This document shows, in pieces, positions 1 through 64,000 of a stretch of DNA of 64,000 bases; the first letter of the stretch is position 1; each line of letters begins with the position of its first letter. Origin of the DNA: Paramicrobacterium humi (GTDB lineage: Bacteria; Actinomycetota; Actinomycetes; Actinomycetales; Microbacteriaceae). The DNA is taken from the NCBI RefSeq assembly GCF_900105715.1, contig NZ_FNRY01000001.1, forward strand, positions 1,860,001-1,924,000. The letters are read 5' to 3'. Made by a program: the position numbers and the translations under genes. The notes beneath the pieces are model-generated. The model did no database searches. It worked only from the letters and a program-made list of their open reading frames with translations, and was not told the DNA's origin.

Positions 1-1473
<1,473 letters not shown>

Positions 1474-1477
<4 letters not shown>

Positions 1478-3027
1478 CGCAGTTCTCCTGTCTTCGTTTC
1501 CGCGGCCGCGACGATGCGGCCGTCCCTCACGAGCTGCACCACGCGCTCGATCTCGTCGGCGACGACGCGGTCGGGTCCTGGTCCGGCGACGACCCGACGC
1601 ACCTCTTCGAGCACGGCGGCGGTCGCGGGTCCCGGCCGCAGGGGAGCTCGCAGGTCGAGCGACCGGCATGCGGTCATGATCTCGATCGCGAGCACGCGCG
1701 TGAGCCCGTCGATCGAGCGGCGCAGCTTTCGCGCGGCCGCCCACCCCATCGACACGTGGTCCTCCTGCATCGCCGACGACGGAATCGAGTCGACGGATGC
1801 CGGGACCGCGAGGCGCTTGAGCTCGCTCACGATGCCCGCCGCCGTGTACTGAGCGATCATGAGGCCCGAGTCGACGCCCGCGTCGTGGGCGAGGAACGCG
1901 GGAAGCCCCTTGCTCCGCGACACGTCGAGGTGCCGGTCGGTGCGCCGCTCGGACATCGAGGCGACGTCGGCCGTCGCGATGGCGAGGAAGTCGAGAACGT
2001 ACCCGACGGGTGCGCCGTGGAAGTTCCCGTTCGACTCCACGCGGCCATCGATGGTGACCACGGGATTGTCGATGGCGCTCGCGAGCTCGCGGTCGGCGAC
2101 GGATGCCGCGTGCGCCATGGTGTCGCGCGCGGCGCCGTGCACTTGCGGGGCACAACGCAGCGAGTACGCGTCCTGCACGCTCGGATCCTCCGGGCCCTTG
2201 TGGGACGCGACGATGGGAGAGCCCGCAAGCACCGCCCGGATGTTTGCCGCCGCATCGGCCTGCCCCACCTGGGGCCGCAGGGCCTGCAGGTCGGCGGCGA
2301 AGACGCGGTCGGTCCCGAGCAGCGCCTCGACGCTGAGAGCAGCGGCGACGTCGGCGGTGCGCATCAGCACAGCGAGATCGTGCAGCGCGAGCAGCAGCAT
2401 CCCGAGCATGCCATCGGTGCCGTTGATGAGCGCGAGGCCCTCCTTCTCCGCGAGCACGACGGGGGAGATCCCCGCCTCCGCGAGGGCATCGCTCGCCCCG
2501 CGCAGGGTTCCGGCGGCATCCCGCACCTGGCCCTCGCCCATGATCGCGAGGGCGCAGTGGGCGAGCGGGGCGAGGTCGCCCGAACAGCCGAGGGAGCCGT
2601 ACTCGCGCACAACCGGAGTGATGCCGGCGTTCAACAGCGCCGCGTAGGCCTGGGCGGTCTGCGCGCGCACTCCCGTACGACCGCTCATGAGCGTCTTCAG
2701 CCGAAGCAGCATGAGAGCGCGCACGACTTCCCGCTCGATCTCGGCACCAGAGCCGGCGGCGTGGGAGCGGATGAGGCTCTGCTGCAGCTGGGTGCGCGCC
2801 TCGGCGCCGATGAACGTCGTCGCGAGGGCGCCGAACCCTGTCGAGATGCCATAGTGCGGCTGCGGGTCGTCGGCGAGATCTTCGATCGTGCGCCGGGTGG
2901 CGCTGACGCCGGCGAGGGCGTCAGCGTCGAGTTCGATCTGCGCATCGTCACGGGCGACGGCGACGACGTCGTGCGCGCTGAGACCGTGCGCGCCGATCGT
3001 GATCGTTCCTATCGTGTCGCGGGTCAT
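1474..3027 (-). CDS. hutH: Histidine ammonia-lyase
   Basis: Deaminates L-histidine to trans-urocanate, the first committed step of the Hut pathway. The protein is 517 residues, normal for the family. The active-site region reads [14 protein letters not shown], where the triad that cyclises into the MIO electrophile is Cys-Ser-Gly rather than the textbook Ala-Ser-Gly. Other family stretches are [15 protein letters not shown] and [17 protein letters not shown] at 3025-3027 is preferred because GGAG lies 7 nt upstream; ATG at 3031-3033 adds two residues. Longer open-frame versions run into the regulator promoter and are unlikely. It is followed by hutU with a 4-nt overlap and is divergent from the IclR gene. 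Confidence 0.95.
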
Positions 3028-3086
3028 GCTCATGCTCCGATTCCACACCTCCGACTGCCGCGGAGGAACGGGAGGACTGGCGCTTC

Positions 3087-3104
3087 TGTCCGGGATACCG
3101 GACA
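3087..3104. promoter_or_regulatory. Palindromic operator in the hut divergon
   Basis: TGTCCGGGATACCGGACA is an inverted repeat with perfect 7-bp arms and a 4-nt spacer. It lies between hutH (minus) and the IclR gene (plus) and ends 8 nt before the IclR start codon. The inner 14 bases follow the same symmetry as the TCTGwwATwCCAGA site I recall for the corynebacterial IclR-type HutR. Probable operator for autoregulation and control of hutHU. Confidence 0.7.
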
Positions 3105-3112
3105 ATCGCCCT

Positions 3113-3901
3113 ATGGCGGTCGAGAGCAAAGTTCCGGCGGCGGACGCGAGCCTGCGCGTGCTGAGCTATCTCGCACGCCAACGCGGGCCCGTCGCCGCGG
3201 CGACGATCGCCCGGAGCCTCGATCTCCCGCGGTCGAGCGTGTACCAGCTGCTGCGCGTCATGCGGCAGCACGGCTACGTCGTGCATCTGCCGGAGGAGCG
3301 TCGGTGGGGGCTCGGCGTCGCGGCATTCGAGCTGTCGGGCGGCTACGCACGGCACGAGCCGCTGAGCCTGCTCGGGCGGCCCCTGCTCGCGGGCCTCGTC
3401 GACGAGCTGGGGGAGAGCGCGCACCTCGCCGTGCTGCACGGCCGAGACGTCCTCTACATCGTCGAAGAGCGGGCGCCGCGCCGACCCCATCTCGTGAGCG
3501 ACGTCGGCGTGCGGCTTCCGGCGCCCCTGGCCGCGACGGGACGCGCGATGCTCGCGCGCCTGCCGCGGCATCAAGTGCGAGCGCTCTTCCCCGACCGGTC
3601 AGCGTTCGTGGACCGCACCGGCACTGGGCCGACGCGCTACTCGGAGCTGCGCAGCCTGCTCGATGAGACGACGCGCGTCGGTCACGCGACCGAAGACGGC
3701 GAGATCACTCGCGGCCTCGCCTCCGTCGGCGTCGCGGTGCTCGACCACGTCGGCTGGCCAGCGGCGAGCATCGCTGTGACGTTCGAGCAGGGCACTCGGG
3801 AAGCGGACGACCTCGTCGAGCGCATTGGCGCCGCAGCGGCGGAGCTGTCACGCCGCATCTCAGGGCGTACCCGCCGTGTCGGCGACGGGCTCTCGCCCTG
3901 A
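3113..3901 (+). CDS. IclR-family regulator, probable hut regulator
   Basis: A 262-residue IclR-family protein. The N-terminal winged helix-turn-helix (about residues 10-75) includes TIARSLDLPRSSVYQLLRVM, and the C-terminal effector domain includes VGVRLPAPLAATGRAMLA and GEITRGLASVGVAVLDHVG. Divergent placement against hutH and the palindrome just upstream imply it controls histidine catabolism, probably in response to histidine or urocanate. ATG at 3113 gives the canonical IclR N-terminus, while the open frame reaches further upstream across the operator. Its 3' end overlaps the convergent dedA-like gene by 42 nt. Confidence 0.88.
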   Translation: MAVESKVPAADASLRVLSYLARQRGPVAAATIARSLDLPRSSVYQLLRVMRQHGYVVHLPEERRWGLGVAAFELSGGYARHEPLSLLGRPLLAGLVDELGESAHLAVLHGRDVLYIVEERAPRRPHLVSDVGVRLPAPLAATGRAMLARLPRHQVRALFPDRSAFVDRTGTGPTRYSELRSLLDETTRVGHATEDGEITRGLASVGVAVLDHVGWPAASIAVTFEQGTREADDLVERIGAAAAELSRRISGRTRRVGDGLSP

Positions 3902-4528
3902 GGCCGCCGGCACGGCGCTGCCGGTCTCGCGCTCGATGCGCCGGCGCCGCGCCCGCACGACGCGGTCGACGATGAGCCCGACGGCGAGCGCGACGGCGAC
4001 GCCGATCGCGGCGCCGAGCAGCGGGTGCTCCCGCGTGAGGTGACCGGCGAGGAGCCCGATCGACGTCGAATAGACGGCCCAGGATGCTCCCGCGAGAAGC
4101 GAGAGCGGCACGAAGCGGCGACGTGAGAACCCGAGCGCGCCGGCCGAGACGTTGACGGCGACACGGCCGATGGGAATGTAGCGCGCGCCGAGGATGAGCG
4201 CGGTCCCGTTGCGGTCGAGTCGCCGTGCGGCCCACGCGAACGACGCGGCGATGCGCGGCGCACGCATCCAGCGAAAGCGACGGATGCCGACGGCGCGCCC
4301 GATCGAGAACGCGACGTTGTCGCCGGCGGCGGCCCCGATCGCCGCGACAGCGGCCAGCAGCACGAGGTTTGCGCCGCCCGCGGAGACGGCCACGGCCGCC
4401 GCGGCGACGAGCAGCGTCTCGCTGGGCACCGGCGGGAAGAACCCGTCGATGACGGCCACGGCGAACATCACGAGGTACAGCCACGGAGAGGCGACGGCCT
4501 GGAGGATGAGTTCGTTCACGAGTTCCAC
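3860..4528 (-). CDS. DedA/SNARE-associated family membrane protein
   Basis: A 222-residue polytopic membrane protein. DedA proteins are proposed lipid scramblases or half-transporters that affect envelope homeostasis. Family features include the N-terminal FFPPVPSETLL re-entrant motif, GAAAGDNVAFSIGR, and a basic ARYIPIGRVAVN stretch matching the conserved FxRxxPxxR region. Several hydrophobic segments are followed by an Arg-rich cytoplasmic tail. The start codon is GTG at 4526-4528; a second GTG three codons later is also possible. It converges with, and overlaps, the IclR gene. No substrate can be inferred. Confidence 0.85.
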   Translation of the reverse strand: MELVNELILQAVASPWLYLVMFAVAVIDGFFPPVPSETLLVAAAAVAVSAGGANLVLLAAVAAIGAAAGDNVAFSIGRAVGIRRFRWMRAPRIAASFAWAARRLDRNGTALILGARYIPIGRVAVNVSAGALGFSRRRFVPLSLLAGASWAVYSTSIGLLAGHLTREHPLLGAAIGVAVALAVGLIVDRVVRARRRRIERETGSAVPAASGREPVADTAGTP

Positions 4529-4537
4529 AGAGGAAAG

Positions 4538-5872
4538 CTATGACCGGGATGTCGTCGACGGCATCACCCGCGAGTACCGTCCGTGTCCCTCTGAAGGAGG
4601 GTTCTTCGCCAGGCGCAGCGCCACGAGCATGAGCGCCGCAGCGATCAGCGCGCCTGGAATCGCGAACTGTGTGGCGAGAAGAAGCACAACGCTTCCCGCG
4701 CCGAGCATCGCTGAGGCCGTCACTCGTGTGGTCGAGGCGCTGGGCGTGGCCGGCCGGCCGTTCTCGAAGCGGCCGGCGGCGAGGGCGACGAGTGCCGTCG
4801 CGAGCAGCGCGATCATGAACCACAGCGGCCGTGTCAGCCACCAGCCGGGAGTGCCCGGCGCCGGAAGGGGGACGGCGAGAGCGGTCGAGGCGAGAACCGA
4901 GAAGCCCGCGAGTCCGATGAGCACGGGCATGTGCCACACGTACACCGACATCGACCTCGTGCCGATCGCCGACATCGCCGCTCCCACGCGGGGGCGGGCG
5001 GCGCAGCGGCGAAGCCACGGCTGGGCGAGGGACAGGAACGCGAGGTGCGCGACCCCGAGCAGCACGAGCGCGGCGGTCGGCGGGTTGAGGTTCACGTACA
5101 TGTCGGGCGAGTAGACGCCGAGGCCCGTCACCACGAGAAGGGCGGCGAGAGCGCCTACGCCGAGGGCGCCCCGTGAGTCCCGACTCAGACGATCGAGGCT
5201 GCCGTCGGCGAGCCAGAAGCCGAACTGCTGCAACAGCAGCCAGACGAAGCCGAGATTGGCGAAACCCAGGGCCGGGATGCCGCTTCCCATCGTCGCCGCG
5301 TCGACGCCGACAACGGCGAACGCGAGCACGACGAGCGTGAGCAGCCGGGCGTTTTCGTGTGCTCTCACCATGACCGGCACGAGGGCCTGGCAGAGGATGT
5401 AGACGCCGAGGAACCACAGCGGCTGGCTGACGCGGAATCCCGCGATGGCGACGATGTCGGCCGGCAGCCCGCACGCGAGCATGATGACGAGGGCGGCCAC
5501 CACCGTGACGACGGCGATGAGCGCGGGCCGCAGCAGGCGGTGCATGCGGGCCGCGACGAACGCGGCCGAGGGGCGGCCGCTGTCGCGGTGGCGCCGAAAT
5601 GCCGTGATCGAGGAGAAGCCGCCGACGATGAAGAACAGCGGCATCATCTGCATGACCCAGCTGAGCGGCACGAACCATGCCGTGCCTTCCGCGGTGTTCT
5701 CGAAGACCGGGGCGCCCGCGGCATCGACGCTCACGCCGACCATCAGGGCGTGCAGGAGCACGACGAGCACGAGGCATGCCGCGCGCACGAGGTCGATGCT
5801 CGCATCGCGCGTTCTCGCTCGCCGTTCGGGTGCGGTCGTGCGCGGGATTTCGGGCAGGGCGATGGTGGACAA
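4538..5872 (-). CDS. Acyltransferase-3 family membrane protein
   Basis: A 444-residue integral membrane acyltransferase of the family that O-acylates sugars, lipids or antibiotics. The N-terminus has RDASIDLVRAACLVLVVLLHA, in which His in the first membrane segment is the usual catalytic residue, followed by MMPLFFIVGGFSS. About ten hydrophobic segments fill the rest. It starts with TTG at 5870-5872, preceded by AGGAG at suitable spacing. Its 3' end lies 9 nt before the DedA-like gene on the same strand, so the two may be co-transcribed. Substrate unknown. Confidence 0.85.
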   Translation of the reverse strand: MSTIALPEIPRTTAPERRARTRDASIDLVRAACLVLVVLLHALMVGVSVDAAGAPVFENTAEGTAWFVPLSWVMQMMPLFFIVGGFSSITAFRRHRDSGRPSAAFVAARMHRLLRPALIAVVTVVAALVIMLACGLPADIVAIAGFRVSQPLWFLGVYILCQALVPVMVRAHENARLLTLVVLAFAVVGVDAATMGSGIPALGFANLGFVWLLLQQFGFWLADGSLDRLSRDSRGALGVGALAALLVVTGLGVYSPDMYVNLNPPTAALVLLGVAHLAFLSLAQPWLRRCAARPRVGAAMSAIGTRSMSVYVWHMPVLIGLAGFSVLASTALAVPLPAPGTPGWWLTRPLWFMIALLATALVALAAGRFENGRPATPSASTTRVTASAMLGAGSVVLLLATQFAIPGALIAAALMLVALRLAKNPPSEGHGRYSRVMPSTTSRS

Positions 5873-5990
5873 GGGCTCTCCTCGCAGGTCGGCGTGCGAG
5901 AAGGCTACGAAGCGGGTGTGCTCCGGCGAATCCCTCCACGGGGTCGTTCGCGTGCCCGGGTTCCCCTACGAGAGGCTGAGGGAATGCGAA

Positions 5991-6041
5991 AGGCCGCAGC
6001 CCGGTCGCGGCGCGTAAGCGCGCGGCCGGGGACTGCGGCCT
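5991..6041 (-). terminator. GC-rich hairpin terminator
   Basis: AGGCCGCAG pairs with CTGCGGCCT, and an inner GC-rich stem continues to a short loop. On the minus strand the stem is followed by TTTC. It sits just after the stop of the HesB-like gene and before the acyltransferase, so it probably terminates the former. Confidence 0.6.
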
Positions 6042-6054
6042 CGATTGCAGCCGG

Positions 6055-6345
6055 TCAGGCGGGCTGCTGGTTGCCGATCGAGAAGCGGACGGCGCCCTGC
6101 TCGTTCACGTCGGCGTCGAGGATCTTGTCATCGAGCGCGGCGGCGGCGGTCTCTTCGAGGAACACTCGGGCTCCGCCGGACTCCACCACCTGGTCCGTGC
6201 TCTCGGGGGCAGCAGCCACGTCGACGGCGAAGTCACCGGCGTCCGAGGTCTGGCTGCTGATGCGCAGGCCGGCATCGTCGTCGCCGGTCGACTGCGCGGC
6301 AATCGTCTTGACGATGGTGCTGGCGTTTTCGGTGAGGGTGAGCAC
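6055..6345 (-). CDS. HesB/IscA-like (Fe-S biosynthesis fold) protein lacking cysteines
   Basis: A 96-residue protein resembling the actinobacterial HesB/IscA-like group: VLTLTENASTIVKTIAA at the N-terminus and GGARVFLEETAAAALDDKILDA in the centre. True A-type Fe-S carriers use three conserved cysteines, and none is present here, so cluster binding in the usual way is unlikely. GTG at 6343-6345 is chosen because GGAAGGAGA lies immediately upstream; the longer open frame from 6435 has no such site. It stands alone between hairpin-flanked neighbours. Function unknown. Confidence 0.7.
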   Translation of the reverse strand: MLTLTENASTIVKTIAAQSTGDDDAGLRISSQTSDAGDFAVDVAAAPESTDQVVESGGARVFLEETAAAALDDKILDADVNEQGAVRFSIGNQQPA

Positions 6346-6470
6346 GTGCTCTCCTTCCGGGTTGCGGATATGTCCGAGCCACGATTCCGCAGGGCTCCCT
6401 GCACTGCAAGGCAAGCGCGGCCATTCGGAGGCCATTCACACGTGGCGTACGCCAGGAGCGAAGCGCTGAT

Positions 6471-7139
6471 TCAGGCGGGCGTGACGAGACCCGAGTCGTA
6501 GGCGAAGATCACGGCCTGCACGCGGTCTCGCACGCCGAGTTTCGAGAGCACCTTGCCCACGTGCGTCTTCACCGTCTGCTCCGAGATGAACAGGTCGGCC
6601 GCGATCTCTCCGTTCGACCGTCCCCGGCCGATGAGCGTGAGCACTTCACGTTCCCTGTCTGTGAGGGCGTTGAGCTCGAGCGCCTGACGGGGGCTCGCGG
6701 GACGCTGCTTGGCGAACTGCTCGATGAGCCGCCGCGTCACACTCGGCGCGAGCAGCGCGTCCCCGGCCGCGACGACGCGCACCGCCTGCACAAGCTCGGC
6801 GGGCAGCGAGTCCTTGAGCAGAAATCCGCTCGCTCCCGCTTCGAGCGCCTCGTACACGTAGTCGTCGATGTCGAACGTCGTGAGCATGATGACGCGCGGC
6901 ACGTGCGGCAGCGGCCGGGTGGGGTTCAGCAGCTGGCGCGTCGCCTCGAGCCCGTCGAGGCGCGGCATCCGCACGTCCATGAGCACGACGTCCGGCTTGA
7001 GCCGCCGCACGAGGTCGACGGCATCGACGCCGTCCGCGGCCTGCCCGACAACGGAGATGCCCTCGTGCGCGTCGAGAAGCGCGGCGAACCCGGCGCGCAC
7101 CATGGCCTGGTCATCGGCGATGACGACGGTGATGTTCAT
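6471..7139 (-). CDS. NarL/LuxR-type response regulator
   Basis: A 222-residue response regulator. The receiver domain spans about residues 1-120 with the acidic pair ADDQ, phospho-acceptor Asp in [10 protein letters not shown], and Lys in LLKDSLP. The C-terminal LuxR-type HTH has [15 protein letters not shown] and [20 protein letters not shown] at 7137-7139 overlaps the kinase stop as ATGA, so the pair is translationally coupled. It is the output partner of the adjacent histidine kinase. The stimulus is not evident. Confidence 0.94.
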
Positions 7140-8341
7140 GAACGCTCCTCGGGGGCGGATGCTGCGCCCATAGTGTCCCATGGCAGAGTGGCGTGCACGT
7201 GCCAGCCGCCGTCGGGGCTCGGCCGGGTGTCGAGACTGCCGCCGAGAAGGGTCGTGCGCTCGCGCATTCCGATGAGACCGTGGCCGCCACCGGCCGCCGC
7301 GTGCACCGGCTCCGTCGCCGCTGCGTTGCTCACGTCGATGACGAGAAGCGCTCCCTGCTCGCGCACGCTCACGGACACGCGCGAGCCTGGAGCATGACGC
7401 ACGGCGTTGCTGACGCCCTCCTGCACGATGCGGAACGCCGCGATCTGGACTGACGGCGGTGCCGACTGCGCGCCCTCGACGCGCTCAAGCGTGATGTCGA
7501 CGCCCGCGCGAGAGGCCGCGTCGACAAGAGCGGGGATGTCGGCGATGGTCTGCTGAGGCGCCCGCTCGGCCGACTGGTCCTCGGTGCGCAGCGCGCCGAG
7601 GAGACGCCGCATCTCGGTGAGGGAGCTGCGCGCCGACGCAGCGATGTCGTCGAATTCGGCAGCGGCCGCGGCATCCAGATCGGGAAGACGATAGCGAGCT
7701 GTCGACGCTTGAACCTGGATGAGCGACATGCTGTGCGCGACGACGTCGTGCATCTCCCGGGCGATGCGCGCCCGCTCCTCGACGAGCAGGCGGCGGGACT
7801 GCTCATCGGCCGAGACTTCGCGCTCGCGCGTGAGCTCCGCCTGAATGCGCTCGCGACCGGCGACGAGGAGGGCGATGAAGTACAGGACGCCGGCGATCGA
7901 GAACGCGACGATGAGGTCGGCGGCCGTGGCGTCAGGATCCCGCGGCTGGCCGGGGAACTGCAGCACCACGATCGTGACGAGGAGCGCGAGGAGCCACGCG
8001 ATGAGTCCGGGCCGCCAGCCGGTGCGGAAGGCGACGACGCCGACGAGCAGGGCGAGCGCGATCATGACGGGAACGGACAGCGGCCACGGCCAGAAGGCGT
8101 CATGACCGGCCCCGCCGGCAACGGCGGAGCCGAACAGGCCGACGAGGAACAGCGCGGTTCCGGTGCGCGGCGCGCTCACGGCCACGACCATGCTGCCGCA
8201 CACGAGGGCCGAGAGAACGAAGGCGAGCGGAACGAAGGTTGCGTACAGCGTGGACTGGATCGGCACCATCACCGCGTACAGGGCGATAGCGATGCTGGCG
8301 AGGACGATGCGCCACACGAGTTCTTGTCGTCGGGAAGTCAC
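7136..8341 (-). CDS. Sensor histidine kinase (HisKA_3, NarL-type partner)
   Basis: A 401-residue membrane histidine kinase. The N-terminal 160 residues form about five to six hydrophobic segments without a large extracellular sensor domain. Dimerisation and phosphoacceptor follow in [13 protein letters not shown] (His about 198), then the ATPase N-box [17 protein letters not shown] and the G-box [11 protein letters not shown]. This is the common actinobacterial layout for kinases of cell-envelope or stress signals. The apparent start is GTG at 8339-8341, with an AGGGG sequence unusually close to it, so a downstream start is possible. Coupled to the response regulator. Confidence 0.92.
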
Positions 8342-8400
8342 CCCTGAATAGTGGCATGGGGCTCGCCGTGCGCGAATCGCTCAGCAGAGTGAACCTTCAG

Positions 8401-8444
8401 CACGAGAACGACCCCCTGGTGTGAGCCAGGGGGTCGTTCTCGTG
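8401..8444. terminator. Perfect 19-bp hairpin terminator
   Basis: CACGAGAACGACCCCCTGG and its exact complement are separated by a 6-nt loop. It follows the stop of the GlsB-type gene on the minus strand and stands ahead of the histidine kinase. There is no long T-tract, as is usual in high-GC actinobacteria. It probably isolates the two-component operon from its upstream neighbour. Confidence 0.75.
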
Positions 8445-8469
8445 CGGAGTGCTCTGCGGTGGGAGGGAC

Positions 8470-8739
8470 TTACGCCTCCGCGTTCTTGCGTCCGAAGATG
8501 AGACCCCAGATGAGGAGGACGATGATGGAGCCGCCGATGGCAAGCAGCCAGCTGGAGAGGCTCCAGAACTCGTCAACGCCGACGTGGAAGATCATGTTGC
8601 CGATCCAGCCGCCGAGGAGCGCGCCGACGACGCCGAGCAGAAGCGTGACGAACCAGCCTCCGCCCTGCTTGCCGGGCAGGATGAGCTTGGCGATCGCGCC
8701 CGCGATCAGACCGAGAATGAGGAATGCGATGAAGTTCAT
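8470..8739 (-). CDS. GlsB/YeaQ/YmgE-family small membrane protein
   Basis: An 89-residue protein with three hydrophobic segments and the Gly-rich family pattern: ILGLIAGAIAKLILPGKQGGG, then LLGVVGALLGGWIG, then the last segment ending in IWGLIFGRKNAEA. The family is stress-induced in many bacteria, and no molecular role is established. It is preceded by the ribosome-binding sequence AAAGGGC and followed by a strong hairpin, so it is likely monocistronic. Confidence 0.88.
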   Translation of the reverse strand: MNFIAFLILGLIAGAIAKLILPGKQGGGWFVTLLLGVVGALLGGWIGNMIFHVGVDEFWSLSSWLLAIGGSIIVLLIWGLIFGRKNAEA

Positions 8740-9104
8740 TTGTGGTGCCCTTTCGCTTGATATCGCCTGTGGGGCGATCCCGGTTTCCCGAGTTCGATCA
8801 CTTTAGGGGCAGCGGTCCCGGGCAGGGGAGGGCCTTGACGCGGACCCCGCTCATGGGGCAGAGACCACGTTCTCTGTGCCGGTTCCCAGCGAGGGTCCCG
8901 TAAAGTTGTGAGGTCGGCTCTGGGCACCGCGATGTTCGCGGATGGGTTTGTAAGTCCGTTGGGCCGGTTTCCTCTCGAGAACGAGAAGCGAATTCACATC
9001 ATGTGAACGGTCCCGGCCACTGATCGCCCGGGTGAGGAGAGCGCCGTGTCTGCGGCGCTCTGCACTGCTGTTGCATGCGCAAGAACAACCCGGAAAGCAC
9101 ACCG
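8740..9104. promoter_or_regulatory. Long leader region between glsB-type gene and DEAD-box helicase
   Basis: A 365-nt non-coding stretch. It holds a 15-nt perfect inverted repeat TTCACATCATGTGAA at 8993-9007 and a 9-bp hairpin (AGAGCGCCG / CGGCGCTCT, 6-nt loop) at 9038-9061, just before the helicase start region. A long, structured 5' leader would suit a temperature- or stress-regulated RNA helicase mRNA, but the start of transcription is not visible. No gene is recognised here. Confidence 0.5.
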
Positions 9105-10970
9105 ATGCCGAAGAACAAGAAACCCGCAGGCGGTCGCCCCGCCCGCAACTTCGATCCCGACTACGCCGCCAAGCGGCAGGCGCGGAGAAGCGGCCCGAAG
9201 CCCGGCAGCCGCAGTCCCGGGCACCGCGGCTACCGCGCACCCGAGGAGGAACCGCGCAAGAACCGCTGGAATGCCGCCGAGCGCGCCGAACGCGCGGAGC
9301 GCGCGCCGCGCTACTCCGACGAGGCTCGTTCCCCGCGTCATTTCGATCGCGAGGAGCGCCCCGCGCGTCGTTTCGACCGGGAGGGGCGCCCCGCACGTCG
9401 TTTCGACCGCGAGGAGCGTCCGGCTCGTCGTTTCGACCGGGAGGAGCGTCCGGCTCGTCGTTTCGACAGGGAGGAGCGTTCCGCCCGGCGGTTTGGACAG
9501 GACGACCGGCCCCAGCGTCGTTTCGACCGCGACGAGCGCCCCGCGCGTCGTTTCGATCGCGAGGAGCGCCCGCGTCGCCGCTTCGACGACGACCGCCGCA
9601 GCCACTCGGAGCGTCCGGCCCGGCGATTCGACGGCGAGCGACGCTTCGATCGTGAGCGACCGCAGCGTCGTGAGCGCAGCGACTTCTACCCGAGCCGCGA
9701 CGAGAAGCCGCGTTTCACTCCACAGGATGACGTCGTGCTCGAACGGCTCGAAGCCGAAGCGATCCAGGCGTCCGACGTCGAAGGCGTGAGCTTCGCGGAC
9801 CTCGGCCTCGGCTCCAACATCGTGCGCACCCTCGGAGAGCTCGGCGCGGCGTCGCCGTTCCCGATCCAGGCCGCCACGATCCCGGATGTGCTCGCCGGCC
9901 GCGACGTGCTCGGCCGCGGCCGCACCGGCAGCGGGAAGACGATCGCGTTCGGCGCCCCGCTCGTCGAGAAGCTCATGGAGAACAACGGCGGCACCCGCCG
10001 TGAGATGGGGCGGAACCCGCGTGCCCTCATCCTCGCTCCCACCCGCGAGCTCGCGCTGCAGATCGACCGCACCGTTCAGCCCATCGCGCGCAGCGTCGGC
10101 CTGTTCACGACCCAGATCTACGGCGGCGTGCCGCAGGCCCGCCAGGTCGGTGCGCTCCGCCGCGGCGTCGACATCGTGATCGGCACCCCGGGCCGGATCG
10201 AGGACCTCATTCAGCAGGGGCGCCTCGACCTGTCGGACGTGACCGTGACGGTCATCGACGAGGCCGACCACATGTGCGACCTCGGGTTCCTCGAGCCCGT
10301 GCAGCGCATCCTGCGGCAGACTGCTGACGGCGGTCAGAAGCTGCTGTTCTCGGCCACCCTCGACACGGGCGTCGCGGCGCTCGTCGACGAGTTCCTCGTC
10401 GACCCGGCGGTGCACGAGGTCGCGGGCGAGGACCAGGCATCGTCGCACATCGACCACCGTGTGCTCGTCGTGCTGCGCGAGGACAAGGTGCAGGTGCTGC
10501 GCGAACTCGCCGATCGTGACGACAAGACGGTCGTCTTCACGCGCACTCGCGCGTACGCCGAGCAGCTCGTCGACGAGCTGGAGGACGCGGGCGTCCGCGC
10601 CGTCGCGCTGCACGGCGACCTCAGCCAGGCGAGGCGCCAGCGCAACCTCGACCGGTTGTCGTCGGGACGGGTGAACGTTCTCGTCGCCACGGACGTCGCC
10701 GCTCGCGGCATCCATGTCGACGATGTCACGCTCGTGATCCAGGCCGACATGCCCGACGAGTACAAGACGTACCTGCACCGTTCGGGCCGCACCGGCCGGG
10801 CAGGGAAGGACGGCCGTGTCGTCACGGTCATCCCGCGCAACCGTCGCCGCCGCATGGCCGAGCTGCTCGAGCGCGCCGAGATCGACGCGCCGATCGTGGA
10901 CGCGTTCCCCGGCGACGACGTCATCGACGAGATCGCCGGTCGCCTCACGGTCGCTGACCTGACGGCGTAG
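9105..10970 (+). CDS. DEAD-box RNA helicase with N-terminal Arg-rich repeats
   Basis: ATP-dependent RNA helicase. From the chosen start it has 621 residues. Residues about 1-210 are a low-complexity basic tail with many repeats of the type RPARRFDREE. The core follows: Q-motif SPFPIQAATIP, Walker A GRTGSGKT, PTRELA, TPGR, the DEAD box as VIDEADHM, SAT, and motif VI HRSGRTGRAG. The ATG at 9105 follows GGAAAG; an in-frame ATG at 9075 adds ten residues but has no visible binding site. The basic repeat tail probably binds RNA non-specifically. DeaD/RhlE-like roles in ribosome biogenesis or cold adaptation are likely. Confidence 0.92.
   Translation: MPKNKKPAGGRPARNFDPDYAAKRQARRSGPKPGSRSPGHRGYRAPEEEPRKNRWNAAERAERAERAPRYSDEARSPRHFDREERPARRFDREGRPARRFDREERPARRFDREERPARRFDREERSARRFGQDDRPQRRFDRDERPARRFDREERPRRRFDDDRRSHSERPARRFDGERRFDRERPQRRERSDFYPSRDEKPRFTPQDDVVLERLEAEAIQASDVEGVSFADLGLGSNIVRTLGELGAASPFPIQAATIPDVLAGRDVLGRGRTGSGKTIAFGAPLVEKLMENNGGTRREMGRNPRALILAPTRELALQIDRTVQPIARSVGLFTTQIYGGVPQARQVGALRRGVDIVIGTPGRIEDLIQQGRLDLSDVTVTVIDEADHMCDLGFLEPVQRILRQTADGGQKLLFSATLDTGVAALVDEFLVDPAVHEVAGEDQASSHIDHRVLVVLREDKVQVLRELADRDDKTVVFTRTRAYAEQLVDELEDAGVRAVALHGDLSQARRQRNLDRLSSGRVNVLVATDVAARGIHVDDVTLVIQADMPDEYKTYLHRSGRTGRAGKDGRVVTVIPRNRRRRMAELLERAEIDAPIVDAFPGDDVIDEIAGRLTVADLTA
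9340..9570 (+). repeat. Tandem in-gene repeat encoding RPARRFDREE units
   Basis: Near-identical units of about 30 nt (core CGTCGTTTCGACCGGGAGGAG) occur consecutively inside the helicase gene and encode R-F-D-R-E-E-R-P-A-R units. Spacing stays in frame. Such arrays can change copy number by slippage without breaking the reading frame. Confidence 0.8.
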
Positions 10971-10982
10971 CACGCGAAGAGG

Positions 10983-11010
10983 TGGCCCCGATCCCGGTGG
11001 ATCGGGGCCA
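10983..11010. terminator. Hairpin terminator after the helicase gene
   Basis: TGGCCCCGATCC pairs exactly with GGATCGGGGCCA across a 4-nt loop, 12 nt after the helicase stop codon. Confidence 0.75.
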
Positions 11011-11098
11011 TCCGCGCTTAACGCCCCGGTTGCGGCCGGCGCAGCCGCGCCTATGATGTGCGGGAGCGTCCCACGCGGTGCACAGAACGGAGAGCGGC

Positions 11099-12310
11099 AT
11101 GAAGATCATCGTCGGCGTCACCGGAGGAATCGCCGCCTACAAGGTCGTCGGCGTGATCCGCGCCCTCGTGCTCGACGGGCATGACGTACACGTCATCCCC
11201 ACGGAATCGGCGCTCAAGTTCGTCGGTGCGCCGACCTTCGAGGCGATCAGCCGCAACCCGCTCGCGACGGACCTGTACGAGGGCGTCGCCGAGGTGCGAC
11301 ACGTGGCTCTCGGGCAGAGCGCCGACGTCATCCTCGTCGCCCCCGCCACCGCGAACACCATCGCGCGAATCACCGCGGGACTCGCCGACGACCTGCTCGG
11401 CAACAGCATCCTCGCCTCGAAGGCGCCGCTCGTGATCGCTCCCGCCATGCACACCGAGATGTGGCAGAACCCGGCGACGGCGCACAACGTGGCGACGCTG
11501 CGCGAACGCGGTGTGCGCATCGTCGGCCCCGGAGAAGGCCGCCTGACCGGCAGGGACAGCGGCATCGGCCGGCTCGCCGACGAGAACGAGATCGTCTCCG
11601 CCGTGCTCGAAGCCGGTGGCCACGGGCGGACGGCGCGTGACCTCGACGGCCGCCGCATCGTGATCAGCGCGGGCGGGACTCGGGAGCCGATCGATCCGGT
11701 GCGCTTCATCGGCAACCGGTCATCCGGCCGTCAGGGTGTCGCCCTCGCCGAGGCGGCCAAGCAGCGCGGAGCGGACGTTCTGCTCGTGGCCGCGAACCTC
11801 GAAATCGAGGTACCCGCCGGCATCGAGAGCTTCACCGTGACGACGACGGCGCAACTCCGCGAGGCCATGCTCGAACGGGCGGCCTCCGCGGATGTCGTCA
11901 TCATGGCGGCTGCCGTCGCCGATTACCGGCCGGAAGACGTGTCCGACACGAAGATGAAGAAGGAAGCCGATGGCGGCCCGGTCACGCTGAGGCTCGTGCA
12001 GAACCCCGACATCCTCACCGAGCTCGGCCACGCCGATCGCCGAGCGCGCGTGCTCGTCGGCTTCGCCGCCGAGACGACGTCCGATGAGGCGGAGCTTATC
12101 CGGCTCGCCGCCGAGAAGCGGGAGCGGAAGGGCTGCGATCTCATCGCCGTCAACCGCGTGGACGGCGGCCGCGGCTTCGGCGCCGCCGACAACGAGGTGC
12201 GCCTGATCGACGCGAACGGGCCCCTCGGCGCTGCCGTCGCCGGCAGCAAGAGTGACGTCGCGCACGCGATCCTCGACGCCGCACGCGACCTTCTGCGCGG
12301 CCGCGACTGA
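11099..12310 (+). CDS. coaBC: Bifunctional phosphopantothenoylcysteine decarboxylase/synthetase
   Basis: Two steps of coenzyme A synthesis: CoaB joins 4'-phosphopantothenate to cysteine (CTP-dependent), and CoaC decarboxylates the product with FMN. The 403-residue protein has the CoaC half first (GVTGGIAAYK, ATANTIARI, APAMHTEMW), then the CoaB half (SAGGTREPIDPVRFIGNRSSG, AAAVADYRP, and KMKKE near the substrate site, NPDIL). ATG at 11099 follows GGAG at good spacing. It stands alone, with nrdD about 115 nt downstream. Confidence 0.95.
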   Translation: MKIIVGVTGGIAAYKVVGVIRALVLDGHDVHVIPTESALKFVGAPTFEAISRNPLATDLYEGVAEVRHVALGQSADVILVAPATANTIARITAGLADDLLGNSILASKAPLVIAPAMHTEMWQNPATAHNVATLRERGVRIVGPGEGRLTGRDSGIGRLADENEIVSAVLEAGGHGRTARDLDGRRIVISAGGTREPIDPVRFIGNRSSGRQGVALAEAAKQRGADVLLVAANLEIEVPAGIESFTVTTTAQLREAMLERAASADVVIMAAAVADYRPEDVSDTKMKKEADGGPVTLRLVQNPDILTELGHADRRARVLVGFAAETTSDEAELIRLAAEKRERKGCDLIAVNRVDGGRGFGAADNEVRLIDANGPLGAAVAGSKSDVAHAILDAARDLLRGRD

Positions 12311-12349
12311 CGCTCGCTCGCTACATGTGGTTATTCACGGCGAACTGCG

Positions 12350-12365
12350 CCACTACATCTTGTGG
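12350..12365. promoter_or_regulatory. Candidate NrdR box upstream of nrdD
   Basis: CCACTACATCTTGTGG matches the NrdR consensus aCACwAtATaTwGtGt at 12 of 16 positions, 60 nt before the nrdD start. A second well-spaced box is not clear; only the half-site CTACATGTGG (12321-12330) is seen. The same bases also resemble the palindrome at 17814-17830, so an alternative regulator is possible. Confidence 0.5.
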
Positions 12366-12425
12366 TGAGGGCGTAGCTTCTCGGTAACCGGCGGCGCAGG
12401 GCCGCCGGCATCGGGAAGGAATGTC

Positions 12426-14228
12426 ATGTCCGCATCGCCCGCGCCCGTCGTCGACGTCGCCGCGACCATCAACGAATATCTCGACCGCTCCGATTGGCGC
12501 ATCAATGCGAACGCCAACCAGGGCTACTCTCTCGGCGGCCTCATCCTCAACACGGCCGGGAAGGTCGTCGCGAACTACTGGCTGAGCGAGGTGTACTCGC
12601 CCGAGATCGGGCAGGCGCACCGCAACGGCGACATCCACATCCACGACCTCGACATGCTCGCCGGCTACTGCGCCGGCTGGTCGCTTCGGGTGCTGCTGCA
12701 GGAGGGACTGGGCGGCGTTCCGGGCAAGGTCGAGTCGGCGCCGCCCAGGCACTTCAGCTCCGCGCTCGGGCAGATCGTCAACTTCCTCGGCACGATGCAG
12801 AACGAGTGGGCCGGCGCGCAGGCGTTCAGCTCCTTCGACACCTACATGGCGCCCTACGTCCGCGTCGACGGCCTCGACTACGACGAGGTGCGGCAGGGCA
12901 TCCAGGAACTGGTCTACAACCTCAACGTTCCCTCCCGCTGGGGCATGCAGACGCCGTTCACCAACCTCACCTTCGACTGGGTGTGCCCCGAGGACCTCCG
13001 CGACCAGGTCCCCGTCATCGCCGGCGTCGAGCAGCCGTTCAGCTACGGCGACCTCACCGCCGAGATGGCCCTGATCAACCGGGCCTACATCGACGTCATG
13101 ACCTCGGGCGACGCGAACGGCCGCACGTTCACGTTTCCGATTCCCACCTACAACATCACCGAGGACTTCGACTGGCACTCCGAGAATGCGGAAGCGCTGT
13201 TCGCCATGACCGCGAAGTACGGCACTCCCTACTTCCAGAACTTCATCAACTCCGAGCTCGAGCCCGGCCAGATCCGCTCCATGTGCTGTCGGCTGCAGCT
13301 CGACCTGCGTGAGCTGCTCAAGCGCGGCAACGGCCTCTTCGGCTCGGCCGAGCAGACCGGCTCCCTCGGCGTCGTCACCGTCAACTGCGCCCGCCTCGGC
13401 TACCTCAACCCGTGCGACGAGGTCGGCGCGCTTGCCGCGCTCGACCGGCTCCTTGACCTCGCGAAGGACTCCCTCGAGCGCAAGCGCGTCGTCATCGACC
13501 AGCTCATCGAGGGCGGACTGTTCCCCTACACGAAGCGCTACCTGCAGGGCGGGCTGCGCAACCACTTCTCCACCATCGGGGTGAACGGCGTGAACGAGAT
13601 GATCCGAAACCTCACCGGAGACGAGCACGACATCACCACGGCCGAGGGCCACGCCATGGCCGTGCGCCTGCTCGACCACGTGCGCGAGCGCATCGTCGAG
13701 TTCCAGGAGGCCACCGGACACCTCTACAACCTCGAAGCCTCACCTGCCGAGGGCGCCACCTACCGCTTCGCGAAAGAGGACAGGGCCCGCTTCCCCGGCA
13801 TCCTGCACGCCGGAACCGATCAGAACCCGTACTACACGAACTCGTCACAGCTGCCGGTCGGCTTCACTGACGACCCGTTCGAGGCGCTCGAACGCCAGGA
13901 CGAGCTGCAGACCAAGTACACGGGCGGCACGGTGCTGCACCTCTACATGTCCGAGAGGCTGTCGGATGCCGCGGCCTGCCGCGAGCTCGTCCGGCGCTCG
14001 CTCGCCACCCACCGCCTGCCGTACATCACCGTCACACCGACGTTCTCGATCTGCCCCGAGCACGGCTACCTCGCCGGCGAGCACCCGGCGTGCCCGACGT
14101 GCGGCGGCCTGTGCGAGGTGTGGACCCGGGTGATGGGCTACTTCCGCCCGGTGAGCTCGTTCAACATCGGCAAGAAGGGCGAGCACGCGGAGCGGCGTCA
14201 CTTCGTCGAGGAGGCGATGAGCCGATGA
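12426..14228 (+). CDS. nrdD: Anaerobic ribonucleoside-triphosphate reductase
   Basis: Class III reductase that makes dNTPs from NTPs without oxygen, using a glycyl radical. The 600-residue protein has the NrdD core (DIHIHDLDMLAGYCAGWSL, YNLNVPSRWG, SLGVVTVNCARLGYL, FSTIGVNGVNEM), the glycyl-radical loop RVMGYFR near the C-terminus, and a metal site made of CPEH and CPTC. It lacks the roughly 90-residue N-terminal ATP-cone of E. coli-type enzymes and starts directly in the catalytic domain. ATG follows GGAAGGAA. It overlaps nrdG as ATGA. Implies growth or survival under anoxia. Confidence 0.95.
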   Translation: MSASPAPVVDVAATINEYLDRSDWRINANANQGYSLGGLILNTAGKVVANYWLSEVYSPEIGQAHRNGDIHIHDLDMLAGYCAGWSLRVLLQEGLGGVPGKVESAPPRHFSSALGQIVNFLGTMQNEWAGAQAFSSFDTYMAPYVRVDGLDYDEVRQGIQELVYNLNVPSRWGMQTPFTNLTFDWVCPEDLRDQVPVIAGVEQPFSYGDLTAEMALINRAYIDVMTSGDANGRTFTFPIPTYNITEDFDWHSENAEALFAMTAKYGTPYFQNFINSELEPGQIRSMCCRLQLDLRELLKRGNGLFGSAEQTGSLGVVTVNCARLGYLNPCDEVGALAALDRLLDLAKDSLERKRVVIDQLIEGGLFPYTKRYLQGGLRNHFSTIGVNGVNEMIRNLTGDEHDITTAEGHAMAVRLLDHVRERIVEFQEATGHLYNLEASPAEGATYRFAKEDRARFPGILHAGTDQNPYYTNSSQLPVGFTDDPFEALERQDELQTKYTGGTVLHLYMSERLSDAAACRELVRRSLATHRLPYITVTPTFSICPEHGYLAGEHPACPTCGGLCEVWTRVMGYFRPVSSFNIGKKGEHAERRHFVEEAMSR

Positions 14229-14878
14229 CCGCCCGGGCGTGCGCGGACGGCCTGCAGATCGCCGGCCTCACGCGGCTGTCGACGTGCGACTGGCCGGGCA
14301 GGCTCGTCGCGACGGTGTTCCTGCAGGGCTGCCCGCTCGATTGCGGCTTCTGCCACAACCCGGAGCTCATCGACCCGCGCACGCCCGGCCGCATCGCCTG
14401 GGCCGAGATCATCGCCTTCCTGGAACGCCGCCGCGGCCTGCTCGACGGCGTCGTGTTCTCGGGCGGCGAGCCGACCCGCCAGCCGGGCCTCGCCGACGCG
14501 ATGGCGCACGTGCGCGCGCTCGGCTTCGGGGTCGGCCTGCACACGGCGGGCCCGTACCCGGCGCGGCTCGCGCACGTGCTTCCGCTGTGCGACTGGGTGG
14601 GGCTCGACATCAAGGCGCCCGAGCGGCTCTACGCAGCCGTGTGCGGCGTCGCGAGCGCCGCGACGAAGGCGTTCGCAAGCCTGCGCCTCGCCCAGGACAG
14701 CGGCGTCGACCTGCAGGTGCGCACGACCGTCGACCCGACCACGATGTCCGACGTGGATGTCGCCGAACTCACCGACACGCTCGCGGAGCTCGGCGTCGCC
14801 GACCACGTTCTGCAGCGCGTGCGCCCGGACGGCACCCGCCCGGAGTACGCGGCGCGCCTCGCGGCAGTGCGGGCCTGA
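14225..14878 (+). CDS. nrdG: Anaerobic ribonucleotide reductase activating protein
   Basis: A 217-residue radical SAM enzyme that generates the glycyl radical on NrdD using S-adenosylmethionine and a [4Fe-4S] cluster. The cluster motif is CPLDCGFC (CxxxCxxC) near residue 37, followed by HNPEL and FSGGEPTRQ, typical of NrdG-type activases. ATG overlaps the nrdD stop by 4 nt, so both are made together. The start is fixed by that overlap. Confidence 0.94.
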   Translation: MTARACADGLQIAGLTRLSTCDWPGRLVATVFLQGCPLDCGFCHNPELIDPRTPGRIAWAEIIAFLERRRGLLDGVVFSGGEPTRQPGLADAMAHVRALGFGVGLHTAGPYPARLAHVLPLCDWVGLDIKAPERLYAAVCGVASAATKAFASLRLAQDSGVDLQVRTTVDPTTMSDVDVAELTDTLAELGVADHVLQRVRPDGTRPEYAARLAAVRA

Positions 14879-14946
14879 GAAGGGGCGGCGAATTGGCACG
14901 GCGCGTTCAGCGGCATCCGATCGTCCTTCCGGGCGAGACTGGAACC

Positions 14947-15531
14947 GTGCCGTCCGCAGACCATCGACCCCGCGCGCTCGCCGTGTGCCTCGTCGCCGGC
15001 GGTGCGCTCGGTGCGGTCGCCGCGCTCGCCCTCACCCTGGAGAAGATCGCCACGGCGGGCGGTGCGGCCCCGAACTGCAATGTGAGCCCGCTCATCGGCT
15101 GCGGCGCGAGCCTGAACTCCGTGCAGGGCTCGCTGCTCGGCATCCCGAACCCGCTCATCGGGCTGATGTTCTGGCCCGCCGTGATGCTGCTCGGGGTGCT
15201 CGCCGTCGCGGTGCCGCTGCCGCGCTGGGTGTGGCTCGGTCTCACCGCGGCGCTCGCGGGCGCGACGGCGCTCGTCGTGTGGTTCGTCGTGCAGTCGATC
15301 GCGGTGCTCGGCATCCTGTGCCCCTGGTGCATGCTCACGTGGGCGGTGACGGTCCCGCTGCTGCTCGGCGTGCTCACGCACGTCGTTCGAGAGCGGATGC
15401 TGCCGGCGCCGCAGCCCGTGGTGAGCGCCGTGCGCGCGATTCCGGTGCCCTGGCTGTGGGGCAGTCTCGTGGTGTTCGCGGCGATCGCGGTGTGGGCCCA
15501 GCTGCAGTTGGATATCGTGGGATCACTGTGA
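14947..15531 (+). CDS. Vitamin K epoxide reductase (VKOR) family protein
   Basis: A 194-residue membrane protein of the bacterial VKOR family, which reoxidises DsbA-like thiol oxidases and passes electrons to quinones. The active-site pair is CPWC in the fourth hydrophobic segment (GILCPWCML). The loop cysteines are in PNCNVSPLIGCGASL, followed by the family stretch GIPNPLIGL. The start is uncertain: GTG at 14947 gives a short cytoplasmic lead, while in-frame TTG at 14893 has the better upstream sequence (AAGGGG) and adds 18 residues. It follows nrdG by about 70 nt and overlaps the cytochrome b gene as GTGA. Confidence 0.85.
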   Translation: MPSADHRPRALAVCLVAGGALGAVAALALTLEKIATAGGAAPNCNVSPLIGCGASLNSVQGSLLGIPNPLIGLMFWPAVMLLGVLAVAVPLPRWVWLGLTAALAGATALVVWFVVQSIAVLGILCPWCMLTWAVTVPLLLGVLTHVVRERMLPAPQPVVSAVRAIPVPWLWGSLVVFAAIAVWAQLQLDIVGSL

Positions 15532-16604
15532 CGACCCGTGAGACGGCCGGCAAGCCCGAGGCCGAAGACCAGCGCGCCCGGTTCCCCCGGCTGCGGACGG
15601 GGCGGCGTTGGCTGAACCTGCTCTGGCTCCTGCCTGCCGTCGCGGTTCTGCTCGGCGTGCTCGTCGGCGTCGCCGCGGGGCTGCGTCAGATGCCCGGCGT
15701 GCAGGAGTTCATCGCCGCCTACCCGGGCACGAGCCCGCGCGCCGAACCGCAGGGCTTCCCGTGGTGGCTGCGCTGGCAGCACTTCCTCAACATCGTGTTC
15801 CTCATCCCGATCATGCGCTCCGGCCTGCAGATCCTCGCCGGTCGGCCGCGACTGTTCTGGAAGGTGGGCCAGCGGCCCGGGCAAGAGTGGCTGCGTCTGA
15901 ACGACGCGATCGAGCAGGGTGCGCGCGTCTCCCCGCGGCACGACGCCGTGTCGCTGCCGAGCCAGCTGGGGCTGCCGGGCACTCGCCGGTCAAGCGCCTC
16001 CGCTCGCTGGTGGCACCTGACCGTGACGATGCTGTGGCTGCTGAACGGGATCGTGTTCTACGTGCTGCTGTTCGCGACCGGGCAGTGGGTGCGCACCGTG
16101 CCGACCAGCTGGGACGTCGTGCCGAACGCGCTGAGCGCTGCGCTGCAGTACGCGTCCCTCGACTTCCCCGTGCAGGACTCGTGGATCGCCTACAACGGGC
16201 TGCAGCTGCTGACCTACTTCGTCACGGTGTTCATCGCCGCGCCGCTCGCGATCGCGACGGGGATGCTGCAGGCGCCGCGCGTCAGCCGCGCGCTCGGCGC
16301 CACGACCTCGAAGCTGTTCAACCCCGAGGTCGCCCGCTCGGTGCACGCGCTGGTTCTCGGCTGGTTCGTGGTGTTCACGATCGTGCATGTCGCGCTCGTT
16401 CTCATCACGGGAGCGGCATCCAATCTCACTCACATCACGATCGGGTCGGCGACGGCCTCGCCCGCCGGGCTTGTGCTGTTCGGCATAGGCGTGATCGTGC
16501 TCGCCGTGCTGTGGCTCATCGTGTCGCCGGTCACCAACAAGTGGCCGAACGCCGTGCAGAAGGTCGCGGTGACCGCGCTCGGCCCTCTCGCCCGGCTGTT
16601 CTAA
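15528..16604 (+). CDS. Cytochrome b561/b-domain membrane protein
   Basis: A 358-residue membrane protein resembling the di-haem b-type cytochrome subunits of formate, hydrogenase or sulfite-type dehydrogenases. Hydrophobic segments carry candidate haem histidines in RWQHFLNIVFL, WWHLTVTMLWLLNG, and RSVHALVLGWFVVFTIVHVAL. The N-terminal 20 residues are hydrophilic. Start is GTG at 15528, overlapping the VKOR stop. The co-translated VKOR partner suggests both feed electrons to or from the quinone pool. No catalytic dehydrogenase subunit is next to it. Its TAA overlaps the convergent acetyltransferase stop. Confidence 0.8.
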   Translation: MTTRETAGKPEAEDQRARFPRLRTGRRWLNLLWLLPAVAVLLGVLVGVAAGLRQMPGVQEFIAAYPGTSPRAEPQGFPWWLRWQHFLNIVFLIPIMRSGLQILAGRPRLFWKVGQRPGQEWLRLNDAIEQGARVSPRHDAVSLPSQLGLPGTRRSSASARWWHLTVTMLWLLNGIVFYVLLFATGQWVRTVPTSWDVVPNALSAALQYASLDFPVQDSWIAYNGLQLLTYFVTVFIAAPLAIATGMLQAPRVSRALGATTSKLFNPEVARSVHALVLGWFVVFTIVHVALVLITGAASNLTHITIGSATASPAGLVLFGIGVIVLAVLWLIVSPVTNKWPNAVQKVAVTALGPLARLF

Positions 16605-17137
16605 AGTTCACGCGTCGTGAACAAAGTGGTGCCGCGCGCCGGATCCACTTCCGTGCGATCGCTCTCGGTGAAGCCGAGTTTGGAAAGGACGCGGCGAGAA
16701 GCCACATTCCAATCCCAGACCGTCGCCCAGAGGCGTCGGTATCCCGACGACTTCGCCCAGTCGATGACCGCCCATGCGGCTTCCGTGGCGTAGCCGTTTC
16801 CCCAGGTTCGGCGCAGCAGCTCGAACCCCAGCTCAGGCGCGCCCGTGCCGCCTCGACCGCTGTCGATCAGGCCGCAGTACCCGATGACGTCTCCGGCGGA
16901 CTTTCGCTCGATCGCGAGCATTCCGACCGACGAGGGCTGCTCGGCGCGTATCGACTCCTCGAGCTCGGCGAGCGTGGGGCGCCCGTCGGCATCGATGCGG
17001 CGATGCGGGGGCACGCGCGGATCGCGCTCTGTCCACAGCTCGCGCATGACCGCAGCCTCGGCGACCCGCCACGGCCGGAGCAGAAGGCGGCTCGTCTCGA
17101 ACGAAGGACTGTCGTGCACGGGCGCGTCGGCCGTCAT
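16601..17137 (-). CDS. GNAT-family N-acetyltransferase (RimJ/RimL-like)
   Basis: A 178-residue acetyltransferase. The N-terminus has SFETSRLLLRPWRVAEA, typical of RimJ/RimL-like GNATs. The acetyl-CoA region is RRTWGNGYATEAAWAVIDWA, and ASRRVLSKLGF follows. Probable target is a protein N-terminus, amino acid or small amine. It is convergent with the cytochrome b gene, sharing bases of the two stop codons. No operon partner is visible. Confidence 0.88.
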   Translation of the reverse strand: MTADAPVHDSPSFETSRLLLRPWRVAEAAVMRELWTERDPRVPPHRRIDADGRPTLAELEESIRAEQPSSVGMLAIERKSAGDVIGYCGLIDSGRGGTGAPELGFELLRRTWGNGYATEAAWAVIDWAKSSGYRRLWATVWDWNVASRRVLSKLGFTESDRTEVDPARGTTLFTTREL

Positions 17138-17163
17138 GTCAGCAACCGTGCTCCCGGGCGCGG

Positions 17164-17808
17164 CTATGAGGCTTCCGCGGCGTCATTGTTTCGGTCGCGT
17201 TGCCGCAGCCGCACCCAGCAGCCGGTGTGCGGGTCGCGGGCGTGCAGCTCGCTCGCCTCGAGTGGGCCGTCGATCTGGTCGATGCTCGCCGACAGCAGTC
17301 CGTAGTGCACTTGGCAGACTTGCGGGTGGTCGGCGGCGAGCTTGTCGTAGGGGCACTCGTGCACGGTGAGGCGCAGTTCGTCGGCGTCGACGGAGGCGTC
17401 GAATCCGCACTCGTCCATGTGATCCTCGAGCAGGTCAAGCTGCCGGTCGGCCGCCGACACCGGCTCCGAGGCCGTGGCCGGGCTGACAAGGCGGCGCACC
17501 TGGTCGGCGCGCTCGAACGCCTGCTTCACCCGTTCGGCCCGGTGCGGGTCGTCCGGGTCCGTGACGGCGGTGTACAGCAGCCGCGGCCGGCCGCGGGAAT
17601 CCTTGTGCAGCGTCTCTGAGCGCACGAAGCCCGCATCGATGAGCCGGTGCAGGTGCTCGCGCGTCGTATTGGCGTGCAGCCCGGTGGCCTCGGCGAGCTC
17701 GTCGACGCTGAGCGTTCCGCGGGTCATGAGCATGTGCAGCAGGTCGATGCGGCTGATCGAGGAGAGCGTCCGGTAGTTCGCGGCGAGAGGCGTGGCCATA
17801 CCAGACAT
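17164..17808 (-). CDS. ArsR/SufR-like HTH regulator with conserved cysteines
   Basis: A 214-residue regulator. The N-terminal winged helix (about residues 15-90) includes LSVDELAEATGLHANTTREHLHRL, and the C-terminal half includes HECPYDKLAADHPQVC, as in the COG2345 group that contains the Fe-S regulator SufR. Cysteines lie in DECGF, HECPY, QVCQV and TGCWV, which could hold a cluster or metal. ATG at 17808 lies 5 nt after a palindrome, and upstream open frame is not coding. It is downstream of the radical SAM gene on the same strand. Its target may include nrdDG (shared half-sites), but that is inference. Confidence 0.82.
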   Translation of the reverse strand: MSGMATPLAANYRTLSSISRIDLLHMLMTRGTLSVDELAEATGLHANTTREHLHRLIDAGFVRSETLHKDSRGRPRLLYTAVTDPDDPHRAERVKQAFERADQVRRLVSPATASEPVSAADRQLDLLEDHMDECGFDASVDADELRLTVHECPYDKLAADHPQVCQVHYGLLSASIDQIDGPLEASELHARDPHTGCWVRLRQRDRNNDAAEAS

Positions 17809-17813
17809 GGTAC

Positions 17814-17830
17814 TTCTACATGATGTAGAA
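17814..17830. promoter_or_regulatory. Palindromic operator before the SufR-like regulator
   Basis: TTCTACATGATGTAGAA has perfect 8-bp arms around one central base. It sits 5 nt before the regulator start codon, in the gap after the radical SAM gene, which suggests autoregulation. Confidence 0.72.
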
Positions 17831-17870
17831 ATGCCAGTTTTATCCGCGTCTTGCGGGGGAGAGGGCGCGC

Positions 17871-18950
17871 TCAGAACAGAGTCGGCTGATCGTCGCCGGC
17901 CGCGGCGAACGCCACCGCGGGGCGCTCGCCCGCGTCGTTGCGCAGCCGGCCGAGAGCTGAGGAGCGCACCGTTCCCGTCGCCGGGTCTTCCGCGCCGCGA
18001 GCCAGCCCGTGCTTCCGCATCAGCGGCACCATCCGCTGCGCGAGCCACGTGCGGTACTCCTTGGGCGCGTACGCGCCCTTCGCGTACAGGGAGGCGTATC
18101 GGCCGAGCAGCTCGGGGCGCTCGCGCTGCAGCCACATCATGAACCACGGCTTCACGCCCGGCTTGAGGTGCAGCGCGCTGAACAGCACCGACGTCGCGCC
18201 CGCTTGCTTCACGCGCGTGAGAGCCTCGTCCAGGTGCTCCCGCGAGTCGGTCAGGTACGGCAGGATCGGCATGAGGAACACGCCGCAGTCAAGCCCGGCC
18301 TCCCGCACGGCCGACACGGTCGCGAGGCGCGCGGTCGCGGACGGCGTCCCCGCCTCGAGTGACTGCTGCAGTTCGTCGTCGTAGATGGCGATCGACATCG
18401 CGAGGTCGACGGGAACCTGCGTCGACGCCTCCGCGAGCAGCGGAAGGTCCCGCCGCAGCAGCGATCCCTTCGTCAGAATCGACAGCGGCGTTCCCGAGCC
18501 GGCGAGGGCCTTGATGATGTCCGGCATGAGCGCGTACCGGCCTTCCGCCCGCTGGTAGGGGTCGGTGTTCGTCCCGAGCGCGACCGGGTGGCGTCCCCAT
18601 GACGCCTTTGTCACCTCGCGATGCAGCACGTCGGCCACGTTGACCTTCACGACGATCTGCCGGTCGAAATCCTCGCCCGCGTTGAAGTCGAGGTATGCGT
18701 GCGTCGGTCGTGCGAAGCAGTACGTGCAGGCGTGCGAGCAGCCGCGGTACGGATTCACCGTCCAGCCGAACGGCATCTGCGAACTCGTCGGCACCTTGTT
18801 GAGGGCGGACTTCGCGAGCACCTCATGGAACGTGATGCCGGCGAACTCGGGCGTGCGCACCGAGCGCACGAGCCCGCTCAGGTTCCCGAGGCCCGGGAGC
18901 GTCTCGCTCGCGCCCGCGGACTCCGTGATCTTCTGGCCGTCCCACCGCAT
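17871..18950 (-). CDS. Rv2578c-family radical SAM protein
   Basis: A 359-residue radical SAM enzyme. The cluster motif CSHACTYC (CxxxCxxC) lies near residue 70 in VNPYRGCSHACTYCFAR, and the family stretch GTNTDPYQRAEGR follows. It belongs to the widespread actinobacterial group named after Mycobacterium Rv2578c, distantly like spore photoproduct lyase. The substrate is unknown. ATG at 18948-18950 gives the expected N-terminus MRWDGQ. The SufR-like regulator follows on the same strand. Confidence 0.88.
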   Translation of the reverse strand: MRWDGQKITESAGASETLPGLGNLSGLVRSVRTPEFAGITFHEVLAKSALNKVPTSSQMPFGWTVNPYRGCSHACTYCFARPTHAYLDFNAGEDFDRQIVVKVNVADVLHREVTKASWGRHPVALGTNTDPYQRAEGRYALMPDIIKALAGSGTPLSILTKGSLLRRDLPLLAEASTQVPVDLAMSIAIYDDELQQSLEAGTPSATARLATVSAVREAGLDCGVFLMPILPYLTDSREHLDEALTRVKQAGATSVLFSALHLKPGVKPWFMMWLQRERPELLGRYASLYAKGAYAPKEYRTWLAQRMVPLMRKHGLARGAEDPATGTVRSSALGRLRNDAGERPAVAFAAAGDDQPTLF

Positions 18951-18989
18951 GCAACCAGTAGAACACAGTTACGAAGAATCGAAAAGCCT

Positions 18990-19790
18990 CTACGCGAAGA
19001 ATCGAACACCGAGAACGAGTGCCGCTGCGCAGAGCCACAGCACGACGACGAAGACGCCGTCACGCGTGCGCAGCGGGACGAGGTAGCGTTCGGTCCGGGT
19101 CTCGTGCGCGCCGAAGGCGCGCGACTCCATGGACAGCGACACCCGCTCGGCGTGCCGGATCGCGCTCGCGAGCAGCGGGATGATCGACCGGACGCCGCGA
19201 TTGAGCGCGGCAACGGGCCCGCGGCCGCCCGCGCTCCCACGGACGCGATGCGCCTTGCGGATGACCTCGAGCTCGTGCCGGAACCGCGGCACGAAGCGGT
19301 ACGAGGCGAGCGCGGCGTAGCCGATGCGGTACGGAACCCGCGCGTGCTGCACGGCCGACCGCACGAGGTCCGGACCGGTCGAACTCATGCCGCTGATGAG
19401 TGCGAGGCTCACGATCGCGACAAGCCGCAGCGCCGTCGCGAGCCCCACGCGCCACGCGTCGGCGTAGAACCGGTATCCGCCGACGCGGAACAGCTCAACC
19501 GAGTGGTCGACGCGAGCCGGGTCCGTCCACAGTCCGAATCCGAGTGACAGGATGCCGCCGAGCAGCGGCAGCGCGAGAAACAGGATCGCGGCGCGCCGCC
19601 GCGTCAGCCGCACCCCGGTCAGCAGCACGAGGTACGCGAGACCCACGAGCACGAGCGGCGTGAGCACGTCTCGGGTGAACACGATGACGACCATGACGGG
19701 AAGCACGGCGACGATCTTCGCGAGCGGGTTGAGGGCGTGCAGGTAATGGCGCGCCGACACCTCCTCGCGCGCGTACGGGTCGAGGCTCAT
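18990..19790 (-). CDS. ECF transporter transmembrane component (EcfT/YkoC-like)
   Basis: A 266-residue CbiQ/EcfT-family membrane subunit that couples the two ATPase domains to the substrate-binding S subunit. It has the N-terminal LHALNPLAKI, several hydrophobic segments, and the coupling-helix signatures VIRKAHRVRG and MESRAFG, which carry the Arg-containing motifs that contact the ATPases. Its ATG overlaps the ATPase stop as ATGA. It is the last gene of the S-ATPase-T operon. Confidence 0.92.
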   Translation of the reverse strand: MSLDPYAREEVSARHYLHALNPLAKIVAVLPVMVVIVFTRDVLTPLVLVGLAYLVLLTGVRLTRRRAAILFLALPLLGGILSLGFGLWTDPARVDHSVELFRVGGYRFYADAWRVGLATALRLVAIVSLALISGMSSTGPDLVRSAVQHARVPYRIGYAALASYRFVPRFRHELEVIRKAHRVRGSAGGRGPVAALNRGVRSIIPLLASAIRHAERVSLSMESRAFGAHETRTERYLVPLRTRDGVFVVVLWLCAAALVLGVRFFA

Positions 19791-21499
19791 TGATCACCGC
19801 CCGGCAGCTGGCCGAGCCGGTGGACACCGCGCCAGCGGGGGTCGGGAAGCGCGCGCATGGCGTCGGCGAGCGGCGGCGTCCGCAGTCCAGCGCGTCGCAG
19901 CATCCGCTCGTCGTCGAAGATCTCGCCCGGTGGGCCGGATGCCGCGATCCTCCCGTCCGCCATCACGATCATGCGCGTCGCGTACTCCGCGACGAGCTGC
20001 ATGTCGTGCGTGACGATGATGACTGTCGAGCCGTGCGCGTGCAGATTCGAGAGCAGGGCCATGAGCTCGTTGGCGCGCTCGCGGTCCTGGCCGAACGTCG
20101 GCTCGTCGAGCGCGAGTACGGGCGCTCCGACGATGAGGGCCGTGCCGACCGACAGCCGGCGCTTCTGGCCGCCCGAGAGCAGGAACGGGTGCACGTCGCG
20201 CAGTTCGGCGAGCCCGAAGCGGCGCAGCACTTCCTCCACGCGAGCCTCGATCTGCGCCTCATCGAGCCGGGCGCCCGACTCGTCGCCGTGGATGCGGAGG
20301 CCGTGGGCGAGCTCGTCCTGCACGGAATTCGTCACGAACTGGTGCTCGGGGTTCTGGAAGACGAAGCCGACCCGGCGGGCGAGCGCGCGCACGTCTCCCG
20401 TCGCCGCATCCAGTCCCGCGATGCTCACCCGCCGTCTCGGCGGGGAGCTCACGCCCGCCATGGCCTGCAGGAGCGTCGTCTTCCCGGCCCCGTTGCCGCC
20501 GACGATGGCGAGGAACTCACCCGTGCGCACCTCAAGCGACACGTGATCGAGAAGCGTGTGACCGCCGCGCCGGATCGTCAGGTCGCGCACGGTGATCACC
20601 GGCGCGCCGAGCACGGGGGCGGGCGGCGGCGCGGGCAGCGGCGGCAGCTCGCCTCCGGAAAGCGCGTCGGCGAGCTCGCCTGCGGTCACCGGGAGGGAGT
20701 CGATGCGGATGCCGGCGCCGCGCAGCCGCATCGCGGCGGCCGTCGCGACGGGAAGCCACACCCCGAGCGCCGCGATCTCGTCGGCGTGGCCCGCGAGAAC
20801 CTCCCGCGGTGTTCCGTCGAACGCCGTCCGCCCGTCGCGATCGAGAACCACGACGCGGTCCACGATGCCGAGGGCCGCGTCGACGTCGTGCTCGATGAGC
20901 ACGATGCCGTGCTCGCCGCCGGCGACGAGCCGGCGGAGCACCGCGTACACTTCGTCGCTTCCCGCGGGGTCGAGGTTCGCCGTCGGCTCGTCGAGAACGA
21001 GCAGCGGCGTGCGCATCGCGAGGGCGCACGCGATGGCCAGCCGCTGGCGGGCGCCGCCCGAGAGGATGTCGGGCGAGTCGTCGCGGCGCGACCACAGGCC
21101 GACGACCCGCAGCGCCTCCTCCGCGCGAGCGAGCACCTCCTCGACGGACAGCAGCATGTTCTCGAGCGCGAAGCACACTTCGTCGAGCACGGTTCCCGTC
21201 ACCACTTGCGCATCGGGATCCTGGAACACCATGGCGACGTGCTCCGCGAGTCGCGCGACGGGCGTGTCCCGCGCAGGCAGCCCGACTGTCGTCACGCTGC
21301 CGCTCAGCTCAGCCGAGATGACGTGCGGGACGAGCCCGTTGACGGCGAGGGCGAGAGTGGATTTGCCGCAGCCCGACGGGCCGAGCAGCAGCACGACCTC
21401 GCCGGGCGCGACGTCGAAGCTCGCGCCGTGCGGAGTGAACGTCTCGCGTTCGTCGTGGCGGATGCTGACGTCGGCGATGCGCAGCAGGGGGTCCGGCAT
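19787..21499 (-). CDS. ECF transporter duplicated ATPase (EcfA1-EcfA2 fusion, YkoD-like)
   Basis: A 570-residue protein with two fused ABC ATPase domains. Domain 1 has Walker A LGPSGCGKST, signature LSGGARQRL and Walker B LLVLDEPTAN. Domain 2 has GGNGAGKTT, the modified signature LSGGQKRRL and VLALDEPTF. The fused arrangement is that of YkoD in the thiamine-precursor ECF transporter YkoEDC. It lies between the S and T components on the minus strand, one nt after the S-component stop. It energises substrate uptake. Confidence 0.93.
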   Translation of the reverse strand: MPDPLLRIADVSIRHDERETFTPHGASFDVAPGEVVLLLGPSGCGKSTLALAVNGLVPHVISAELSGSVTTVGLPARDTPVARLAEHVAMVFQDPDAQVVTGTVLDEVCFALENMLLSVEEVLARAEEALRVVGLWSRRDDSPDILSGGARQRLAIACALAMRTPLLVLDEPTANLDPAGSDEVYAVLRRLVAGGEHGIVLIEHDVDAALGIVDRVVVLDRDGRTAFDGTPREVLAGHADEIAALGVWLPVATAAAMRLRGAGIRIDSLPVTAGELADALSGGELPPLPAPPPAPVLGAPVITVRDLTIRRGGHTLLDHVSLEVRTGEFLAIVGGNGAGKTTLLQAMAGVSSPPRRRVSIAGLDAATGDVRALARRVGFVFQNPEHQFVTNSVQDELAHGLRIHGDESGARLDEAQIEARVEEVLRRFGLAELRDVHPFLLSGGQKRRLSVGTALIVGAPVLALDEPTFGQDRERANELMALLSNLHAHGSTVIIVTHDMQLVAEYATRMIVMADGRIAASGPPGEIFDDERMLRRAGLRTPPLADAMRALPDPRWRGVHRLGQLPGGDQ

Positions 21500-21500
21500 G

Positions 21501-22088
21501 TCAGGCCGCGGTCATCGCGGCCGTGTGCGGGGCGTTCCGGCGCCGGTCGATCTCCTTCTGCACGCCGCGCGCGACGCCCGTGCGGTCGATGCCCGCCGCG
21601 ATGAGCCGGCCGATCCAGGTGAACAGCACGGGGCTGAGCACGAACGTGCCGAAGTACACGATGTTGACCCAGCCGGCGAAGTGCTCGAGCCCCACGCCGA
21701 TGAAGACGCCGGCGCCGAAGACGAGTCCCATCACGACGGCGGCGAGATAGAACACCCACGCCTTCCAGTACCGGTACTTCGTCACGGCGAACGGCACTTC
21801 CTGCAGCAGCCCGATCGCCACGGCCGTGCCGATGTACTGCATGACGAACGCGGGGTTCACCGCCGAGGCGACGAGCCCCGCGATGAGCCCTGTGATGATG
21901 GCGACGCCGCCGCGGCGCAGCAGCGACTGCGCGATGACGCCCGGCAGGAAGTACACCCCGATCGCGAGGCCGTAGAGAACGGGCACCGTCGCCGCGACGA
22001 TGCCGTTCACGAAGCCGGCGGCGGTGAAGACGAGTCCGCTGCCGACGCCGATCGCGGCGCAGGTCATCAGAAGGCGGGTGCTGAACAT
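21501..22088 (-). CDS. ECF transporter S component, YkoE-like
   Basis: A 195-residue membrane protein with about six hydrophobic segments. It resembles YkoE in length, in the stretch LLQEVPFAVTKYRYWKAWVFY, and in gene order S-A-T. YkoE proteins are assigned to hydroxymethylpyrimidine/thiamine precursors. However, no TPP riboswitch is seen here; instead an iron-box-like site precedes the gene, so the substrate may differ. ATG at 22086-22088 is chosen for GAGGG upstream and because the longer frame lacks a site. Confidence 0.85.
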   Translation of the reverse strand: MFSTRLLMTCAAIGVGSGLVFTAAGFVNGIVAATVPVLYGLAIGVYFLPGVIAQSLLRRGGVAIITGLIAGLVASAVNPAFVMQYIGTAVAIGLLQEVPFAVTKYRYWKAWVFYLAAVVMGLVFGAGVFIGVGLEHFAGWVNIVYFGTFVLSPVLFTWIGRLIAAGIDRTGVARGVQKEIDRRRNAPHTAAMTAA

Positions 22089-22140
22089 GGGCGTATCCCT
22101 CGAAACGGGCGTTGGTGGGGCAAGAACCACCTTCTCAAAC

Positions 22141-22159
22141 TTAACTGAGCCTGACCTAA
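22141..22159 (-). promoter_or_regulatory. DtxR/IdeR-type iron box upstream of the ECF operon
   Basis: On the minus strand the sequence is TTAGGTCAGGCTCAGTTAA, matching TTAGGTTAGGCTAACCTAA at 15 of 19 positions. It lies 53 nt before the S-component start, a normal operator position. It predicts repression of the ECF operon by iron-loaded DtxR/IdeR. Confidence 0.65.
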
Positions 22160-22193
22160 CAGGGCAATCGGGCTCCGTCGTGACAAATGCCGC

Positions 22194-23147
22194 CTATGGG
22201 CGCCGCCGCCTCGGCGTGAGCCGCACGTTCGGCAGCGGCGGTGCCGGGATGCGCTCCGCGTGCCCCGCGACGGGCCCGAACCTCGTGCGCTCGGCCTCCC
22301 AGTCGTCGCGCGCGTGCACGATCTCCTCATGGCTGCGGCCGACGAAGTTCCACCACATGATGAGCTCCTCGCCGAACGGCTCGCCGCCGATGAGCAGCAG
22401 CCGCGCGGGAGCCTCGCTCGCGATCGCGATCGTGTCACAGCCGTCCCCGACGTACAGCAGCGGCCCCGGTTCGACGTGCACCCCGGCGACCTCCACCGCG
22501 CCGTCGAGAACGAGAACCGCGTGCTCGAAGGAGCGCTGCACCGGCAGGCGAACGTCTGCTCCGGCATCCAGTTCGATCTCCGCTCCCACGAGCGGGGAGA
22601 ACACGCGCGCGGGCGACGTGACATCCTCGATCGCCCCGACGACGACGCGAGCCCGCGCTCCCTCGGTCGTCCACACGGGAAGGTCGGCGTGCTGCTCGAA
22701 GAACGGCTCACCCTCGGCCGCGTCCTGCGGCAGGACGACCCACAGCTGGATGCCGCGCAGCGAAGTGTCGTCCTCGTGCACGGAGAACTCGGAGTGCGCG
22801 ATGGCGTAGCCGCTCGTCATGATGTTCAGCTGCCCCGGCTCGATCACGACGTCGCTGCCGACGGCGTCGCGGTGCCGGATGCGCCCCTGCAGCGGCCAGG
22901 TCACCGTCTGCAGGCCGATGTGCGGGTGCGGCAGCACGCGCATGGGCGTGCCCTCTTCGTCGAAGTAGTCGAGGAAGCACCACGCCCCCACCATCGGCAG
23001 GGCGCGCTGCGGCAGCGAGCGGTGGACGGTGATGCCCCGGATGCCGCCAAGGGGAACCTCCCGCGCTTCCAGCAGCAGCGTCGCAGGGCCAGGCGTCGCG
23101 AGCTCGCGCACGAGCGATTCCTCGGTCGGCGTGTCGAACCTGGTCAC
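22194..23147 (-). CDS. Pirin-family protein
   Basis: A 317-residue bicupin of the pirin family. The N-terminal cupin holds the metal-site pattern PHPHIGLQTVTW and HSEFSVHEDD, and the C-terminal cupin has LLLIGGEPFGEELIMWWNFVGRSHEEI. Some bacterial pirins have quercetinase activity and others regulate redox enzymes, so the role here is open. The start is GTG at 23145-23147, overlapping the upstream acetyltransferase stop as GTGA; the longer open frame on this strand is non-coding. Confidence 0.9.
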   Translation of the reverse strand: MTRFDTPTEESLVRELATPGPATLLLEAREVPLGGIRGITVHRSLPQRALPMVGAWCFLDYFDEEGTPMRVLPHPHIGLQTVTWPLQGRIRHRDAVGSDVVIEPGQLNIMTSGYAIAHSEFSVHEDDTSLRGIQLWVVLPQDAAEGEPFFEQHADLPVWTTEGARARVVVGAIEDVTSPARVFSPLVGAEIELDAGADVRLPVQRSFEHAVLVLDGAVEVAGVHVEPGPLLYVGDGCDTIAIASEAPARLLLIGGEPFGEELIMWWNFVGRSHEEIVHARDDWEAERTRFGPVAGHAERIPAPPLPNVRLTPRRRRP

Positions 23148-23464
23148 TGCTCGCGCCGCTCGTGCTTGGGCGTCGGCAGCAGCACGTGCGCGTCGAACTC
23201 GTGGTGTCGCTTCACGTACGCGCGGATGAACGGGCAGTACGGCACGATGATCTCGTCGCGCGACGCGGCGTCCTCGAGCGCGCCGCGGGCGAGCACGCTG
23301 CCGAGGCCCTGCCCCTCGAACGCCGGGTCGACCTCCGTGTGGGTGAACGCCGTCCCGGCATCCTGAAGCTCGAACTCGGCGCGCCCGGCGAGCGTGTCGC
23401 CCAGCCAGAGCTCGTAGCGCCCTTCGGCGTCGTTGCGCACGACCCGCGTCTCGTCCTCCGCCAT
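23144..23464 (-). CDS. Small GNAT-like acetyltransferase (YjdJ/NATD1 type)
   Basis: A 106-residue acetyltransferase-fold protein. It contains HTEVDPAFEGQGLGSVLARGALEDA (acetyl-CoA site) and the conserved VPYCPFIRAYVKRHHE near the C-terminus. The family is small and its substrates are not well known. ATG at 23462-23464 follows GGGAGGCA. It is coupled to the pirin gene by a 4-nt overlap. Confidence 0.88.
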   Translation of the reverse strand: MAEDETRVVRNDAEGRYELWLGDTLAGRAEFELQDAGTAFTHTEVDPAFEGQGLGSVLARGALEDAASRDEIIVPYCPFIRAYVKRHHEFDAHVLLPTPKHERREQ

Positions 23465-23564
23465 GGCTGCCTCCCGTCGGTGCTTGAGCACAACATACCC
23501 CGGCGTTCGGCGCATCTGCCATCGTCGGCCGTTTCGCCTAGGCTTGACGCGGAAGGGAGACGGC

Positions 23565-24158
23565 ATGAGCTCACGCGGCACCCGCGCACTCCGCGGCACG
23601 ATCGCCGCCGCCGTCTCCACGTTCACGGCGGCGGCCTCGCACGGCGTCGCGGACGGCCAGATCGCGGGCCTGTTCGCTGTGATCGTCGCCTTCACGGCAT
23701 CCGTCTTCGTCTGCATCGCCCTCGCCGGCCGCTCGCTCTCGCGGGGCCGCATCGCGCTCTCGGTCGTGCTCAGCCAGCTCGCCTACCACGCGCTGTTCGC
23801 GTTCGCGCCGGGCGGCGCCGTCACGGCGACCGGGGCGACGGGACCGCACGCCGCGCACGCGGGCGGCTCGATCACGCTCACGGCAAGCGCGGTCGCGCAC
23901 AGCCATGGCGCGGGGATGTGGCTCGCCCACGTGCTCGCGGCCATCGTCACCGTCGCCGCCCTCACGCGCGGCGAACACGCGATCCGCAGCGTCCGCGAGG
24001 CCCTGCGCCTCGCCCTCAGCGTGCTTCTCGTGCTGCCGAATCCCGTCGCGATCCCGCGCACGCGATCCTTGGTGACGGATGCCGCTGCGCCGCGGCCCGC
24101 GCGCATCGCCCTGTCGTCGCGTCCCCTTCGCGGCCCGCCCGTGCTCGCCGTCGGCTGA
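23565..24158 (+). CDS. Hypothetical membrane protein of the copper-type cluster
   Basis: A 197-residue protein with about four to five hydrophobic segments. I do not recognise a named family. Histidines are clustered in the middle (ASHG, TGPHAAHAGGS, AVAHSHGAGMWLAHV), which could bind copper. The C-terminal 50 residues are hydrophilic and Pro/Arg-rich. ATG at 23565 follows GGAAGGGAGA. It precedes ycnI-like and copC-like genes in the same direction, so a copper uptake or handling role is a reasonable guess only. Confidence 0.7.
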   Translation: MSSRGTRALRGTIAAAVSTFTAAASHGVADGQIAGLFAVIVAFTASVFVCIALAGRSLSRGRIALSVVLSQLAYHALFAFAPGGAVTATGATGPHAAHAGGSITLTASAVAHSHGAGMWLAHVLAAIVTVAALTRGEHAIRSVREALRLALSVLLVLPNPVAIPRTRSLVTDAAAPRPARIALSSRPLRGPPVLAVG

Positions 24159-24231
24159 CCGCCGACTCACGACACCTTTTCTCTCGCAGCCGCGGCTCCG
24201 CCGTGCCTGCACGCGCTTGCAAGGAACCTCT

Positions 24232-24945
24232 ATGAAACGCACCACCACCCGCACCATGCTCGTCGGCGGCCTCGCCGGCGCCGCACTCGCCATCGCCGTG
24301 CCGCTCTCGGCCAGCGCCCACATCCACGTCGACCCGTCGAGCGCCGCCGCCGGGTCGAGCTCCGTGCTCACCTTCTCGATCGGTCACGGCTGCGACGGCT
24401 CGCCGACCACCGCCGTCGACGTGACCATCCCCGACGAGGTCATGTCGGTCAAGCCCGTCGCCCACGCCGGCTGGACCATCACGACGACGACCGAGGCCGT
24501 CAAGGACGGCGTCGTCGACGCGAACGGGGATCCCGTGAGCGAGCGCACGAGCCACGTCGTCTACACCGCCGACACGCCGCTGCCCGACAGCCAGCTTGAC
24601 CTGCTGTCGCTGCAGGTCGCCGTGCCCGGCGACGCCGAGGGCGAGACTCTCGCGTTCCCCATCGAGCAGTCCTGCGAGCAGGGCAGCACCGCGTGGGATC
24701 AGGTCGCGAAGAAGGGCGAGGCGGAGCCCGAGCACCCGGCCCCCACGCTCACCGTCGGCGCCGCCTCTGCCGACGGCCACGGCACGGCGGACACGCCTGA
24801 GCAGGCGGATGCCGCGGCCACCGCGGACAGCGACGACGTCCTCGCCCGCAGTCTCGGCATCGCTGGCCTCGTCCTCGGCGCCGTCGCTCTCATCGTCGCC
24901 GTCGCGAAGGGCGGCGGGAAGCGAGTAGCGAAGGAGAAGAAGTGA
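24232..24945 (+). CDS. YcnI/DUF1775-family copper-associated protein
   Basis: A 237-residue exported protein. The signal peptide (about residues 1-28) ends in SASAHIHV, so the mature N-terminus begins with His after cleavage at ASA, as in YcnI, where the N-terminal His is part of the copper site. The domain has SSVLTFSIGHGCDGSPTTAVDVTIPDEV. A C-terminal membrane helix (SLGIAGLVLGAVALIVAVA) anchors it. It overlaps the copC-like gene by ATGATGA. The conserved YcnI-CopC order supports periplasm-facing copper handling. Confidence 0.9.
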   Translation: MKRTTTRTMLVGGLAGAALAIAVPLSASAHIHVDPSSAAAGSSSVLTFSIGHGCDGSPTTAVDVTIPDEVMSVKPVAHAGWTITTTTEAVKDGVVDANGDPVSERTSHVVYTADTPLPDSQLDLLSLQVAVPGDAEGETLAFPIEQSCEQGSTAWDQVAKKGEAEPEHPAPTLTVGAASADGHGTADTPEQADAAATADSDDVLARSLGIAGLVLGAVALIVAVAKGGGKRVAKEKK

Positions 24946-25592
24946 TGACACGAACGCTCGTGCGCAGGCGCGTGCGCCGCGGCGGCGTTGCCGTCGTCGC
25001 GCTCGCGCTCGCCGCCGCGCTCGGCCTCGCCGCGCCCGCCCTTGCGCACACGCAAGTGGCGCCTGCGGCTCCCGAGCCGGGCTCGACAGTGACCGAGGGC
25101 CCCGTCACCGTCGCCATCACGACGACAGACCCCGTGCTCGAGGCCGGGCAGCGCAGCATCGTGCTGCGCGGCCCGGACGGCTCGGAGCAGTACTTCGGCG
25201 ACGGCTGTGCGACAGTGACGAACAGCACGACGGTCTCCGCGCAGATCACGCCCGGGCAGCCGGGCACGTACACGGTCATCTGGACGCTCGTCGCTCTCGA
25301 CGGGCACGTGCAGAGCTCGGAGGACTTCGCGCCGTTCACGTTCACATGGCAGCCGGCCGACGGGCAGCAGACGGCGACCGGGCAGAGCGCCGTGCCGACG
25401 TGCGGCGAGGCCGCCGCGACGCAGAAGCCGACGCAGGAGAAGGCGGACGAGAAGGCGCCCGTGCTGAACGAGCACGGCTGGGGCGACCTCGGCTGGATCA
25501 TCGGCGGCGTCGCCATCGTCTTCGTCGCAGCGGTCATCGTGATCATGCTCCTCGTGCGGCGAAGCCTCACGAACGAGGACGACGAGGACTAG
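24942..25592 (+). CDS. CopC-domain copper-binding protein, membrane anchored
   Basis: A 216-residue protein. The signal peptide ends in APALAHTQV, leaving the N-terminal His used by CopC for Cu(II). The CopC beta-sandwich includes GSTVTEGPVTVAI and YTVIWTLVALDGHVQSSEDFAPFTF, with the second conserved His-Gly (DGH). A C-terminal helix (IIGGVAIVFVAAVIVIMLLV) and an acidic tail follow. Translation is coupled to the ycnI-like gene (4-nt overlap). Probably acts outside the membrane with its partner in copper binding or delivery. Confidence 0.9.
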   Translation: MMTRTLVRRRVRRGGVAVVALALAAALGLAAPALAHTQVAPAAPEPGSTVTEGPVTVAITTTDPVLEAGQRSIVLRGPDGSEQYFGDGCATVTNSTTVSAQITPGQPGTYTVIWTLVALDGHVQSSEDFAPFTFTWQPADGQQTATGQSAVPTCGEAAATQKPTQEKADEKAPVLNEHGWGDLGWIIGGVAIVFVAAVIVIMLLVRRSLTNEDDED

Positions 25593-25668
25593 ACGCCGAA
25601 GGACGACCCGAAGGACGACGCGTCCGGCACATGAGGCCATGTCAGTGCGAGGGGCTACGGTGGGGGAG

Positions 25669-27501
25669 ATGACTTCTCCCGCCGCCGACAGCCCCCTCGA
25701 CGTCCTGCAGCGTGTCTTCGGATACGACGCGTTCCGCGGGCAGCAGGCGGAGATCGTCGAGCACGTCGCCGACGGCGGCGACGCCGTCGTGCTCATGCCC
25801 ACGGGCGGCGGCAAGAGCCTGTGCTACCAGATCCCCGCGCTCCTGCGCGAGGGCACGGGAATCGTCGTCTCGCCGCTCATCGCCCTCATGCACGACCAGG
25901 TCGAGGCGCTGCGCGCCGTCGGCGTGCGCGCGGCCTACCTCAACTCAACCCAGTCGCCCGGGGAGCGCGCCGACGTCGAGCGCGCCTACCTCGCCGGCGA
26001 ACTCGACCTGCTCTACGTCGCGCCCGAACGGCTCAGCTCCGAGCAGACCAAGCGCTTCCTCGGCGGCGGGCGCATCGCCCTGTTCGCGATCGACGAGGCG
26101 CACTGCGTCTCCCAGTGGGGCCACGACTTCCGCCCCGACTACCTCGCCCTCTCCGAGCTCGCCGAGCGCTGGCCCGACGTGCCGCGCATCGCGCTCACCG
26201 CGACGGCGACCGAGGCGACCCACGCCGAGATCACGCAGCGGCTCGAACTGGGGCAGGCGCGGCACTTCGTCGCGAGCTTCGACCGGCCGAACATCCAGTA
26301 CCGCATCGTGCCCAAGCGCAACGTGCGCAGCCAGCTCATCGACTTCATCCGTGCCGAGGGCGAGGGGGCGTCGGGAATCGTCTACGCGCTCAGCCGCAAG
26401 AGCGTCGAGCGGACGGCCGAGCAGCTCACCGCAAGCGGCATCCCCGCGCTCCCGTATCACGCGGGTCTCGACGCTGCGGTGCGCGCCGAGACGCAATCGC
26501 GGTTCCTGCGCGAGGACGGCCTCGTGATCGTCGCGACAATCGCTTTCGGCATGGGCATCGACAAGCCCGACGTGCGCTTCGTCGCCCACATCGACATGCC
26601 GAAATCCGTCGAGGGCTACTACCAGGAGACCGGGCGCGCGGGCCGAGACGGCGAGCCGTCCGTCACGTGGCTCGCCTATGGACTGCAGGACGTCATCCAG
26701 CAGCGTCGCATGATCGAGGACTCGCCGGGCGACCTCGCGCACCGGCGCCGCGCCTCACAGCACCTCGACGCCATGCTCGCGCTGTGCGAGACGGTGCAGT
26801 GCCGCCGCGTGAACCTGCTGCGCTACTTCGGGCAGGCGGCGCAGCCGTGCGGCAATTGCGACACGTGCCTCGAGCCGCCCGCCATCGTCGACGGCACGAT
26901 CCCGGCGCAGAAGCTGCTGTCCACGATCGTGCGGCTCGAGCGCGAACGCGGTCAGCGATTCGGCGCCGGGCAGATCATCGACATCCTTCGCGGCACCGCG
27001 ACCGCGCGCACGCGCCAGCACGGACACGACAGCCTCAGCACATGGGGGATCGGCGCGGACCTCGGCGATCAGAGCTGGCGCGGCATCGTGCGGCAGCTGC
27101 TCGCGCAAGGGCTCCTCGCGAGCCGCGGGGAATACGGCGTGCTCGGGCTCACCGAGGCGAGCACGGGAGTGCTGCGCGGCGAGACGACGGTGATGCTGCG
27201 CGACGAGCCGGAGCGCAGCCCGCGCGTGCGGTCCCGCCGCCGGGACAGCGCGCTCGAGCTCGAGCCTGCCGCGCTCGAGCTGTTCGAGGCGCTCCGCGAG
27301 TGGCGGGCCGGGCAAGCGCGCGAGCAGTCCGTTCCCGCCTACATCGTCTTCGGCGACGCGACGCTGCGCGAGATCGCCGCGGCGCGACCGAGCGATCGAG
27401 CCGGTCTCGCCGGCATCAGCGGCATCGGCGAGAAGAAGCTCGACCGCTACGGCGACGCCGTTCTCGAGGTCGTGAGCGCTCACGCGGCGCTGGGCGCGTG
27501 A
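25669..27501 (+). CDS. recQ: ATP-dependent DNA helicase RecQ
   Basis: A 610-residue 3'-5' DNA helicase for recombination and fork repair. Motif 0 is FGYDAFRGQQAEIV, Walker A PTGGGKSLCYQ, the DEAH box IDEAHCVSQWGHDFRPDY, and motif VI QETGRAGRDG. The zinc-binding RQC region has C at ETVQCRR and CGNCDTC. A winged helix and an HRDC domain (ELFEALREWR...GISGIGEKKLDRYG) follow. Start is uncertain: ATG at 25669 gives the usual N-terminus but its G-rich site touches the codon; in-frame ATG at 25639 adds ten residues. The 3' end overlaps the convergent dehydrogenase-like gene by 22 nt. Confidence 0.95.
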   Translation: MTSPAADSPLDVLQRVFGYDAFRGQQAEIVEHVADGGDAVVLMPTGGGKSLCYQIPALLREGTGIVVSPLIALMHDQVEALRAVGVRAAYLNSTQSPGERADVERAYLAGELDLLYVAPERLSSEQTKRFLGGGRIALFAIDEAHCVSQWGHDFRPDYLALSELAERWPDVPRIALTATATEATHAEITQRLELGQARHFVASFDRPNIQYRIVPKRNVRSQLIDFIRAEGEGASGIVYALSRKSVERTAEQLTASGIPALPYHAGLDAAVRAETQSRFLREDGLVIVATIAFGMGIDKPDVRFVAHIDMPKSVEGYYQETGRAGRDGEPSVTWLAYGLQDVIQQRRMIEDSPGDLAHRRRASQHLDAMLALCETVQCRRVNLLRYFGQAAQPCGNCDTCLEPPAIVDGTIPAQKLLSTIVRLERERGQRFGAGQIIDILRGTATARTRQHGHDSLSTWGIGADLGDQSWRGIVRQLLAQGLLASRGEYGVLGLTEASTGVLRGETTVMLRDEPERSPRVRSRRRDSALELEPAALELFEALREWRAGQAREQSVPAYIVFGDATLREIAAARPSDRAGLAGISGIGEKKLDRYGDAVLEVVSAHAALGA

Positions 27502-28328
27502 TTGCCGTTCGGGCAGGCGCGCCCCGCTGAGGCGCGCGTCGCGCTGTGCGCCGTGAGCCACTCGTTGAACGTCTCGGTGCCGACGCGCGCATCGGGCACG
27601 AGGTTCGAGCCGAACCGCAGGTAGCGGCCCATGGCGGTGAACAGCGGCACGGGGATCATGACGGCGGAGCGGCCGGTCTTGCGCAGCCACAGCGCCGTCA
27701 GCTCTCGGGCCGTCGCGATCTGCGGACCGCCGATCGACACGACCCGATCGTCTCCCGTGTCACCGAGCGCGTCGACGATCACCGTCGCGACATCGTGCGC
27801 GTTCATGGGCTGGAAGCGCGCGCGGGAGCTTGTCGGGATGATGCGCCACTTCGCCGCGCGCAGGGCGAAGTCGTGCAGCATGTCGAAGAGCACCGTGAAC
27901 CGCACGACCGTGACCGGCGCGCTCGAGTCGAGATAGAGCCCCTCCTGATCGGTCTTCGCGGCGAAGTACTCCGCCGTGCTCTGGTCGCAGCCGACGCTCG
28001 AGACCAGCACGACGCGCGACACGCTCGCCCGCTCGGCGGCATCCGCGATCTGCTGAGCGCCGATGCGGAAGATCGCCTGCGCGACCGTCGACACCCCGTC
28101 GAGACTGTCGACGATGGCGTCGGAGCCCGCGACGATCGCGTCGAGCTGCGCCGTCGTGGAGTTGTAGAGATCGCACGCGTGGTACTCGACCCCGGCGACG
28201 TGATCGGCATCACCCGGCCGGGGGCGATGCCGCGACACCGACACGACGGAGTGCCCGCGGGAGACGGCTTCCGCGACGACGGCTCGGCCGACCGTTCCTG
28301 TTCCGCCGAAAACGACGACTCTGACCAT
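27480..28328 (-). CDS. NAD(P)-binding Rossmann-fold reductase-like protein (atypical SDR)
   Basis: A 282-residue atypical short-chain dehydrogenase / NmrA-like protein. The dinucleotide motif is VVVFGGTGTVGRAVV at the N-terminus, with VSRHRP after the second strand. The substrate region has SSVGCD and NAHDVATVIVDAL. ATG at 28326-28328 follows an AGAGGG sequence. Substrate unknown. It overlaps the 3' end of recQ in convergent orientation. Confidence 0.82.
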   Translation of the reverse strand: MVRVVVFGGTGTVGRAVVAEAVSRGHSVVSVSRHRPRPGDADHVAGVEYHACDLYNSTTAQLDAIVAGSDAIVDSLDGVSTVAQAIFRIGAQQIADAAERASVSRVVLVSSVGCDQSTAEYFAAKTDQEGLYLDSSAPVTVVRFTVLFDMLHDFALRAAKWRIIPTSSRARFQPMNAHDVATVIVDALGDTGDDRVVSIGGPQIATARELTALWLRKTGRSAVMIPVPLFTAMGRYLRFGSNLVPDARVGTETFNEWLTAHSATRASAGRACPNGNHAPSAA

Positions 28329-28601
28329 GCGCTGGCCCTCTAACTTTCTGCAGTTCAGGGGGTTCACCGGATGGGAGGGGGCTTGTGGTTACATTTGACA
28401 GCTTCGCCGACCCCTCAAGCTACGCCCAGTACGGGGGGATCGACTTTGTCCGTTTCGGCATCGGCGAGGGGCGGATGCTGTGGGGCAGCCACAACAACGA
28501 TGCCGGGGTCGCGCGCCTCTTTGTAGCCGGGTCACGGCCGGCTGTCGCCGGGCGGGAGCGCGACCTACCGTGAGAGGAAACGTGGCGAAAGGCAGGCATT
28601 C

Positions 28602-30731
28602 ATGGTGGAACGAGTCTCGAACGCGCACGGCGACGTCGAGGAAGTCGCCAACGTTCACGAAGTCGTCAACACAGGGCCGATCCGCGTTCCGGGCGGCCTG
28701 CGCATCAAGCGGGCGGAGCTCGCCGAGAAGCTGCTCGGCAGCTGGCCCGAGATTCGCCGGTCGGCGAGGGAGCTCGCGGCGAAGCCCGAGATACAGCGCA
28801 TCGAGGGCCAGTCGATGGACGAGCACCGCGCGCGCGTGTTCGGCCAGCTGAAGCTGCTCGTCGAGGACGGGCAAGTGCTGCGCGCCTTCCCGAAGCGGCT
28901 CGGCGGCGATGAGGACGCGGGCGGCAACATCGCCGGTTTCGAGGAGCTCGTGCTCGCGGATCCGTCGCTGCAGATCAAGTCGGGCGTGCAGTGGGGGCTG
29001 TTCGGCGCCGCCGTGCTGCACCTCGGCACGCAGAAGCACCACGACGCGTTCCTGCCCGGCATCATGTCGCTCGAGGTGCCCGGGGCGTTCGCGATGACCG
29101 AGATCGGCCACGGCTCCGACGTCGCGTCGATCGCGACGACGGCGACCTACGATGCCGCGACGCAGGAGTTCGTCATCAACACGCCGTTCAAGGGGGCGTG
29201 GAAGGAGTTCCTCGGCAACGCCGCGAAGGACGGCATCGCCGCCGTCGTGTTCGCCCAGCTCATCACACAGGGCGTCAACCACGGGGTGCACGCGTTCTAC
29301 GTGCCCATCCGTGACGAGCAGGGCCAGTTCCTCCCCGGCATCGGCGGCGAGGACGACGGCCTCAAGGGCGGGCTCAACGGCATCGACAACGGCCGGCTGC
29401 ACTTCACCGACGTGCGCATCCCGCGCGACAACCTGCTGAACCGGTACGGCGACGTCGCCCCGGACGGCACCTACTCCTCGCCCATCGCGAGCCCCGGCAG
29501 ACGGTTCTTCACGATGCTCGGAACGCTCGTGCAGGGCCGCGTCTCCCTCGACGGCGCCGCGACGACGGCATCCGCCCTTGGCCTCACCATCGCGATCCGG
29601 TACGCCGACCAGCGCCGCCAGTTCACGGCCGGCTCCGACACCGATGAGGAAGTGCTGCTCGACTACCAGCGGCACCAGCGCCGGCTGCTGCCGCGGCTCG
29701 CGCAGACGTACGCGCAGACCTTCGCGCACGACAAGCTGCTGCGCCAGTTCGACGAGGTGTTCAGCGGGCGAGCGGACACCGACGACGACCGGCAGGACCT
29801 CGAGACGCTCGCCGCGGCGCTCAAGCCGTTGTCGACGTGGCACGCGCTCGACACCCTGCAGGAGTGCCGCGAGGCGTGCGGCGGGGCCGGCTTCATGAAC
29901 GCGAACCGGTTCACGAGCCTGCGCGCCGACCTCGACGTGTACGTCACGTTCGAGGGCGACAACAACGTGCTGCTGCAGCTGGTCGCCAAGCGCCTGCTGT
30001 CGGACTACTCCGGCAAGTTCCGCAAGGCCGACGCGGGGGCGCTCGCCCGCTACGTCGTCGGCCAGGCCGCCGACCGCGCCTACCACGGCAGCGGACTGCG
30101 CACGCTCGCGCAGACGCTCGGCGACTTCGGCTCGACCGCCCGCTCGGTGGGGCAGCTGCGGGAGACGAGAGTGCAGCGCGAGCTGCTGACCGACCGGGTC
30201 GAGTCGATGATCGCCGAGATCGGTCAGAAGCTGCGGCACGCGAGCAAGCTGTCGAAGGCGGATGCCGCCGCGCTGTTCAACTCGCAGCAGAACGCGCTCA
30301 TCGAGGCGGCGCGCGCCCACGGCGAGCTGCTGCAGTGGGAGGCGTTCACCGAGGGCCTCGAGTCGATCGTCGACGCGGACACGCGCCGGGTGATCACGTG
30401 GCTGCGTGACCTGTTCGGGCTCTCGCTGCTCGAGCGCCACCTCGAGTGGTACCTCATCAACGGCCGGCTCTCGGGCCAGCGCGCACAAGCGGTCACCGCG
30501 TACATCGACCGGCTCGTCGCACGACTGCGGCCCTACGCCGTCGAACTCGTCGACGCGTTCGGCTTCGCGCCCGAGCACGTGCGCGCGCCCATCGCCACCG
30601 ACGGGGAGCGCCAGCGTCAGGAGGAGGCGCGCGCGTACTACGCGGCGCTGCGCGAGTCCGGCGAGGCGCCCGTGGACGAGAAGGTGCTGCGCGACCGCGA
30701 GAAGGCGGCGAAGAAGCGCCAGATCGCGTAG
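28602..30731 (+). CDS. Acyl-CoA dehydrogenase/oxidase family protein (ACOX-type)
   Basis: A 709-residue FAD enzyme, long like acyl-CoA oxidases rather than the 380-residue dehydrogenases. It oxidises acyl-CoA to the 2-enoyl form in fatty-acid or branched-chain catabolism. Family stretches are AMTEIGHGSDVASIATTAT, GRRFFTMLGTLVQGRVSLDG, CREACGGAGFM and the catalytic-Glu region DVYVTFEGDNNVLLQLVAK. A C-terminal alpha domain (ACOX) follows. It stands alone with about 270 nt of upstream non-coding DNA, where TTGACA is seen at 28396. Confidence 0.9.
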   Translation: MVERVSNAHGDVEEVANVHEVVNTGPIRVPGGLRIKRAELAEKLLGSWPEIRRSARELAAKPEIQRIEGQSMDEHRARVFGQLKLLVEDGQVLRAFPKRLGGDEDAGGNIAGFEELVLADPSLQIKSGVQWGLFGAAVLHLGTQKHHDAFLPGIMSLEVPGAFAMTEIGHGSDVASIATTATYDAATQEFVINTPFKGAWKEFLGNAAKDGIAAVVFAQLITQGVNHGVHAFYVPIRDEQGQFLPGIGGEDDGLKGGLNGIDNGRLHFTDVRIPRDNLLNRYGDVAPDGTYSSPIASPGRRFFTMLGTLVQGRVSLDGAATTASALGLTIAIRYADQRRQFTAGSDTDEEVLLDYQRHQRRLLPRLAQTYAQTFAHDKLLRQFDEVFSGRADTDDDRQDLETLAAALKPLSTWHALDTLQECREACGGAGFMNANRFTSLRADLDVYVTFEGDNNVLLQLVAKRLLSDYSGKFRKADAGALARYVVGQAADRAYHGSGLRTLAQTLGDFGSTARSVGQLRETRVQRELLTDRVESMIAEIGQKLRHASKLSKADAAALFNSQQNALIEAARAHGELLQWEAFTEGLESIVDADTRRVITWLRDLFGLSLLERHLEWYLINGRLSGQRAQAVTAYIDRLVARLRPYAVELVDAFGFAPEHVRAPIATDGERQRQEEARAYYAALRESGEAPVDEKVLRDREKAAKKRQIA

Positions 30732-30737
30732 ACCGGG

Positions 30738-31397
30738 TCAGGCGGATGCCGCAGCCACGGCATCCGCCACCGTCTTGTTGCCCGACACGAGGTCGAACGT
30801 GCGCCCGACGGTCCCGCGGGCGGCGAGCAGCTCCGCGATGACCGCGGCGACGTCAGCGCGCGGGATCTCCCCGTGCGGCAGGGAGTACGCGAGATCGACG
30901 AAGCCCGTTCCCGGCTCGTCGATGAGGCGGCCCGGCCGGACTATCGTCCAGTCGAGCCGGCTGCCGCGCAACGCGTCGTCGGCCTCGCGCTTCGCGAGAA
31001 CGTACGCCGCCCACGTCTCGTCGCCCATCGGGTCCGGCTCGTTCTCGACGCCGATCGCCGAGACCTGCACGAAGCGGTGGACGCCCGCGAGGCTCGCGGC
31101 GGCCGCCGACTTGACCGAGCCGCCGAAGTCGACGGTGCGCTTGCGCTCCGCCCCGGAGCCCGCGCCCGCTCCCGCGCTGAACACGACGGCGTCAGCTCCC
31201 GTGAACGCGTCGGTGAGCTGCTCGACCGTGCCCGACTCGATGTCGAGAACGAACGGCGTCGCCCCCGCTGCTTCGACGTCGGCGGCGTGGTCGGGGTTGC
31301 GGATCACGGCGACGACCTCGTCGCCGCGGTCGACGAGCAGCTTCTCGAGCAGCAGCGCGATCTTGCCGTGCCCGCCGACGATGACGATGCGGTTCAT
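30738..31397 (-). CDS. NAD(P)H-binding SDR/NmrA-like protein
   Basis: A 219-residue Rossmann-fold protein. The motif IVIVGGHGKIALLLEKLL binds the cofactor, followed by AVIRNPDH, VFSAGAGAGSG, and the SDR-like SRLDWTIVRPGRLIDEPGTG. It resembles YhfK/YwnB-type putative oxidoreductases. ATG at 31395-31397 follows GGAGGTCCTC. The aldo/keto reductase gene lies 15 nt upstream in the same direction, so the two are probably an operon for redox or carbonyl detoxification. Confidence 0.87.
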   Translation of the reverse strand: MNRIVIVGGHGKIALLLEKLLVDRGDEVVAVIRNPDHAADVEAAGATPFVLDIESGTVEQLTDAFTGADAVVFSAGAGAGSGAERKRTVDFGGSVKSAAAASLAGVHRFVQVSAIGVENEPDPMGDETWAAYVLAKREADDALRGSRLDWTIVRPGRLIDEPGTGFVDLAYSLPHGEIPRADVAAVIAELLAARGTVGRTFDLVSGNKTVADAVAAASA

Positions 31398-31411
31398 GAG
31401 GACCTCCGGAA

Positions 31412-32413
31412 TCAGGACGGGCGGGCGGTGGGCGTGTCGGTCTTCGACGGGTCGCGCTCGACGAAGCTCCCAAGGGCCTCGTCGATGGCGTCGAGAACGT
31501 CCTGCTCGAGCGTCGTGCCCGAGGCCTTGACGTTGTCGGCGACCTGCTCGGGACGCGAGGCGCCGATGATGGCGGAGGCGACGTTCGGGTTGCTGAGCAC
31601 CCACGCGATCGCGAGCTGCGCGAGGGTGAGCCCGGCCTGCTCCGCGATCGGCGCGAGCTTCTGCACGGCCGCGAGAAGCTCGTCGTCGAGGAAGCGCGCG
31701 ACGGTCTTCGCGCCAGCGGCATCCGTCGCCCGAGAACCGGCCGGAGCCTCCTCGCCCGGCTTGTACTTGCCCGTGAGCACGCCTTGCGCGATCGGCGACC
31801 AGACGATCTGCGAGATGCCGAGCTCCTTCGAAGCGGGGACGACCTCCTCCTCGATCACGCGCCACAGCATGTTGTACTGCGGCTGGTTCGAGATGAGATG
31901 GATGCCGAGCTCGCTCGCGAGGGCGTGACCGGCGCGCAGCTGGTCGGCGGTCCACTCGCTCACGCCGATGTAGAGCGCCTTGCCCTGCCTGACGACGTCG
32001 GAGAACGCGAGCATCGTCTCCTCGAGCGGGGTCTCGGGATCGTACCGGTGCGCCTGGTACAGATCGACGTAGTCGGTGCCGAGCCGGCGAAGCGAGCCGT
32101 TGATCGACTCGAGGATGTGCTTGCGGCTGAGGCCCGAGTCATTCGGTCCTTTCGGGCCGGTCGGGCCCCACACCTTCGTGAAGATCTCGAGCGATTCGCG
32201 CCGCTGGCCCTTGAGGGCGTCACCGAGCACTTGCTCCGCCACCGTGTTGGCGTACACGTCGGCGGTGTCGAACGTTGTGATGCCGTGCTCGAGCGCGGCG
32301 CGCACGCACGCCGTCGCCACGTCGTTCTCGACCTGCCCGCCGTGCGTGAGCCAGTTGCCGTAGGTGATGTCGGAGATCTTGAGCCCGCTGTTGCCGAGAT
32401 ATCGATATGCCAT
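31412..32413 (-). CDS. Aldo/keto reductase (Kv-beta-like group)
   Basis: A 333-residue NADPH-dependent aldehyde/ketone reductase of the KCNAB/YghZ-like group. It begins YRYLGNSGLKIS and has FDTADVYANTVAEQVLG (catalytic Asp and Tyr), FTKVWGP (Lys), YQAHRYDPETPLEE (His), and ASAIIGASRPEQVADN at the C-terminus. The catalytic tetrad Asp-Tyr-Lys-His can be placed. It probably clears reactive carbonyls. Co-directional with the SDR gene. Confidence 0.92.
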   Translation of the reverse strand: MAYRYLGNSGLKISDITYGNWLTHGGQVENDVATACVRAALEHGITTFDTADVYANTVAEQVLGDALKGQRRESLEIFTKVWGPTGPKGPNDSGLSRKHILESINGSLRRLGTDYVDLYQAHRYDPETPLEETMLAFSDVVRQGKALYIGVSEWTADQLRAGHALASELGIHLISNQPQYNMLWRVIEEEVVPASKELGISQIVWSPIAQGVLTGKYKPGEEAPAGSRATDAAGAKTVARFLDDELLAAVQKLAPIAEQAGLTLAQLAIAWVLSNPNVASAIIGASRPEQVADNVKASGTTLEQDVLDAIDEALGSFVERDPSKTDTPTARPS

Positions 32414-32545
32414 GGCTTAACGCTACGGCTTCGCGCGCGGATGTCGAGGGGGCTGACAATGCGCACCCGATCGTGCACGGCACGGCGTTCACGGTGGTGA
32501 GAACTCCCCGTCGCGCGCGGCCGGCGTACGCGCTACCGTCAGAGC

Positions 32546-33502
32546 ATGCGAGAGATGTACCCCGAGATCGAGCCGTACGAGACCGGCCACCTCGACGTCG
32601 GCGACGGCCAGAGCATCTACTGGGAGACCAGCGGAAACCCGGACGGCAAGCCGGTCGTGTTCCTGCACGGCGGCCCGGGCGGAGCGACGAACCCGAACCA
32701 GCGCCGCGTGTTCAACCCCGAGAAGTATCGCATCGTGCTGTTCGACCAGCGCGGCTGCGGCAAGAGCACGCCGCACATGAGCGAGCCCGATGCGGATCTC
32801 TCGGTCAACACGACGTGGCACCTCGTCGGCGACATCGAGAAGCTGCGCGAGCACCTCGGAATCGAGCGCTGGCAGGTGTTCGGCGGCTCGTGGGGGAGCA
32901 CCCTCGCGCTCGCCTACGCCGAGACCCACCCCGAGAAGGTCACCGAGCTCGTGCTGCGCGGCATCTTCACCCTGCGCCAGGTCGAGATCGACTGGTTCTA
33001 CGAGGGCGGCGCGGCCGCGGTGTTCCCCGACCTGTGGGAGGGCTTCCTCGAGCCCGTCGCCGCGCAGGACCGCAAGCACCTGGTGCGCGCCTACTCCGAG
33101 CTGCTCGCCGACCCGGACCCCGAGGTGCACGTGCCCGCCGCGCAGGCGTGGTCGCGCTGGGAGTCCTCGACCATCACTCTGCTGCACAACGACACGAAGG
33201 TCGAGGAGTTCACGGAGCCCGCGTACGCGACCGCGTTCGCGCGCATCGAGAACCACTACTTCATGCACGGCGGCTGGATGGAAGACGGTCAACTGATTCA
33301 GGACGCCGCCAAGCTGCGTGACATCCCGGGCGTCATCGTGCAGGGACGCTACGACATGTGCACCCCCGTCATGACGGCCTGGGCGCTGCACAAGGTCTGG
33401 CCGGAGGCCGACCTGCAGATCATTCCCGACGCCGGCCACGCCTTCGACGAGCCCGGCATCCTCTCGGCCCTGATCGAGGCGACCGACCGCTTCGCGGAGT
33501 AG
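32546..33502 (+). CDS. pip: Prolyl iminopeptidase
   Basis: A 318-residue alpha/beta hydrolase that removes N-terminal proline from peptides. The oxyanion region is FLHGGPGGATNPNQRRVF, then FDQRGCGKSTPH, the nucleophile elbow GGSWGSTLALAYAETHP, and the catalytic His in IPDAGHAFDEPG. These are the standard marks of the PAP family. Preceded by about 130 nt. It is the last gene before the change of composition at the polysaccharide locus. Confidence 0.93.
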   Translation: MREMYPEIEPYETGHLDVGDGQSIYWETSGNPDGKPVVFLHGGPGGATNPNQRRVFNPEKYRIVLFDQRGCGKSTPHMSEPDADLSVNTTWHLVGDIEKLREHLGIERWQVFGGSWGSTLALAYAETHPEKVTELVLRGIFTLRQVEIDWFYEGGAAAVFPDLWEGFLEPVAAQDRKHLVRAYSELLADPDPEVHVPAAQAWSRWESSTITLLHNDTKVEEFTEPAYATAFARIENHYFMHGGWMEDGQLIQDAAKLRDIPGVIVQGRYDMCTPVMTAWALHKVWPEADLQIIPDAGHAFDEPGILSALIEATDRFAE

Positions 33503-33653
33503 TCAAAAACGTCTCGGTGTCCCCCTCACGCGGGGCATGCAAAACCTGAGGATCCTTCTAGTATTGAGGAACTGAGAAAAGCTCAGCTTTGCAGTCACTC
33601 AATCCGGTGGTCGCGTTTAAGCATGAGCGCACACGCATCGATGAGGGGCGAAC
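33503..33653 (+). promoter_or_regulatory. Upstream region of the polysaccharide locus
   Basis: The 151-nt gap between pip and the initiating transferase is clearly A/T-richer than upstream DNA. It holds an inverted repeat AAAGCTCAGCTTT (33578-33590), overlapping a small hairpin CTGAG-AAAAG-CTCAG (33572-33586). A promoter is expected but I cannot place -35/-10 elements with confidence. Confidence 0.4.
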
Positions 33654-35159
33654 ATGAGTCGGATCGAGTACAGATTTGCCACGCCAGCCTCTGTGTTCCG
33701 TCCGGCTTTCGATGTTCGGTCACGACTCCCACGAATCGTTGCCCCGGCCGTGTCGTGGAGGAGGCGGCTCCAGATCAGGTTGCTCGTGACGGATGCGCTG
33801 GTCGTCGCGCTTTCGATGGCGGTTTCGGCGACTGTAGCAACCGACGTGTCGGCTGTCACCGAGGTATTCGTCGACCCGCGAGGTCTCATTGCGGCGATCG
33901 TCGGTGTCGGTTGGCTCGCCACGCTCGCGGTCTTCCGCACGCGAAGCACGCCTCTGCTGGGGGTTGGAACTCGTGAATATAAGCGGATTCTGAACGCGTC
34001 AGTTCTCTATTTCGGAATGGTCGCGATCGTTTTCATTCTGGTGCCTGTGGCGGATCCCCGCGCGCTCTTCGCGGTCGCTCTACCGGCGGGAACAGTCAGT
34101 CTGCTAGCCAGCCGGTGGAGTTGGCGCCGATGGCTCAACCACCAGCGGCGCTATGGGAACTACCTCTCGCGCGCAATTGTCGTGGGCGACCGAGCCGACG
34201 TCTCATACGTCGCCCAGGAGCTCGAACGGACGAGTAGCGCCGCTTACAGCGTCGTCGGCGCTGCTGTCTTCGACGGTGACGAGCAACCCGTATCAGGGCT
34301 CATTGCAACGGTCCCGATCGTGGCACACCCTGACAAAGTCGCCGAGGCCGTCGGTCGTCTCGATGCGGATTCTGTCATCGTGGCCAGCACGAACAAGGAC
34401 GATGTCGACTACATTCGCGATCTTAGCTGGAAGCTCGAGACGCGCGGGATCTCGCTTGTTGTCGCACCGCGGCTGACAAACGTCGCCGGGAGCCGCATCC
34501 AGTTCCGAGCCGTCGACGCTCTGCCTCTCCTCCAGGTCGACCTTGCTAGCTACGACGGTTGGCGGTATGTCATGAAGCGGTCTTTCGACATTCTCATGTC
34601 GGCCGCGGCATTGCTCGTTCTCGCGCCCATCATGCTCATCATCGCGATATTCGTGCGCCTCGACAGCGAGGGGCCCGCGCTCTTCCGACAGGAGAGGGTC
34701 GGCAAAGACGGCCAGACGTTCACAATGCTCAAGTTTCGCTCGATGGTTCACAACGCCGACGACGATATCGACCGACTTCTCGAACAGAATGATTGTTCCG
34801 GAGTGCTCTTCAAAATGCGTTCGGATCCTCGTGTGACGCGTGTCGGACACTTCTTAAGAGCGCACTCTCTCGATGAGTTGCCGCAGTTTCTCAACGTCTT
34901 GCGTGGAGACATGAGCGTGGTTGGTCCACGGCCGTCGCTCCAACGGGAAGTTCAGAACTACGAGCGGCATGTTCGCCGGCGCATGAATATCAGGCCCGGG
35001 ATCACAGGGCTGTGGCAAGTCAATGGTCGCTCCGACCTGGACTGGGAAGAGAGCGTCCGCCTCGACCTCTACTATGTCGAGAACTGGACTCTATGCACGG
35101 ACCTCTCGCTCATCTGGAGAACGGTTCGCGTCCTCTTTCGCCCTGTTGGGGCATATTGA
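33654..35159 (+). CDS. Exopolysaccharide polyprenyl glycosylphosphotransferase
   Basis: A 501-residue membrane enzyme that puts the first sugar-1-phosphate on undecaprenyl phosphate and so begins repeat-unit synthesis. The N-terminal half has five hydrophobic segments and a CoA-binding-like domain. The C-terminal catalytic part has KRSFDILMSAAALLVLAPIML, GPALFRQERVGKDGQTFTMLKFRSM, DELPQFLNVLRGDMSVVGPRP, and ITGLWQVNGRSDLDWEE, typical of WbaP/WcaJ/CpsE. Which sugar is used cannot be told. It opens the locus. Confidence 0.94.
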   Translation: MSRIEYRFATPASVFRPAFDVRSRLPRIVAPAVSWRRRLQIRLLVTDALVVALSMAVSATVATDVSAVTEVFVDPRGLIAAIVGVGWLATLAVFRTRSTPLLGVGTREYKRILNASVLYFGMVAIVFILVPVADPRALFAVALPAGTVSLLASRWSWRRWLNHQRRYGNYLSRAIVVGDRADVSYVAQELERTSSAAYSVVGAAVFDGDEQPVSGLIATVPIVAHPDKVAEAVGRLDADSVIVASTNKDDVDYIRDLSWKLETRGISLVVAPRLTNVAGSRIQFRAVDALPLLQVDLASYDGWRYVMKRSFDILMSAAALLVLAPIMLIIAIFVRLDSEGPALFRQERVGKDGQTFTMLKFRSMVHNADDDIDRLLEQNDCSGVLFKMRSDPRVTRVGHFLRAHSLDELPQFLNVLRGDMSVVGPRPSLQREVQNYERHVRRRMNIRPGITGLWQVNGRSDLDWEESVRLDLYYVENWTLCTDLSLIWRTVRVLFRPVGAY

Positions 35160-35665
35160 GCGGCGTTCGACGGAATGATTTTGACTGGTCGCCGTAACAC
35201 CCCAGCGCGGCGATTCGCGATGGGCGTACGGCAAGAAGCACACTCTTAAGGCGCCAGGCGAATTGCACGAGCTGGCCTGAACTCTCGCACCTAGTGAAGC
35301 GGGACTTGCGGAGACGGATCGCATCGGACGTGACGCCGATCGCGGCTGCGTAAGCGGCGCGCGCGTCGTGGCCGATGGACCCGCTGGTTCCGTCGCGCTG
35401 GCAGTGTGCCGCCACCCAGGGGAGACCTCGGGGCACCTAACTTGGCCGAGCATGAGGCGCCCCCCCGGAAGCAAGGTCGATCACATAGCAATCAAGGGCA
35501 TGTCACTGGGGACGGCGTCCGCAGCGAGGCGCCTCGCTGCGTCCGCGAAAAGCTCGGCTTCAGACCCCAGCCGAGGTTTTCGAGGAGCGTCTATGCCCGC
35601 CAAAACAACACAGTGCTGCCTCGACTGACGGAGCTCGCGCGCCTCGGGATCGACCACTCCAGACG
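35160..35665. other. Non-coding stretch with no recognised gene
   Basis: About 506 nt between the initiating transferase and the BY-kinase stop. Several short open frames occur on both strands (up to about 128 codons), but none resembles a family I know and none has a good ribosome-binding site. It may be the decayed remains of a gene or mobile element at the edge of the locus. No inverted-repeat ends were found. Confidence 0.5.
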
Positions 35666-37903
35666 TTAGGTTTGCGGCTGGGCGACTTCGTGATGGTAGA
35701 GACCTCGAATGACATCATCGATCGAGTCTGCCAATTCATCCGACATTAGCCGCCAGTATTTCAGCGGCATCCCCATCGGATCGTTGACGTCATCCTCGGG
35801 ATTCGAGCCGAGGAATTCCGCGACGCGCGGTGTGTCGTCCTGTTCGTCGAGCCACGCCCCGAGTGCCTTGTCCGCAGGTCGATCATGCACCGAGATCCAT
35901 CGAGCGAATTGCTTGAGTGTGAACAAGCGTGGAGCGACATCAGGCGACTCTGCCAGAAGGCTTCGTGCGTTCTCTCGAGAGAGCGCAAGGATGAGGTCAT
36001 ACTCGCCGAGGCTTGCCGGTGAGACGGGCTTGCTTCTGTGTCCGCTTAGGTCGATACCGAGGTCACGAGCGTGTTCGCGAGCTGTTGTGGACACGCTCCT
36101 TGAGGCTGCTCGGATGCCGGCCGACGAGAACTGCACCGGGAGCCCAGCCGCCTCGCGCTTCGCGATCTCCTCGGCAAAGGGTGATCGGCACTCGTTGGCG
36201 GAGCACACGAAGAGAACGCGATCAGGCAGGGTTGCGCCAGGAGGAGGAACGTTAGAGTCTCGGTCGGGCCGAGTGCTCACGCTCATAACCGGTGCGGACG
36301 GATCAGCCTCGTTATCCGCTGCTCCCTTGCCAGCGCGCGCCGAGTTGGCATGCGCGACACGGGTGTCAGGCTTGTCGGTCGCGACTTCGTGCTCGCTGGA
36401 ATAGTAAGAGACGTACGACTTGGGCGCTCGCTTTCGTGAACGGTTTGCGATGACGCCAAACATCGTTGCACCGTTCACCTTAAGCGTGTCCACAACATCA
36501 GCCAAATGCGCGCGCCGGGTGCGGTCGACTGTTGCAATAACTATCGTCCCATCAGCCGAGGATGCCAGAACTGAAGCATCGGCGAGGGTGAGGGCAGGCG
36601 GAGTGTCGACGATGACGAGATCGGCGCTGTCAGCGAGTGTGCGGATAAGACGTGGGAGGTTTGCCCCTGCCAAGGCATCCGCGGGCTCTCGGGCGATTGC
36701 ACCCGGTGGCAAGAGCCGAAGACCGGGGTGCGTCGTTGTCTGCAGTGCGTCGAGGATCTCGGATTGCCTCAGCTGCTGGTCGGCCGAACCTGTCAAGAGG
36801 CCCCCAAGACCAGGACCGCCCATGGCATCGGAAAAGTACACGTCAAGCTGTGGGCGGCGCAGATCACCGGCGACGAGGATGACCTTGCGGCCCGCCCGCG
36901 CGAAGGAAACGGCCAGATTGGCCGAGACGAAAGTTTTGCCGTCGGCAGGCTCGACGCTCGTGATCGCGACGACGCCTTTGCCCTGTGGAAGCAGAACCTG
37001 CACGGTTGTTCGTAGCGAACGAATGCCTTCTCTTATCCCAACGCTCGTGCCGCCAGCGGCGGGAAGCAGGACACGCTTGCGGGCGACGGCGCGATCGCGG
37101 GGAAGAAATCCGAGGACGGTTATGTCGGTTGTTCGCTCCATCTCTTCGATGGTCCTCAGTCGGTCATCGAACCGATCCCGCACGAGGGCGATCCCCGCCC
37201 CGGCGATAAGACCGCACAGGATCCCGACTCCGGCGATATTGAACGCGCTCGGATTCGTCGAACTTCCAAAAGACGCCGGTCGCGTCACAGAAGCCGGTGG
37301 ACCGGCTGTCTGCAGATCGGCAACCGACATGTTCAGAGTGTTTATTCGTGAGAGCACAGTGGTCAAGTTGGTTTGGGCGATCTGATTCCCGGGGTTGCGC
37401 GAGAGCTGGTTTTGATACTCCTTCGCCTGCTCTGTCGCGTCGGAGAGTTGCGACTGCAACTCAGCGACGGCGTTCGTAATGATTCCTTCTAGGTATGACG
37501 TGTAGGCGGAGGTTGTCACGGAGACAAGGCGCTGTGCCGTGCGAGGATCGGCTGCTGTGCCGGTGATGGAGATAGAAACCGTCAGCGGTGACGTCGTTTC
37601 GAGAATGGACGGCGTGATCGATGCCGCAAGCGACGCCGATGACATATGGAGAGCGGTGGCGGCGTCGTCGATCACGTCCGGAGTGGTGATGACAGCCGGA
37701 TCCACATCGACGCTGATCCCCTGTAGGACGCCGCTGTTCAATGCGTTTGTCATCGTCGGATTGAGACGCACCAGCGTCGACGATTCGAAGTTCGGGCTCT
37801 GCCGTTGCAAATAAACGACGGCGCAGATGCCGGCGAGTAGGGTTACAGCGATAATTGTCCACTTGCGCCTCCACAGCGCAGCAAGCACATCATAGAACGT
37901 CAT
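35666..37903 (-). CDS. Wzz/BY-kinase fused to low-molecular-weight tyrosine phosphatase
   Basis: A 745-residue fusion. Residues 1-245 are a Wzz-like chain-length domain with two membrane helices. The BY-kinase core has Walker A EPADGKT (Lys 323) and Walker B LVIVDTPP. Walker A' reads VILVAGDLRRP, with Ala 345 where Asp is usual. A tyrosine cluster (497, 500, 501) follows. From about residue 560 there is a low-molecular-weight protein-tyrosine phosphatase: VLFVCSANECRSP (Cys 567, Arg 573) and the late general-acid Asp in NDPMGMP. It controls polymer length or export by phosphorylation. ATG at 37901-37903 follows GGGAG and overlaps the glycosyltransferase stop. Last gene of the coupled operon. 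Confidence 0.9.
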   Translation of the reverse strand: MTFYDVLAALWRRKWTIIAVTLLAGICAVVYLQRQSPNFESSTLVRLNPTMTNALNSGVLQGISVDVDPAVITTPDVIDDAATALHMSSASLAASITPSILETTSPLTVSISITGTAADPRTAQRLVSVTTSAYTSYLEGIITNAVAELQSQLSDATEQAKEYQNQLSRNPGNQIAQTNLTTVLSRINTLNMSVADLQTAGPPASVTRPASFGSSTNPSAFNIAGVGILCGLIAGAGIALVRDRFDDRLRTIEEMERTTDITVLGFLPRDRAVARKRVLLPAAGGTSVGIREGIRSLRTTVQVLLPQGKGVVAITSVEPADGKTFVSANLAVSFARAGRKVILVAGDLRRPQLDVYFSDAMGGPGLGGLLTGSADQQLRQSEILDALQTTTHPGLRLLPPGAIAREPADALAGANLPRLIRTLADSADLVIVDTPPALTLADASVLASSADGTIVIATVDRTRRAHLADVVDTLKVNGATMFGVIANRSRKRAPKSYVSYYSSEHEVATDKPDTRVAHANSARAGKGAADNEADPSAPVMSVSTRPDRDSNVPPPGATLPDRVLFVCSANECRSPFAEEIAKREAAGLPVQFSSAGIRAASRSVSTTAREHARDLGIDLSGHRSKPVSPASLGEYDLILALSRENARSLLAESPDVAPRLFTLKQFARWISVHDRPADKALGAWLDEQDDTPRVAEFLGSNPEDDVNDPMGMPLKYWRLMSDELADSIDDVIRGLYHHEVAQPQT

Positions 37904-39093
37904 GAAGAGAACTCCCATCGGTCGATCCGACGCGTCTCGGGTAGCGCGTCGTTCATCAGGTCTGTGTGTTGAAAACTTCGAGCGAGCACGCGAGCGACCG
38001 CGCGGACTCTATCGCTCCAGTCGGGAACGTCAGGGTTGCTCCGGTCGGGACTGTGGCGTGCAATGCATCGCGCGACCGTGTCCGGGAACGTGTCGCGTGG
38101 GGCCACATCGAGATAGTCGTCCGGCTTACCGTCCCTGAACCCCGCGACTGGAGTACTGACAATCGGACGTCCGACAGCCAGATATTCGTAGAGCTTGAGC
38201 GGGTCGAGGCTGTCAGTAAATGGGGAGACGATGTGTGGCACGATGAGCGCGGCAGCGTGCTGGAGGTAGCCTGGGACCGTGTCCCAGCTTCGTGGACCGA
38301 GAAGTATGACGCCCGGTGTGTTCGCAAGTATGCTCGTATTCGAAGCGGACAGTGCATTCGGCCCCAGAAGAACGCACGCGCTACCTATAGCAGCAAGAGT
38401 TGAGCCGGTTCGTGCGACCAGATCGACATCGAGGCGGTCTTCATGGAGTGTGCCGACATACAAGGCGATATCTCGGTCGGGGAAGTCATCGGGTCGTTCC
38501 GCAGGCGTTTGGTAGCGCGCCACATCTACTGCATTGGGAATGAGGATGATATCGTCGCGCGCGTGGCGGCGGGACTTACGGAGAGCTTCTGAGCACACGA
38601 CCACCGAGGTGCAACTCTTGAGGAGGGAGGCGTCAGCCCGCACGATTCTTCGATGTTCTCGGCGGGTGCGCGCGGCCGCGAGCCAGTCGTCGGTTATGTC
38701 GTAGATGGTCGGGAGCGAGGCTCGCTCGACGATGCCGTACCACCCGGGGTCGTTGAGCCACATGAGGTCAGGTCGGAGACCCGCTCGACACAGGTTGCGG
38801 TGGAGAGCAGCTCTCATGAACAGGTCGGCGAATGGCCCGAGTATCCGGGGCAGCCATTTTGTCGGCTGGTAAAGGAACAGACGGCCCTCGTAGCCAGCCG
38901 CCTGCCGCAAGCCCCGCCCGCGAGCCGGCACACGCAGGTGAAGTGAGTCATGCAGGAGATCACGCGAAGGCTCGACAAAGACTACAGTTAGCTGATCGTC
39001 GGTACGTAGGAGACCGTCGAACAGGTACTGATTGCGCCGCCAGACATCGTCCCATGCTTCGAGCGACAGAACGAGGAGTGTTGTGCTGCTCAT
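37900..39093 (-). CDS. Glycosyltransferase, GT4-like
   Basis: A 397-residue GT-B-fold glycosyltransferase. The N-terminal domain opens with TLLVLSLEAWDDVWRRNQYL and the donor-side domain has IPNAVDVARYQTP, IALYVGTLHEDRLD and DPLKLYEYLAVGRPIVSTPVAGF, the usual E-x7-E-like region. It probably adds one sugar to the lipid-linked repeat unit in the cytoplasm. ATG at 39091-39093 overlaps the previous gene as ATGA, and its own stop overlaps the BY-kinase start the same way. Confidence 0.88.
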   Translation of the reverse strand: MSSTTLLVLSLEAWDDVWRRNQYLFDGLLRTDDQLTVVFVEPSRDLLHDSLHLRVPARGRGLRQAAGYEGRLFLYQPTKWLPRILGPFADLFMRAALHRNLCRAGLRPDLMWLNDPGWYGIVERASLPTIYDITDDWLAAARTRREHRRIVRADASLLKSCTSVVVCSEALRKSRRHARDDIILIPNAVDVARYQTPAERPDDFPDRDIALYVGTLHEDRLDVDLVARTGSTLAAIGSACVLLGPNALSASNTSILANTPGVILLGPRSWDTVPGYLQHAAALIVPHIVSPFTDSLDPLKLYEYLAVGRPIVSTPVAGFRDGKPDDYLDVAPRDTFPDTVARCIARHSPDRSNPDVPDWSDRVRAVARVLARSFQHTDLMNDALPETRRIDRWEFSS

Positions 39094-40154
39094 GGGGTAC
39101 ACCTCTCGTAAACTTCGAGAGTCTTGTCGACCTGCGCGCCCACGCTGAACGCCGCTCTCTGCCTTGCTTGCAACTGATGGCCATATCCGCCGTAGCGCGC
39201 GGGATTGGCGAGTGCAGCATCGATGAGCTCGGCGGCTGCGGCAAAGTCCCCAGGGCTAAACATCCAGGCGTCACTAACGGACCCTACGGTCTCCAGATGC
39301 CCTCCGGAGGCTGATGCGATCACAGGCAGCGCTCGTGCCATCGCCTCGAGCACCGCGATTCCTAGCCCTTCATGAGACGTCGGCGCGAGCAACCCCGAGG
39401 CGCGCGACATGAGGGCACCCACATCGGAGCAGTAACCGAGGAAACGGACGCTATCGGATGCGCCAAGGTCGCGCGCTAGCTTTTCGAGGCGGATGCGTTG
39501 CGACCCGTCACCGACGATGTGCAATTCCCACCCTGCACGTGCTGCCCAGGACCGTGCCCATGCACGAATCGCGATGTCACTGTCCTTCTCAAGCTCCAGT
39601 CTTTGGATGAGGAGCATGACGGGTTTGCGGGCCAAGACGTCGGAGGCGCCGACGTTCGCGACACCAGTGTGGACGACGGTACTCGGCTCACCGATGGCGC
39701 GTGCGACGAATCGAGAGATCGCGATCTGCGCCCTGATGCGCGGGGCGGCAAGCCTGAATGCCGCTCGTGCCAGCGGTTTGCGCCCTCGTCTCGCTGCGAA
39801 ATGTCGAGTGCTAACGACCGGGATTCCGCGAGGTGTGGCGAATGCGATCCCCGCTATGTCCGCTTCAGACATATGCGTGTTGACAATGTTCGGCCGGGGT
39901 ACGCAGCGTAAAGCTGCTACAGCCTCCGCCACGCTCGAGGCGGGAAGAAAGCGAGCACCACTTTCCTTCAGAGCTGCCGACATTGCCGAAGATCGCCCAC
40001 CAATAACCGACACCTCGACTCCGCGCTCGATCATGGCAAGTGCTGTCGTTGCGATATAGCGTTCCACCCCGGCGAAGCCATCCGAGCACACCACGTGGGC
40101 GACATGAATACCCGCTCCATGACGATCCGAGGGATGTTGAGGGGGGTGAATCAT
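39090..40154 (-). CDS. Glycosyltransferase family 4
   Basis: A 354-residue GT4 enzyme. The N-terminal domain has HVAHVVCSDGFAGVERYI, and the C-terminal domain has LLIQRLELEKDSDIAIRAW, HIVGDGSQRIRLEKLARDLGASDSVRFLGY and TSHEGLGIAVLEAMARALPVIASASGG. ATG at 40152-40154 is fixed by the 4-nt overlap with the membrane polymerase-like gene. Acceptor and donor sugars are unknown. Confidence 0.92.
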   Translation of the reverse strand: MIHPPQHPSDRHGAGIHVAHVVCSDGFAGVERYIATTALAMIERGVEVSVIGGRSSAMSAALKESGARFLPASSVAEAVAALRCVPRPNIVNTHMSEADIAGIAFATPRGIPVVSTRHFAARRGRKPLARAAFRLAAPRIRAQIAISRFVARAIGEPSTVVHTGVANVGASDVLARKPVMLLIQRLELEKDSDIAIRAWARSWAARAGWELHIVGDGSQRIRLEKLARDLGASDSVRFLGYCSDVGALMSRASGLLAPTSHEGLGIAVLEAMARALPVIASASGGHLETVGSVSDAWMFSPGDFAAAAELIDAALANPARYGGYGHQLQARQRAAFSVGAQVDKTLEVYERCTP

Positions 40155-41509
40155 GTCACAGTCCGTACGTAGTTCACGGACAGCTGGCGAGAAGAATCGG
40201 GTTGCTCTAGCCCAGATCGGTCGTGAACAAAGGCTCCAACGCAGACTCCGGCCACGATCCACAACAGGGACGCCTGGCCCGCGACCCAGTAAAGGTCGAA
40301 CTGCGCTTGTACGAAACGTGCAACGACAACCGCGGCACCGACCGTTCCGTACGTCGGGTCGAGGCGCCAGAGATACCAGATGACAAGCGCAAACATGAGG
40401 AGAAACCCGATTAGGCCCACAATGCCAACCGACGACAACACTTCAAGTTCCGCATTCGGGGGCTGAAAACGAGCCGCGAAGCGATCCGTGTACCACCAGC
40501 GCAAGCCAACGCCGAAGGCCGGTGACTCGTGCCAGATGTTAAGCGATTCTTCGAACCAGTCAAGGCGTTGGTAAGCCGAGTTGAACTGATTGTCACTTGC
40601 CAGCTGGCTGCTCAACATCGAGATGCTGTAACCGAGAACTGGGATGGTGAGGAGGATCCCGAGCAGTGGCCGTCTGCGCGATGCTGCGCGCCTGCGCAGC
40701 CCGACTATTAGTAGCCCAGCGAGCAGTCCGAGCATGCTTTGACGTGACTGCGATGCGAAAATACCGCCGGCGAGCACAACGAGAGTGAAATATGACAGAT
40801 TGCGAGGGATAGCGAACCACGCAGGTCGACCATGGACGATCACGAATGCGGTCGCGAGCATTCCTCCAATAAGATTCTTGTGCAGTTCGGGGAGATATAC
40901 GGGCTCAAGCTCGTGATGAATGGCGAACGCGACGGCAGCCGTCGCGATCGCGGCCACCGCTATCCCCAGGCAGCCGAGCACATAAGCTCCGATGGCGTAT
41001 GAGCTTTTCCCGGTCCGTGCGATGGTGAAACCGACGAGGAGGCTGCCGATAACGAGCACGAACTCGTGCACCCACTCGACCGTGTTTTCTTGATAGGGAT
41101 TAAGTATCAGCGTCGGCAGAGCTGCGACGAGGTAAGCGATGCCAGCCCAGCAAAAAGGCCGCATCGCCGACATTCCTTTCGGTCGTACGAGAACCACCGC
41201 GGCAATTGTGGCGACGGCGAGGATAACGTCGGACACGCTTACGAAACCTCCGACTCTCGTCAGGACGAGCGTCGCCGGCACGGCCATCGCGACGATTAGC
41301 ATTGGCGTGCTGAGGAAGAACGAGAGCGCAAGCACTCCGATGGAGACGAACCACGCCAGACGCGTGTCCGACGTTGCGAGAACGCCAATCGCGGCGGCTA
41401 CCATCGCGATCGCTCCACACCAGGCGAGTAGTGAGCCAACACTTGTGTCCGCCTGTGGTGAGAGTGGGGTCCTAATGCTGAACCGCGAACGGCGCCGTAT
41501 CTGGTTCAT
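40151..41509 (-). CDS. O-antigen ligase / Wzy-like membrane protein
   Basis: A 452-residue protein with about eleven to twelve hydrophobic segments and a larger outer loop that includes RLDWFEESLNIWHESPAFGVGLRWW, the signature of the Wzy_C/O-antigen ligase family. In a Gram-positive polysaccharide locus it is most likely the polymerase that joins repeat units outside the membrane. ATG is shared with the stop of the upstream GT4-GT2 gene (ATGA). Confidence 0.9.
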   Translation of the reverse strand: MNQIRRRSRFSIRTPLSPQADTSVGSLLAWCGAIAMVAAAIGVLATSDTRLAWFVSIGVLALSFFLSTPMLIVAMAVPATLVLTRVGGFVSVSDVILAVATIAAVVLVRPKGMSAMRPFCWAGIAYLVAALPTLILNPYQENTVEWVHEFVLVIGSLLVGFTIARTGKSSYAIGAYVLGCLGIAVAAIATAAVAFAIHHELEPVYLPELHKNLIGGMLATAFVIVHGRPAWFAIPRNLSYFTLVVLAGGIFASQSRQSMLGLLAGLLIVGLRRRAASRRRPLLGILLTIPVLGYSISMLSSQLASDNQFNSAYQRLDWFEESLNIWHESPAFGVGLRWWYTDRFAARFQPPNAELEVLSSVGIVGLIGFLLMFALVIWYLWRLDPTYGTVGAAVVVARFVQAQFDLYWVAGQASLLWIVAGVCVGAFVHDRSGLEQPDSSRQLSVNYVRTVT

Positions 41510-43452
41510 GTCTTCAGGGACGCGAGTGGACCTCGCATGTAGAGGATGAGGCGGGCAAATGCTGAACGGCGACCAGCGCGCGAATGCGTCACCGAGCGGA
41601 TTCCTGCACCGAGCACCATGGCGGTGCGGAACACCTGCCAGCCGACTGTTCCGAAGTGCTTCCGCTGGTATGTTTCCAGGCTGGCGTGGAAGAGCCGGTC
41701 TCGGTGCGACGGGTCGGAGCTGGTGCCACCGCCGAGATGCAGCGCATCAACCCGGGCGACGTCGATTCGCCATCCGCGATCGACCGCGCGCTTCTGCCAA
41801 TCCGTCTCCTCCGCGTAGAGGAAGAAGCGCTCGTCGAACGGTCCGACATCCGCGATCGCCTCCGCGCGGAGCAGGAGCACGGACCCGATGACAAAACCGC
41901 GTGATGTGTTCCACCTGCCGAGACCGAACGCTTCGAGCCAAGCGCGGAGCGGGTTCGGGAATGGCCACCAGACGCGCGCCTCGACTCCAGACCGCGGGTC
42001 TCGCTGGGTGGCTCCGACAGCTCCGCGGACATTGTCCGCATGGAGGAGCTCATGCATGGTGATGACAGATGCCGGGCTGATTTGCGCGTCCGGGTTGAGA
42101 AGCAATACGTCGTCACCGCTGCTGCCTCGGGCACCGAGTGAGCGCAGCGCCGCGTTGACGCCTGCTGCGAATCCGACGTTCGCTCCTGGATCGATGTAAT
42201 GAGCACCATGCTCGAGAGCGATAGCTCGCGTTGCCTTCGAGGAACCGTTATCAACAACGGTCACAGGAAATGCGCGGTCAAGCGCGGAAAGAGACTGCGA
42301 AAGTATGTCGGGAGAGCCAAAGGCGACGACAACGACCTGGGGTAGACGTTGGGCTCCTGAGTTCCGGCAAGGAAGAACGGTCGCGTAATGCTCCGCATGT
42401 TGTTCGGCGACGCTTTCCCAGCTGAATCGTTGCACGTGCGCGAGCCCGTGCTTGCGCATCCTAATCCATTGCTCCGGTCGAAGGGCACGCGAGATTCCGG
42501 AGGCTAAGTCGACGTGGTCCGAGGGCCGGACGAGGATTGCGGCATCCTCAACGACATCGGCGATTGCTCCTGTGTGACTCGCGACGACCGGTACGCCCGA
42601 GGCCATGGCCTCTACGGCGACCCGGCAGAACTGTTCCAGCCAGTCGCGGGTCGGTATGGACGGTACCGCGATGACATCGAGTTCACGATAGCGCTCCGGC
42701 AGCTCGGCCCCGGTTGCGAAGCCAAGGAAATGCACGCGATCGCTCACCCCGAGGGTGAGCGCCAATTCTTCTAATTCCTCTCGGCTGCTCCCATCACCGC
42801 TTATTCGAAGCGTCCAGGACGGTTCGATCGCGGCGGCTCGGATCAGCGTTTCGACACCCTTGTGCGGCTCAAGCTGCCCCACATATCCGACAATGGCCTT
42901 TCCCGAAGGTGTGTCACGATCGATTGCATGAAAGTTCTTGAGGTCGACCCCGAGAGGTATGAGGGCTGGGCGTACCCGCAGTCCTTTCCGCGAGAGGATC
43001 TCGCCGGCCTTCTGATTGCACACGTAGGCTCCCGCAGCGTGCTTAAGCGCATAGGACTCAAACCACCGGAACGGGATGGGATATGACTTGTGAATGTTCT
43101 GAGCTGAGTAGAGCGTGTATGGCACGTTCGAACGGCGAAGCGCCCTAAGCGCGAGAATCTCCGCCGTAGCCAAGGAGCATGGCTCCTCGTGCAGGTCGAG
43201 TATGGCGGGTGTGCTTCCCAGTGCGCGCCAAATGGGTATCGGATTGTACAGAAAAGCATTCGGGTGCTTGCCAACCGTCCCAGCTCCTCGTACGAAAGTG
43301 TCGCCCTCCGTTGTGAGATGAACCGGGCTACCCCCTTCAGCCCATCGGCGTGCTGAGACCAGTTCGACATCCGTGCCATGGCTTCGCAGCATTCGCTCGC
43401 GTTCCCGCCAACTGGACACGACGCCATGATGTGCGATGCGCAGAACCTTCAT
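41506..43452 (-). CDS. Two-domain glycosyltransferase (GT4-GT2 fusion)
   Basis: A 648-residue fusion. Residues about 1-365 form a GT4 (GT-B) enzyme: IVGYVGQLEPHKGVETLI, LRISGDGSSREELEELALTLGV, FCRVAVEAMASGVPVVASHTG. Residues about 375-620 form a GT2 rhamnosyltransferase-like GT-A domain: VVVVAFGSPDILSQSLSAL, TVVDNGSSKATR, NVGFAAGVNAALR, LLLNPDAQISP and FDERFFLYAEETDWQKRA. One chain can thus add two sugars in succession. ATG at 43450-43452 follows GGATATCGAG. First gene of the five-gene minus-strand operon. Confidence 0.92.
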   Translation of the reverse strand: MKVLRIAHHGVVSSWRERERMLRSHGTDVELVSARRWAEGGSPVHLTTEGDTFVRGAGTVGKHPNAFLYNPIPIWRALGSTPAILDLHEEPCSLATAEILALRALRRSNVPYTLYSAQNIHKSYPIPFRWFESYALKHAAGAYVCNQKAGEILSRKGLRVRPALIPLGVDLKNFHAIDRDTPSGKAIVGYVGQLEPHKGVETLIRAAAIEPSWTLRISGDGSSREELEELALTLGVSDRVHFLGFATGAELPERYRELDVIAVPSIPTRDWLEQFCRVAVEAMASGVPVVASHTGAIADVVEDAAILVRPSDHVDLASGISRALRPEQWIRMRKHGLAHVQRFSWESVAEQHAEHYATVLPCRNSGAQRLPQVVVVAFGSPDILSQSLSALDRAFPVTVVDNGSSKATRAIALEHGAHYIDPGANVGFAAGVNAALRSLGARGSSGDDVLLLNPDAQISPASVITMHELLHADNVRGAVGATQRDPRSGVEARVWWPFPNPLRAWLEAFGLGRWNTSRGFVIGSVLLLRAEAIADVGPFDERFFLYAEETDWQKRAVDRGWRIDVARVDALHLGGGTSSDPSHRDRLFHASLETYQRKHFGTVGWQVFRTAMVLGAGIRSVTHSRAGRRSAFARLILYMRGPLASLKT

Positions 43453-43726
43453 CTCGATATCCAAATCGTGCACGATCTCGTAGCACGCGGCGACGCACAC
43501 GCGAGTAGCATCACACCTCTGCGCTCAGACAGGCATGGCGCATAGCGGGTTCCAGAAGCGCTCATGACCTCATCGTAGGTTCAAAGTGAGTGCTACTCAT
43601 ATACCCCCTTAAAGGTGAGGTGCTTCCTGGCACTTGACGTGCGAGAGTTCTCAGTAGCTCGACTCATGTCATAGCTGCCAAGTGATAAAACGCGTCCGAA
43701 CCTACGAGGCTGAAAGAGATTGGTAC

Positions 43727-44959
43727 ATGCCGCAAGCGCGAGTCATCATGCTCGACCACACCGGCCAAGAGGGTGGCGCCGAGCTGGCCATGGTGCGCCT
43801 CGCGGCTGAGCTTCGTCGCTGCGAGATCGACGTGCAAGTTCTTCTATTTTCGGATGGTCCGCTCAGGATTCGGCTCGAAGAACTCGGCATTCCCACGAGA
43901 GTGGAGCCACTCGGGATCCGCACAGTGGCGCTCTCTCGGGATATGCTCGGCTGGCGCCGCGCGATTCTCGAAACTGGGGCTGCGCTTCGGTTCTCGATCC
44001 GCATCGCGCGCGCCATCCGGTGTGGCAAAGCTGATCTCGTGGTCGCGAATTCACTTAAGGCTGCTTCGATTGCCGCTGTCGCTGCTCCAGCCGCGGGCCG
44101 TCCGTGGATCTGGCATTTGCACGATCGCCTGAGCGACGACTATCTTCCACCGCTTCCGCTTCGGGCATTGAAGATTCTCGCGGCCGTCGGCCCTGCCAGA
44201 ATCGTCGCCAATTCTCGAGCAACACGTGAAACGCTGCCCTCTCGCGCAAGGCGCCGATCGGCGGTCGTCTACCCGGGCTTCCGCGAAACGTGTGCTGCGC
44301 CGGCCTCAGATTCTTCCGCGGCAGCTGTGGGCATAGTCGGTCGTATTAGCCCCACGAAGGGGCAACTAGAGTTCATAGAAGCGGCTGCGCAACTCGCGCA
44401 TAGGTATCCGAACCTGCTATTTCGTGTCATTGGCGCGCCGCTGTTCGGGGAAGAATCGTACGAGCACACGGCTCGCGAACGCGCAACCGATTTGGGGATC
44501 GCGGACCGGCTGGAGTTCTGCGGCTGGGTCGAGGATCCGCTCGAGCAGATGAAGAGTCTGAGCGTCCTCGTCCACGCGTCGCCTGTGCCGGAGCCGTTTG
44601 GTCAGGTCCTCATCGAAGCGATGGCGGCGGGGGTTCCTGTTGTCGCGGCCGCTTCGGGCGGTGTCATGGAGATCCTGGACCCGACATCCCAGAGCGAGTG
44701 GGACGCCGCTGCGCATCTGAGTGTGACCGATGTTGGGATCCTCGTTCGCCCTGGAGATCCCGCTGCGCTAGCAAAGGCGATCGCCACCGTTCTCGACGAC
44801 CCTGTAGCTGCGACTCAGCGAGTGCAGAAGGCGCGTTCCAGCCTCGCTCGCTTCGACATCGAGCGAACAGCCGCTGGTGTCGCAGAAGTCTGGAGTTCGA
44901 TCCTGCCCGCACGGCGCTGGTTCGCGTCCACTCGATCCACAATCAAAACAGGAGGATAA
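43727..44959 (+). CDS. Glycosyltransferase family 4
   Basis: A 410-residue GT4 enzyme. It begins RVIMLDHTGQEGGAELAMVRLA, a common GT4 opening, and has VGIVGRISPTKGQLEFIEAA, ADRLEFCGWVEDP, and HASPVPEPFGQVLIEAMAAGVPVVAAASGG. ATG at 43727 follows AAAGAGA; an in-frame GTG at 43682 adds 15 residues without a good site. It is followed two bases later by the PqqD-like gene in the same direction, an unusual pair. It diverges from the five-gene operon across about 270 nt. Confidence 0.9.
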   Translation: MPQARVIMLDHTGQEGGAELAMVRLAAELRRCEIDVQVLLFSDGPLRIRLEELGIPTRVEPLGIRTVALSRDMLGWRRAILETGAALRFSIRIARAIRCGKADLVVANSLKAASIAAVAAPAAGRPWIWHLHDRLSDDYLPPLPLRALKILAAVGPARIVANSRATRETLPSRARRRSAVVYPGFRETCAAPASDSSAAAVGIVGRISPTKGQLEFIEAAAQLAHRYPNLLFRVIGAPLFGEESYEHTARERATDLGIADRLEFCGWVEDPLEQMKSLSVLVHASPVPEPFGQVLIEAMAAGVPVVAAASGGVMEILDPTSQSEWDAAAHLSVTDVGILVRPGDPAALAKAIATVLDDPVAATQRVQKARSSLARFDIERTAAGVAEVWSSILPARRWFASTRSTIKTGG

Positions 44960-44961
44960 CG

Positions 44962-45216
44962 ATGAAACTTCGAACTGATGGAGTGACCTGGCAAGAGATC
45001 GATGGCGAGCTGGTGATACTCGACATGCAGACGTCCGTCTATCTCACCGCGAATGGCGCGGCGACCGTGCTGGCTAAGATGCTCGTCGAAGAGCGGTCGT
45101 TTGAGGAGCTCGCAGAGGCGCTCACCCAGCATTTCGGGATCGACCAAGCGGTCGCGGAAGCGGACGCGCGCAACTTCATCGAACAATTGCGTGAGAAGTC
45201 CCTGCTCGCAGCTTGA
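44962..45216 (+). CDS. PqqD-family protein (RiPP recognition element, lasso B1-like)
   Basis: An 84-residue winged-helix protein of the PqqD/RRE family: TWQEIDGELVILDMQTSVYL, NGAATVLAKMLVEE, and FEELAEALTQHFGIDQAVAEADARNFIEQLREKSLL. Such domains bind the leader of a ribosomal peptide and present it to modifying enzymes; stand-alone forms include B1 of actinobacterial lasso clusters. ATG has a strong AGGAGG site and starts 2 nt after the glycosyltransferase stop. The lasso-type enzymes lie 18 kb to the right, and no other RRE is seen in the window, so it may be their partner. That link is inference. Confidence 0.85.
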   Translation: MKLRTDGVTWQEIDGELVILDMQTSVYLTANGAATVLAKMLVEERSFEELAEALTQHFGIDQAVAEADARNFIEQLREKSLLAA

Positions 45217-45221
45217 GTGGG

Positions 45222-46106
45222 CTACTCATCGTCGATCGCTGATGCGACGATTGCGAGAAGTGCTTCGCTGATGCGAGCGGCGCCTTCGGGCGTGAGATGG
45301 CCGGGATCGACGGCGATCGTGCGATCTAGTGCGAGATATCGCTCGGTGTCAGAGCGTTTGGTTTCGACGATTCCGTCGGAACCAGCGGACTCCATTTTTG
45401 CGATGTCGAAGAGTCGCCCTGTATCGCCATAGGCTTCACGGACCAGCTCGTTGAAATGGTGCCGCGCTACGTTGTGTCGCGGGTCCAATTCGCTGTCGCG
45501 CCCCAGGAAGACCTTGGCACGCGTGACTAAATCGGGCTCGTACATAAGCGGGGCGGTCGCGAAGATGAAGGTGACTTCGGGAAAGTCTCGCTCAAGGTCG
45601 GCCAAAGTCCGGTTGTATGCCTCAAATAGCGCCTCTGTGTCCGTGCTGGCGTTGATATCGATGTAGCAGAGTTTGAGAATCGCGACCTCGATGTCGGCGG
45701 CCAGGCCGGCCCGGATGATTTGATCGAACGCGGCGATCTTCCCCAGCGGGTCACCGTTGGTGCCGATCGGACTCTCGATCAAGGTCGCGTCCTGTGGAAC
45801 GGTGTCGCCTGTGAAAGTCGCGACGATCGGCATCATGTCGGTTGCGTCGGAGAAGACGTCGGGAACGGCATCGATGAGACTTTGGCCGACCGACTGATGA
45901 GCAAAGAAGATGCGGGTCTCCTTCACTGCCATTGCTTGCTCAGCGCTCAACGTCGGGACTGAGTATTGCTGTCGCTCGGCGATTGCGTTCGGTCGCAGCA
46001 GGAGCATTGAACCTCCGATTGTCGCAAGGGTGATCACCGAGGCGATCCCAATAATGATGCGTCGCACAACTCTGCCAATCTGTTCTTGCGAGGACGGATC
46101 CGTCAA
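45222..46106 (-). CDS. SGNH/GDSL-hydrolase-like membrane-anchored protein
   Basis: A 294-residue protein with one N-terminal hydrophobic segment (RIIIGIASVITLATIGGSMLLL), then an outside domain. It has FFAHQSVGQSLIDAVP, with the presumed nucleophile Ser after HQ, the block ILKLCYIDINAS, and the C-terminal DPGHLTPEGA, which fits the DxxH of SGNH esterases. A role in removing or moving acyl groups on the polysaccharide is plausible. Start is TTG at 46104-46106 with GGAG very near. Its 3' end faces the PqqD gene with a 5-nt gap. Confidence 0.7.
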   Translation of the reverse strand: MTDPSSQEQIGRVVRRIIIGIASVITLATIGGSMLLLRPNAIAERQQYSVPTLSAEQAMAVKETRIFFAHQSVGQSLIDAVPDVFSDATDMMPIVATFTGDTVPQDATLIESPIGTNGDPLGKIAAFDQIIRAGLAADIEVAILKLCYIDINASTDTEALFEAYNRTLADLERDFPEVTFIFATAPLMYEPDLVTRAKVFLGRDSELDPRHNVARHHFNELVREAYGDTGRLFDIAKMESAGSDGIVETKRSDTERYLALDRTIAVDPGHLTPEGAARISEALLAIVASAIDDE

Positions 46107-46301
46107 CCGCTCCAGAAAGGTTCCGGAATAGCTCCATGGTAGCGTGAGGATCTATCATGTTTCTAGAGTGGTGAAGTCGGCCATAGCTGACCGTCGGCAA
46201 CCCTCACCATTACCGCGGGACCCGCCGCACGAAGGGATGGCAATGTCTACTGTTCAGGAGCGCCCGGCCGCCGACGATCCTGGCATTTCCGTGCCGTCAA
46301 A

Positions 46302-46922
46302 GTGGGACACGACAACTCTCGGGGGCTCATTTCAGTCATCCGAGAGGACGTCGCAGTCAACGGCAACCTCCTTGTCGCGGCTACGCAGATGCTGATCCTG
46401 TATCGCTTCGGCTACTGGATTCGCGATCATCGGCGAGCACGGCTGACGCGAATGTTGGGTAACAGGTTGTATGCGGCTCTCTATCCATACGTTCGCAATG
46501 TCCTGGGGTTCGACATTCCCAGCACAGTGCTGCTCGGCCGCCGCGTGAAGTTCGCGCACCAGCACGGCGTTATATTCCACCCGCTTGCCCAGATAGGCGA
46601 CGAGTGCTTGATCAGGCACAATGTGACGATTGGTGTCCGTTGGGAACAGGGCAAGCCGGGACTCCCGCCTCCGCCTCCTCGCATTGGAGCGCGAGTGCAT
46701 GTGGGCGTGAACGCGGTGATCCTTGGAGGTGTTCGCATCGGCGACGACGCCGTGCTCGGCGCCGGGACCATCGTGACGAAAGACGTGCCCTCCGGTGCAA
46801 GCGTGGTGCCGGCTGCCTCCCGCATTCTGCGTCTGCGCGCCATGGATGATAGCGACAGGGAGCAGAGCGCAGCTCAACGCCGCGATTCCGCCGCGACCTT
46901 CGCTGAAGCCGACGGCGCATAG
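46302..46922 (+). CDS. Serine O-acetyltransferase-like hexapeptide protein, probable frameshift at 5' end
   Basis: A 206-residue left-handed beta-helix acetyltransferase. It has LISVIREDVAVNG (CysE-like lead), FHPLAQIGDECLIRHNVTIGVR and VNAVILGGVRIGDDAVLGAGTIVTKDVP. Homologues in polysaccharide loci acetylate sugars or make O-acetylserine. The only start in this frame is GTG at 46302 without a binding site. An ATG at 46243 with GAAGGG upstream opens the neighbouring frame and reaches the same point; one extra G in the GGGGG run at 46321-46325 would join the two. So either a frameshift, a slippery switch or a sequence error is likely. Confidence 0.75.
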   Translation: MGHDNSRGLISVIREDVAVNGNLLVAATQMLILYRFGYWIRDHRRARLTRMLGNRLYAALYPYVRNVLGFDIPSTVLLGRRVKFAHQHGVIFHPLAQIGDECLIRHNVTIGVRWEQGKPGLPPPPPRIGARVHVGVNAVILGGVRIGDDAVLGAGTIVTKDVPSGASVVPAASRILRLRAMDDSDREQSAAQRRDSAATFAEADGA

Positions 46923-46970
46923 TTCCTTTGCCGCGACGTGACAGTCCGCGGCCAGAACTGCTCAGGGCGA

Positions 46971-48128
46971 TCAGTTGAATCGCCGTCTGACTCCTCGTCT
47001 CCTGTCGCGCTCTTGAACGACCTCTGCATAGACGCCCCGGGTGCGCCGGGCAACGCTTTCCCATGTGTAACTCGCCACTCTTCGCCGGGCCTCTTCGCCG
47101 ACCCGTTGGCGAAGTTCCGCGTTTTTCACGAGGGCGTTGAGCACGTGGGCGATCGACGTGGAATTTCTCTCGATGAAGAAGCCGTTTTCGCCCTCGGCGA
47201 CGAAGTCTTCCGTGCCGTTAACTTTTGTTGTCACGATCGGAAGCCCCGCGGCCGCAGCTTCTAAGGTCACGAGCGCGAAAGCCTCATAAAGGGTGGGAAA
47301 CACGAAGACGTCGCCCGCCAGAAAGTAGTCTTCTACCTGTGCCGAATGGCCGGCAAACACCACTCGCTCTAGGACCCCTCTTTGTCCGGCATCGTCCCGA
47401 AAGGGCTTCGTATCGCCTCCACCGACGACGAGTAGCTTTACCCGCTCGGGCAGCATCGGCAAGGCTTCAATGAGTGGCGCGAGCCCCTTCCTTCTGAACT
47501 CTTTCCCAACCCAGAGGAGGATCACATCGCCGGAACGAAAACCGTGGAGCTCCCGAACCCGTTTGCGGCGCACATGGGAGTCGGAGGGTTGGAACTTGCG
47601 TATGTCGACCGCATTCGGGATAACACGAATCTGGTCGGCTGGCACGCCGTACAGAGAGCTGACTTCTCGTCCCACGCCTTCTGAAACGGCGATCACCCGC
47701 GCGAACGATCCTGGACGATAATTTGCTCGTTCCGTGCGCAAGATCGCGTGATGCTGCGGATTCAGGAGGGCGCGCGAAGTTTCGCCGTGTCGAAATTTCA
47801 TTTCCCACCACGCCCGGTGGCAACTGTGCGCTGTGATGACGTCCTGTATACGCAGCGCGCACCCACCTTGGTTGTGTCGAATATCGAATGGGAAGTCGGA
47901 CAGGCTTCGAGTCGCACGCGACGGGTAAACCAGGGGGACCGCGAAATCCGGTACTCGTGGCATTGTGACACGATTCCAGACAAGAGGGGGCTGGGGCGCG
48001 GGATCCACAGCGGTAGAAACGAGGGTCACCTCGTCTCCTTGCGCACCAAGTTCCTTCGCGAGTTCGTAAGACGCTCGCTCAATGCCGCCCTCATGATTGA
48101 AGCGGAACGACGACATTGCGATGCGCAC
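46971..48128 (-). CDS. Glycosyltransferase family 4
   Basis: A GT4 enzyme of about 385 residues. It begins VRIAMSSFRFNHEGGIERASYELA, the standard GT4 acceptor-domain opening, and has IPNAVDIRKFQPS, LWVGKEFRRKGLAPLIEALP and FVFPTLYEAFALVTLEAAAAGLPIVTTKVNGTEDFV. The start is uncertain: GTG at 48126-48128 or ATG at 48114-48116; neither has a clear site. It is single on the minus strand between plus-strand genes. Confidence 0.88.
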   Translation of the reverse strand: MRIAMSSFRFNHEGGIERASYELAKELGAQGDEVTLVSTAVDPAPQPPLVWNRVTMPRVPDFAVPLVYPSRATRSLSDFPFDIRHNQGGCALRIQDVITAHSCHRAWWEMKFRHGETSRALLNPQHHAILRTERANYRPGSFARVIAVSEGVGREVSSLYGVPADQIRVIPNAVDIRKFQPSDSHVRRKRVRELHGFRSGDVILLWVGKEFRRKGLAPLIEALPMLPERVKLLVVGGGDTKPFRDDAGQRGVLERVVFAGHSAQVEDYFLAGDVFVFPTLYEAFALVTLEAAAAGLPIVTTKVNGTEDFVAEGENGFFIERNSTSIAHVLNALVKNAELRQRVGEEARRRVASYTWESVARRTRGVYAEVVQERDRRRGVRRRFN

Positions 48129-48264
48129 GGAAACGATGCTAGCGCCGCGCCCCTGCAATGTGGGGCACGCTTTCGGGGGGCATCCGTCCCGCAGTTCTCG
48201 CCGTAAAGTGAGGGTTCAACTAAGTTCTTCTCAACTGAGCTTCACTAAACCGGTGGAGGTGCTG

Positions 48265-48858
48265 ATGCCTGGCCTGCGCGAAGCCATCAAGACGGTAGCA
48301 CCTGCTCCCGTGCGCTCCGTTGTTCACTGGTGGCGCGCCGTCTGGAGCGATCTTCGCCTGCGCCTCCTTGCCGAGATCGGGCGAGTCCCCTCCCACCGCA
48401 TCCGCCGCTACTTCTATGAACGTGCCGGGTTGCGCATTGACCGCACATCCAGCATTCACTGGCGCGCCGAGTTTTATGCGCCGGAGCGGATTTCGATCGG
48501 AAGACACTGCACACTCGGAGACTCGGCGTTCCTCGACGGTCGCAGCGGGCTCGCTATAGGCGACTGCGTGAATTTCGGTAGCCACGTCGCGATCTATACG
48601 CGCCAACATGATGTCGATTCGCCTGAGTTCGCAGAAGTGGGAGCGCCCGTGTCGATCGGCGATCATGCTTGGATCTCAAGTCACGCGATCATTCTGCCGG
48701 GCGTGACAGTCGGAGAAGGGGCCGTTGTGGCGGCCGGAGCTGTCGTGACTAGAGATGTGGCACCCTACACGCTCGTGGGCGGCAACCCTGCTCGCTACAT
48801 CCGTGACCGTAAGAGGCAGCTCACGTACAAGTTGGGGTACGCGAAGAGATTCGTGTGA
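48265..48858 (+). CDS. Hexapeptide-repeat O-acetyltransferase (WbbJ-like)
   Basis: A 197-residue left-handed beta-helix acyltransferase. Hexapeptide repeats run from about residue 75 to 185: RISIGRHCTLGDSAFLDG, LAIGDCVNFGSHVAIYTRQHD (with the catalytic His), VSIGDHAWISSHAIILPGVTVG, EGAVVAAGAVVTRDVAPYTLVGGNPARYI. It probably O-acetylates a sugar of the repeat unit with acetyl-CoA. ATG follows GGTGGAGG. The downstream GT2 gene begins about 170 nt later. Confidence 0.9.
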   Translation: MPGLREAIKTVAPAPVRSVVHWWRAVWSDLRLRLLAEIGRVPSHRIRRYFYERAGLRIDRTSSIHWRAEFYAPERISIGRHCTLGDSAFLDGRSGLAIGDCVNFGSHVAIYTRQHDVDSPEFAEVGAPVSIGDHAWISSHAIILPGVTVGEGAVVAAGAVVTRDVAPYTLVGGNPARYIRDRKRQLTYKLGYAKRFV

Positions 48859-49026
48859 CTTTGAAAGGCATTCTCATGGCACTGTGCGACATAACATTGC
48901 GGCGACGTCGATCGAGCGCGTCGGTCGCGTCCCCGAAAGAGCTTCCCCGAATCGCCGCTACGCCGTGCGAAGCAAGCCGGTTTGCCGGCTGTTCTACCCA
49001 ATACAAGACGGCGCTGAGGCGGCGTT

Positions 49027-50076
49027 GTGGCTGACAGCTCGAACTCCGCCGGTACATTGTGCGCGTCTACAACACCGCTGGCGACTGTTGTAATTCCGCT
49101 GTTTAACGGTGCCGCAACCATTGTGGAGACATTGGACTCCGTTCTGCAGCAGTCTCGAAATGATATTGAGGTGGTCGTCGTGGACGATGGCTCAGCTGAC
49201 GGCGGAGTTGCTCTGGTGCGAGAGCACCCGGTTCGGGCGCAGGTGCTCGCACAACCTCACTTAGGAGTTGCCGTCGCCCGCAACCGTGGACTGGCCGCAG
49301 CTAGAGGAAGGTGGATCGCCTTCCTCGACCAGGACGACCTCTGGCATCCGAGCCACTTGGAGCGAGCGTGCGAATGGCTGGAACAGCATCCGGACGAGCG
49401 CATTCTGATGACCTCAGAGATCGCCTTCAGTAGCCGCGACGAGATCGAGAAGTTGAGTGAACAAGACCCTCTTGTCGGCACATGGTCAAGTGAACTCGTC
49501 ACGAACTCTGCACTCCCCGAACTCGTAGAAGGAGCCGATCTCGGGACTGGTGACGTGACGCATCATGATGTCGAGGCAATGCTTCGGGGGCCGATCTCTG
49601 TCACCACCAGCTTCGTCGCGGATCCGCAGGTCCTTCGTCTGGCTGGCGGCTTCGCTCCGCACGCATTGGCAATGGATGATTACTGGCTCCTCGTCAACGT
49701 GGCGAGGCTTACCCCCATTCCGCGGATCGACCAACGCACGGTCTTCTACCGCGTCCACGTGAACGCGACATCGCGCTCAACGAGGTTGGGATTGGCCTTC
49801 CTGTCGTCTGCCGTTGCGCTAAGACTCGGAGGCGGCCTTGTGCCCACTGATAAGGCGTTGACGAAGGCTACGACCGGGCCGTTGCATGAGCATCTGCTTG
49901 GCGAGCTATTGGATTCACCATCGGATCGCGAGCCGGAAGCGCGGCGCGTGACGGACCACCTTGCGCGATTGCTGTGGCCGCCGAACGGGAGAGTTGCCCA
50001 GAGGTGGCGTGCCCGGATCGGTCGTAGGGTGCCATGGTTGCGCCGAGGATTCCGTCGGCTCAAGGCGAAGCGATGA
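49027..50076 (+). CDS. Glycosyltransferase family 2
   Basis: A 349-residue GT-A-fold enzyme. It has ATVVIPLFNGAATIVETLDSVL, VVVVDDGSADGGVALV, GVAVARNRGLAAARGRWIAFLDQDDLW (DxD motif), as in GT2. Start is GTG at 49027, with GAGG 7 nt upstream. The C-terminal 60 residues are basic. Its TGA overlaps the WbsX-like gene as ATGA, starting a coupled run of sugar-handling genes. Confidence 0.9.
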   Translation: MADSSNSAGTLCASTTPLATVVIPLFNGAATIVETLDSVLQQSRNDIEVVVVDDGSADGGVALVREHPVRAQVLAQPHLGVAVARNRGLAAARGRWIAFLDQDDLWHPSHLERACEWLEQHPDERILMTSEIAFSSRDEIEKLSEQDPLVGTWSSELVTNSALPELVEGADLGTGDVTHHDVEAMLRGPISVTTSFVADPQVLRLAGGFAPHALAMDDYWLLVNVARLTPIPRIDQRTVFYRVHVNATSRSTRLGLAFLSSAVALRLGGGLVPTDKALTKATTGPLHEHLLGELLDSPSDREPEARRVTDHLARLLWPPNGRVAQRWRARIGRRVPWLRRGFRRLKAKR

Positions 50077-51155
50077 GCGGGGGACTAAGCGCGATAAACG
50101 CCCGCGCTATCGCGTTCTACTTGCCGCAGTACTTTCCCATCCCAGAAAATAATGAGTGGTGGGGACCAGGATTCACTGAATGGACCAACGTCGCGCGAGC
50201 TCGTCCGCTATTCCGCGGGCACCGTCAACCGACTTTGCCAGCCGACCTGGGTTTCTATGATTTGCGCCTGCCAGAGACCAGACAGGCCCAGAGCGACCTT
50301 GCGCGAGAATATGGTGTCGAAGCTTTCGCATATTGGCACTACTGGTTCGGTGGGGGCGATCGCATTCTTGAGCGCCCCTTCCAAGAAGTACTCAGCAGCG
50401 GGCGCCCCGAGGTCAGCTTCTGTCTCGCGTGGGCAAACCAATCGTGGACAGGAATCTGGCATGCCGCTGCGGATAAGGTGCTCAAACAGCAGCGCTATCT
50501 CGGCGAGGATGACGATCGTCGCCACTTCGAAACCATTGTTCCCGCGTTCCGCGATGAGCGATACCTTCGTGTGGACGACAAACCTGTGTTTTACGTCTTC
50601 CGTCCCGAAGAGCTCCCGAACGCTGCTGAATTCGTCGACCGGTGGCAAGCGATGGCTCGCTCGGCTGGGCTGCCCGGAATCTACCTCGTCGCCGAATCAA
50701 GCGATCTGCTCGGCACTGGAGCGCGTTATATCACGGGGAAAGCGGACGGCTTCGATGCTTCGGTCTACATGCGGTTACCCGCAGAAGTAAGCAGGGTCGC
50801 GACTTTGAAGATGCGCGCGGCACGTAAACTTCGCGGTGGCCCTGAGGTATGGAACTATTCGGATTCAGTCGTCGCCGGTTTGCCCAGAGACGAACAGATC
50901 CAGCCGTGCGTATACCCGAACTGGGACAATACACCACGGTCCGGACGACGCGGTCTGGTTTTGAGCGGCGCGACGCCCGAAAAGTTCCGGCGGAACGTGC
51001 GGGATGCTGTCCGCTCCCTCGCTGCTCGTCCTCCGCAGGAGCGGTTGCTCTGGGTGAAATCTTGGAACGAATGGGCAGAGGGAAACCATTTGGAACCGGA
51101 TCTGCAGCACGGACACGACTGGTTGCGCGCGTTGAGGGCAGGGCTGGCGCAATGA
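50073..51155 (+). CDS. WbsX/GH99-like domain protein
   Basis: A 360-residue protein of the WbsX/glycoside hydrolase 99-like group, common in O-antigen and capsule loci and often annotated as a glycosyltransferase-associated protein. Marks are AIAFYLPQYFPIPENNEWWGPGFTEWTNVARA, FAYWHYWFGGGDRILERPF, SFCLAWANQSWTGIW and the late VKSWNEWAEGNHLEPD. Whether it cuts or forms a glycosidic bond is not settled for the family. Overlaps both neighbours by 4 nt (ATGA). Confidence 0.9.
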   Translation: MSGGLSAINARAIAFYLPQYFPIPENNEWWGPGFTEWTNVARARPLFRGHRQPTLPADLGFYDLRLPETRQAQSDLAREYGVEAFAYWHYWFGGGDRILERPFQEVLSSGRPEVSFCLAWANQSWTGIWHAAADKVLKQQRYLGEDDDRRHFETIVPAFRDERYLRVDDKPVFYVFRPEELPNAAEFVDRWQAMARSAGLPGIYLVAESSDLLGTGARYITGKADGFDASVYMRLPAEVSRVATLKMRAARKLRGGPEVWNYSDSVVAGLPRDEQIQPCVYPNWDNTPRSGRRGLVLSGATPEKFRRNVRDAVRSLAARPPQERLLWVKSWNEWAEGNHLEPDLQHGHDWLRALRAGLAQ

Positions 51156-52213
51156 CATCTAGGTTCGACGCGGCTCCGGCTGGCCCGCTGCGCATCGCGA
51201 TGATCTCCTATTACTTGCCTAGTGAGAGCAAGATCGGCGTGGGGTATCAGGTACACGAGCTTGCGAACGAATTAGCCCGCAGAGGGCATCACGTCGATGT
51301 TTTTAGTCCCTGCAGGCCCAGCCCTGGGTCCGTCTACCATCATGTCCATATTCCCCTGACAGGACGGCTGCGTACATTCCGCTTCGCCATGATCATGAGG
51401 AGACAGGACCTCTCATCGTACGATGTGCTTCACGCGCATGGTGAAGATTATTGGATGTGGCGGCGTCGAGTTCCGATGCATGTAAGAACGCTCCACGGAT
51501 CGTGCTTTGAAGAGGCGATACACATTCGTGGTCTCTGGCAGAAGCTGCGGATGGTCATGCTTGGCCTGTCAGAGGTGCTCGCGAGCATCGTGGCCGATCG
51601 AACAGTTCTCATTTCACCACAAACGCGACGCTGGACGCCGTGGGTGCGCACGGTCATTCCCAATGGAGTGTCAATCAGCCGCTTCGCATCGGACGGGAAC
51701 GAGCAAGCTGGTAGACCGACCGTGCTCTTCGTCGGAACCTGGAAACAACGCAAACGGGGAGCCGAGCTAGCTCGCATATTCGCAGAACAGGTAAAGGTAG
51801 AAGTCCCAGAATCGCAATTGCGAATGGTGACTCAGGACGCCCCAGAGCATCTGCCCGAGGGAATCGTCGTTTTGGGACGGCTGTCTGATGACGAACTAGC
51901 CGCAGAGTACCGTCGCGCATGGGTGTTCTGTCTTCCTTCTCTCTATGAGGGGTTCGGGATTCCATACGCGGAGGCAATGGCAGCGGGAATACCAGTTGTC
52001 GCTAGCCCGAACATTGGCGCACGCTTCGTCACGGCAGAGGGCCGGTTCGGAGAGTTGTCCTCCATGGCGGACCTTGGCGCCACCCTTGTCGATCTTCTCA
52101 AGAGCGACGACCGTCGCGCGGAACTCGCGCGAGCGTCCCGGATCCGAGCTCAGGAATTCGACTTGGTGGGCGTTGTCGACCGATACGAGCGTGTCTACCG
52201 AGGGGAACTCTGA
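51152..52213 (+). CDS. Glycosyltransferase family 4
   Basis: A 353-residue GT4 enzyme. It has LRIAMISYYLPSESKIGVGYQVHELANELA, YDVLHAHGEDYW, VIPNGVSISRFASD, VLFVGTWKQRKRGAELARI and FCLPSLYEGFGIPYAEAMAAGIPVVASPNIG. ATG at 51152 overlaps the WbsX stop as ATGA. It probably adds a sugar of the same repeat unit. Confidence 0.92.
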   Translation: MTSRFDAAPAGPLRIAMISYYLPSESKIGVGYQVHELANELARRGHHVDVFSPCRPSPGSVYHHVHIPLTGRLRTFRFAMIMRRQDLSSYDVLHAHGEDYWMWRRRVPMHVRTLHGSCFEEAIHIRGLWQKLRMVMLGLSEVLASIVADRTVLISPQTRRWTPWVRTVIPNGVSISRFASDGNEQAGRPTVLFVGTWKQRKRGAELARIFAEQVKVEVPESQLRMVTQDAPEHLPEGIVVLGRLSDDELAAEYRRAWVFCLPSLYEGFGIPYAEAMAAGIPVVASPNIGARFVTAEGRFGELSSMADLGATLVDLLKSDDRRAELARASRIRAQEFDLVGVVDRYERVYRGEL

Positions 52214-52299
52214 GATGCCGAGCGGACGTCTCGTTCAAAGGCAGGATAAGCCGCGGCGCTCATTTGGGCTTCGCGCATGCCGCGAGATTGGAGATTGAC

Positions 52300-53157
52300 A
52301 TGGGTCGGCGCAGGATCGGAGCGTACATTCTTCCCGGAGATGCGACGTGGCTCGAGAAGTCACTTGTTCAGTACTATCCCTTGCTCGACGCGCTCGTGAT
52401 TCCAGTGCCTCACGGCGACGTCGGTTGGACCGGCGTCGGAGTCGATGTCGCGGGGGTCATGGCGAAAGTCAGGAAGATGGATGTCCGCGGACTGGCGGAG
52501 ACCGTACACGGGAGCTGGGTGAATCCCGACGAACCGATGCGTGCAGACACCGCGCAACGACAGACCGCGCTTGACGCCCTCGCTGGCGATGTCGACTGGG
52601 TGATTCAGATGGACAACGACGAGTACATGCCTGAACCGCAAGCGCTCCTCGCGGCGATAGACGAGGCGGAGAAGCGGGGTCTGGATGCCGTCGAATGGCC
52701 CATGCGCGTGTTGTATAGGCGGACGCGATCACACATGTTCGAGATTGTCGGTTCTGGAGGAGAGGCGCGGTATGACTGGCCCGGTGCCGTTGCTCTCCGG
52801 CCTCATCTGACTCTGACGGATGCAAGAAGAGTTGTGGGGCCGTACCTGCGGGTGACGGTGGCGGGCGACGATGTCTCATTGCAACTACGCCATCCAACCG
52901 AGAACGGAGAGGTCCGCTGGGCCGGCATCGCGGCAGAGCAAGCGATCATTCATAATTCATGGGCTCGCTCGCCGCGGCAGATCCGGCAGAAGACCCGGTC
53001 CTGGGGACACGCCGCCGGGTTGCGCGGCATCGTTTACTACGCCGCAACATGGCTTCCGTCCCCGCTGACCTGGTGGGCGATCCGGGACCTTCACCCGTTC
53101 GCGCGGGGACTGTGGCCGCGACTCAACAGGCGTCCCATTGCCCAGGAGGAAAGATGA
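52300..53157 (+). CDS. GT-A-like glycosyltransferase, divergent
   Basis: A 285-residue protein I place only loosely with GT2-like enzymes. It has IGAYILPGDATWLEKSLVQYYPLLDALVIPV, then WVIQMDNDEYMPEPQALLAAID, where DNDE is a DxD-like metal site, and a basic C-terminal helix region. The acidic motif after a hydrophobic strand and the locus position support a glycosyltransferase. ATG at 52300 follows TTGGAGATT; the frame is open upstream from a TTG without support. Coupled to the next gene by ATGA. Confidence 0.75.
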   Translation: MGRRRIGAYILPGDATWLEKSLVQYYPLLDALVIPVPHGDVGWTGVGVDVAGVMAKVRKMDVRGLAETVHGSWVNPDEPMRADTAQRQTALDALAGDVDWVIQMDNDEYMPEPQALLAAIDEAEKRGLDAVEWPMRVLYRRTRSHMFEIVGSGGEARYDWPGAVALRPHLTLTDARRVVGPYLRVTVAGDDVSLQLRHPTENGEVRWAGIAAEQAIIHNSWARSPRQIRQKTRSWGHAAGLRGIVYYAATWLPSPLTWWAIRDLHPFARGLWPRLNRRPIAQEER

Positions 53158-54098
53158 ACGACAACTGTCACGTTGTCGTGATCCTTAACTGGTACGGGCG
53201 AGACGACACCGTTGCTTGTGTTGAATCGGTACTCTATGGATCACCTGATGTCACGGTGCTTGTCGTTGACAACGGCTCCTTCGATGGTGCACTAGGGGAA
53301 GTTTCTGATCTGGAACGGGTGCAGACTCTTCAGCTCCCGCACAATCTCGGATTCGCCGGGGGTATGAACCGCGGGTTGGCGTTCGCTCTGGAAGCGGGAG
53401 CGACAATGGTGACGATCCTTAACAACGACACGCTCATTCCCCCCGGAGCTATGCGCGTGCTTCATAGGCATGCCGAGAGCGGGGCTGCAGTAAGCCCGAC
53501 CGTGATGTACAGGGATGATCCCACTCGAGTGTGGTTCGGTGGTGGCGCGATCGATATGCCAGATGGTTATCCGCATCACATTGCGCCACAGGAACTCCAG
53601 GGGTGCGTAGACGGGGTGCGAGAGACGAGTGTGCTTGCGGGATGCTGCATAACCGCGACGTCGGACACATGGAGGCGCGTCGGTCTGTTCGACGAGAGAT
53701 TCTTCCTCAATTTTGAGGATTCTGAGTGGAGCCTCCGTGCGCGGGCCGCCGGGGTGCGGCTCGGCGTCGCGTGCGACGCGCGCATCTTCCATGCGGTCTC
53801 AGCCTCATTTCGGGGTGCCGCGTCCACCCTCGGCACGTATTACTTTCTTCGCAACGGTCTCCTCTTCACGCGCATCGCTGGAGCGGGAACTACTGCGCGG
53901 ATGCGATTTATCCGGAGATTCTCGCCGCTGCGTCGAAGACAACTAGGCGTGCGAGACGTGATCAGAGGTGGGATCGTCGCCGGGTTCGCGATCGGTTCCT
54001 ACCTTCTCGGCCGCTTCGGGGAAGCACCTCCCTTCCTCCAACGACGAGCACGGGAGTGGGCAGTCGAGAGTAGCGGCGATCTCGCATTGGAGAGGTGA
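53154..54098 (+). CDS. Glycosyltransferase family 2 (rhamnosyltransferase-like)
   Basis: A 314-residue GT2 enzyme. It has HVVVILNWYGRDDTVACVESVL, VLVVDNGSFDGA, HNLGFAGGMNRGLAFALEAGA, VTILNNDTLIPPGAMR, and FDERFFLNFEDSEWSLRARAAG, resembling WbbL/GlfT-type rhamnosyl- and galactofuranosyltransferases. ATG follows CAGGAGGAAAG. Last gene of the plus-strand run that begins at the GT2 gene at 49,027; it converges with the ABC permease gene. Confidence 0.93.
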   Translation: MNDNCHVVVILNWYGRDDTVACVESVLYGSPDVTVLVVDNGSFDGALGEVSDLERVQTLQLPHNLGFAGGMNRGLAFALEAGATMVTILNNDTLIPPGAMRVLHRHAESGAAVSPTVMYRDDPTRVWFGGGAIDMPDGYPHHIAPQELQGCVDGVRETSVLAGCCITATSDTWRRVGLFDERFFLNFEDSEWSLRARAAGVRLGVACDARIFHAVSASFRGAASTLGTYYFLRNGLLFTRIAGAGTTARMRFIRRFSPLRRRQLGVRDVIRGGIVAGFAIGSYLLGRFGEAPPFLQRRAREWAVESSGDLALER

Positions 54099-54109
54099 CA
54101 GCGGTCCGG

Positions 54110-54979
54110 TCAGATGAAGTCGGCAAACGCTCTCTCATGACGCTGGAACAAGAGGACGCCGCCAAAGAACACGAGAGCCGCGCCAAGCGGTAACCCAATC
54201 AATTGCCACAGAGGAGGCATTTCCTGTCCCAGCAGGGACCACCGCACCGCCTCCATGAGCCACGTCAAGGGATTGAGCTCGAACGCCCAGAGCAAGTTCG
54301 ACGGCACCTCAGAGAGAGAGTAAGCGATTGGTGTTGCATAGAGGAGGATTTGTAGCACCCATGGGAGCACGTAGGTAACGTCCCTATATTTGACAGTTAT
54401 AGCCGAGGCCGCCACGCCGACTCCGCAGCCGAGTAGCAGGGTTATCACGAGCCAGACGGGTGTCAGGAGGACAGCCCAGCCAGGAGTGACGCCGAAGACA
54501 ATAAGAAGCACGATCAGCATGACGAAAGCGACCAGAAAATCGAGAACGACCGAAATCGCGCTCGAAAGGGGCACGAGAAGCCGTGGAAAGAACACCTTCG
54601 AAACCAAAGTCTGATTGGCGACAAGTGACGAAGAAGCTCGGCTGACAACACCGTTGAAGACGTTCCATGCCAACATGCCGGCGAAGCTGAAGACGAAGTA
54701 TGGCACGTCGCCAGAAGAGAGTCCCGCAACCTGGCCGAAGACAATGGAAAAAATGCCGGCTGCGGCGAGAGGCTGCAGTACCACCCACGCCACCCCGACC
54801 GCAGTCTGCCGGTAGCGCAGAACGATGTCTCGGATCCCGAATCGATAGAGCACTTCGCGTGCTTCCCAAAATTCACGCCAGGGCGGCAGATTGAATCGTC
54901 GCGGGGACGAATGAGCGTCCGGCTCATGTCGCCACCACGTACTCGAAGTCGGCGAGGACCACTCCCAGGGTTGTGGCAT
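54110..54979 (-). CDS. ABC-2 polysaccharide export permease (Wzm-like)
   Basis: A 289-residue permease with six hydrophobic segments. Family stretches are LPPWREFWEAREVLYRFGIRDIVLRYRQTAVGVAWVVLQP, FSFAGMLAWNVFNGVVSRAS, and FELNPLTWLMEAVRW. With the adjacent ATPase it exports a complete polysaccharide on its lipid carrier. The start is uncertain: ATG at 54977-54979 gives a plausible 24-residue lead but overlaps the ATPase gene by 56 nt, and no nearer in-frame ATG occurs. Confidence 0.9.
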   Translation of the reverse strand: MPQPWEWSSPTSSTWWRHEPDAHSSPRRFNLPPWREFWEAREVLYRFGIRDIVLRYRQTAVGVAWVVLQPLAAAGIFSIVFGQVAGLSSGDVPYFVFSFAGMLAWNVFNGVVSRASSSLVANQTLVSKVFFPRLLVPLSSAISVVLDFLVAFVMLIVLLIVFGVTPGWAVLLTPVWLVITLLLGCGVGVAASAITVKYRDVTYVLPWVLQILLYATPIAYSLSEVPSNLLWAFELNPLTWLMEAVRWSLLGQEMPPLWQLIGLPLGAALVFFGGVLLFQRHERAFADFI

Positions 54980-56135
54980 CGTCGGAAGACCAATGTGAGT
55001 ATGGCGAGGAAGGGAGAACGTCAATGGCGTCCGCGCCTTCCCACGCGTCAAATATCCCTGCTTGACAGACGAACACGTCCACCGTGTAGCGGCCGGGTTT
55101 CAACCAGAGTGATTTGATTCGCAACGTGCCTTTCTGCTCCTCTGACGGGTCGAACCACGTCCCAGTCAGTCGGGAGTCGCACTGGACTATGATGTTGCCG
55201 TTCGCGTCCCTGAGTTGACACGACACGAAGTATTTGCCGACAACTTCGGAACTTCTGCCCACCTCGAACTCGATCACCTTGTCGTCCGCTGGATCCTGCG
55301 TCTGCTCAGTGGCTGCGGCCCGAAGAAGCCTCAACTGCCCGGTGCCTGGTCGCCGTGCGGCGTCACTCTGCTGCACGCGATAATTCTCAAAAGTGTCGCG
55401 ATATCGTTCAAGCGCGCCTTCCACCGTGCCGAAGTAGCGAAGCTGTCCGTTTTGAAGGAACATCGCGGAGGTACAGAGCGATGTCACCGTCTGTGCTTGG
55501 TGGCTCACATAGAGAACGGTTCTGCCGTTCTTCGCCGCTTCTCGCATCTTGGCCTGAGATTTCTCCTGGAACTCAGCATCTCCGACCGCCAATACCTCAT
55601 CGATGGCGAGGATTTCGCTCTCTAAATGTGCAGCCACGGAGAACGCGAGTCGCACGTACATCCCGGAGGAGTATCGCTTCACTGGAGTTTCTAGAAACTT
55701 GCTAACGCCCGCGAACTCGACGATCTCATCAAAGCGGCGTTTGATTTCTCGTCGTTTCATCCCGAGAAGAGAGCCATTGAGGTAGACGTTCTCGCGCCCA
55801 GTCAATTCCGGGTGGAACCCCGTGCCGACTTCGAGGAGGCTCCCAACTCTGCCTCCGAGATCTATCAAACCTGCCGACGGCGCGGAGACTCGAGTGAGAA
55901 GTTTGAGCAACGTGCTCTTCCCCGCCCCGTTGCGCCCTACAATTCCAACCGCTTCGCCCCACGGGAGGTCGAAGGAGACATCGTCGATCGCCAAGAAATC
56001 CGTGAAATGGGTGCGGCGGAATGGGTTGCGTGCGCGCTCCATGATCGCTTCCGTGAGTCGATTCGTGTGTGACGCGCGATGAGCGATCCGATAGTGCTTC
56101 GATAGATGCTCAACGGTAACGGCGGTGTCCCGCAT
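54924..56135 (-). CDS. ABC polysaccharide export ATPase with C-terminal Wzt-type domain
   Basis: A 403-residue protein. The ATPase part (about residues 1-250) has Walker A GIVGRNGAGKST, the Wzt/TagH-type signature YSSGMYVRLAFS and Walker B ILAIDEVLAVGD. The C-terminal 150 residues are a beta-rich domain (VIEFEVGRSSEVVGKYFVSCQLRD, GRYTVDVFV) like the Wzt carbohydrate-binding domain, which in O9a-type systems reads the terminal modification of the finished chain. ATG at 56133-56135 follows GGAG. It implies that this polymer carries a recognised terminal group. Confidence 0.91.
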   Translation of the reverse strand: MRDTAVTVEHLSKHYRIAHRASHTNRLTEAIMERARNPFRRTHFTDFLAIDDVSFDLPWGEAVGIVGRNGAGKSTLLKLLTRVSAPSAGLIDLGGRVGSLLEVGTGFHPELTGRENVYLNGSLLGMKRREIKRRFDEIVEFAGVSKFLETPVKRYSSGMYVRLAFSVAAHLESEILAIDEVLAVGDAEFQEKSQAKMREAAKNGRTVLYVSHQAQTVTSLCTSAMFLQNGQLRYFGTVEGALERYRDTFENYRVQQSDAARRPGTGQLRLLRAAATEQTQDPADDKVIEFEVGRSSEVVGKYFVSCQLRDANGNIIVQCDSRLTGTWFDPSEEQKGTLRIKSLWLKPGRYTVDVFVCQAGIFDAWEGADAIDVLPSSPYSHWSSDDATTLGVVLADFEYVVAT

Positions 56136-56343
56136 TGCTAAGGCTCCGCTCCCTCGCAGATATCCAGACATGCCAGCGTGGCATACCGAACATGCTAATG
56201 GGCAGGCGGCACCAAGAAACGGCCCCACCACTGGGGGTGCTTGTCTTCGGTTGGTAATCCGCGGGTGGTGTAGTTTTGTGACACTTGCTCACGGATGCAG
56301 TACTGCGTCGGCGTGCAGAGTTTCCGACGGTAGGAGGACCGCA

Positions 56344-56592
56344 GTGGTTGACGACACGATTCTGATCGACGAACTCCGCTCACTTATTATGTCCGAGCTA
56401 GTACCGCTGGAGGATGACGAGCTGACGAACGAGACACCGCTCGTCGACAACGTGCTCGATTCTCTTGGAATTGCGGAAGTCGCGACGTTCATCGAAGACC
56501 AGATCGGGCGACCGCTCGAGCCGGACGAAGAGACTCGAGCGACATTCGCGTCCGTGAACAGTATTGTCGATTTCATTAACGCGAATCGCTGA
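56344..56592 (+). CDS. Acyl carrier protein
   Basis: An 82-residue carrier protein. The phosphopantetheine site is Ser 40 in DNVLDSLGIAEVATFIEDQIG, with typical acidic helices on either side (ETPLVDNVLDSLG). A GTG start follows TAGGAGG at 7 nt. It is not beside fatty-acid genes: the next genes are an amidotransferase and an NAD-synthetase-like enzyme, and an AMP-forming ligase lies in the facing operon. It probably carries an acyl or aminoacyl group for polysaccharide or peptide modification. Confidence 0.9.
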   Translation: MVDDTILIDELRSLIMSELVPLEDDELTNETPLVDNVLDSLGIAEVATFIEDQIGRPLEPDEETRATFASVNSIVDFINANR

Positions 56593-56596
56593 TGGC

Positions 56597-58558
56597 ATGT
56601 GCGGTATCGCTGGCGTCATCGACGTCGATGGGGTGACACTGAAGCCAGATCCGGCTGACTTACTGCCGCGAATGCTAAGGGCCATTGAACACCGTGGGCC
56701 CGATTCAAGTACATGGCGCCAATCGGGCGCGGCAACTCTCGGGACCGTTCGTCTTGCGATGGTGGACAAGCCCACCTCGCTCCAGCCTATGCCGGATCGC
56801 GAGGGCCGCTACCTCCTCTGCTTCAACGGAGAGATCTACAACTTTCGGGAGCTACGTGCCGAGCTCGAAGCATCGGGCGCCGTGTTCGCTACCTCCGGAG
56901 ATACCGAGGTGCTTCTGTATGCTTTGGTCGAGTGGGGCGTCGATGCGCTACCGCGTCTCCGCGGACAGTTCGCGTTGGCATTCTGGGACTCGGTTTTGCG
57001 GACGCTCCTTCTAGCAAGAGATCGGTTCGGCATCGTCCCCTTGTTCTGGACACACCCATCTGGCTCGAGGCTTGGGTTTGCGTCACAAGTGAGTGCGCTT
57101 GCGGAAGCGGGGTATGACATTCGGCTTTCGCTGAACGATGTGGTGGATGCTGGTGTTTTGTGGGGAGTTCACCCCGGGCATTCGTGCTTCGCTGGAGTCC
57201 GCTCGGTCCCACCCGGCGGATACGTGCAGCTTGGCGGGGGAGACGTTCAGGAAGGGCTGTACTGGGAGTTCGCGTTTGCGGAAGAGCGGAACGTCGCGCC
57301 GTTAGCAGAACAGGCAGCAGAGCTCGCGCGCCGACTTCGTACCGCCGTAGCCCGCCGCGTGCCCGCCTATGGCGACCCGGCCGTCCTCTTGTCGGGAGGC
57401 CTGGACTCAAGCGCCGTGCTCGCCATACTCCGGCGAATGGAACCAGCATCCACTATCAATTCCTTTTCGATTCGGTTCGCCTCGAGCGTGCTCGATGAAG
57501 AACCCTTTCAACAACTCGCTTCGTCTGCGTTCGCGACAGTGCATGACGGTGTGTGCTGCGACGATGAGTCTGTGGCAGCGGCTCTCGCCGAAGTCGTGGA
57601 GCGCGCCGAGTCGCCACTCGTGAGAACCGCCCCAGCCGCATCCGTTCGGTTAGCCGCACATATTAAAGGGAAGGGCATACGCGCTGTCCTGAGTGGGGAA
57701 GGTGCAGATGAACTGCTGTGCGGGTACGACTTGTTCAAAGTCGCGCGCATCCGCTCGCGTTGGGCGACTAACCCCGACGCGGCCGACCAGCTCACCGAGC
57801 TTGAAAATGTGATGGCTCAGCAGAAGCAGCTCGGCCGAGCCATCGAGCGAGCGTTCTACGAGCAGGGCGTCGATGACCCGGACGACCCGATCTTTTCTCA
57901 CCTCAACCGCTGGGCGGCATCACATCGGATAACGCAATATCTCCTTCCGCAGCTTCGAGAGCTGTTCCCGCTCGAGCGAATCCTTGACGGTGTTCGGGAG
58001 CGCCTGCCGAAAGCATCGCTGTCGTGGTCATCTGTCGAACGAGCGCAGCTTCTCGAAGTGCGATATTTTCTCGCGCACTCGCTGTTGGCCAACCAGTGCG
58101 ACAGACCGTACATGGCACACAGTATCGAGGCCAGATATCCGTTCCTTGACGAAGACGTCGTCGACTTCGCCCTCACGCTTCCCGAGAGGTCGAAGCTTGA
58201 GGGCACGAACGAGAAGCGTGTGCTCAAAGAAGCCATGGCTGACGACGTTCCCGAAGCGATCACCGGGCGGGTCAAGCAGCCATACACCGCACCCGAGGGT
58301 GACATCTTCCGTTCCCAGGCCGGCGACGAACTCCTGACTGTCTATGCATCGCCGAGGGCCCTGCGGTCGGTGGGGATCTTCGATGAGAAACGCGTCGCCT
58401 GGCTCATCGCAAAGCTCAAGCGAGGGCGCACCAGCTTTCACGACGATCTCGCGCTGCTGTGGGTCGTTTCGACTCAAATTCTCGGCACGCGGTACGGGGT
58501 CGCCGACTCCGTATCGCCTGCTGCCGCTTCACAGATGATCGGAGTACCACGTGGCTGA
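56597..58558 (+). CDS. Asparagine-synthase-like glutamine amidotransferase (AsnB family)
   Basis: A 653-residue two-domain enzyme. It begins Met-Cys-Gly, so Cys 2 becomes the N-terminal nucleophile that releases ammonia from glutamine; HRGPDSSTW and CFNGEIYNFRELR follow. The synthetase domain has the ATP-pyrophosphatase loop LLSGGLDSSAVLA and LSGEGADELLCGYD, and the late EARYPFLDEDVVDFAL. In surface-polysaccharide loci such enzymes amidate sugar or ACP-linked carboxylates. It starts 5 nt after the ACP stop and overlaps the next gene by 8 nt. Confidence 0.92.
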   Translation: MCGIAGVIDVDGVTLKPDPADLLPRMLRAIEHRGPDSSTWRQSGAATLGTVRLAMVDKPTSLQPMPDREGRYLLCFNGEIYNFRELRAELEASGAVFATSGDTEVLLYALVEWGVDALPRLRGQFALAFWDSVLRTLLLARDRFGIVPLFWTHPSGSRLGFASQVSALAEAGYDIRLSLNDVVDAGVLWGVHPGHSCFAGVRSVPPGGYVQLGGGDVQEGLYWEFAFAEERNVAPLAEQAAELARRLRTAVARRVPAYGDPAVLLSGGLDSSAVLAILRRMEPASTINSFSIRFASSVLDEEPFQQLASSAFATVHDGVCCDDESVAAALAEVVERAESPLVRTAPAASVRLAAHIKGKGIRAVLSGEGADELLCGYDLFKVARIRSRWATNPDAADQLTELENVMAQQKQLGRAIERAFYEQGVDDPDDPIFSHLNRWAASHRITQYLLPQLRELFPLERILDGVRERLPKASLSWSSVERAQLLEVRYFLAHSLLANQCDRPYMAHSIEARYPFLDEDVVDFALTLPERSKLEGTNEKRVLKEAMADDVPEAITGRVKQPYTAPEGDIFRSQAGDELLTVYASPRALRSVGIFDEKRVAWLIAKLKRGRTSFHDDLALLWVVSTQILGTRYGVADSVSPAAASQMIGVPRG

Positions 58559-59510
58559 AGGAAACATCGCGGCTGTGCATCTTGAGGATCCCGAAGCGAC
58601 GACGGATGAGCTGGTCGACAGCATTCGGCAGGCTGCGCGGCGGTTCCGGCGGCGCGGAGCTGTTGTCGCGCTGAGCGGCGGCATCGACTCATCGACCTGC
58701 GTGGGTCTGGCCGTGCGCGCGCTCGGTGCTCAACGTGTTCGGGCGATATCGCTCCCTGACAAGGAGAGCTCCACATCGACAGTAGGGTTCGCGGAAGAAG
58801 TCGCGGATGAGTTCGGCGTTTCACTCGAGGTGCGCGACATCACTGCCCCTCTTGCTGCCCTTGGTGCATATGCTGACCGGCTCGCCGTTGTTCGTCAATA
58901 CGAGCCGGATTTCGACGACGCCGCCGGCGATCGGTTCTCCGTCGAGTTCGAGACGGCCACGGGCGAGGGCGAGCGGCTGCAGTCGTTCTGCCTCAATGTC
59001 GAACGAGGTGATCGTCGCACTCGCCACCGCCTCGGCGGACGCGACTTTCTTGCGATCATGGCCGCCACGAATTTGAAGCAGCGACTTCGAATGGCGTCAA
59101 CGTATCGAATTGCTGACGAAGAGAACCTGCTCGTCATCGGAACGTCGAACAGGCTGGAGATCGATCAGGGCTTCTTCGTGAAGCACGGCGACGGCTGCGG
59201 CGACGTATTCCCCCTTCGACCCCTCTTGAAAAGCCACGTCTACGACGTTGCAAAGGTGTTGAAGGTTCCGCAGGCCGTGATCGAGCGGGCTCCCACAACC
59301 GACACGTTCAGCGCCGAGCAGACGCAAGAAGCGTACTTCTACGGCACATCGATCGAAACAGGCGACCGACTGTGGCTCGGCTGGCATGAGGGCGAGCCCG
59401 CCGCAGCGGTTGCCGCGGAGCTCGGCATGAGCGAGAGTGACGTTCAGAAGTTCTTCGACACGTACCGTCGGCGTTCGGAGTATGCCGAGTACCTTACGAC
59501 GACAATCTGA
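58551..59510 (+). CDS. NAD-synthetase-like (NadE family) ATP-pyrophosphatase, divergent paralogue
   Basis: A 319-residue PP-loop enzyme with VVALSGGIDSSTCVGLAVRALG, GTSNRLEIDQGFFVKHGDGCGDVFPLRPLLK, and APTTDTFSAEQTQE. Housekeeping NadE has a PTADL...QTDE-like sequence; here the region is altered (TQE), so the substrate is probably not deamido-NAD. It lacks its own glutaminase domain. It may use ammonia to amidate an adenylated acid, perhaps with the adjacent AsnB-like protein. GTG start at 58551 overlaps AsnB. Similar paralogues occur in O-antigen loci. Confidence 0.82.
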   Translation: MAEGNIAAVHLEDPEATTDELVDSIRQAARRFRRRGAVVALSGGIDSSTCVGLAVRALGAQRVRAISLPDKESSTSTVGFAEEVADEFGVSLEVRDITAPLAALGAYADRLAVVRQYEPDFDDAAGDRFSVEFETATGEGERLQSFCLNVERGDRRTRHRLGGRDFLAIMAATNLKQRLRMASTYRIADEENLLVIGTSNRLEIDQGFFVKHGDGCGDVFPLRPLLKSHVYDVAKVLKVPQAVIERAPTTDTFSAEQTQEAYFYGTSIETGDRLWLGWHEGEPAAAVAAELGMSESDVQKFFDTYRRRSEYAEYLTTTI

Positions 59511-59525
59511 AACGGGAAACCGCAG

Positions 59526-61001
59526 CTACACGCCGGCGGGGGCGTCTGCCGGGGTGAGCCGGATGGCCTTTCCAGAACGCGTTTTCGGTAGAGAATGCAC
59601 AACCTCAACCGAGCGAATGATGCCGCGAGGCTCAAGCGCTGTGCGCACGGCACGGCGCACGGCGGATTCATCGGCAGATGCACTAAGTATCAGCCGAAGG
59701 AGGCACTGGGCGTCCTCGGCACGGGAATCAGGAATTGCGCGCGCGTCGAGAACGCCATCGAATCTCATGGCTTGTGCCTCAAGGCGTACGACAGATACGC
59801 GGTTTCCGCGGAAGTTCATCATCTCGACCTCGCGGCCCGTCACCATGAGGTTCCCCGCATGGTCGAGGTGGCCCAAGTCACTTGTGGTGAAATGCTCGCC
59901 GCGCTCTCGGACGGGAGCGCCAAGGTAGCCGATCATCAGGCTGGGACCCGTTGCTCGGATGAGTCCCTCTTCTCCGACGGACAACACGGAGCCCTTACTG
60001 TCGACGATGTCGATATGCGTGCCCGGCAGAGGAAGGCCGACAGACCCGGACGGTGCGCCGTCTCCGTATCGCCGCACAGCAGCGCGTGCGGTGGTCTCCG
60101 TGAAGCCGTACATCAGGTAGAGCGCCCCGTCGAACCCCGGGAGCAGCTGGTCGATTTCCTCATCCACTAGCCCTCCGCCGGCAAGGAACAAATGGCGAAG
60201 ATCAGGAGCGGTGCTCGTTCCCAGATCCATGCCCCGACGAGACATGAGTCTCAAAAAGTAAGGGACGCAGGCGAAGATGGAGACGTGGTGGCGACCCATT
60301 CCTTCAGCGAGGCTGCGCGATGGCGGCCCATCGGGGAGGAACACGATCGGGACGCTTCGAGCAAGGGCCATGAGCGACATCGATAACCCGAATGAGTGTG
60401 TCGTCGTGAGAACCTGCCCAAGACGATCTTCGGACTGCCACGGGAGGGCGGTACGAAGCATCGCTGTCAGATTTGCGAGAACATTGGCTCTCGACAGCCG
60501 AACGCCCTTCGGCTGCCCGGTGGTTCCGGACGTGAAGAGGACCATCGCTTCATCGGGATCTGAATCGCAAATGCCGGTGAGGGGGCTGCTCTCGAGGCCG
60601 GCGAAGCCAGCCGAGCCGAGCCGTGTGATCTCTGTCCCGTGGACGACGAGGCGGCATCGCGCCCGCAGAGCAAGCTCACGTGCGTCCTCTGTGAACTCGC
60701 CGACCCCCAACATGGCGAGAGAGCGGCCACTCATGAGGCTGGCGATTACGACGATAAGAGCATTGGCATCTCGTGAATCGACCAAGCCCACGCGCTCATC
60801 AGGCGTGACGTTCTCTATGAAGTGGTGCGCAAGCCGTCCTGCCACGCCGAACAGCTGATCTCGGGTTGTGACGCCGTCATCGCCGATGATCGCCGCCGCA
60901 GAACCGGCGTGGCCGCTTCCGACGAGCGTGCGCACCAGCAGATCATCGAGCAGCATCTCCTCCGGGGGAGTCGAGGTGATTTCTGATATGAGCGTGTTCA
61001 T
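59526..61001 (-). CDS. AMP-forming acyl/aryl ligase (ANL superfamily)
   Basis: A 491-residue adenylate-forming enzyme. The AMP-binding loop is MVLFTSGTTGQPKGVRLS (near residues 153-170), the adenine site YGFTETTAR, the hinge TSDLGHLD, and the catalytic Lys region PKTRSGKAIRL at the C-terminus. It activates a carboxylic acid as acyl-AMP and may load it on the ACP encoded in the facing operon. ATG at 60999-61001 overlaps the nucleotidyltransferase stop (ATGA), so it is part of the lasso-type operon. Its 3' end lies 15 nt from the NadE-like gene. Confidence 0.91.
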   Translation of the reverse strand: MNTLISEITSTPPEEMLLDDLLVRTLVGSGHAGSAAAIIGDDGVTTRDQLFGVAGRLAHHFIENVTPDERVGLVDSRDANALIVVIASLMSGRSLAMLGVGEFTEDARELALRARCRLVVHGTEITRLGSAGFAGLESSPLTGICDSDPDEAMVLFTSGTTGQPKGVRLSRANVLANLTAMLRTALPWQSEDRLGQVLTTTHSFGLSMSLMALARSVPIVFLPDGPPSRSLAEGMGRHHVSIFACVPYFLRLMSRRGMDLGTSTAPDLRHLFLAGGGLVDEEIDQLLPGFDGALYLMYGFTETTARAAVRRYGDGAPSGSVGLPLPGTHIDIVDSKGSVLSVGEEGLIRATGPSLMIGYLGAPVRERGEHFTTSDLGHLDHAGNLMVTGREVEMMNFRGNRVSVVRLEAQAMRFDGVLDARAIPDSRAEDAQCLLRLILSASADESAVRRAVRTALEPRGIIRSVEVVHSLPKTRSGKAIRLTPADAPAGV

Positions 61002-62209
61002 AATCTTGACTCCTCCTTGGACTCGGAGTGGCGAGAGGTGGTTGCTTTTGGCGTCGCAGACAGGAGCGACTTGGCGGCGTTGGTGAGGTATGCGTTGCGT
61101 GCACGGGGATCTGGAACATCATCATCGAGCGAGCTAGCATCTGGCCCGTTCCGTCGAACGCGCGCCTCGATTCGGCGGACGTCAATCCACTGCCACGCTG
61201 CCGAAGTCATCATGTTGGCTATGTTGTCGCGAGCGCTTGCGTAATTGATGCCCGAAAGGGAGGCATCCCCAGGCAGGCCGGGGAACGGCCGGGTCGCATC
61301 GAGGTGTGCGGCAAGTCGACCTGCAAATGATCTTTGAGCCCGCACACGCAGTTCCGAGGGAAGCGGAAGTTCAACATTGAATGTTCGCTCTGTTCGCGCT
61401 AGGACGAGGGCGATGGGAGTCGAAGCAGAAGCGCGACGCGCACGATCATGCAGAGCCTCCCAATCGACGTTCTTATCGAGGGCCGTATGCAGCACGTCGG
61501 CGATCCACACGAGCCGGTTGGCTCCAGATTGTGCTGCGTGGAAGCCAACGTGAAGAAGCAGATCAGTGGGATCGAATGCGGGAATGGATACGCCGGTCCC
61601 GAGGGTGACACGGCGCGATCGTGACAACATCTCCTGAACGTCGAATGGAAATGCTCGGCGCGTACCCGGCGTAATCGAAATGCTCCAGTGCAAGTCGAGC
61701 GGTAGCCCGGAGGGACCGCGGAGAGCCAGTTCTGCGCGTCCCGTCCTGAGCAGTTCTGGCCAATTGCGATCGAGTAGCGTGAAGCCCTCACCCTCAAGCG
61801 CTTCGAGTGCGATACCGAAGTCAGCGGGACGTACTATAACGTCCAAGTCGCCGTATTGACGCATGTCCGCATGCGGCCAGGCGCAGTCCGCTAAGACCGG
61901 TCCTTTAGAGACAACCCATTCCACCCCATTAGCCGCAAATGAATCACTGATGATCCTCAAGTCATGACTGGCTTGCATCTGACGCAAGAGCTGATGGTGG
62001 CGCGCGCGGTCCAAGACCCTTAGCCAGTCATGAGGCGCGCTGGGTGCCGATCGCACTCGGCGCCACACAGCCGGTCCGATCCGGTGAAGCTGCCCGGCCG
62101 CGCAAACCTCCTGGATCGTGCTCTGCTCGAGACCGTCAGGGAGATCGCCGTCCATACACATAACGCTCTCGATTAGAAGCTCAGCGAGTGGCCGCAACTT
62201 CGTTTTCAT
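60998..62209 (-). CDS. Nucleotidyltransferase-family protein (lasso-cluster N type)
   Basis: A 403-residue protein of the NTP_transf_5-like group. The metal site is GDLDVIVRPADF near residue 120, preceded by VEWVVSKGPVLADCAWP, and DLLLHVGFHAAQSGANRLVWIADV follows. Members accompany HPr-kinase-like genes in some lasso-peptide clusters (PsmN-like), where they act on the peptide, and also occur in polysaccharide loci. ATG at 62207-62209 is set by the ATGA overlap with the kinase gene. The open frame upstream of it is not coding. Confidence 0.85.
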   Translation of the reverse strand: MKTKLRPLAELLIESVMCMDGDLPDGLEQSTIQEVCAAGQLHRIGPAVWRRVRSAPSAPHDWLRVLDRARHHQLLRQMQASHDLRIISDSFAANGVEWVVSKGPVLADCAWPHADMRQYGDLDVIVRPADFGIALEALEGEGFTLLDRNWPELLRTGRAELALRGPSGLPLDLHWSISITPGTRRAFPFDVQEMLSRSRRVTLGTGVSIPAFDPTDLLLHVGFHAAQSGANRLVWIADVLHTALDKNVDWEALHDRARRASASTPIALVLARTERTFNVELPLPSELRVRAQRSFAGRLAAHLDATRPFPGLPGDASLSGINYASARDNIANMMTSAAWQWIDVRRIEARVRRNGPDASSLDDDVPDPRARNAYLTNAAKSLLSATPKATTSRHSESKEESRL

Positions 62210-63132
62210 GAGTCCAGCTCCTGAAACAAAGCCTCCGTCACGGCCGGTGGAAACGGTGGCCCCCAGGGAATGCGTGCAGCAATGACCGGAATGTTTTGCG
62301 CGAGCGCTGACGCTTCGCGGAATATCGTTTTGACGACGGTCGGATCGTTCCACCCCATCAGCCGAGGGAAGTTTAGGAGCGCGAGCGTGGCATCCATCTG
62401 TCGCAAGCGTTCGAAACGCAGCGCTGATCCGTCGCGTGTGGGCATGGGAACCAGAATCGCCCGGAGCGGCGGCTGGAAAACAGAAGAGTAGCGGGGGGCA
62501 ACGACGTTCCGCTCGTCGGCGCTGAGGCGGCGTCGGGCGCCTTTCAGGGAGGCTGCGAGCTCGGCGGCCCCCGAGCGAAGTCGCAGTTCGCCTGAGCCTC
62601 GACGCACGCGAGGCAGCTTGTCGGCATCATCGACGACAAGGACATCATCGGTAACGGCCGCTGCACCTTCGGTGCAGAAAAGAGTCGCCATGGTTGTCTT
62701 GCCTTGGCCAGAGTGCCCGATGAATGCAATCGCTTGCCCATCGACCTCGACAGCGCTCCCATGAAAAACCGGCGTGCCGCGCAAATACAGAAGTAAGGAA
62801 AGGAGCGCGCCGGTCGTCATGACGGCGTCCATTCCTTTTGGTGCACTCGTGTGAAGCCTGAGCTCTACATCGCAGAGGTTCGGCTGGATGAGGTAGTCAC
62901 AAACGGCGTGGATCCGGAAGTGAATCGCTCCGTCCGAGCGCCTGACGACGGTGTACCAGGGTTCCTGAAGTACGAGATCGAGAAGCGTTTCGCCGTCAGG
63001 CTGGGGGTCCCAATCTTCAATCACGGGACCGGTATGCACGCAAACATCAGGGAGCGGCGAGCGGTCCCCGCCGGTTTGATGCATTTCAAAATCCGTTTCA
63101 ATTCCGAGTCCGTACAGCACTGCGTGACTCAT
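62206..63132 (-). CDS. HPr-kinase-like protein (lasso-cluster K type)
   Basis: A 308-residue kinase with PVFHGSAVEVDGQAIAFIGH and the P-loop GHSGQGKT at about residues 139-146, then VTDDVLVVDDADKLP, as in HprK-related kinases. In lasso clusters such as pseudomycoidin and paeninodin these kinases phosphorylate the C-terminal residue of the precursor. ATG at 63130-63132 has GGAGG upstream and shares ATGA with the B2 gene. It lies between B2 and N, the same neighbours as in kinase-bearing lasso clusters. Confidence 0.88.
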   Translation of the reverse strand: MSHAVLYGLGIETDFEMHQTGGDRSPLPDVCVHTGPVIEDWDPQPDGETLLDLVLQEPWYTVVRRSDGAIHFRIHAVCDYLIQPNLCDVELRLHTSAPKGMDAVMTTGALLSLLLYLRGTPVFHGSAVEVDGQAIAFIGHSGQGKTTMATLFCTEGAAAVTDDVLVVDDADKLPRVRRGSGELRLRSGAAELAASLKGARRRLSADERNVVAPRYSSVFQPPLRAILVPMPTRDGSALRFERLRQMDATLALLNFPRLMGWNDPTVVKTIFREASALAQNIPVIAARIPWGPPFPPAVTEALFQELDS

Positions 63133-63587
63133 GAGATCCTCCAAGGTTCAGAAAGAACGAGATATCGATCCGACCCCTCTGGGTCGAGGCTTACGCCGTC
63201 CACTTCGACCCACGCGTGGGCTTCGATGGTTCCGCCCGATTTGGCCACACCAATTCGAAGTACAGGGCTGTGACGTCGCAGGAGGTAGCCTCCGACGATT
63301 GCGCGCCGCAAGCAGGTTCCGTTGAACGGGCCGTGGCGCAGCAATCGCCAAGCCGTGTCGAGCTTCTCAATATCGCGAGCGGATAACGATTCGGGCGTGT
63401 AGGTTGCTCTCGGCGCAGAGCTCCCGGTCAGGCCGAGACGCAGGTGTCCGAGCCTCGCAGCGCGGTCAACGCCTCCTCCACGCAGTGCCAGCTCGACGCG
63501 CATCGCAATGGCGCCGATGACGAGCATGTCCGTCCAGCGTCGCGGAGGAAAGGAAAGCACGGTGCGGATGCGCTGTTTAAGAGGCAT
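63129..63587 (-). CDS. Lasso peptide B2-type transglutaminase-like protease
   Basis: A 152-residue protein of the B2/McjB C-terminal family, which removes the leader of a lasso precursor. The putative triad is Cys 92 in NGTCLRRAIVGGYLLRR, His 124 in EAHAWVEVDG, and Asp 135 in SLDPEG. The N-terminus has RWTDMLVIGAIAMRVELALR. ATG at 63587 is assumed; it overlaps the cyclase stop by 11 nt and has no clear ribosome site, as expected if coupled. The length fits stand-alone B2 proteins. Confidence 0.88.
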   Translation of the reverse strand: MPLKQRIRTVLSFPPRRWTDMLVIGAIAMRVELALRGGGVDRAARLGHLRLGLTGSSAPRATYTPESLSARDIEKLDTAWRLLRHGPFNGTCLRRAIVGGYLLRRHSPVLRIGVAKSGGTIEAHAWVEVDGVSLDPEGSDRYLVLSEPWRIS

Positions 63588-64000
63588 GCGGCACCAGGGG
63601 AAGGCTGTTTGCAGCGAGCCAAGCAGCATGCAGGCTCAAGCCACTTAACGTAGAAGGTCGCGCCTTGAGCCATTCTTGTTGAAGAGCGCCTGCGTCAATT
63701 GAATCGTGATCAACACCTTTTCCAGACCAATGCTCGGCGAATTCTCGTTCCGGCTCCATCCATCGGGTCTCATTGAACGCTGCTTTCGTGGGCCGGCTCA
63801 GGACAACGTCGGGCAGAAGATCGTGGAAGAGGTAGCGCATCATTTCTGTCCTGCTCCCGAGCCCGAGCATTCCACCAGCGCCTTCGAGAGCGCTGATGAA
63901 ATCGGCATTCTCAAAAGGATTGACAATCGCATGTCCATGAGCTTTCACGACCTCTTCGAAGTTTCGGCGGCCAACGAGGGCGGGGCGCGACGTGGCAATT
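63577..64000 (-). CDS. Lasso cyclase-type asparagine-synthase-like protein, 5' part beyond window
   Basis: The last 140 codons of an asparagine-synthase-fold protein. The visible region reads AHGHAIVNPFENADFISALEG, GSRTEMMRYLFHDLLPDVVLSRPTKAAFNETRW, and LQQEWLKARPSTLSGLSLHAAWLA, which matches the C-terminal part of actinobacterial lasso cyclases (McjC/C type) better than housekeeping AsnB. The frame is open through the right edge. It is directly followed by the B2 gene with an 11-nt overlap. A precursor-peptide gene, if present, would be expected to the right of the window. Confidence 0.82.
   Translation of the reverse strand, partial: IATSRPALVGRRNFEEVVKAHGHAIVNPFENADFISALEGAGGMLGLGSRTEMMRYLFHDLLPDVVLSRPTKAAFNETRWMEPEREFAEHWSGKGVDHDSIDAGALQQEWLKARPSTLSGLSLHAAWLAANSLPLVPHAS

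Follow-up and report, generated by a model that had tools for sequence, protein, structure and literature searches.

A predicted phospho-lasso operon with an overlapping acyl-ligase gene in a polysaccharide locus of Paramicrobacterium humi

Phosphorylated lasso peptides have been described from Bacillota, where in the case of pseudomycoidin PsmK acts as the phosphorylating enzyme and PsmN is needed for the addition of a hexose (PMC9266682). The co-location of lasso and exopolysaccharide genes has already been reported for Bacilli (PMC13381572). Here we describe a related locus in the actinobacterium Paramicrobacterium humi, located at the right-hand end of a 64,000-nucleotide stretch of DNA, the whole of which is referred to as the window. 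A sequence-only reading of this window had reported a run of five genes with three ATGA junctions, assigned to the phosphorylating lasso type, and had advised extending the sequence rightwards in search of the cyclase start and a precursor. The run was confirmed: all five genes (C, B2, K, N and ligase) are intact on the minus strand, with ATGA at the B2-K, K-N and N-ligase junctions and an 11 nt overlap between C and B2. Both the start of the cyclase gene and a precursor gene were found beyond the window edge, and together with a B2 above its curated cut-off they bear out the proposed operon type. The predicted lasso genes, with the ligase gene, are the following:

65117-66946 (window numbering, outside the window), plus strand: divergent MsbA-like ABC exporter
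64779-64928 (window numbering, outside the window, upstream of the cyclase), minus strand: lasso precursor, 49 aa, MMAYESPRIREVGRFSDVTL/GRHLDFDFDDGIYVWGVPIPAGDGHKGSS; identified by NF033521, a ribosome-binding site and homologues
63577-64728 (window part 63577..64000, start outside), minus strand: lasso macrolactam cyclase C, 383 aa; PF00733 64.5 bits
63129..63587, minus strand: transglutaminase-like leader peptidase B2, 152 aa; NF033537 54.7 bits (cut-off 33), PF13471 55 bits
62206..63132, minus strand: HprK-like lasso kinase K, 308 aa; identified by its motif, PF07475 20 bits, below cut-off
60998..62209, minus strand: nucleotidyltransferase N, 403 aa; PF14907 128 bits
61002..61022, minus strand: ribosome-binding site of the ligase gene, AAGGAGGAG, read through by the N tail
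59526..61001, minus strand: AMP-forming acyl/aminoacyl ligase, 491 aa; PF00501 147 bits, catalytic Lys in ...TRSGK...
44962..45216, plus strand: B1, a PqqD-type RiPP recognition element (RRE), 84 aa; PF05402 53.7 bits

The precursor reaches 29.1 bits against the NCBIfam lasso-leader model NF033521 (cut-off 19); a ribosome-binding site is present for its gene, and homologues occur in related loci. Its leader contains YxxPxI at positions -17 to -12 (Y-17, P-14, I-12) and Thr at -2, and its core starts with Gly1, carries Asp7 and Asp9 and ends in ...GSS; Y-17, P-14, I-12, T-2 and G+1 are spaced as lasso leaders are known to be (PMC10368454). The peptide combines the features of a paeninodin-type precursor, namely a YxxPxL-type leader with Thr-2, Gly1 with an acidic residue within positions 7-9, and a C-terminal Ser. 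Among 60 related precursors the C-terminal residue is Ser in 52, and six end in SerArg. Position 9 is also acidic in the two nearest Microbacterium precursors. The ring residue could not be assigned for every relative: counted from the Gly after Thr-Leu, position 10 is the only one with an early Asp in some of the Georgenia cores.

The processing enzymes resemble those of paeninodin-type clusters to different degrees. B2 exceeds the curated lasso cut-off (54.7 vs 33 bits), and the kinase motif HGSAV...GHSGQGKT...TDD, shared with its relatives, is complete, leaving the His-Lys-Asp-Asp set intact. The cyclase scores 13 and 30.3 bits against the curated lasso models NF033535 and NF033561, far below their cut-offs of 525 and 300. 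It consists of an ATP-pyrophosphatase domain only, without a glutaminase domain, as part of a short family in whose alignment SGGRDSS is invariant. Its AlphaFold model (pLDDT 82) has TsnB9, beta-lactam synthetase and asparagine synthetase as best folds, and a profile search for a solved lasso cyclase returned AsnB and beta-lactam synthetase only. By its sequence, this enzyme is assigned to a distant, short group of cyclases.

No RRE was found inside the lasso operon; B1 is encoded elsewhere in the island, 18 kb from the operon, and is the only PqqD match in the genome. Its best NCBIfam matches are the lasso PqqD models, at scores below the curated lasso B1 cut-offs. The pair formed by B1 and a neighbouring glycosyltransferase gene is also present in Microbacterium ulmi. 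That a single event separated B1 from N and brought in the ligase was rejected as too simple, since in M. ulmi B1 and the same glycosyltransferase lie about 9 kb from N.

The arrangement is not a chance one: L057, L058 and L059, the three closest relatives, also have the order ABC< | prec>C>B2>K>N>, and most of the better-matching actinobacterial loci share the C/B2/K/N set. Precursor, C, B2, K and N make up a real, overlapping operon of the paeninodin/pseudomycoidin phospho-lasso type, accompanied by the divergent ABC exporter.

The ligase, which among solved structures is most closely related to NRPS adenylation domains and oxalyl/malonyl-CoA synthetases, has a second set of neighbours on its other side, of which two are displaced in this genome:

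56344..56592, plus strand: acyl carrier protein (ACP) of the ligase module; weak NCBIfam ACP matches, DSLG site
56597..58558, plus strand: AsnB-like amidotransferase with glutaminase domain, 653 aa; PF13537, PF00733, TIGR01536 380 bits
58551..59510, plus strand: NadE-like ammonia/amide ligase, 319 aa; PF02540 144 bits
45222..46106, minus strand: secreted SGNH/GDSL-like protein, displaced module partner; identified by similarity to module proteins
46302..46922, plus strand: hexapeptide (serine acetyltransferase-like) transferase, displaced module partner; PF00132

The ends of the NadE-like gene and the ligase gene are 15 nt apart, and the adjacency of the four genes, with the ligase convergent to NadE (56344-61001 in the window), recurs in genomes G606, G720, G752 and G755. 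Two of these, G606 and G720, are without this lasso family and show the same convergent order ACP>AsnB>NadE><ligase; in Propionicicella and Micropruina the ligase module likewise forms a separate block. The window ACP is 68-74% identical to the module ACP of G606, G720 and G752, and NadE copies with 66-69% identity adjoin the ligase in all four genomes. The hexapeptide transferase is 46-47% identical to a ligase-coupled gene in G606, G720 and G755, and the SGNH/GDSL-like protein 34-43% identical to module proteins of all four, the G606 copy matching PF13472 below cut-off. In the ligase tree the window ligase groups with G606, G720, G752 and G755 (support 100/100), and the same two clades are found in the NadE tree. 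M. ulmi, whose genome lacks this NadE, has a ligase-like gene at about 13 kb from its lasso genes, but this is a different member of the family and does not represent the module. Weaker ligase matches near lasso loci L084, L087 and L095 fall outside both module clades.

The earlier description of the ligase as a member of the lasso operon can be retained in part: its gene overlaps N at an ATGA, but fixed membership is not supported, the ligase being absent after N in the three closest lasso operons, which end at N. At its C-terminus N is longer than its nearest relatives by about 17 residues, and this tail reads through the ribosome-binding site of the ligase, suggesting that a rearrangement joined the ligase to N. 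An ATGA junction alone is no proof that an enzyme tailors the product of the operon. Nevertheless, a functional tie between ligase and lasso pathway may exist, since related ligases occur in lasso operons of two Nocardioides and NadE is associated with the lasso cassette. The related ligase of Nocardioides glacieisoli shares an ATGA junction with lasso B1, the rest of the module being on another contig. Nocardioides SYSU D00778 has its lasso and module genes in a single co-directional run, with the related ligase inside the lasso operon. Within the order, NadE and the lasso cassette were associated in their presence (3 of 4 vs 18 of 391; p ~5e-4, not corrected for descent).

We consider it likely that the locus combines a paeninodin/pseudomycoidin-type lasso operon with a co-resident, separate ligase module, a rearrangement having brought the ligase behind N. 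The gene content with its junctions, the precursor, the conservation, the module and the trees are observations, and phosphorylation, glycosylation, the ring residue and the substrate and target of the ligase are inferred. The remotely encoded B1 would bind the YxxPxI leader, K would phosphorylate the C-terminal Ser, B2 would cleave after Leu-1 and the short cyclase would close the ring from Gly1 to Asp9 (or Asp7). N probably attaches a sugar to the phosphate group, and the product would be exported by the divergent ABC protein. The ligase is one component of an ACP-AsnB-NadE-ligase(-hexapeptide transferase-GDSL-AcpS) module. This module would activate a carboxylic or amino acid, with the ACP as the probable carrier, and its most likely role is to decorate the polysaccharide that the surrounding island makes. 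A rearrangement within the island would have left N and the ligase probably co-translated.

The sequence-only reading had gone further and suggested that a lasso peptide, or a related product, also receives an activated acyl group. The ligase would then work through the ACP, and its acid would end up on the lasso peptide itself, making this an acylated phospho-lasso peptide. The N-ligase coupling and the two Nocardioides operons speak for this, as do the Lys-acetylated albusnodin and the Tyr-acylated Snou-LP (PMC13352647), but we regard it as unlikely: besides the three closest operons that lack the ligase and the two lasso-free genomes that carry it with the module, no acyltransferase is coupled within the lasso operon. 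Acylation is moreover unsupported because the cores of loci with the module share no conserved acceptor Lys (L073 and L091 lack Lys, and the Lys of L041 is replaced by Arg in L048), and the core of Occultella, with no ligase or NadE match, is almost identical to that of Pseudactinotalea, where the module is present. No acyl-ligase lasso cluster was found in the literature searched. A reading in which cyclase, B2 and kinase belong to polysaccharide metabolism and have no peptide substrate at all appears very improbable. The cyclase is indeed far from the curated lasso cyclases, and AsnB-like, HprK-like and PqqD-like genes are known also from other systems, but a precursor with the full leader signature lies directly upstream of the cyclase here and in most related loci, B2 is above its cut-off and the best B1 match is a lasso PqqD model.

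The surroundings suggest a further possibility, in which the phospho-lasso peptide is joined through N to sugars of the polysaccharide and this polymer is also the one modified by the ligase module, yielding one surface glycoconjugate. The window lasso set sits inside a polysaccharide locus, and 41 of 60 lasso loci have polysaccharide-type genes at a distance of at most 10 kb vs 0/40 control stretches; in addition, the hexose on phospho-Ser depends on PsmN (PMC9266682), and relatives in Bacilli are situated in capsule loci and show up-regulation along with an exopolysaccharide gene (PMC13381572). Co-location is not linkage, however, each part also occurs alone, and the literature searched contained no such conjugate, so we consider this reading doubtful. 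Equally tentative is the proposal that the recurrent interleaving of phospho-lasso and module genes in Actinomycetota reflects a joint pathway to a surface glycoconjugate, in which a glycosylated phospho-lasso peptide would be linked to an exopolysaccharide that owes an acyl or aminoacyl/amide group to the ligase.

Compared with known systems, the locus is close in content to the paeninodin and pseudomycoidin clusters of Bacillota, with which it shares a YxxPxL-type leader, a C-terminal Ser, B1, B2, C, ABC, K and N (PMC9266682, PMC13381572); it differs from them in its occurrence in Actinomycetota, a cyclase without glutaminase domain, a detached B1 and a ligase coupled behind N. The capsular lasso/LPP clusters of Bacilli similarly combine a kinase, an NTP transferase, an MsbA-like exporter and an RRE in glycosyltransferase-rich loci (PMC13381572). 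Clusters for linear polyphosphorylated peptides (LPP) are recognised by a SipW-like peptidase and the lack of a cyclase, whereas the window operon, from another phylum, has cyclase and B2 and is without a signal-peptidase-like gene. The bsf lasso cluster of Bradymonas sediminis is alike in its content of A, B1, B2, C, D, K and N, but its precursor carries Ile at -2 and is phosphorylated on Ser3 (PMC10368454), where the window precursor has Thr at -2 and a C-terminal Ser. An acyl ligase and an AsnB-like amidotransferase in a polysaccharide setting are also known from the exosortase A (XrtA) families TIGR03098 and TIGR03108; the window proteins reach 95 and 298 bits vs cut-offs of 592 and 817, and a NadE-like protein is added. 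Albusnodin and Snou-LP provide a chemical precedent for lasso acylation (PMC13352647), while the window operon has neither an acyltransferase nor a conserved Lys acceptor. The pattern noted for Bacilli is thus seen across Actinomycetota, with a short cyclase group, a conserved C-terminal Ser and a recurrent carrier-protein module, so that the link between lasso peptides and surface polysaccharides can be tested in, for example, Nocardioides and Microbacterium.

The operon lies on the minus strand at the right end of the window (C1:1860001-1924000 of a 3.36 Mb genome), and rightward extension within the same genome, the check proposed by the sequence-only reading, supplied both the cyclase start and a precursor with a YxxPxI-type leader and Asp7/Asp9. 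The ATGA overlaps claimed for the B2-K, K-N and N-ligase junctions were confirmed; the C-B2 overlap is 11 nt. In window numbering, which runs past the right edge, the features are:

Right end, minus strand: cyclase (C), leader peptidase (B2), HprK-like kinase (K), nucleotidyltransferase (N) and AMP-forming ligase, in order of transcription
Start at 64728, minus strand: cyclase C, 383 aa
64779-64928, upstream of the cyclase: precursor ORF, 49 aa, with a good ribosome-binding site
44962-45216: PqqD-type B1, behind a glycosyltransferase gene, 18 kb away from the operon

The precursor (MMAYESPRIREVGRFSDVTL/GRHLDFDFDDGIYVWGVPIPAGDGHKGSS) scored 29.1 bits against the NCBI lasso-leader model (cut-off 19), and its leader residues Y-17, P-14, I-12 and T-2 show the spacing described for lasso leaders (PMC10368454). 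The ring could close on Asp7 or Asp9. An MsbA-like ABC gene follows in divergent orientation. The genome has no PqqD-type gene other than B1; this RRE of the lasso pathway adjoins a sugar gene (43682-45216), a pairing repeated in Microbacterium ulmi.

A cyclase profile built from 18 sequences identified 79 loci. Relatives' genes were called by a simple codon-based caller, and junctions in L072 and L073 (lasso loci) and G606, G720 and G755 (module-bearing genomes) were taken directly from the sequence. The lasso-type gene order recognized earlier recurs in the three closest relatives (Microbacterium sp. MPKO10, Micropruina glycogenica and M. ulmi) as precursor, C, B2, K and N beside a divergent ABC gene. 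Among the 60 precursors with a ribosome-binding site located near cyclases, 52 end in Ser and six in SerArg. In the kinase, the H...GxxGxGK(T/S)...DD motif reported for lasso kinases (PMC9266682, PMC10368454) is intact. The C-terminal Ser of pseudomycoidin is phosphorylated by K, and its decoration with one or two hexoses depends on N (PMC9266682). From the C-terminal Ser, the kinase motif and these roles we infer that the predicted product is a phosphorylated, probably glycosylated, lasso peptide. The cyclase consists of the AsnB synthetase half, without the glutaminase domain; it scores far under the NCBI lasso cyclase cut-offs, and its AlphaFold model has a pLDDT of 82 and structural matches in TsnB9, beta-lactam synthetase and asparagine synthetase.

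Some related loci showed further peculiarities. Several lasso-leader-like ORFs stand in a tandem row in an Acidimicrobiia MAG (L134, 6300-7000), and each cluster of the Jiangella and Amycolatopsis loci (L084, L090, L106, L113) holds two differing precursors. In the Georgenia/Oceanitalea cores (L060, L062, 9600-9800) no early Asp is present apart from one at position 10 after Gly1, which suggests an unusual ring or cleavage site.

The ligase is convergent, end to end, with a carrier-protein gene set, whose function was deduced solely from gene families:

56344-56592, plus strand: ACP
56597-58558, plus strand: AsnB
58551-59510, plus strand: NadE-like

This set with its convergent ligase recurs as a block in G606 and G720, two genomes of another family, with identities of 68-71% (ACP), 61% (AsnB), 68% (NadE) and 48-49% (ligase). 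There the ligase overlaps an upstream hexapeptide transferase gene by ATGA, GDSL and AcpS genes lie nearby, and the window's lasso family is absent, the only matches being weak and located at AsnB. Propionicicella carries GDSL, transferase and ligase convergent with NadE, AsnB and ACP on a contig other than that of its lasso genes. In Micropruina the block lies ~30 kb from the lasso genes, both within one polysaccharide island, most of whose genes are matched in the window. The ligases of these four genomes group with the window ligase (support 100/100), and the two clades of the ligase tree reappear in the NadE tree. In the window, the counterparts of the transferase and GDSL genes are found next to B1, at 45-47 kb. 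The window N extends ~17 residues past the C-terminal end of its relatives, and these residues translate the ligase's AAGGAGGAG site. The simplest reading is that a rearrangement put the module's ligase behind N.

A deeper link, in which ligase and lasso peptide would function jointly, draws support from Nocardioides: in N. glacieisoli, within a second module clade, the ligase stands at the start of the lasso operon, where it overlaps B1 by ATGA, with the remaining module genes on a separate contig, and in Nocardioides SYSU D00778 ligase, GDSL-like, AcpS, B1, precursor, C, B2, K, small ACP-like, AsnB and NadE genes form one single-strand run, most of them overlapping. In the order sample, a lasso cassette was nearby in three of the four other NadE-bearing genomes versus 18/391 (p ~5e-4, ignoring shared descent). 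Of the earlier proposal that the ligase acts on the lasso peptide, the ATGA coupling to N stands; acylation of the peptide itself is disfavoured, as module-bearing cores have no conserved Lys and Occultella, which lacks the module, shares a near-identical core with Pseudactinotalea, which has it. Rearrangement would account for the coupling in the window.

Polysaccharide-type genes were present within 10 kb of 41/60 lasso loci versus 0/40 control stretches (set distances; genomes of the order sample plus Micropruina), an estimate, since the queries came from the window's own island. Within that island, the polysaccharide co-polymerase/tyrosine kinase at 35666-37918 has a C-terminus resembling a low-molecular-weight phosphatase (...VLFVCSANECRSPFAEE...), its two parts being matched by separate Micropruina genes, and an apparent fusion of GT4-like and GT2-like glycosyltransferases (41506-43500, 664 aa) is also present in Micropruina and Propionicicella. 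The literature searched contained no report of the breadth of the association in Actinomycetota, the short cyclase group or the carrier-protein module. The association is not new in kind, because paeninodin-like clusters of Bacilli, whose role is described by the authors as unknown, have already been published as embedded in a polysaccharide setting (PMC13381572).
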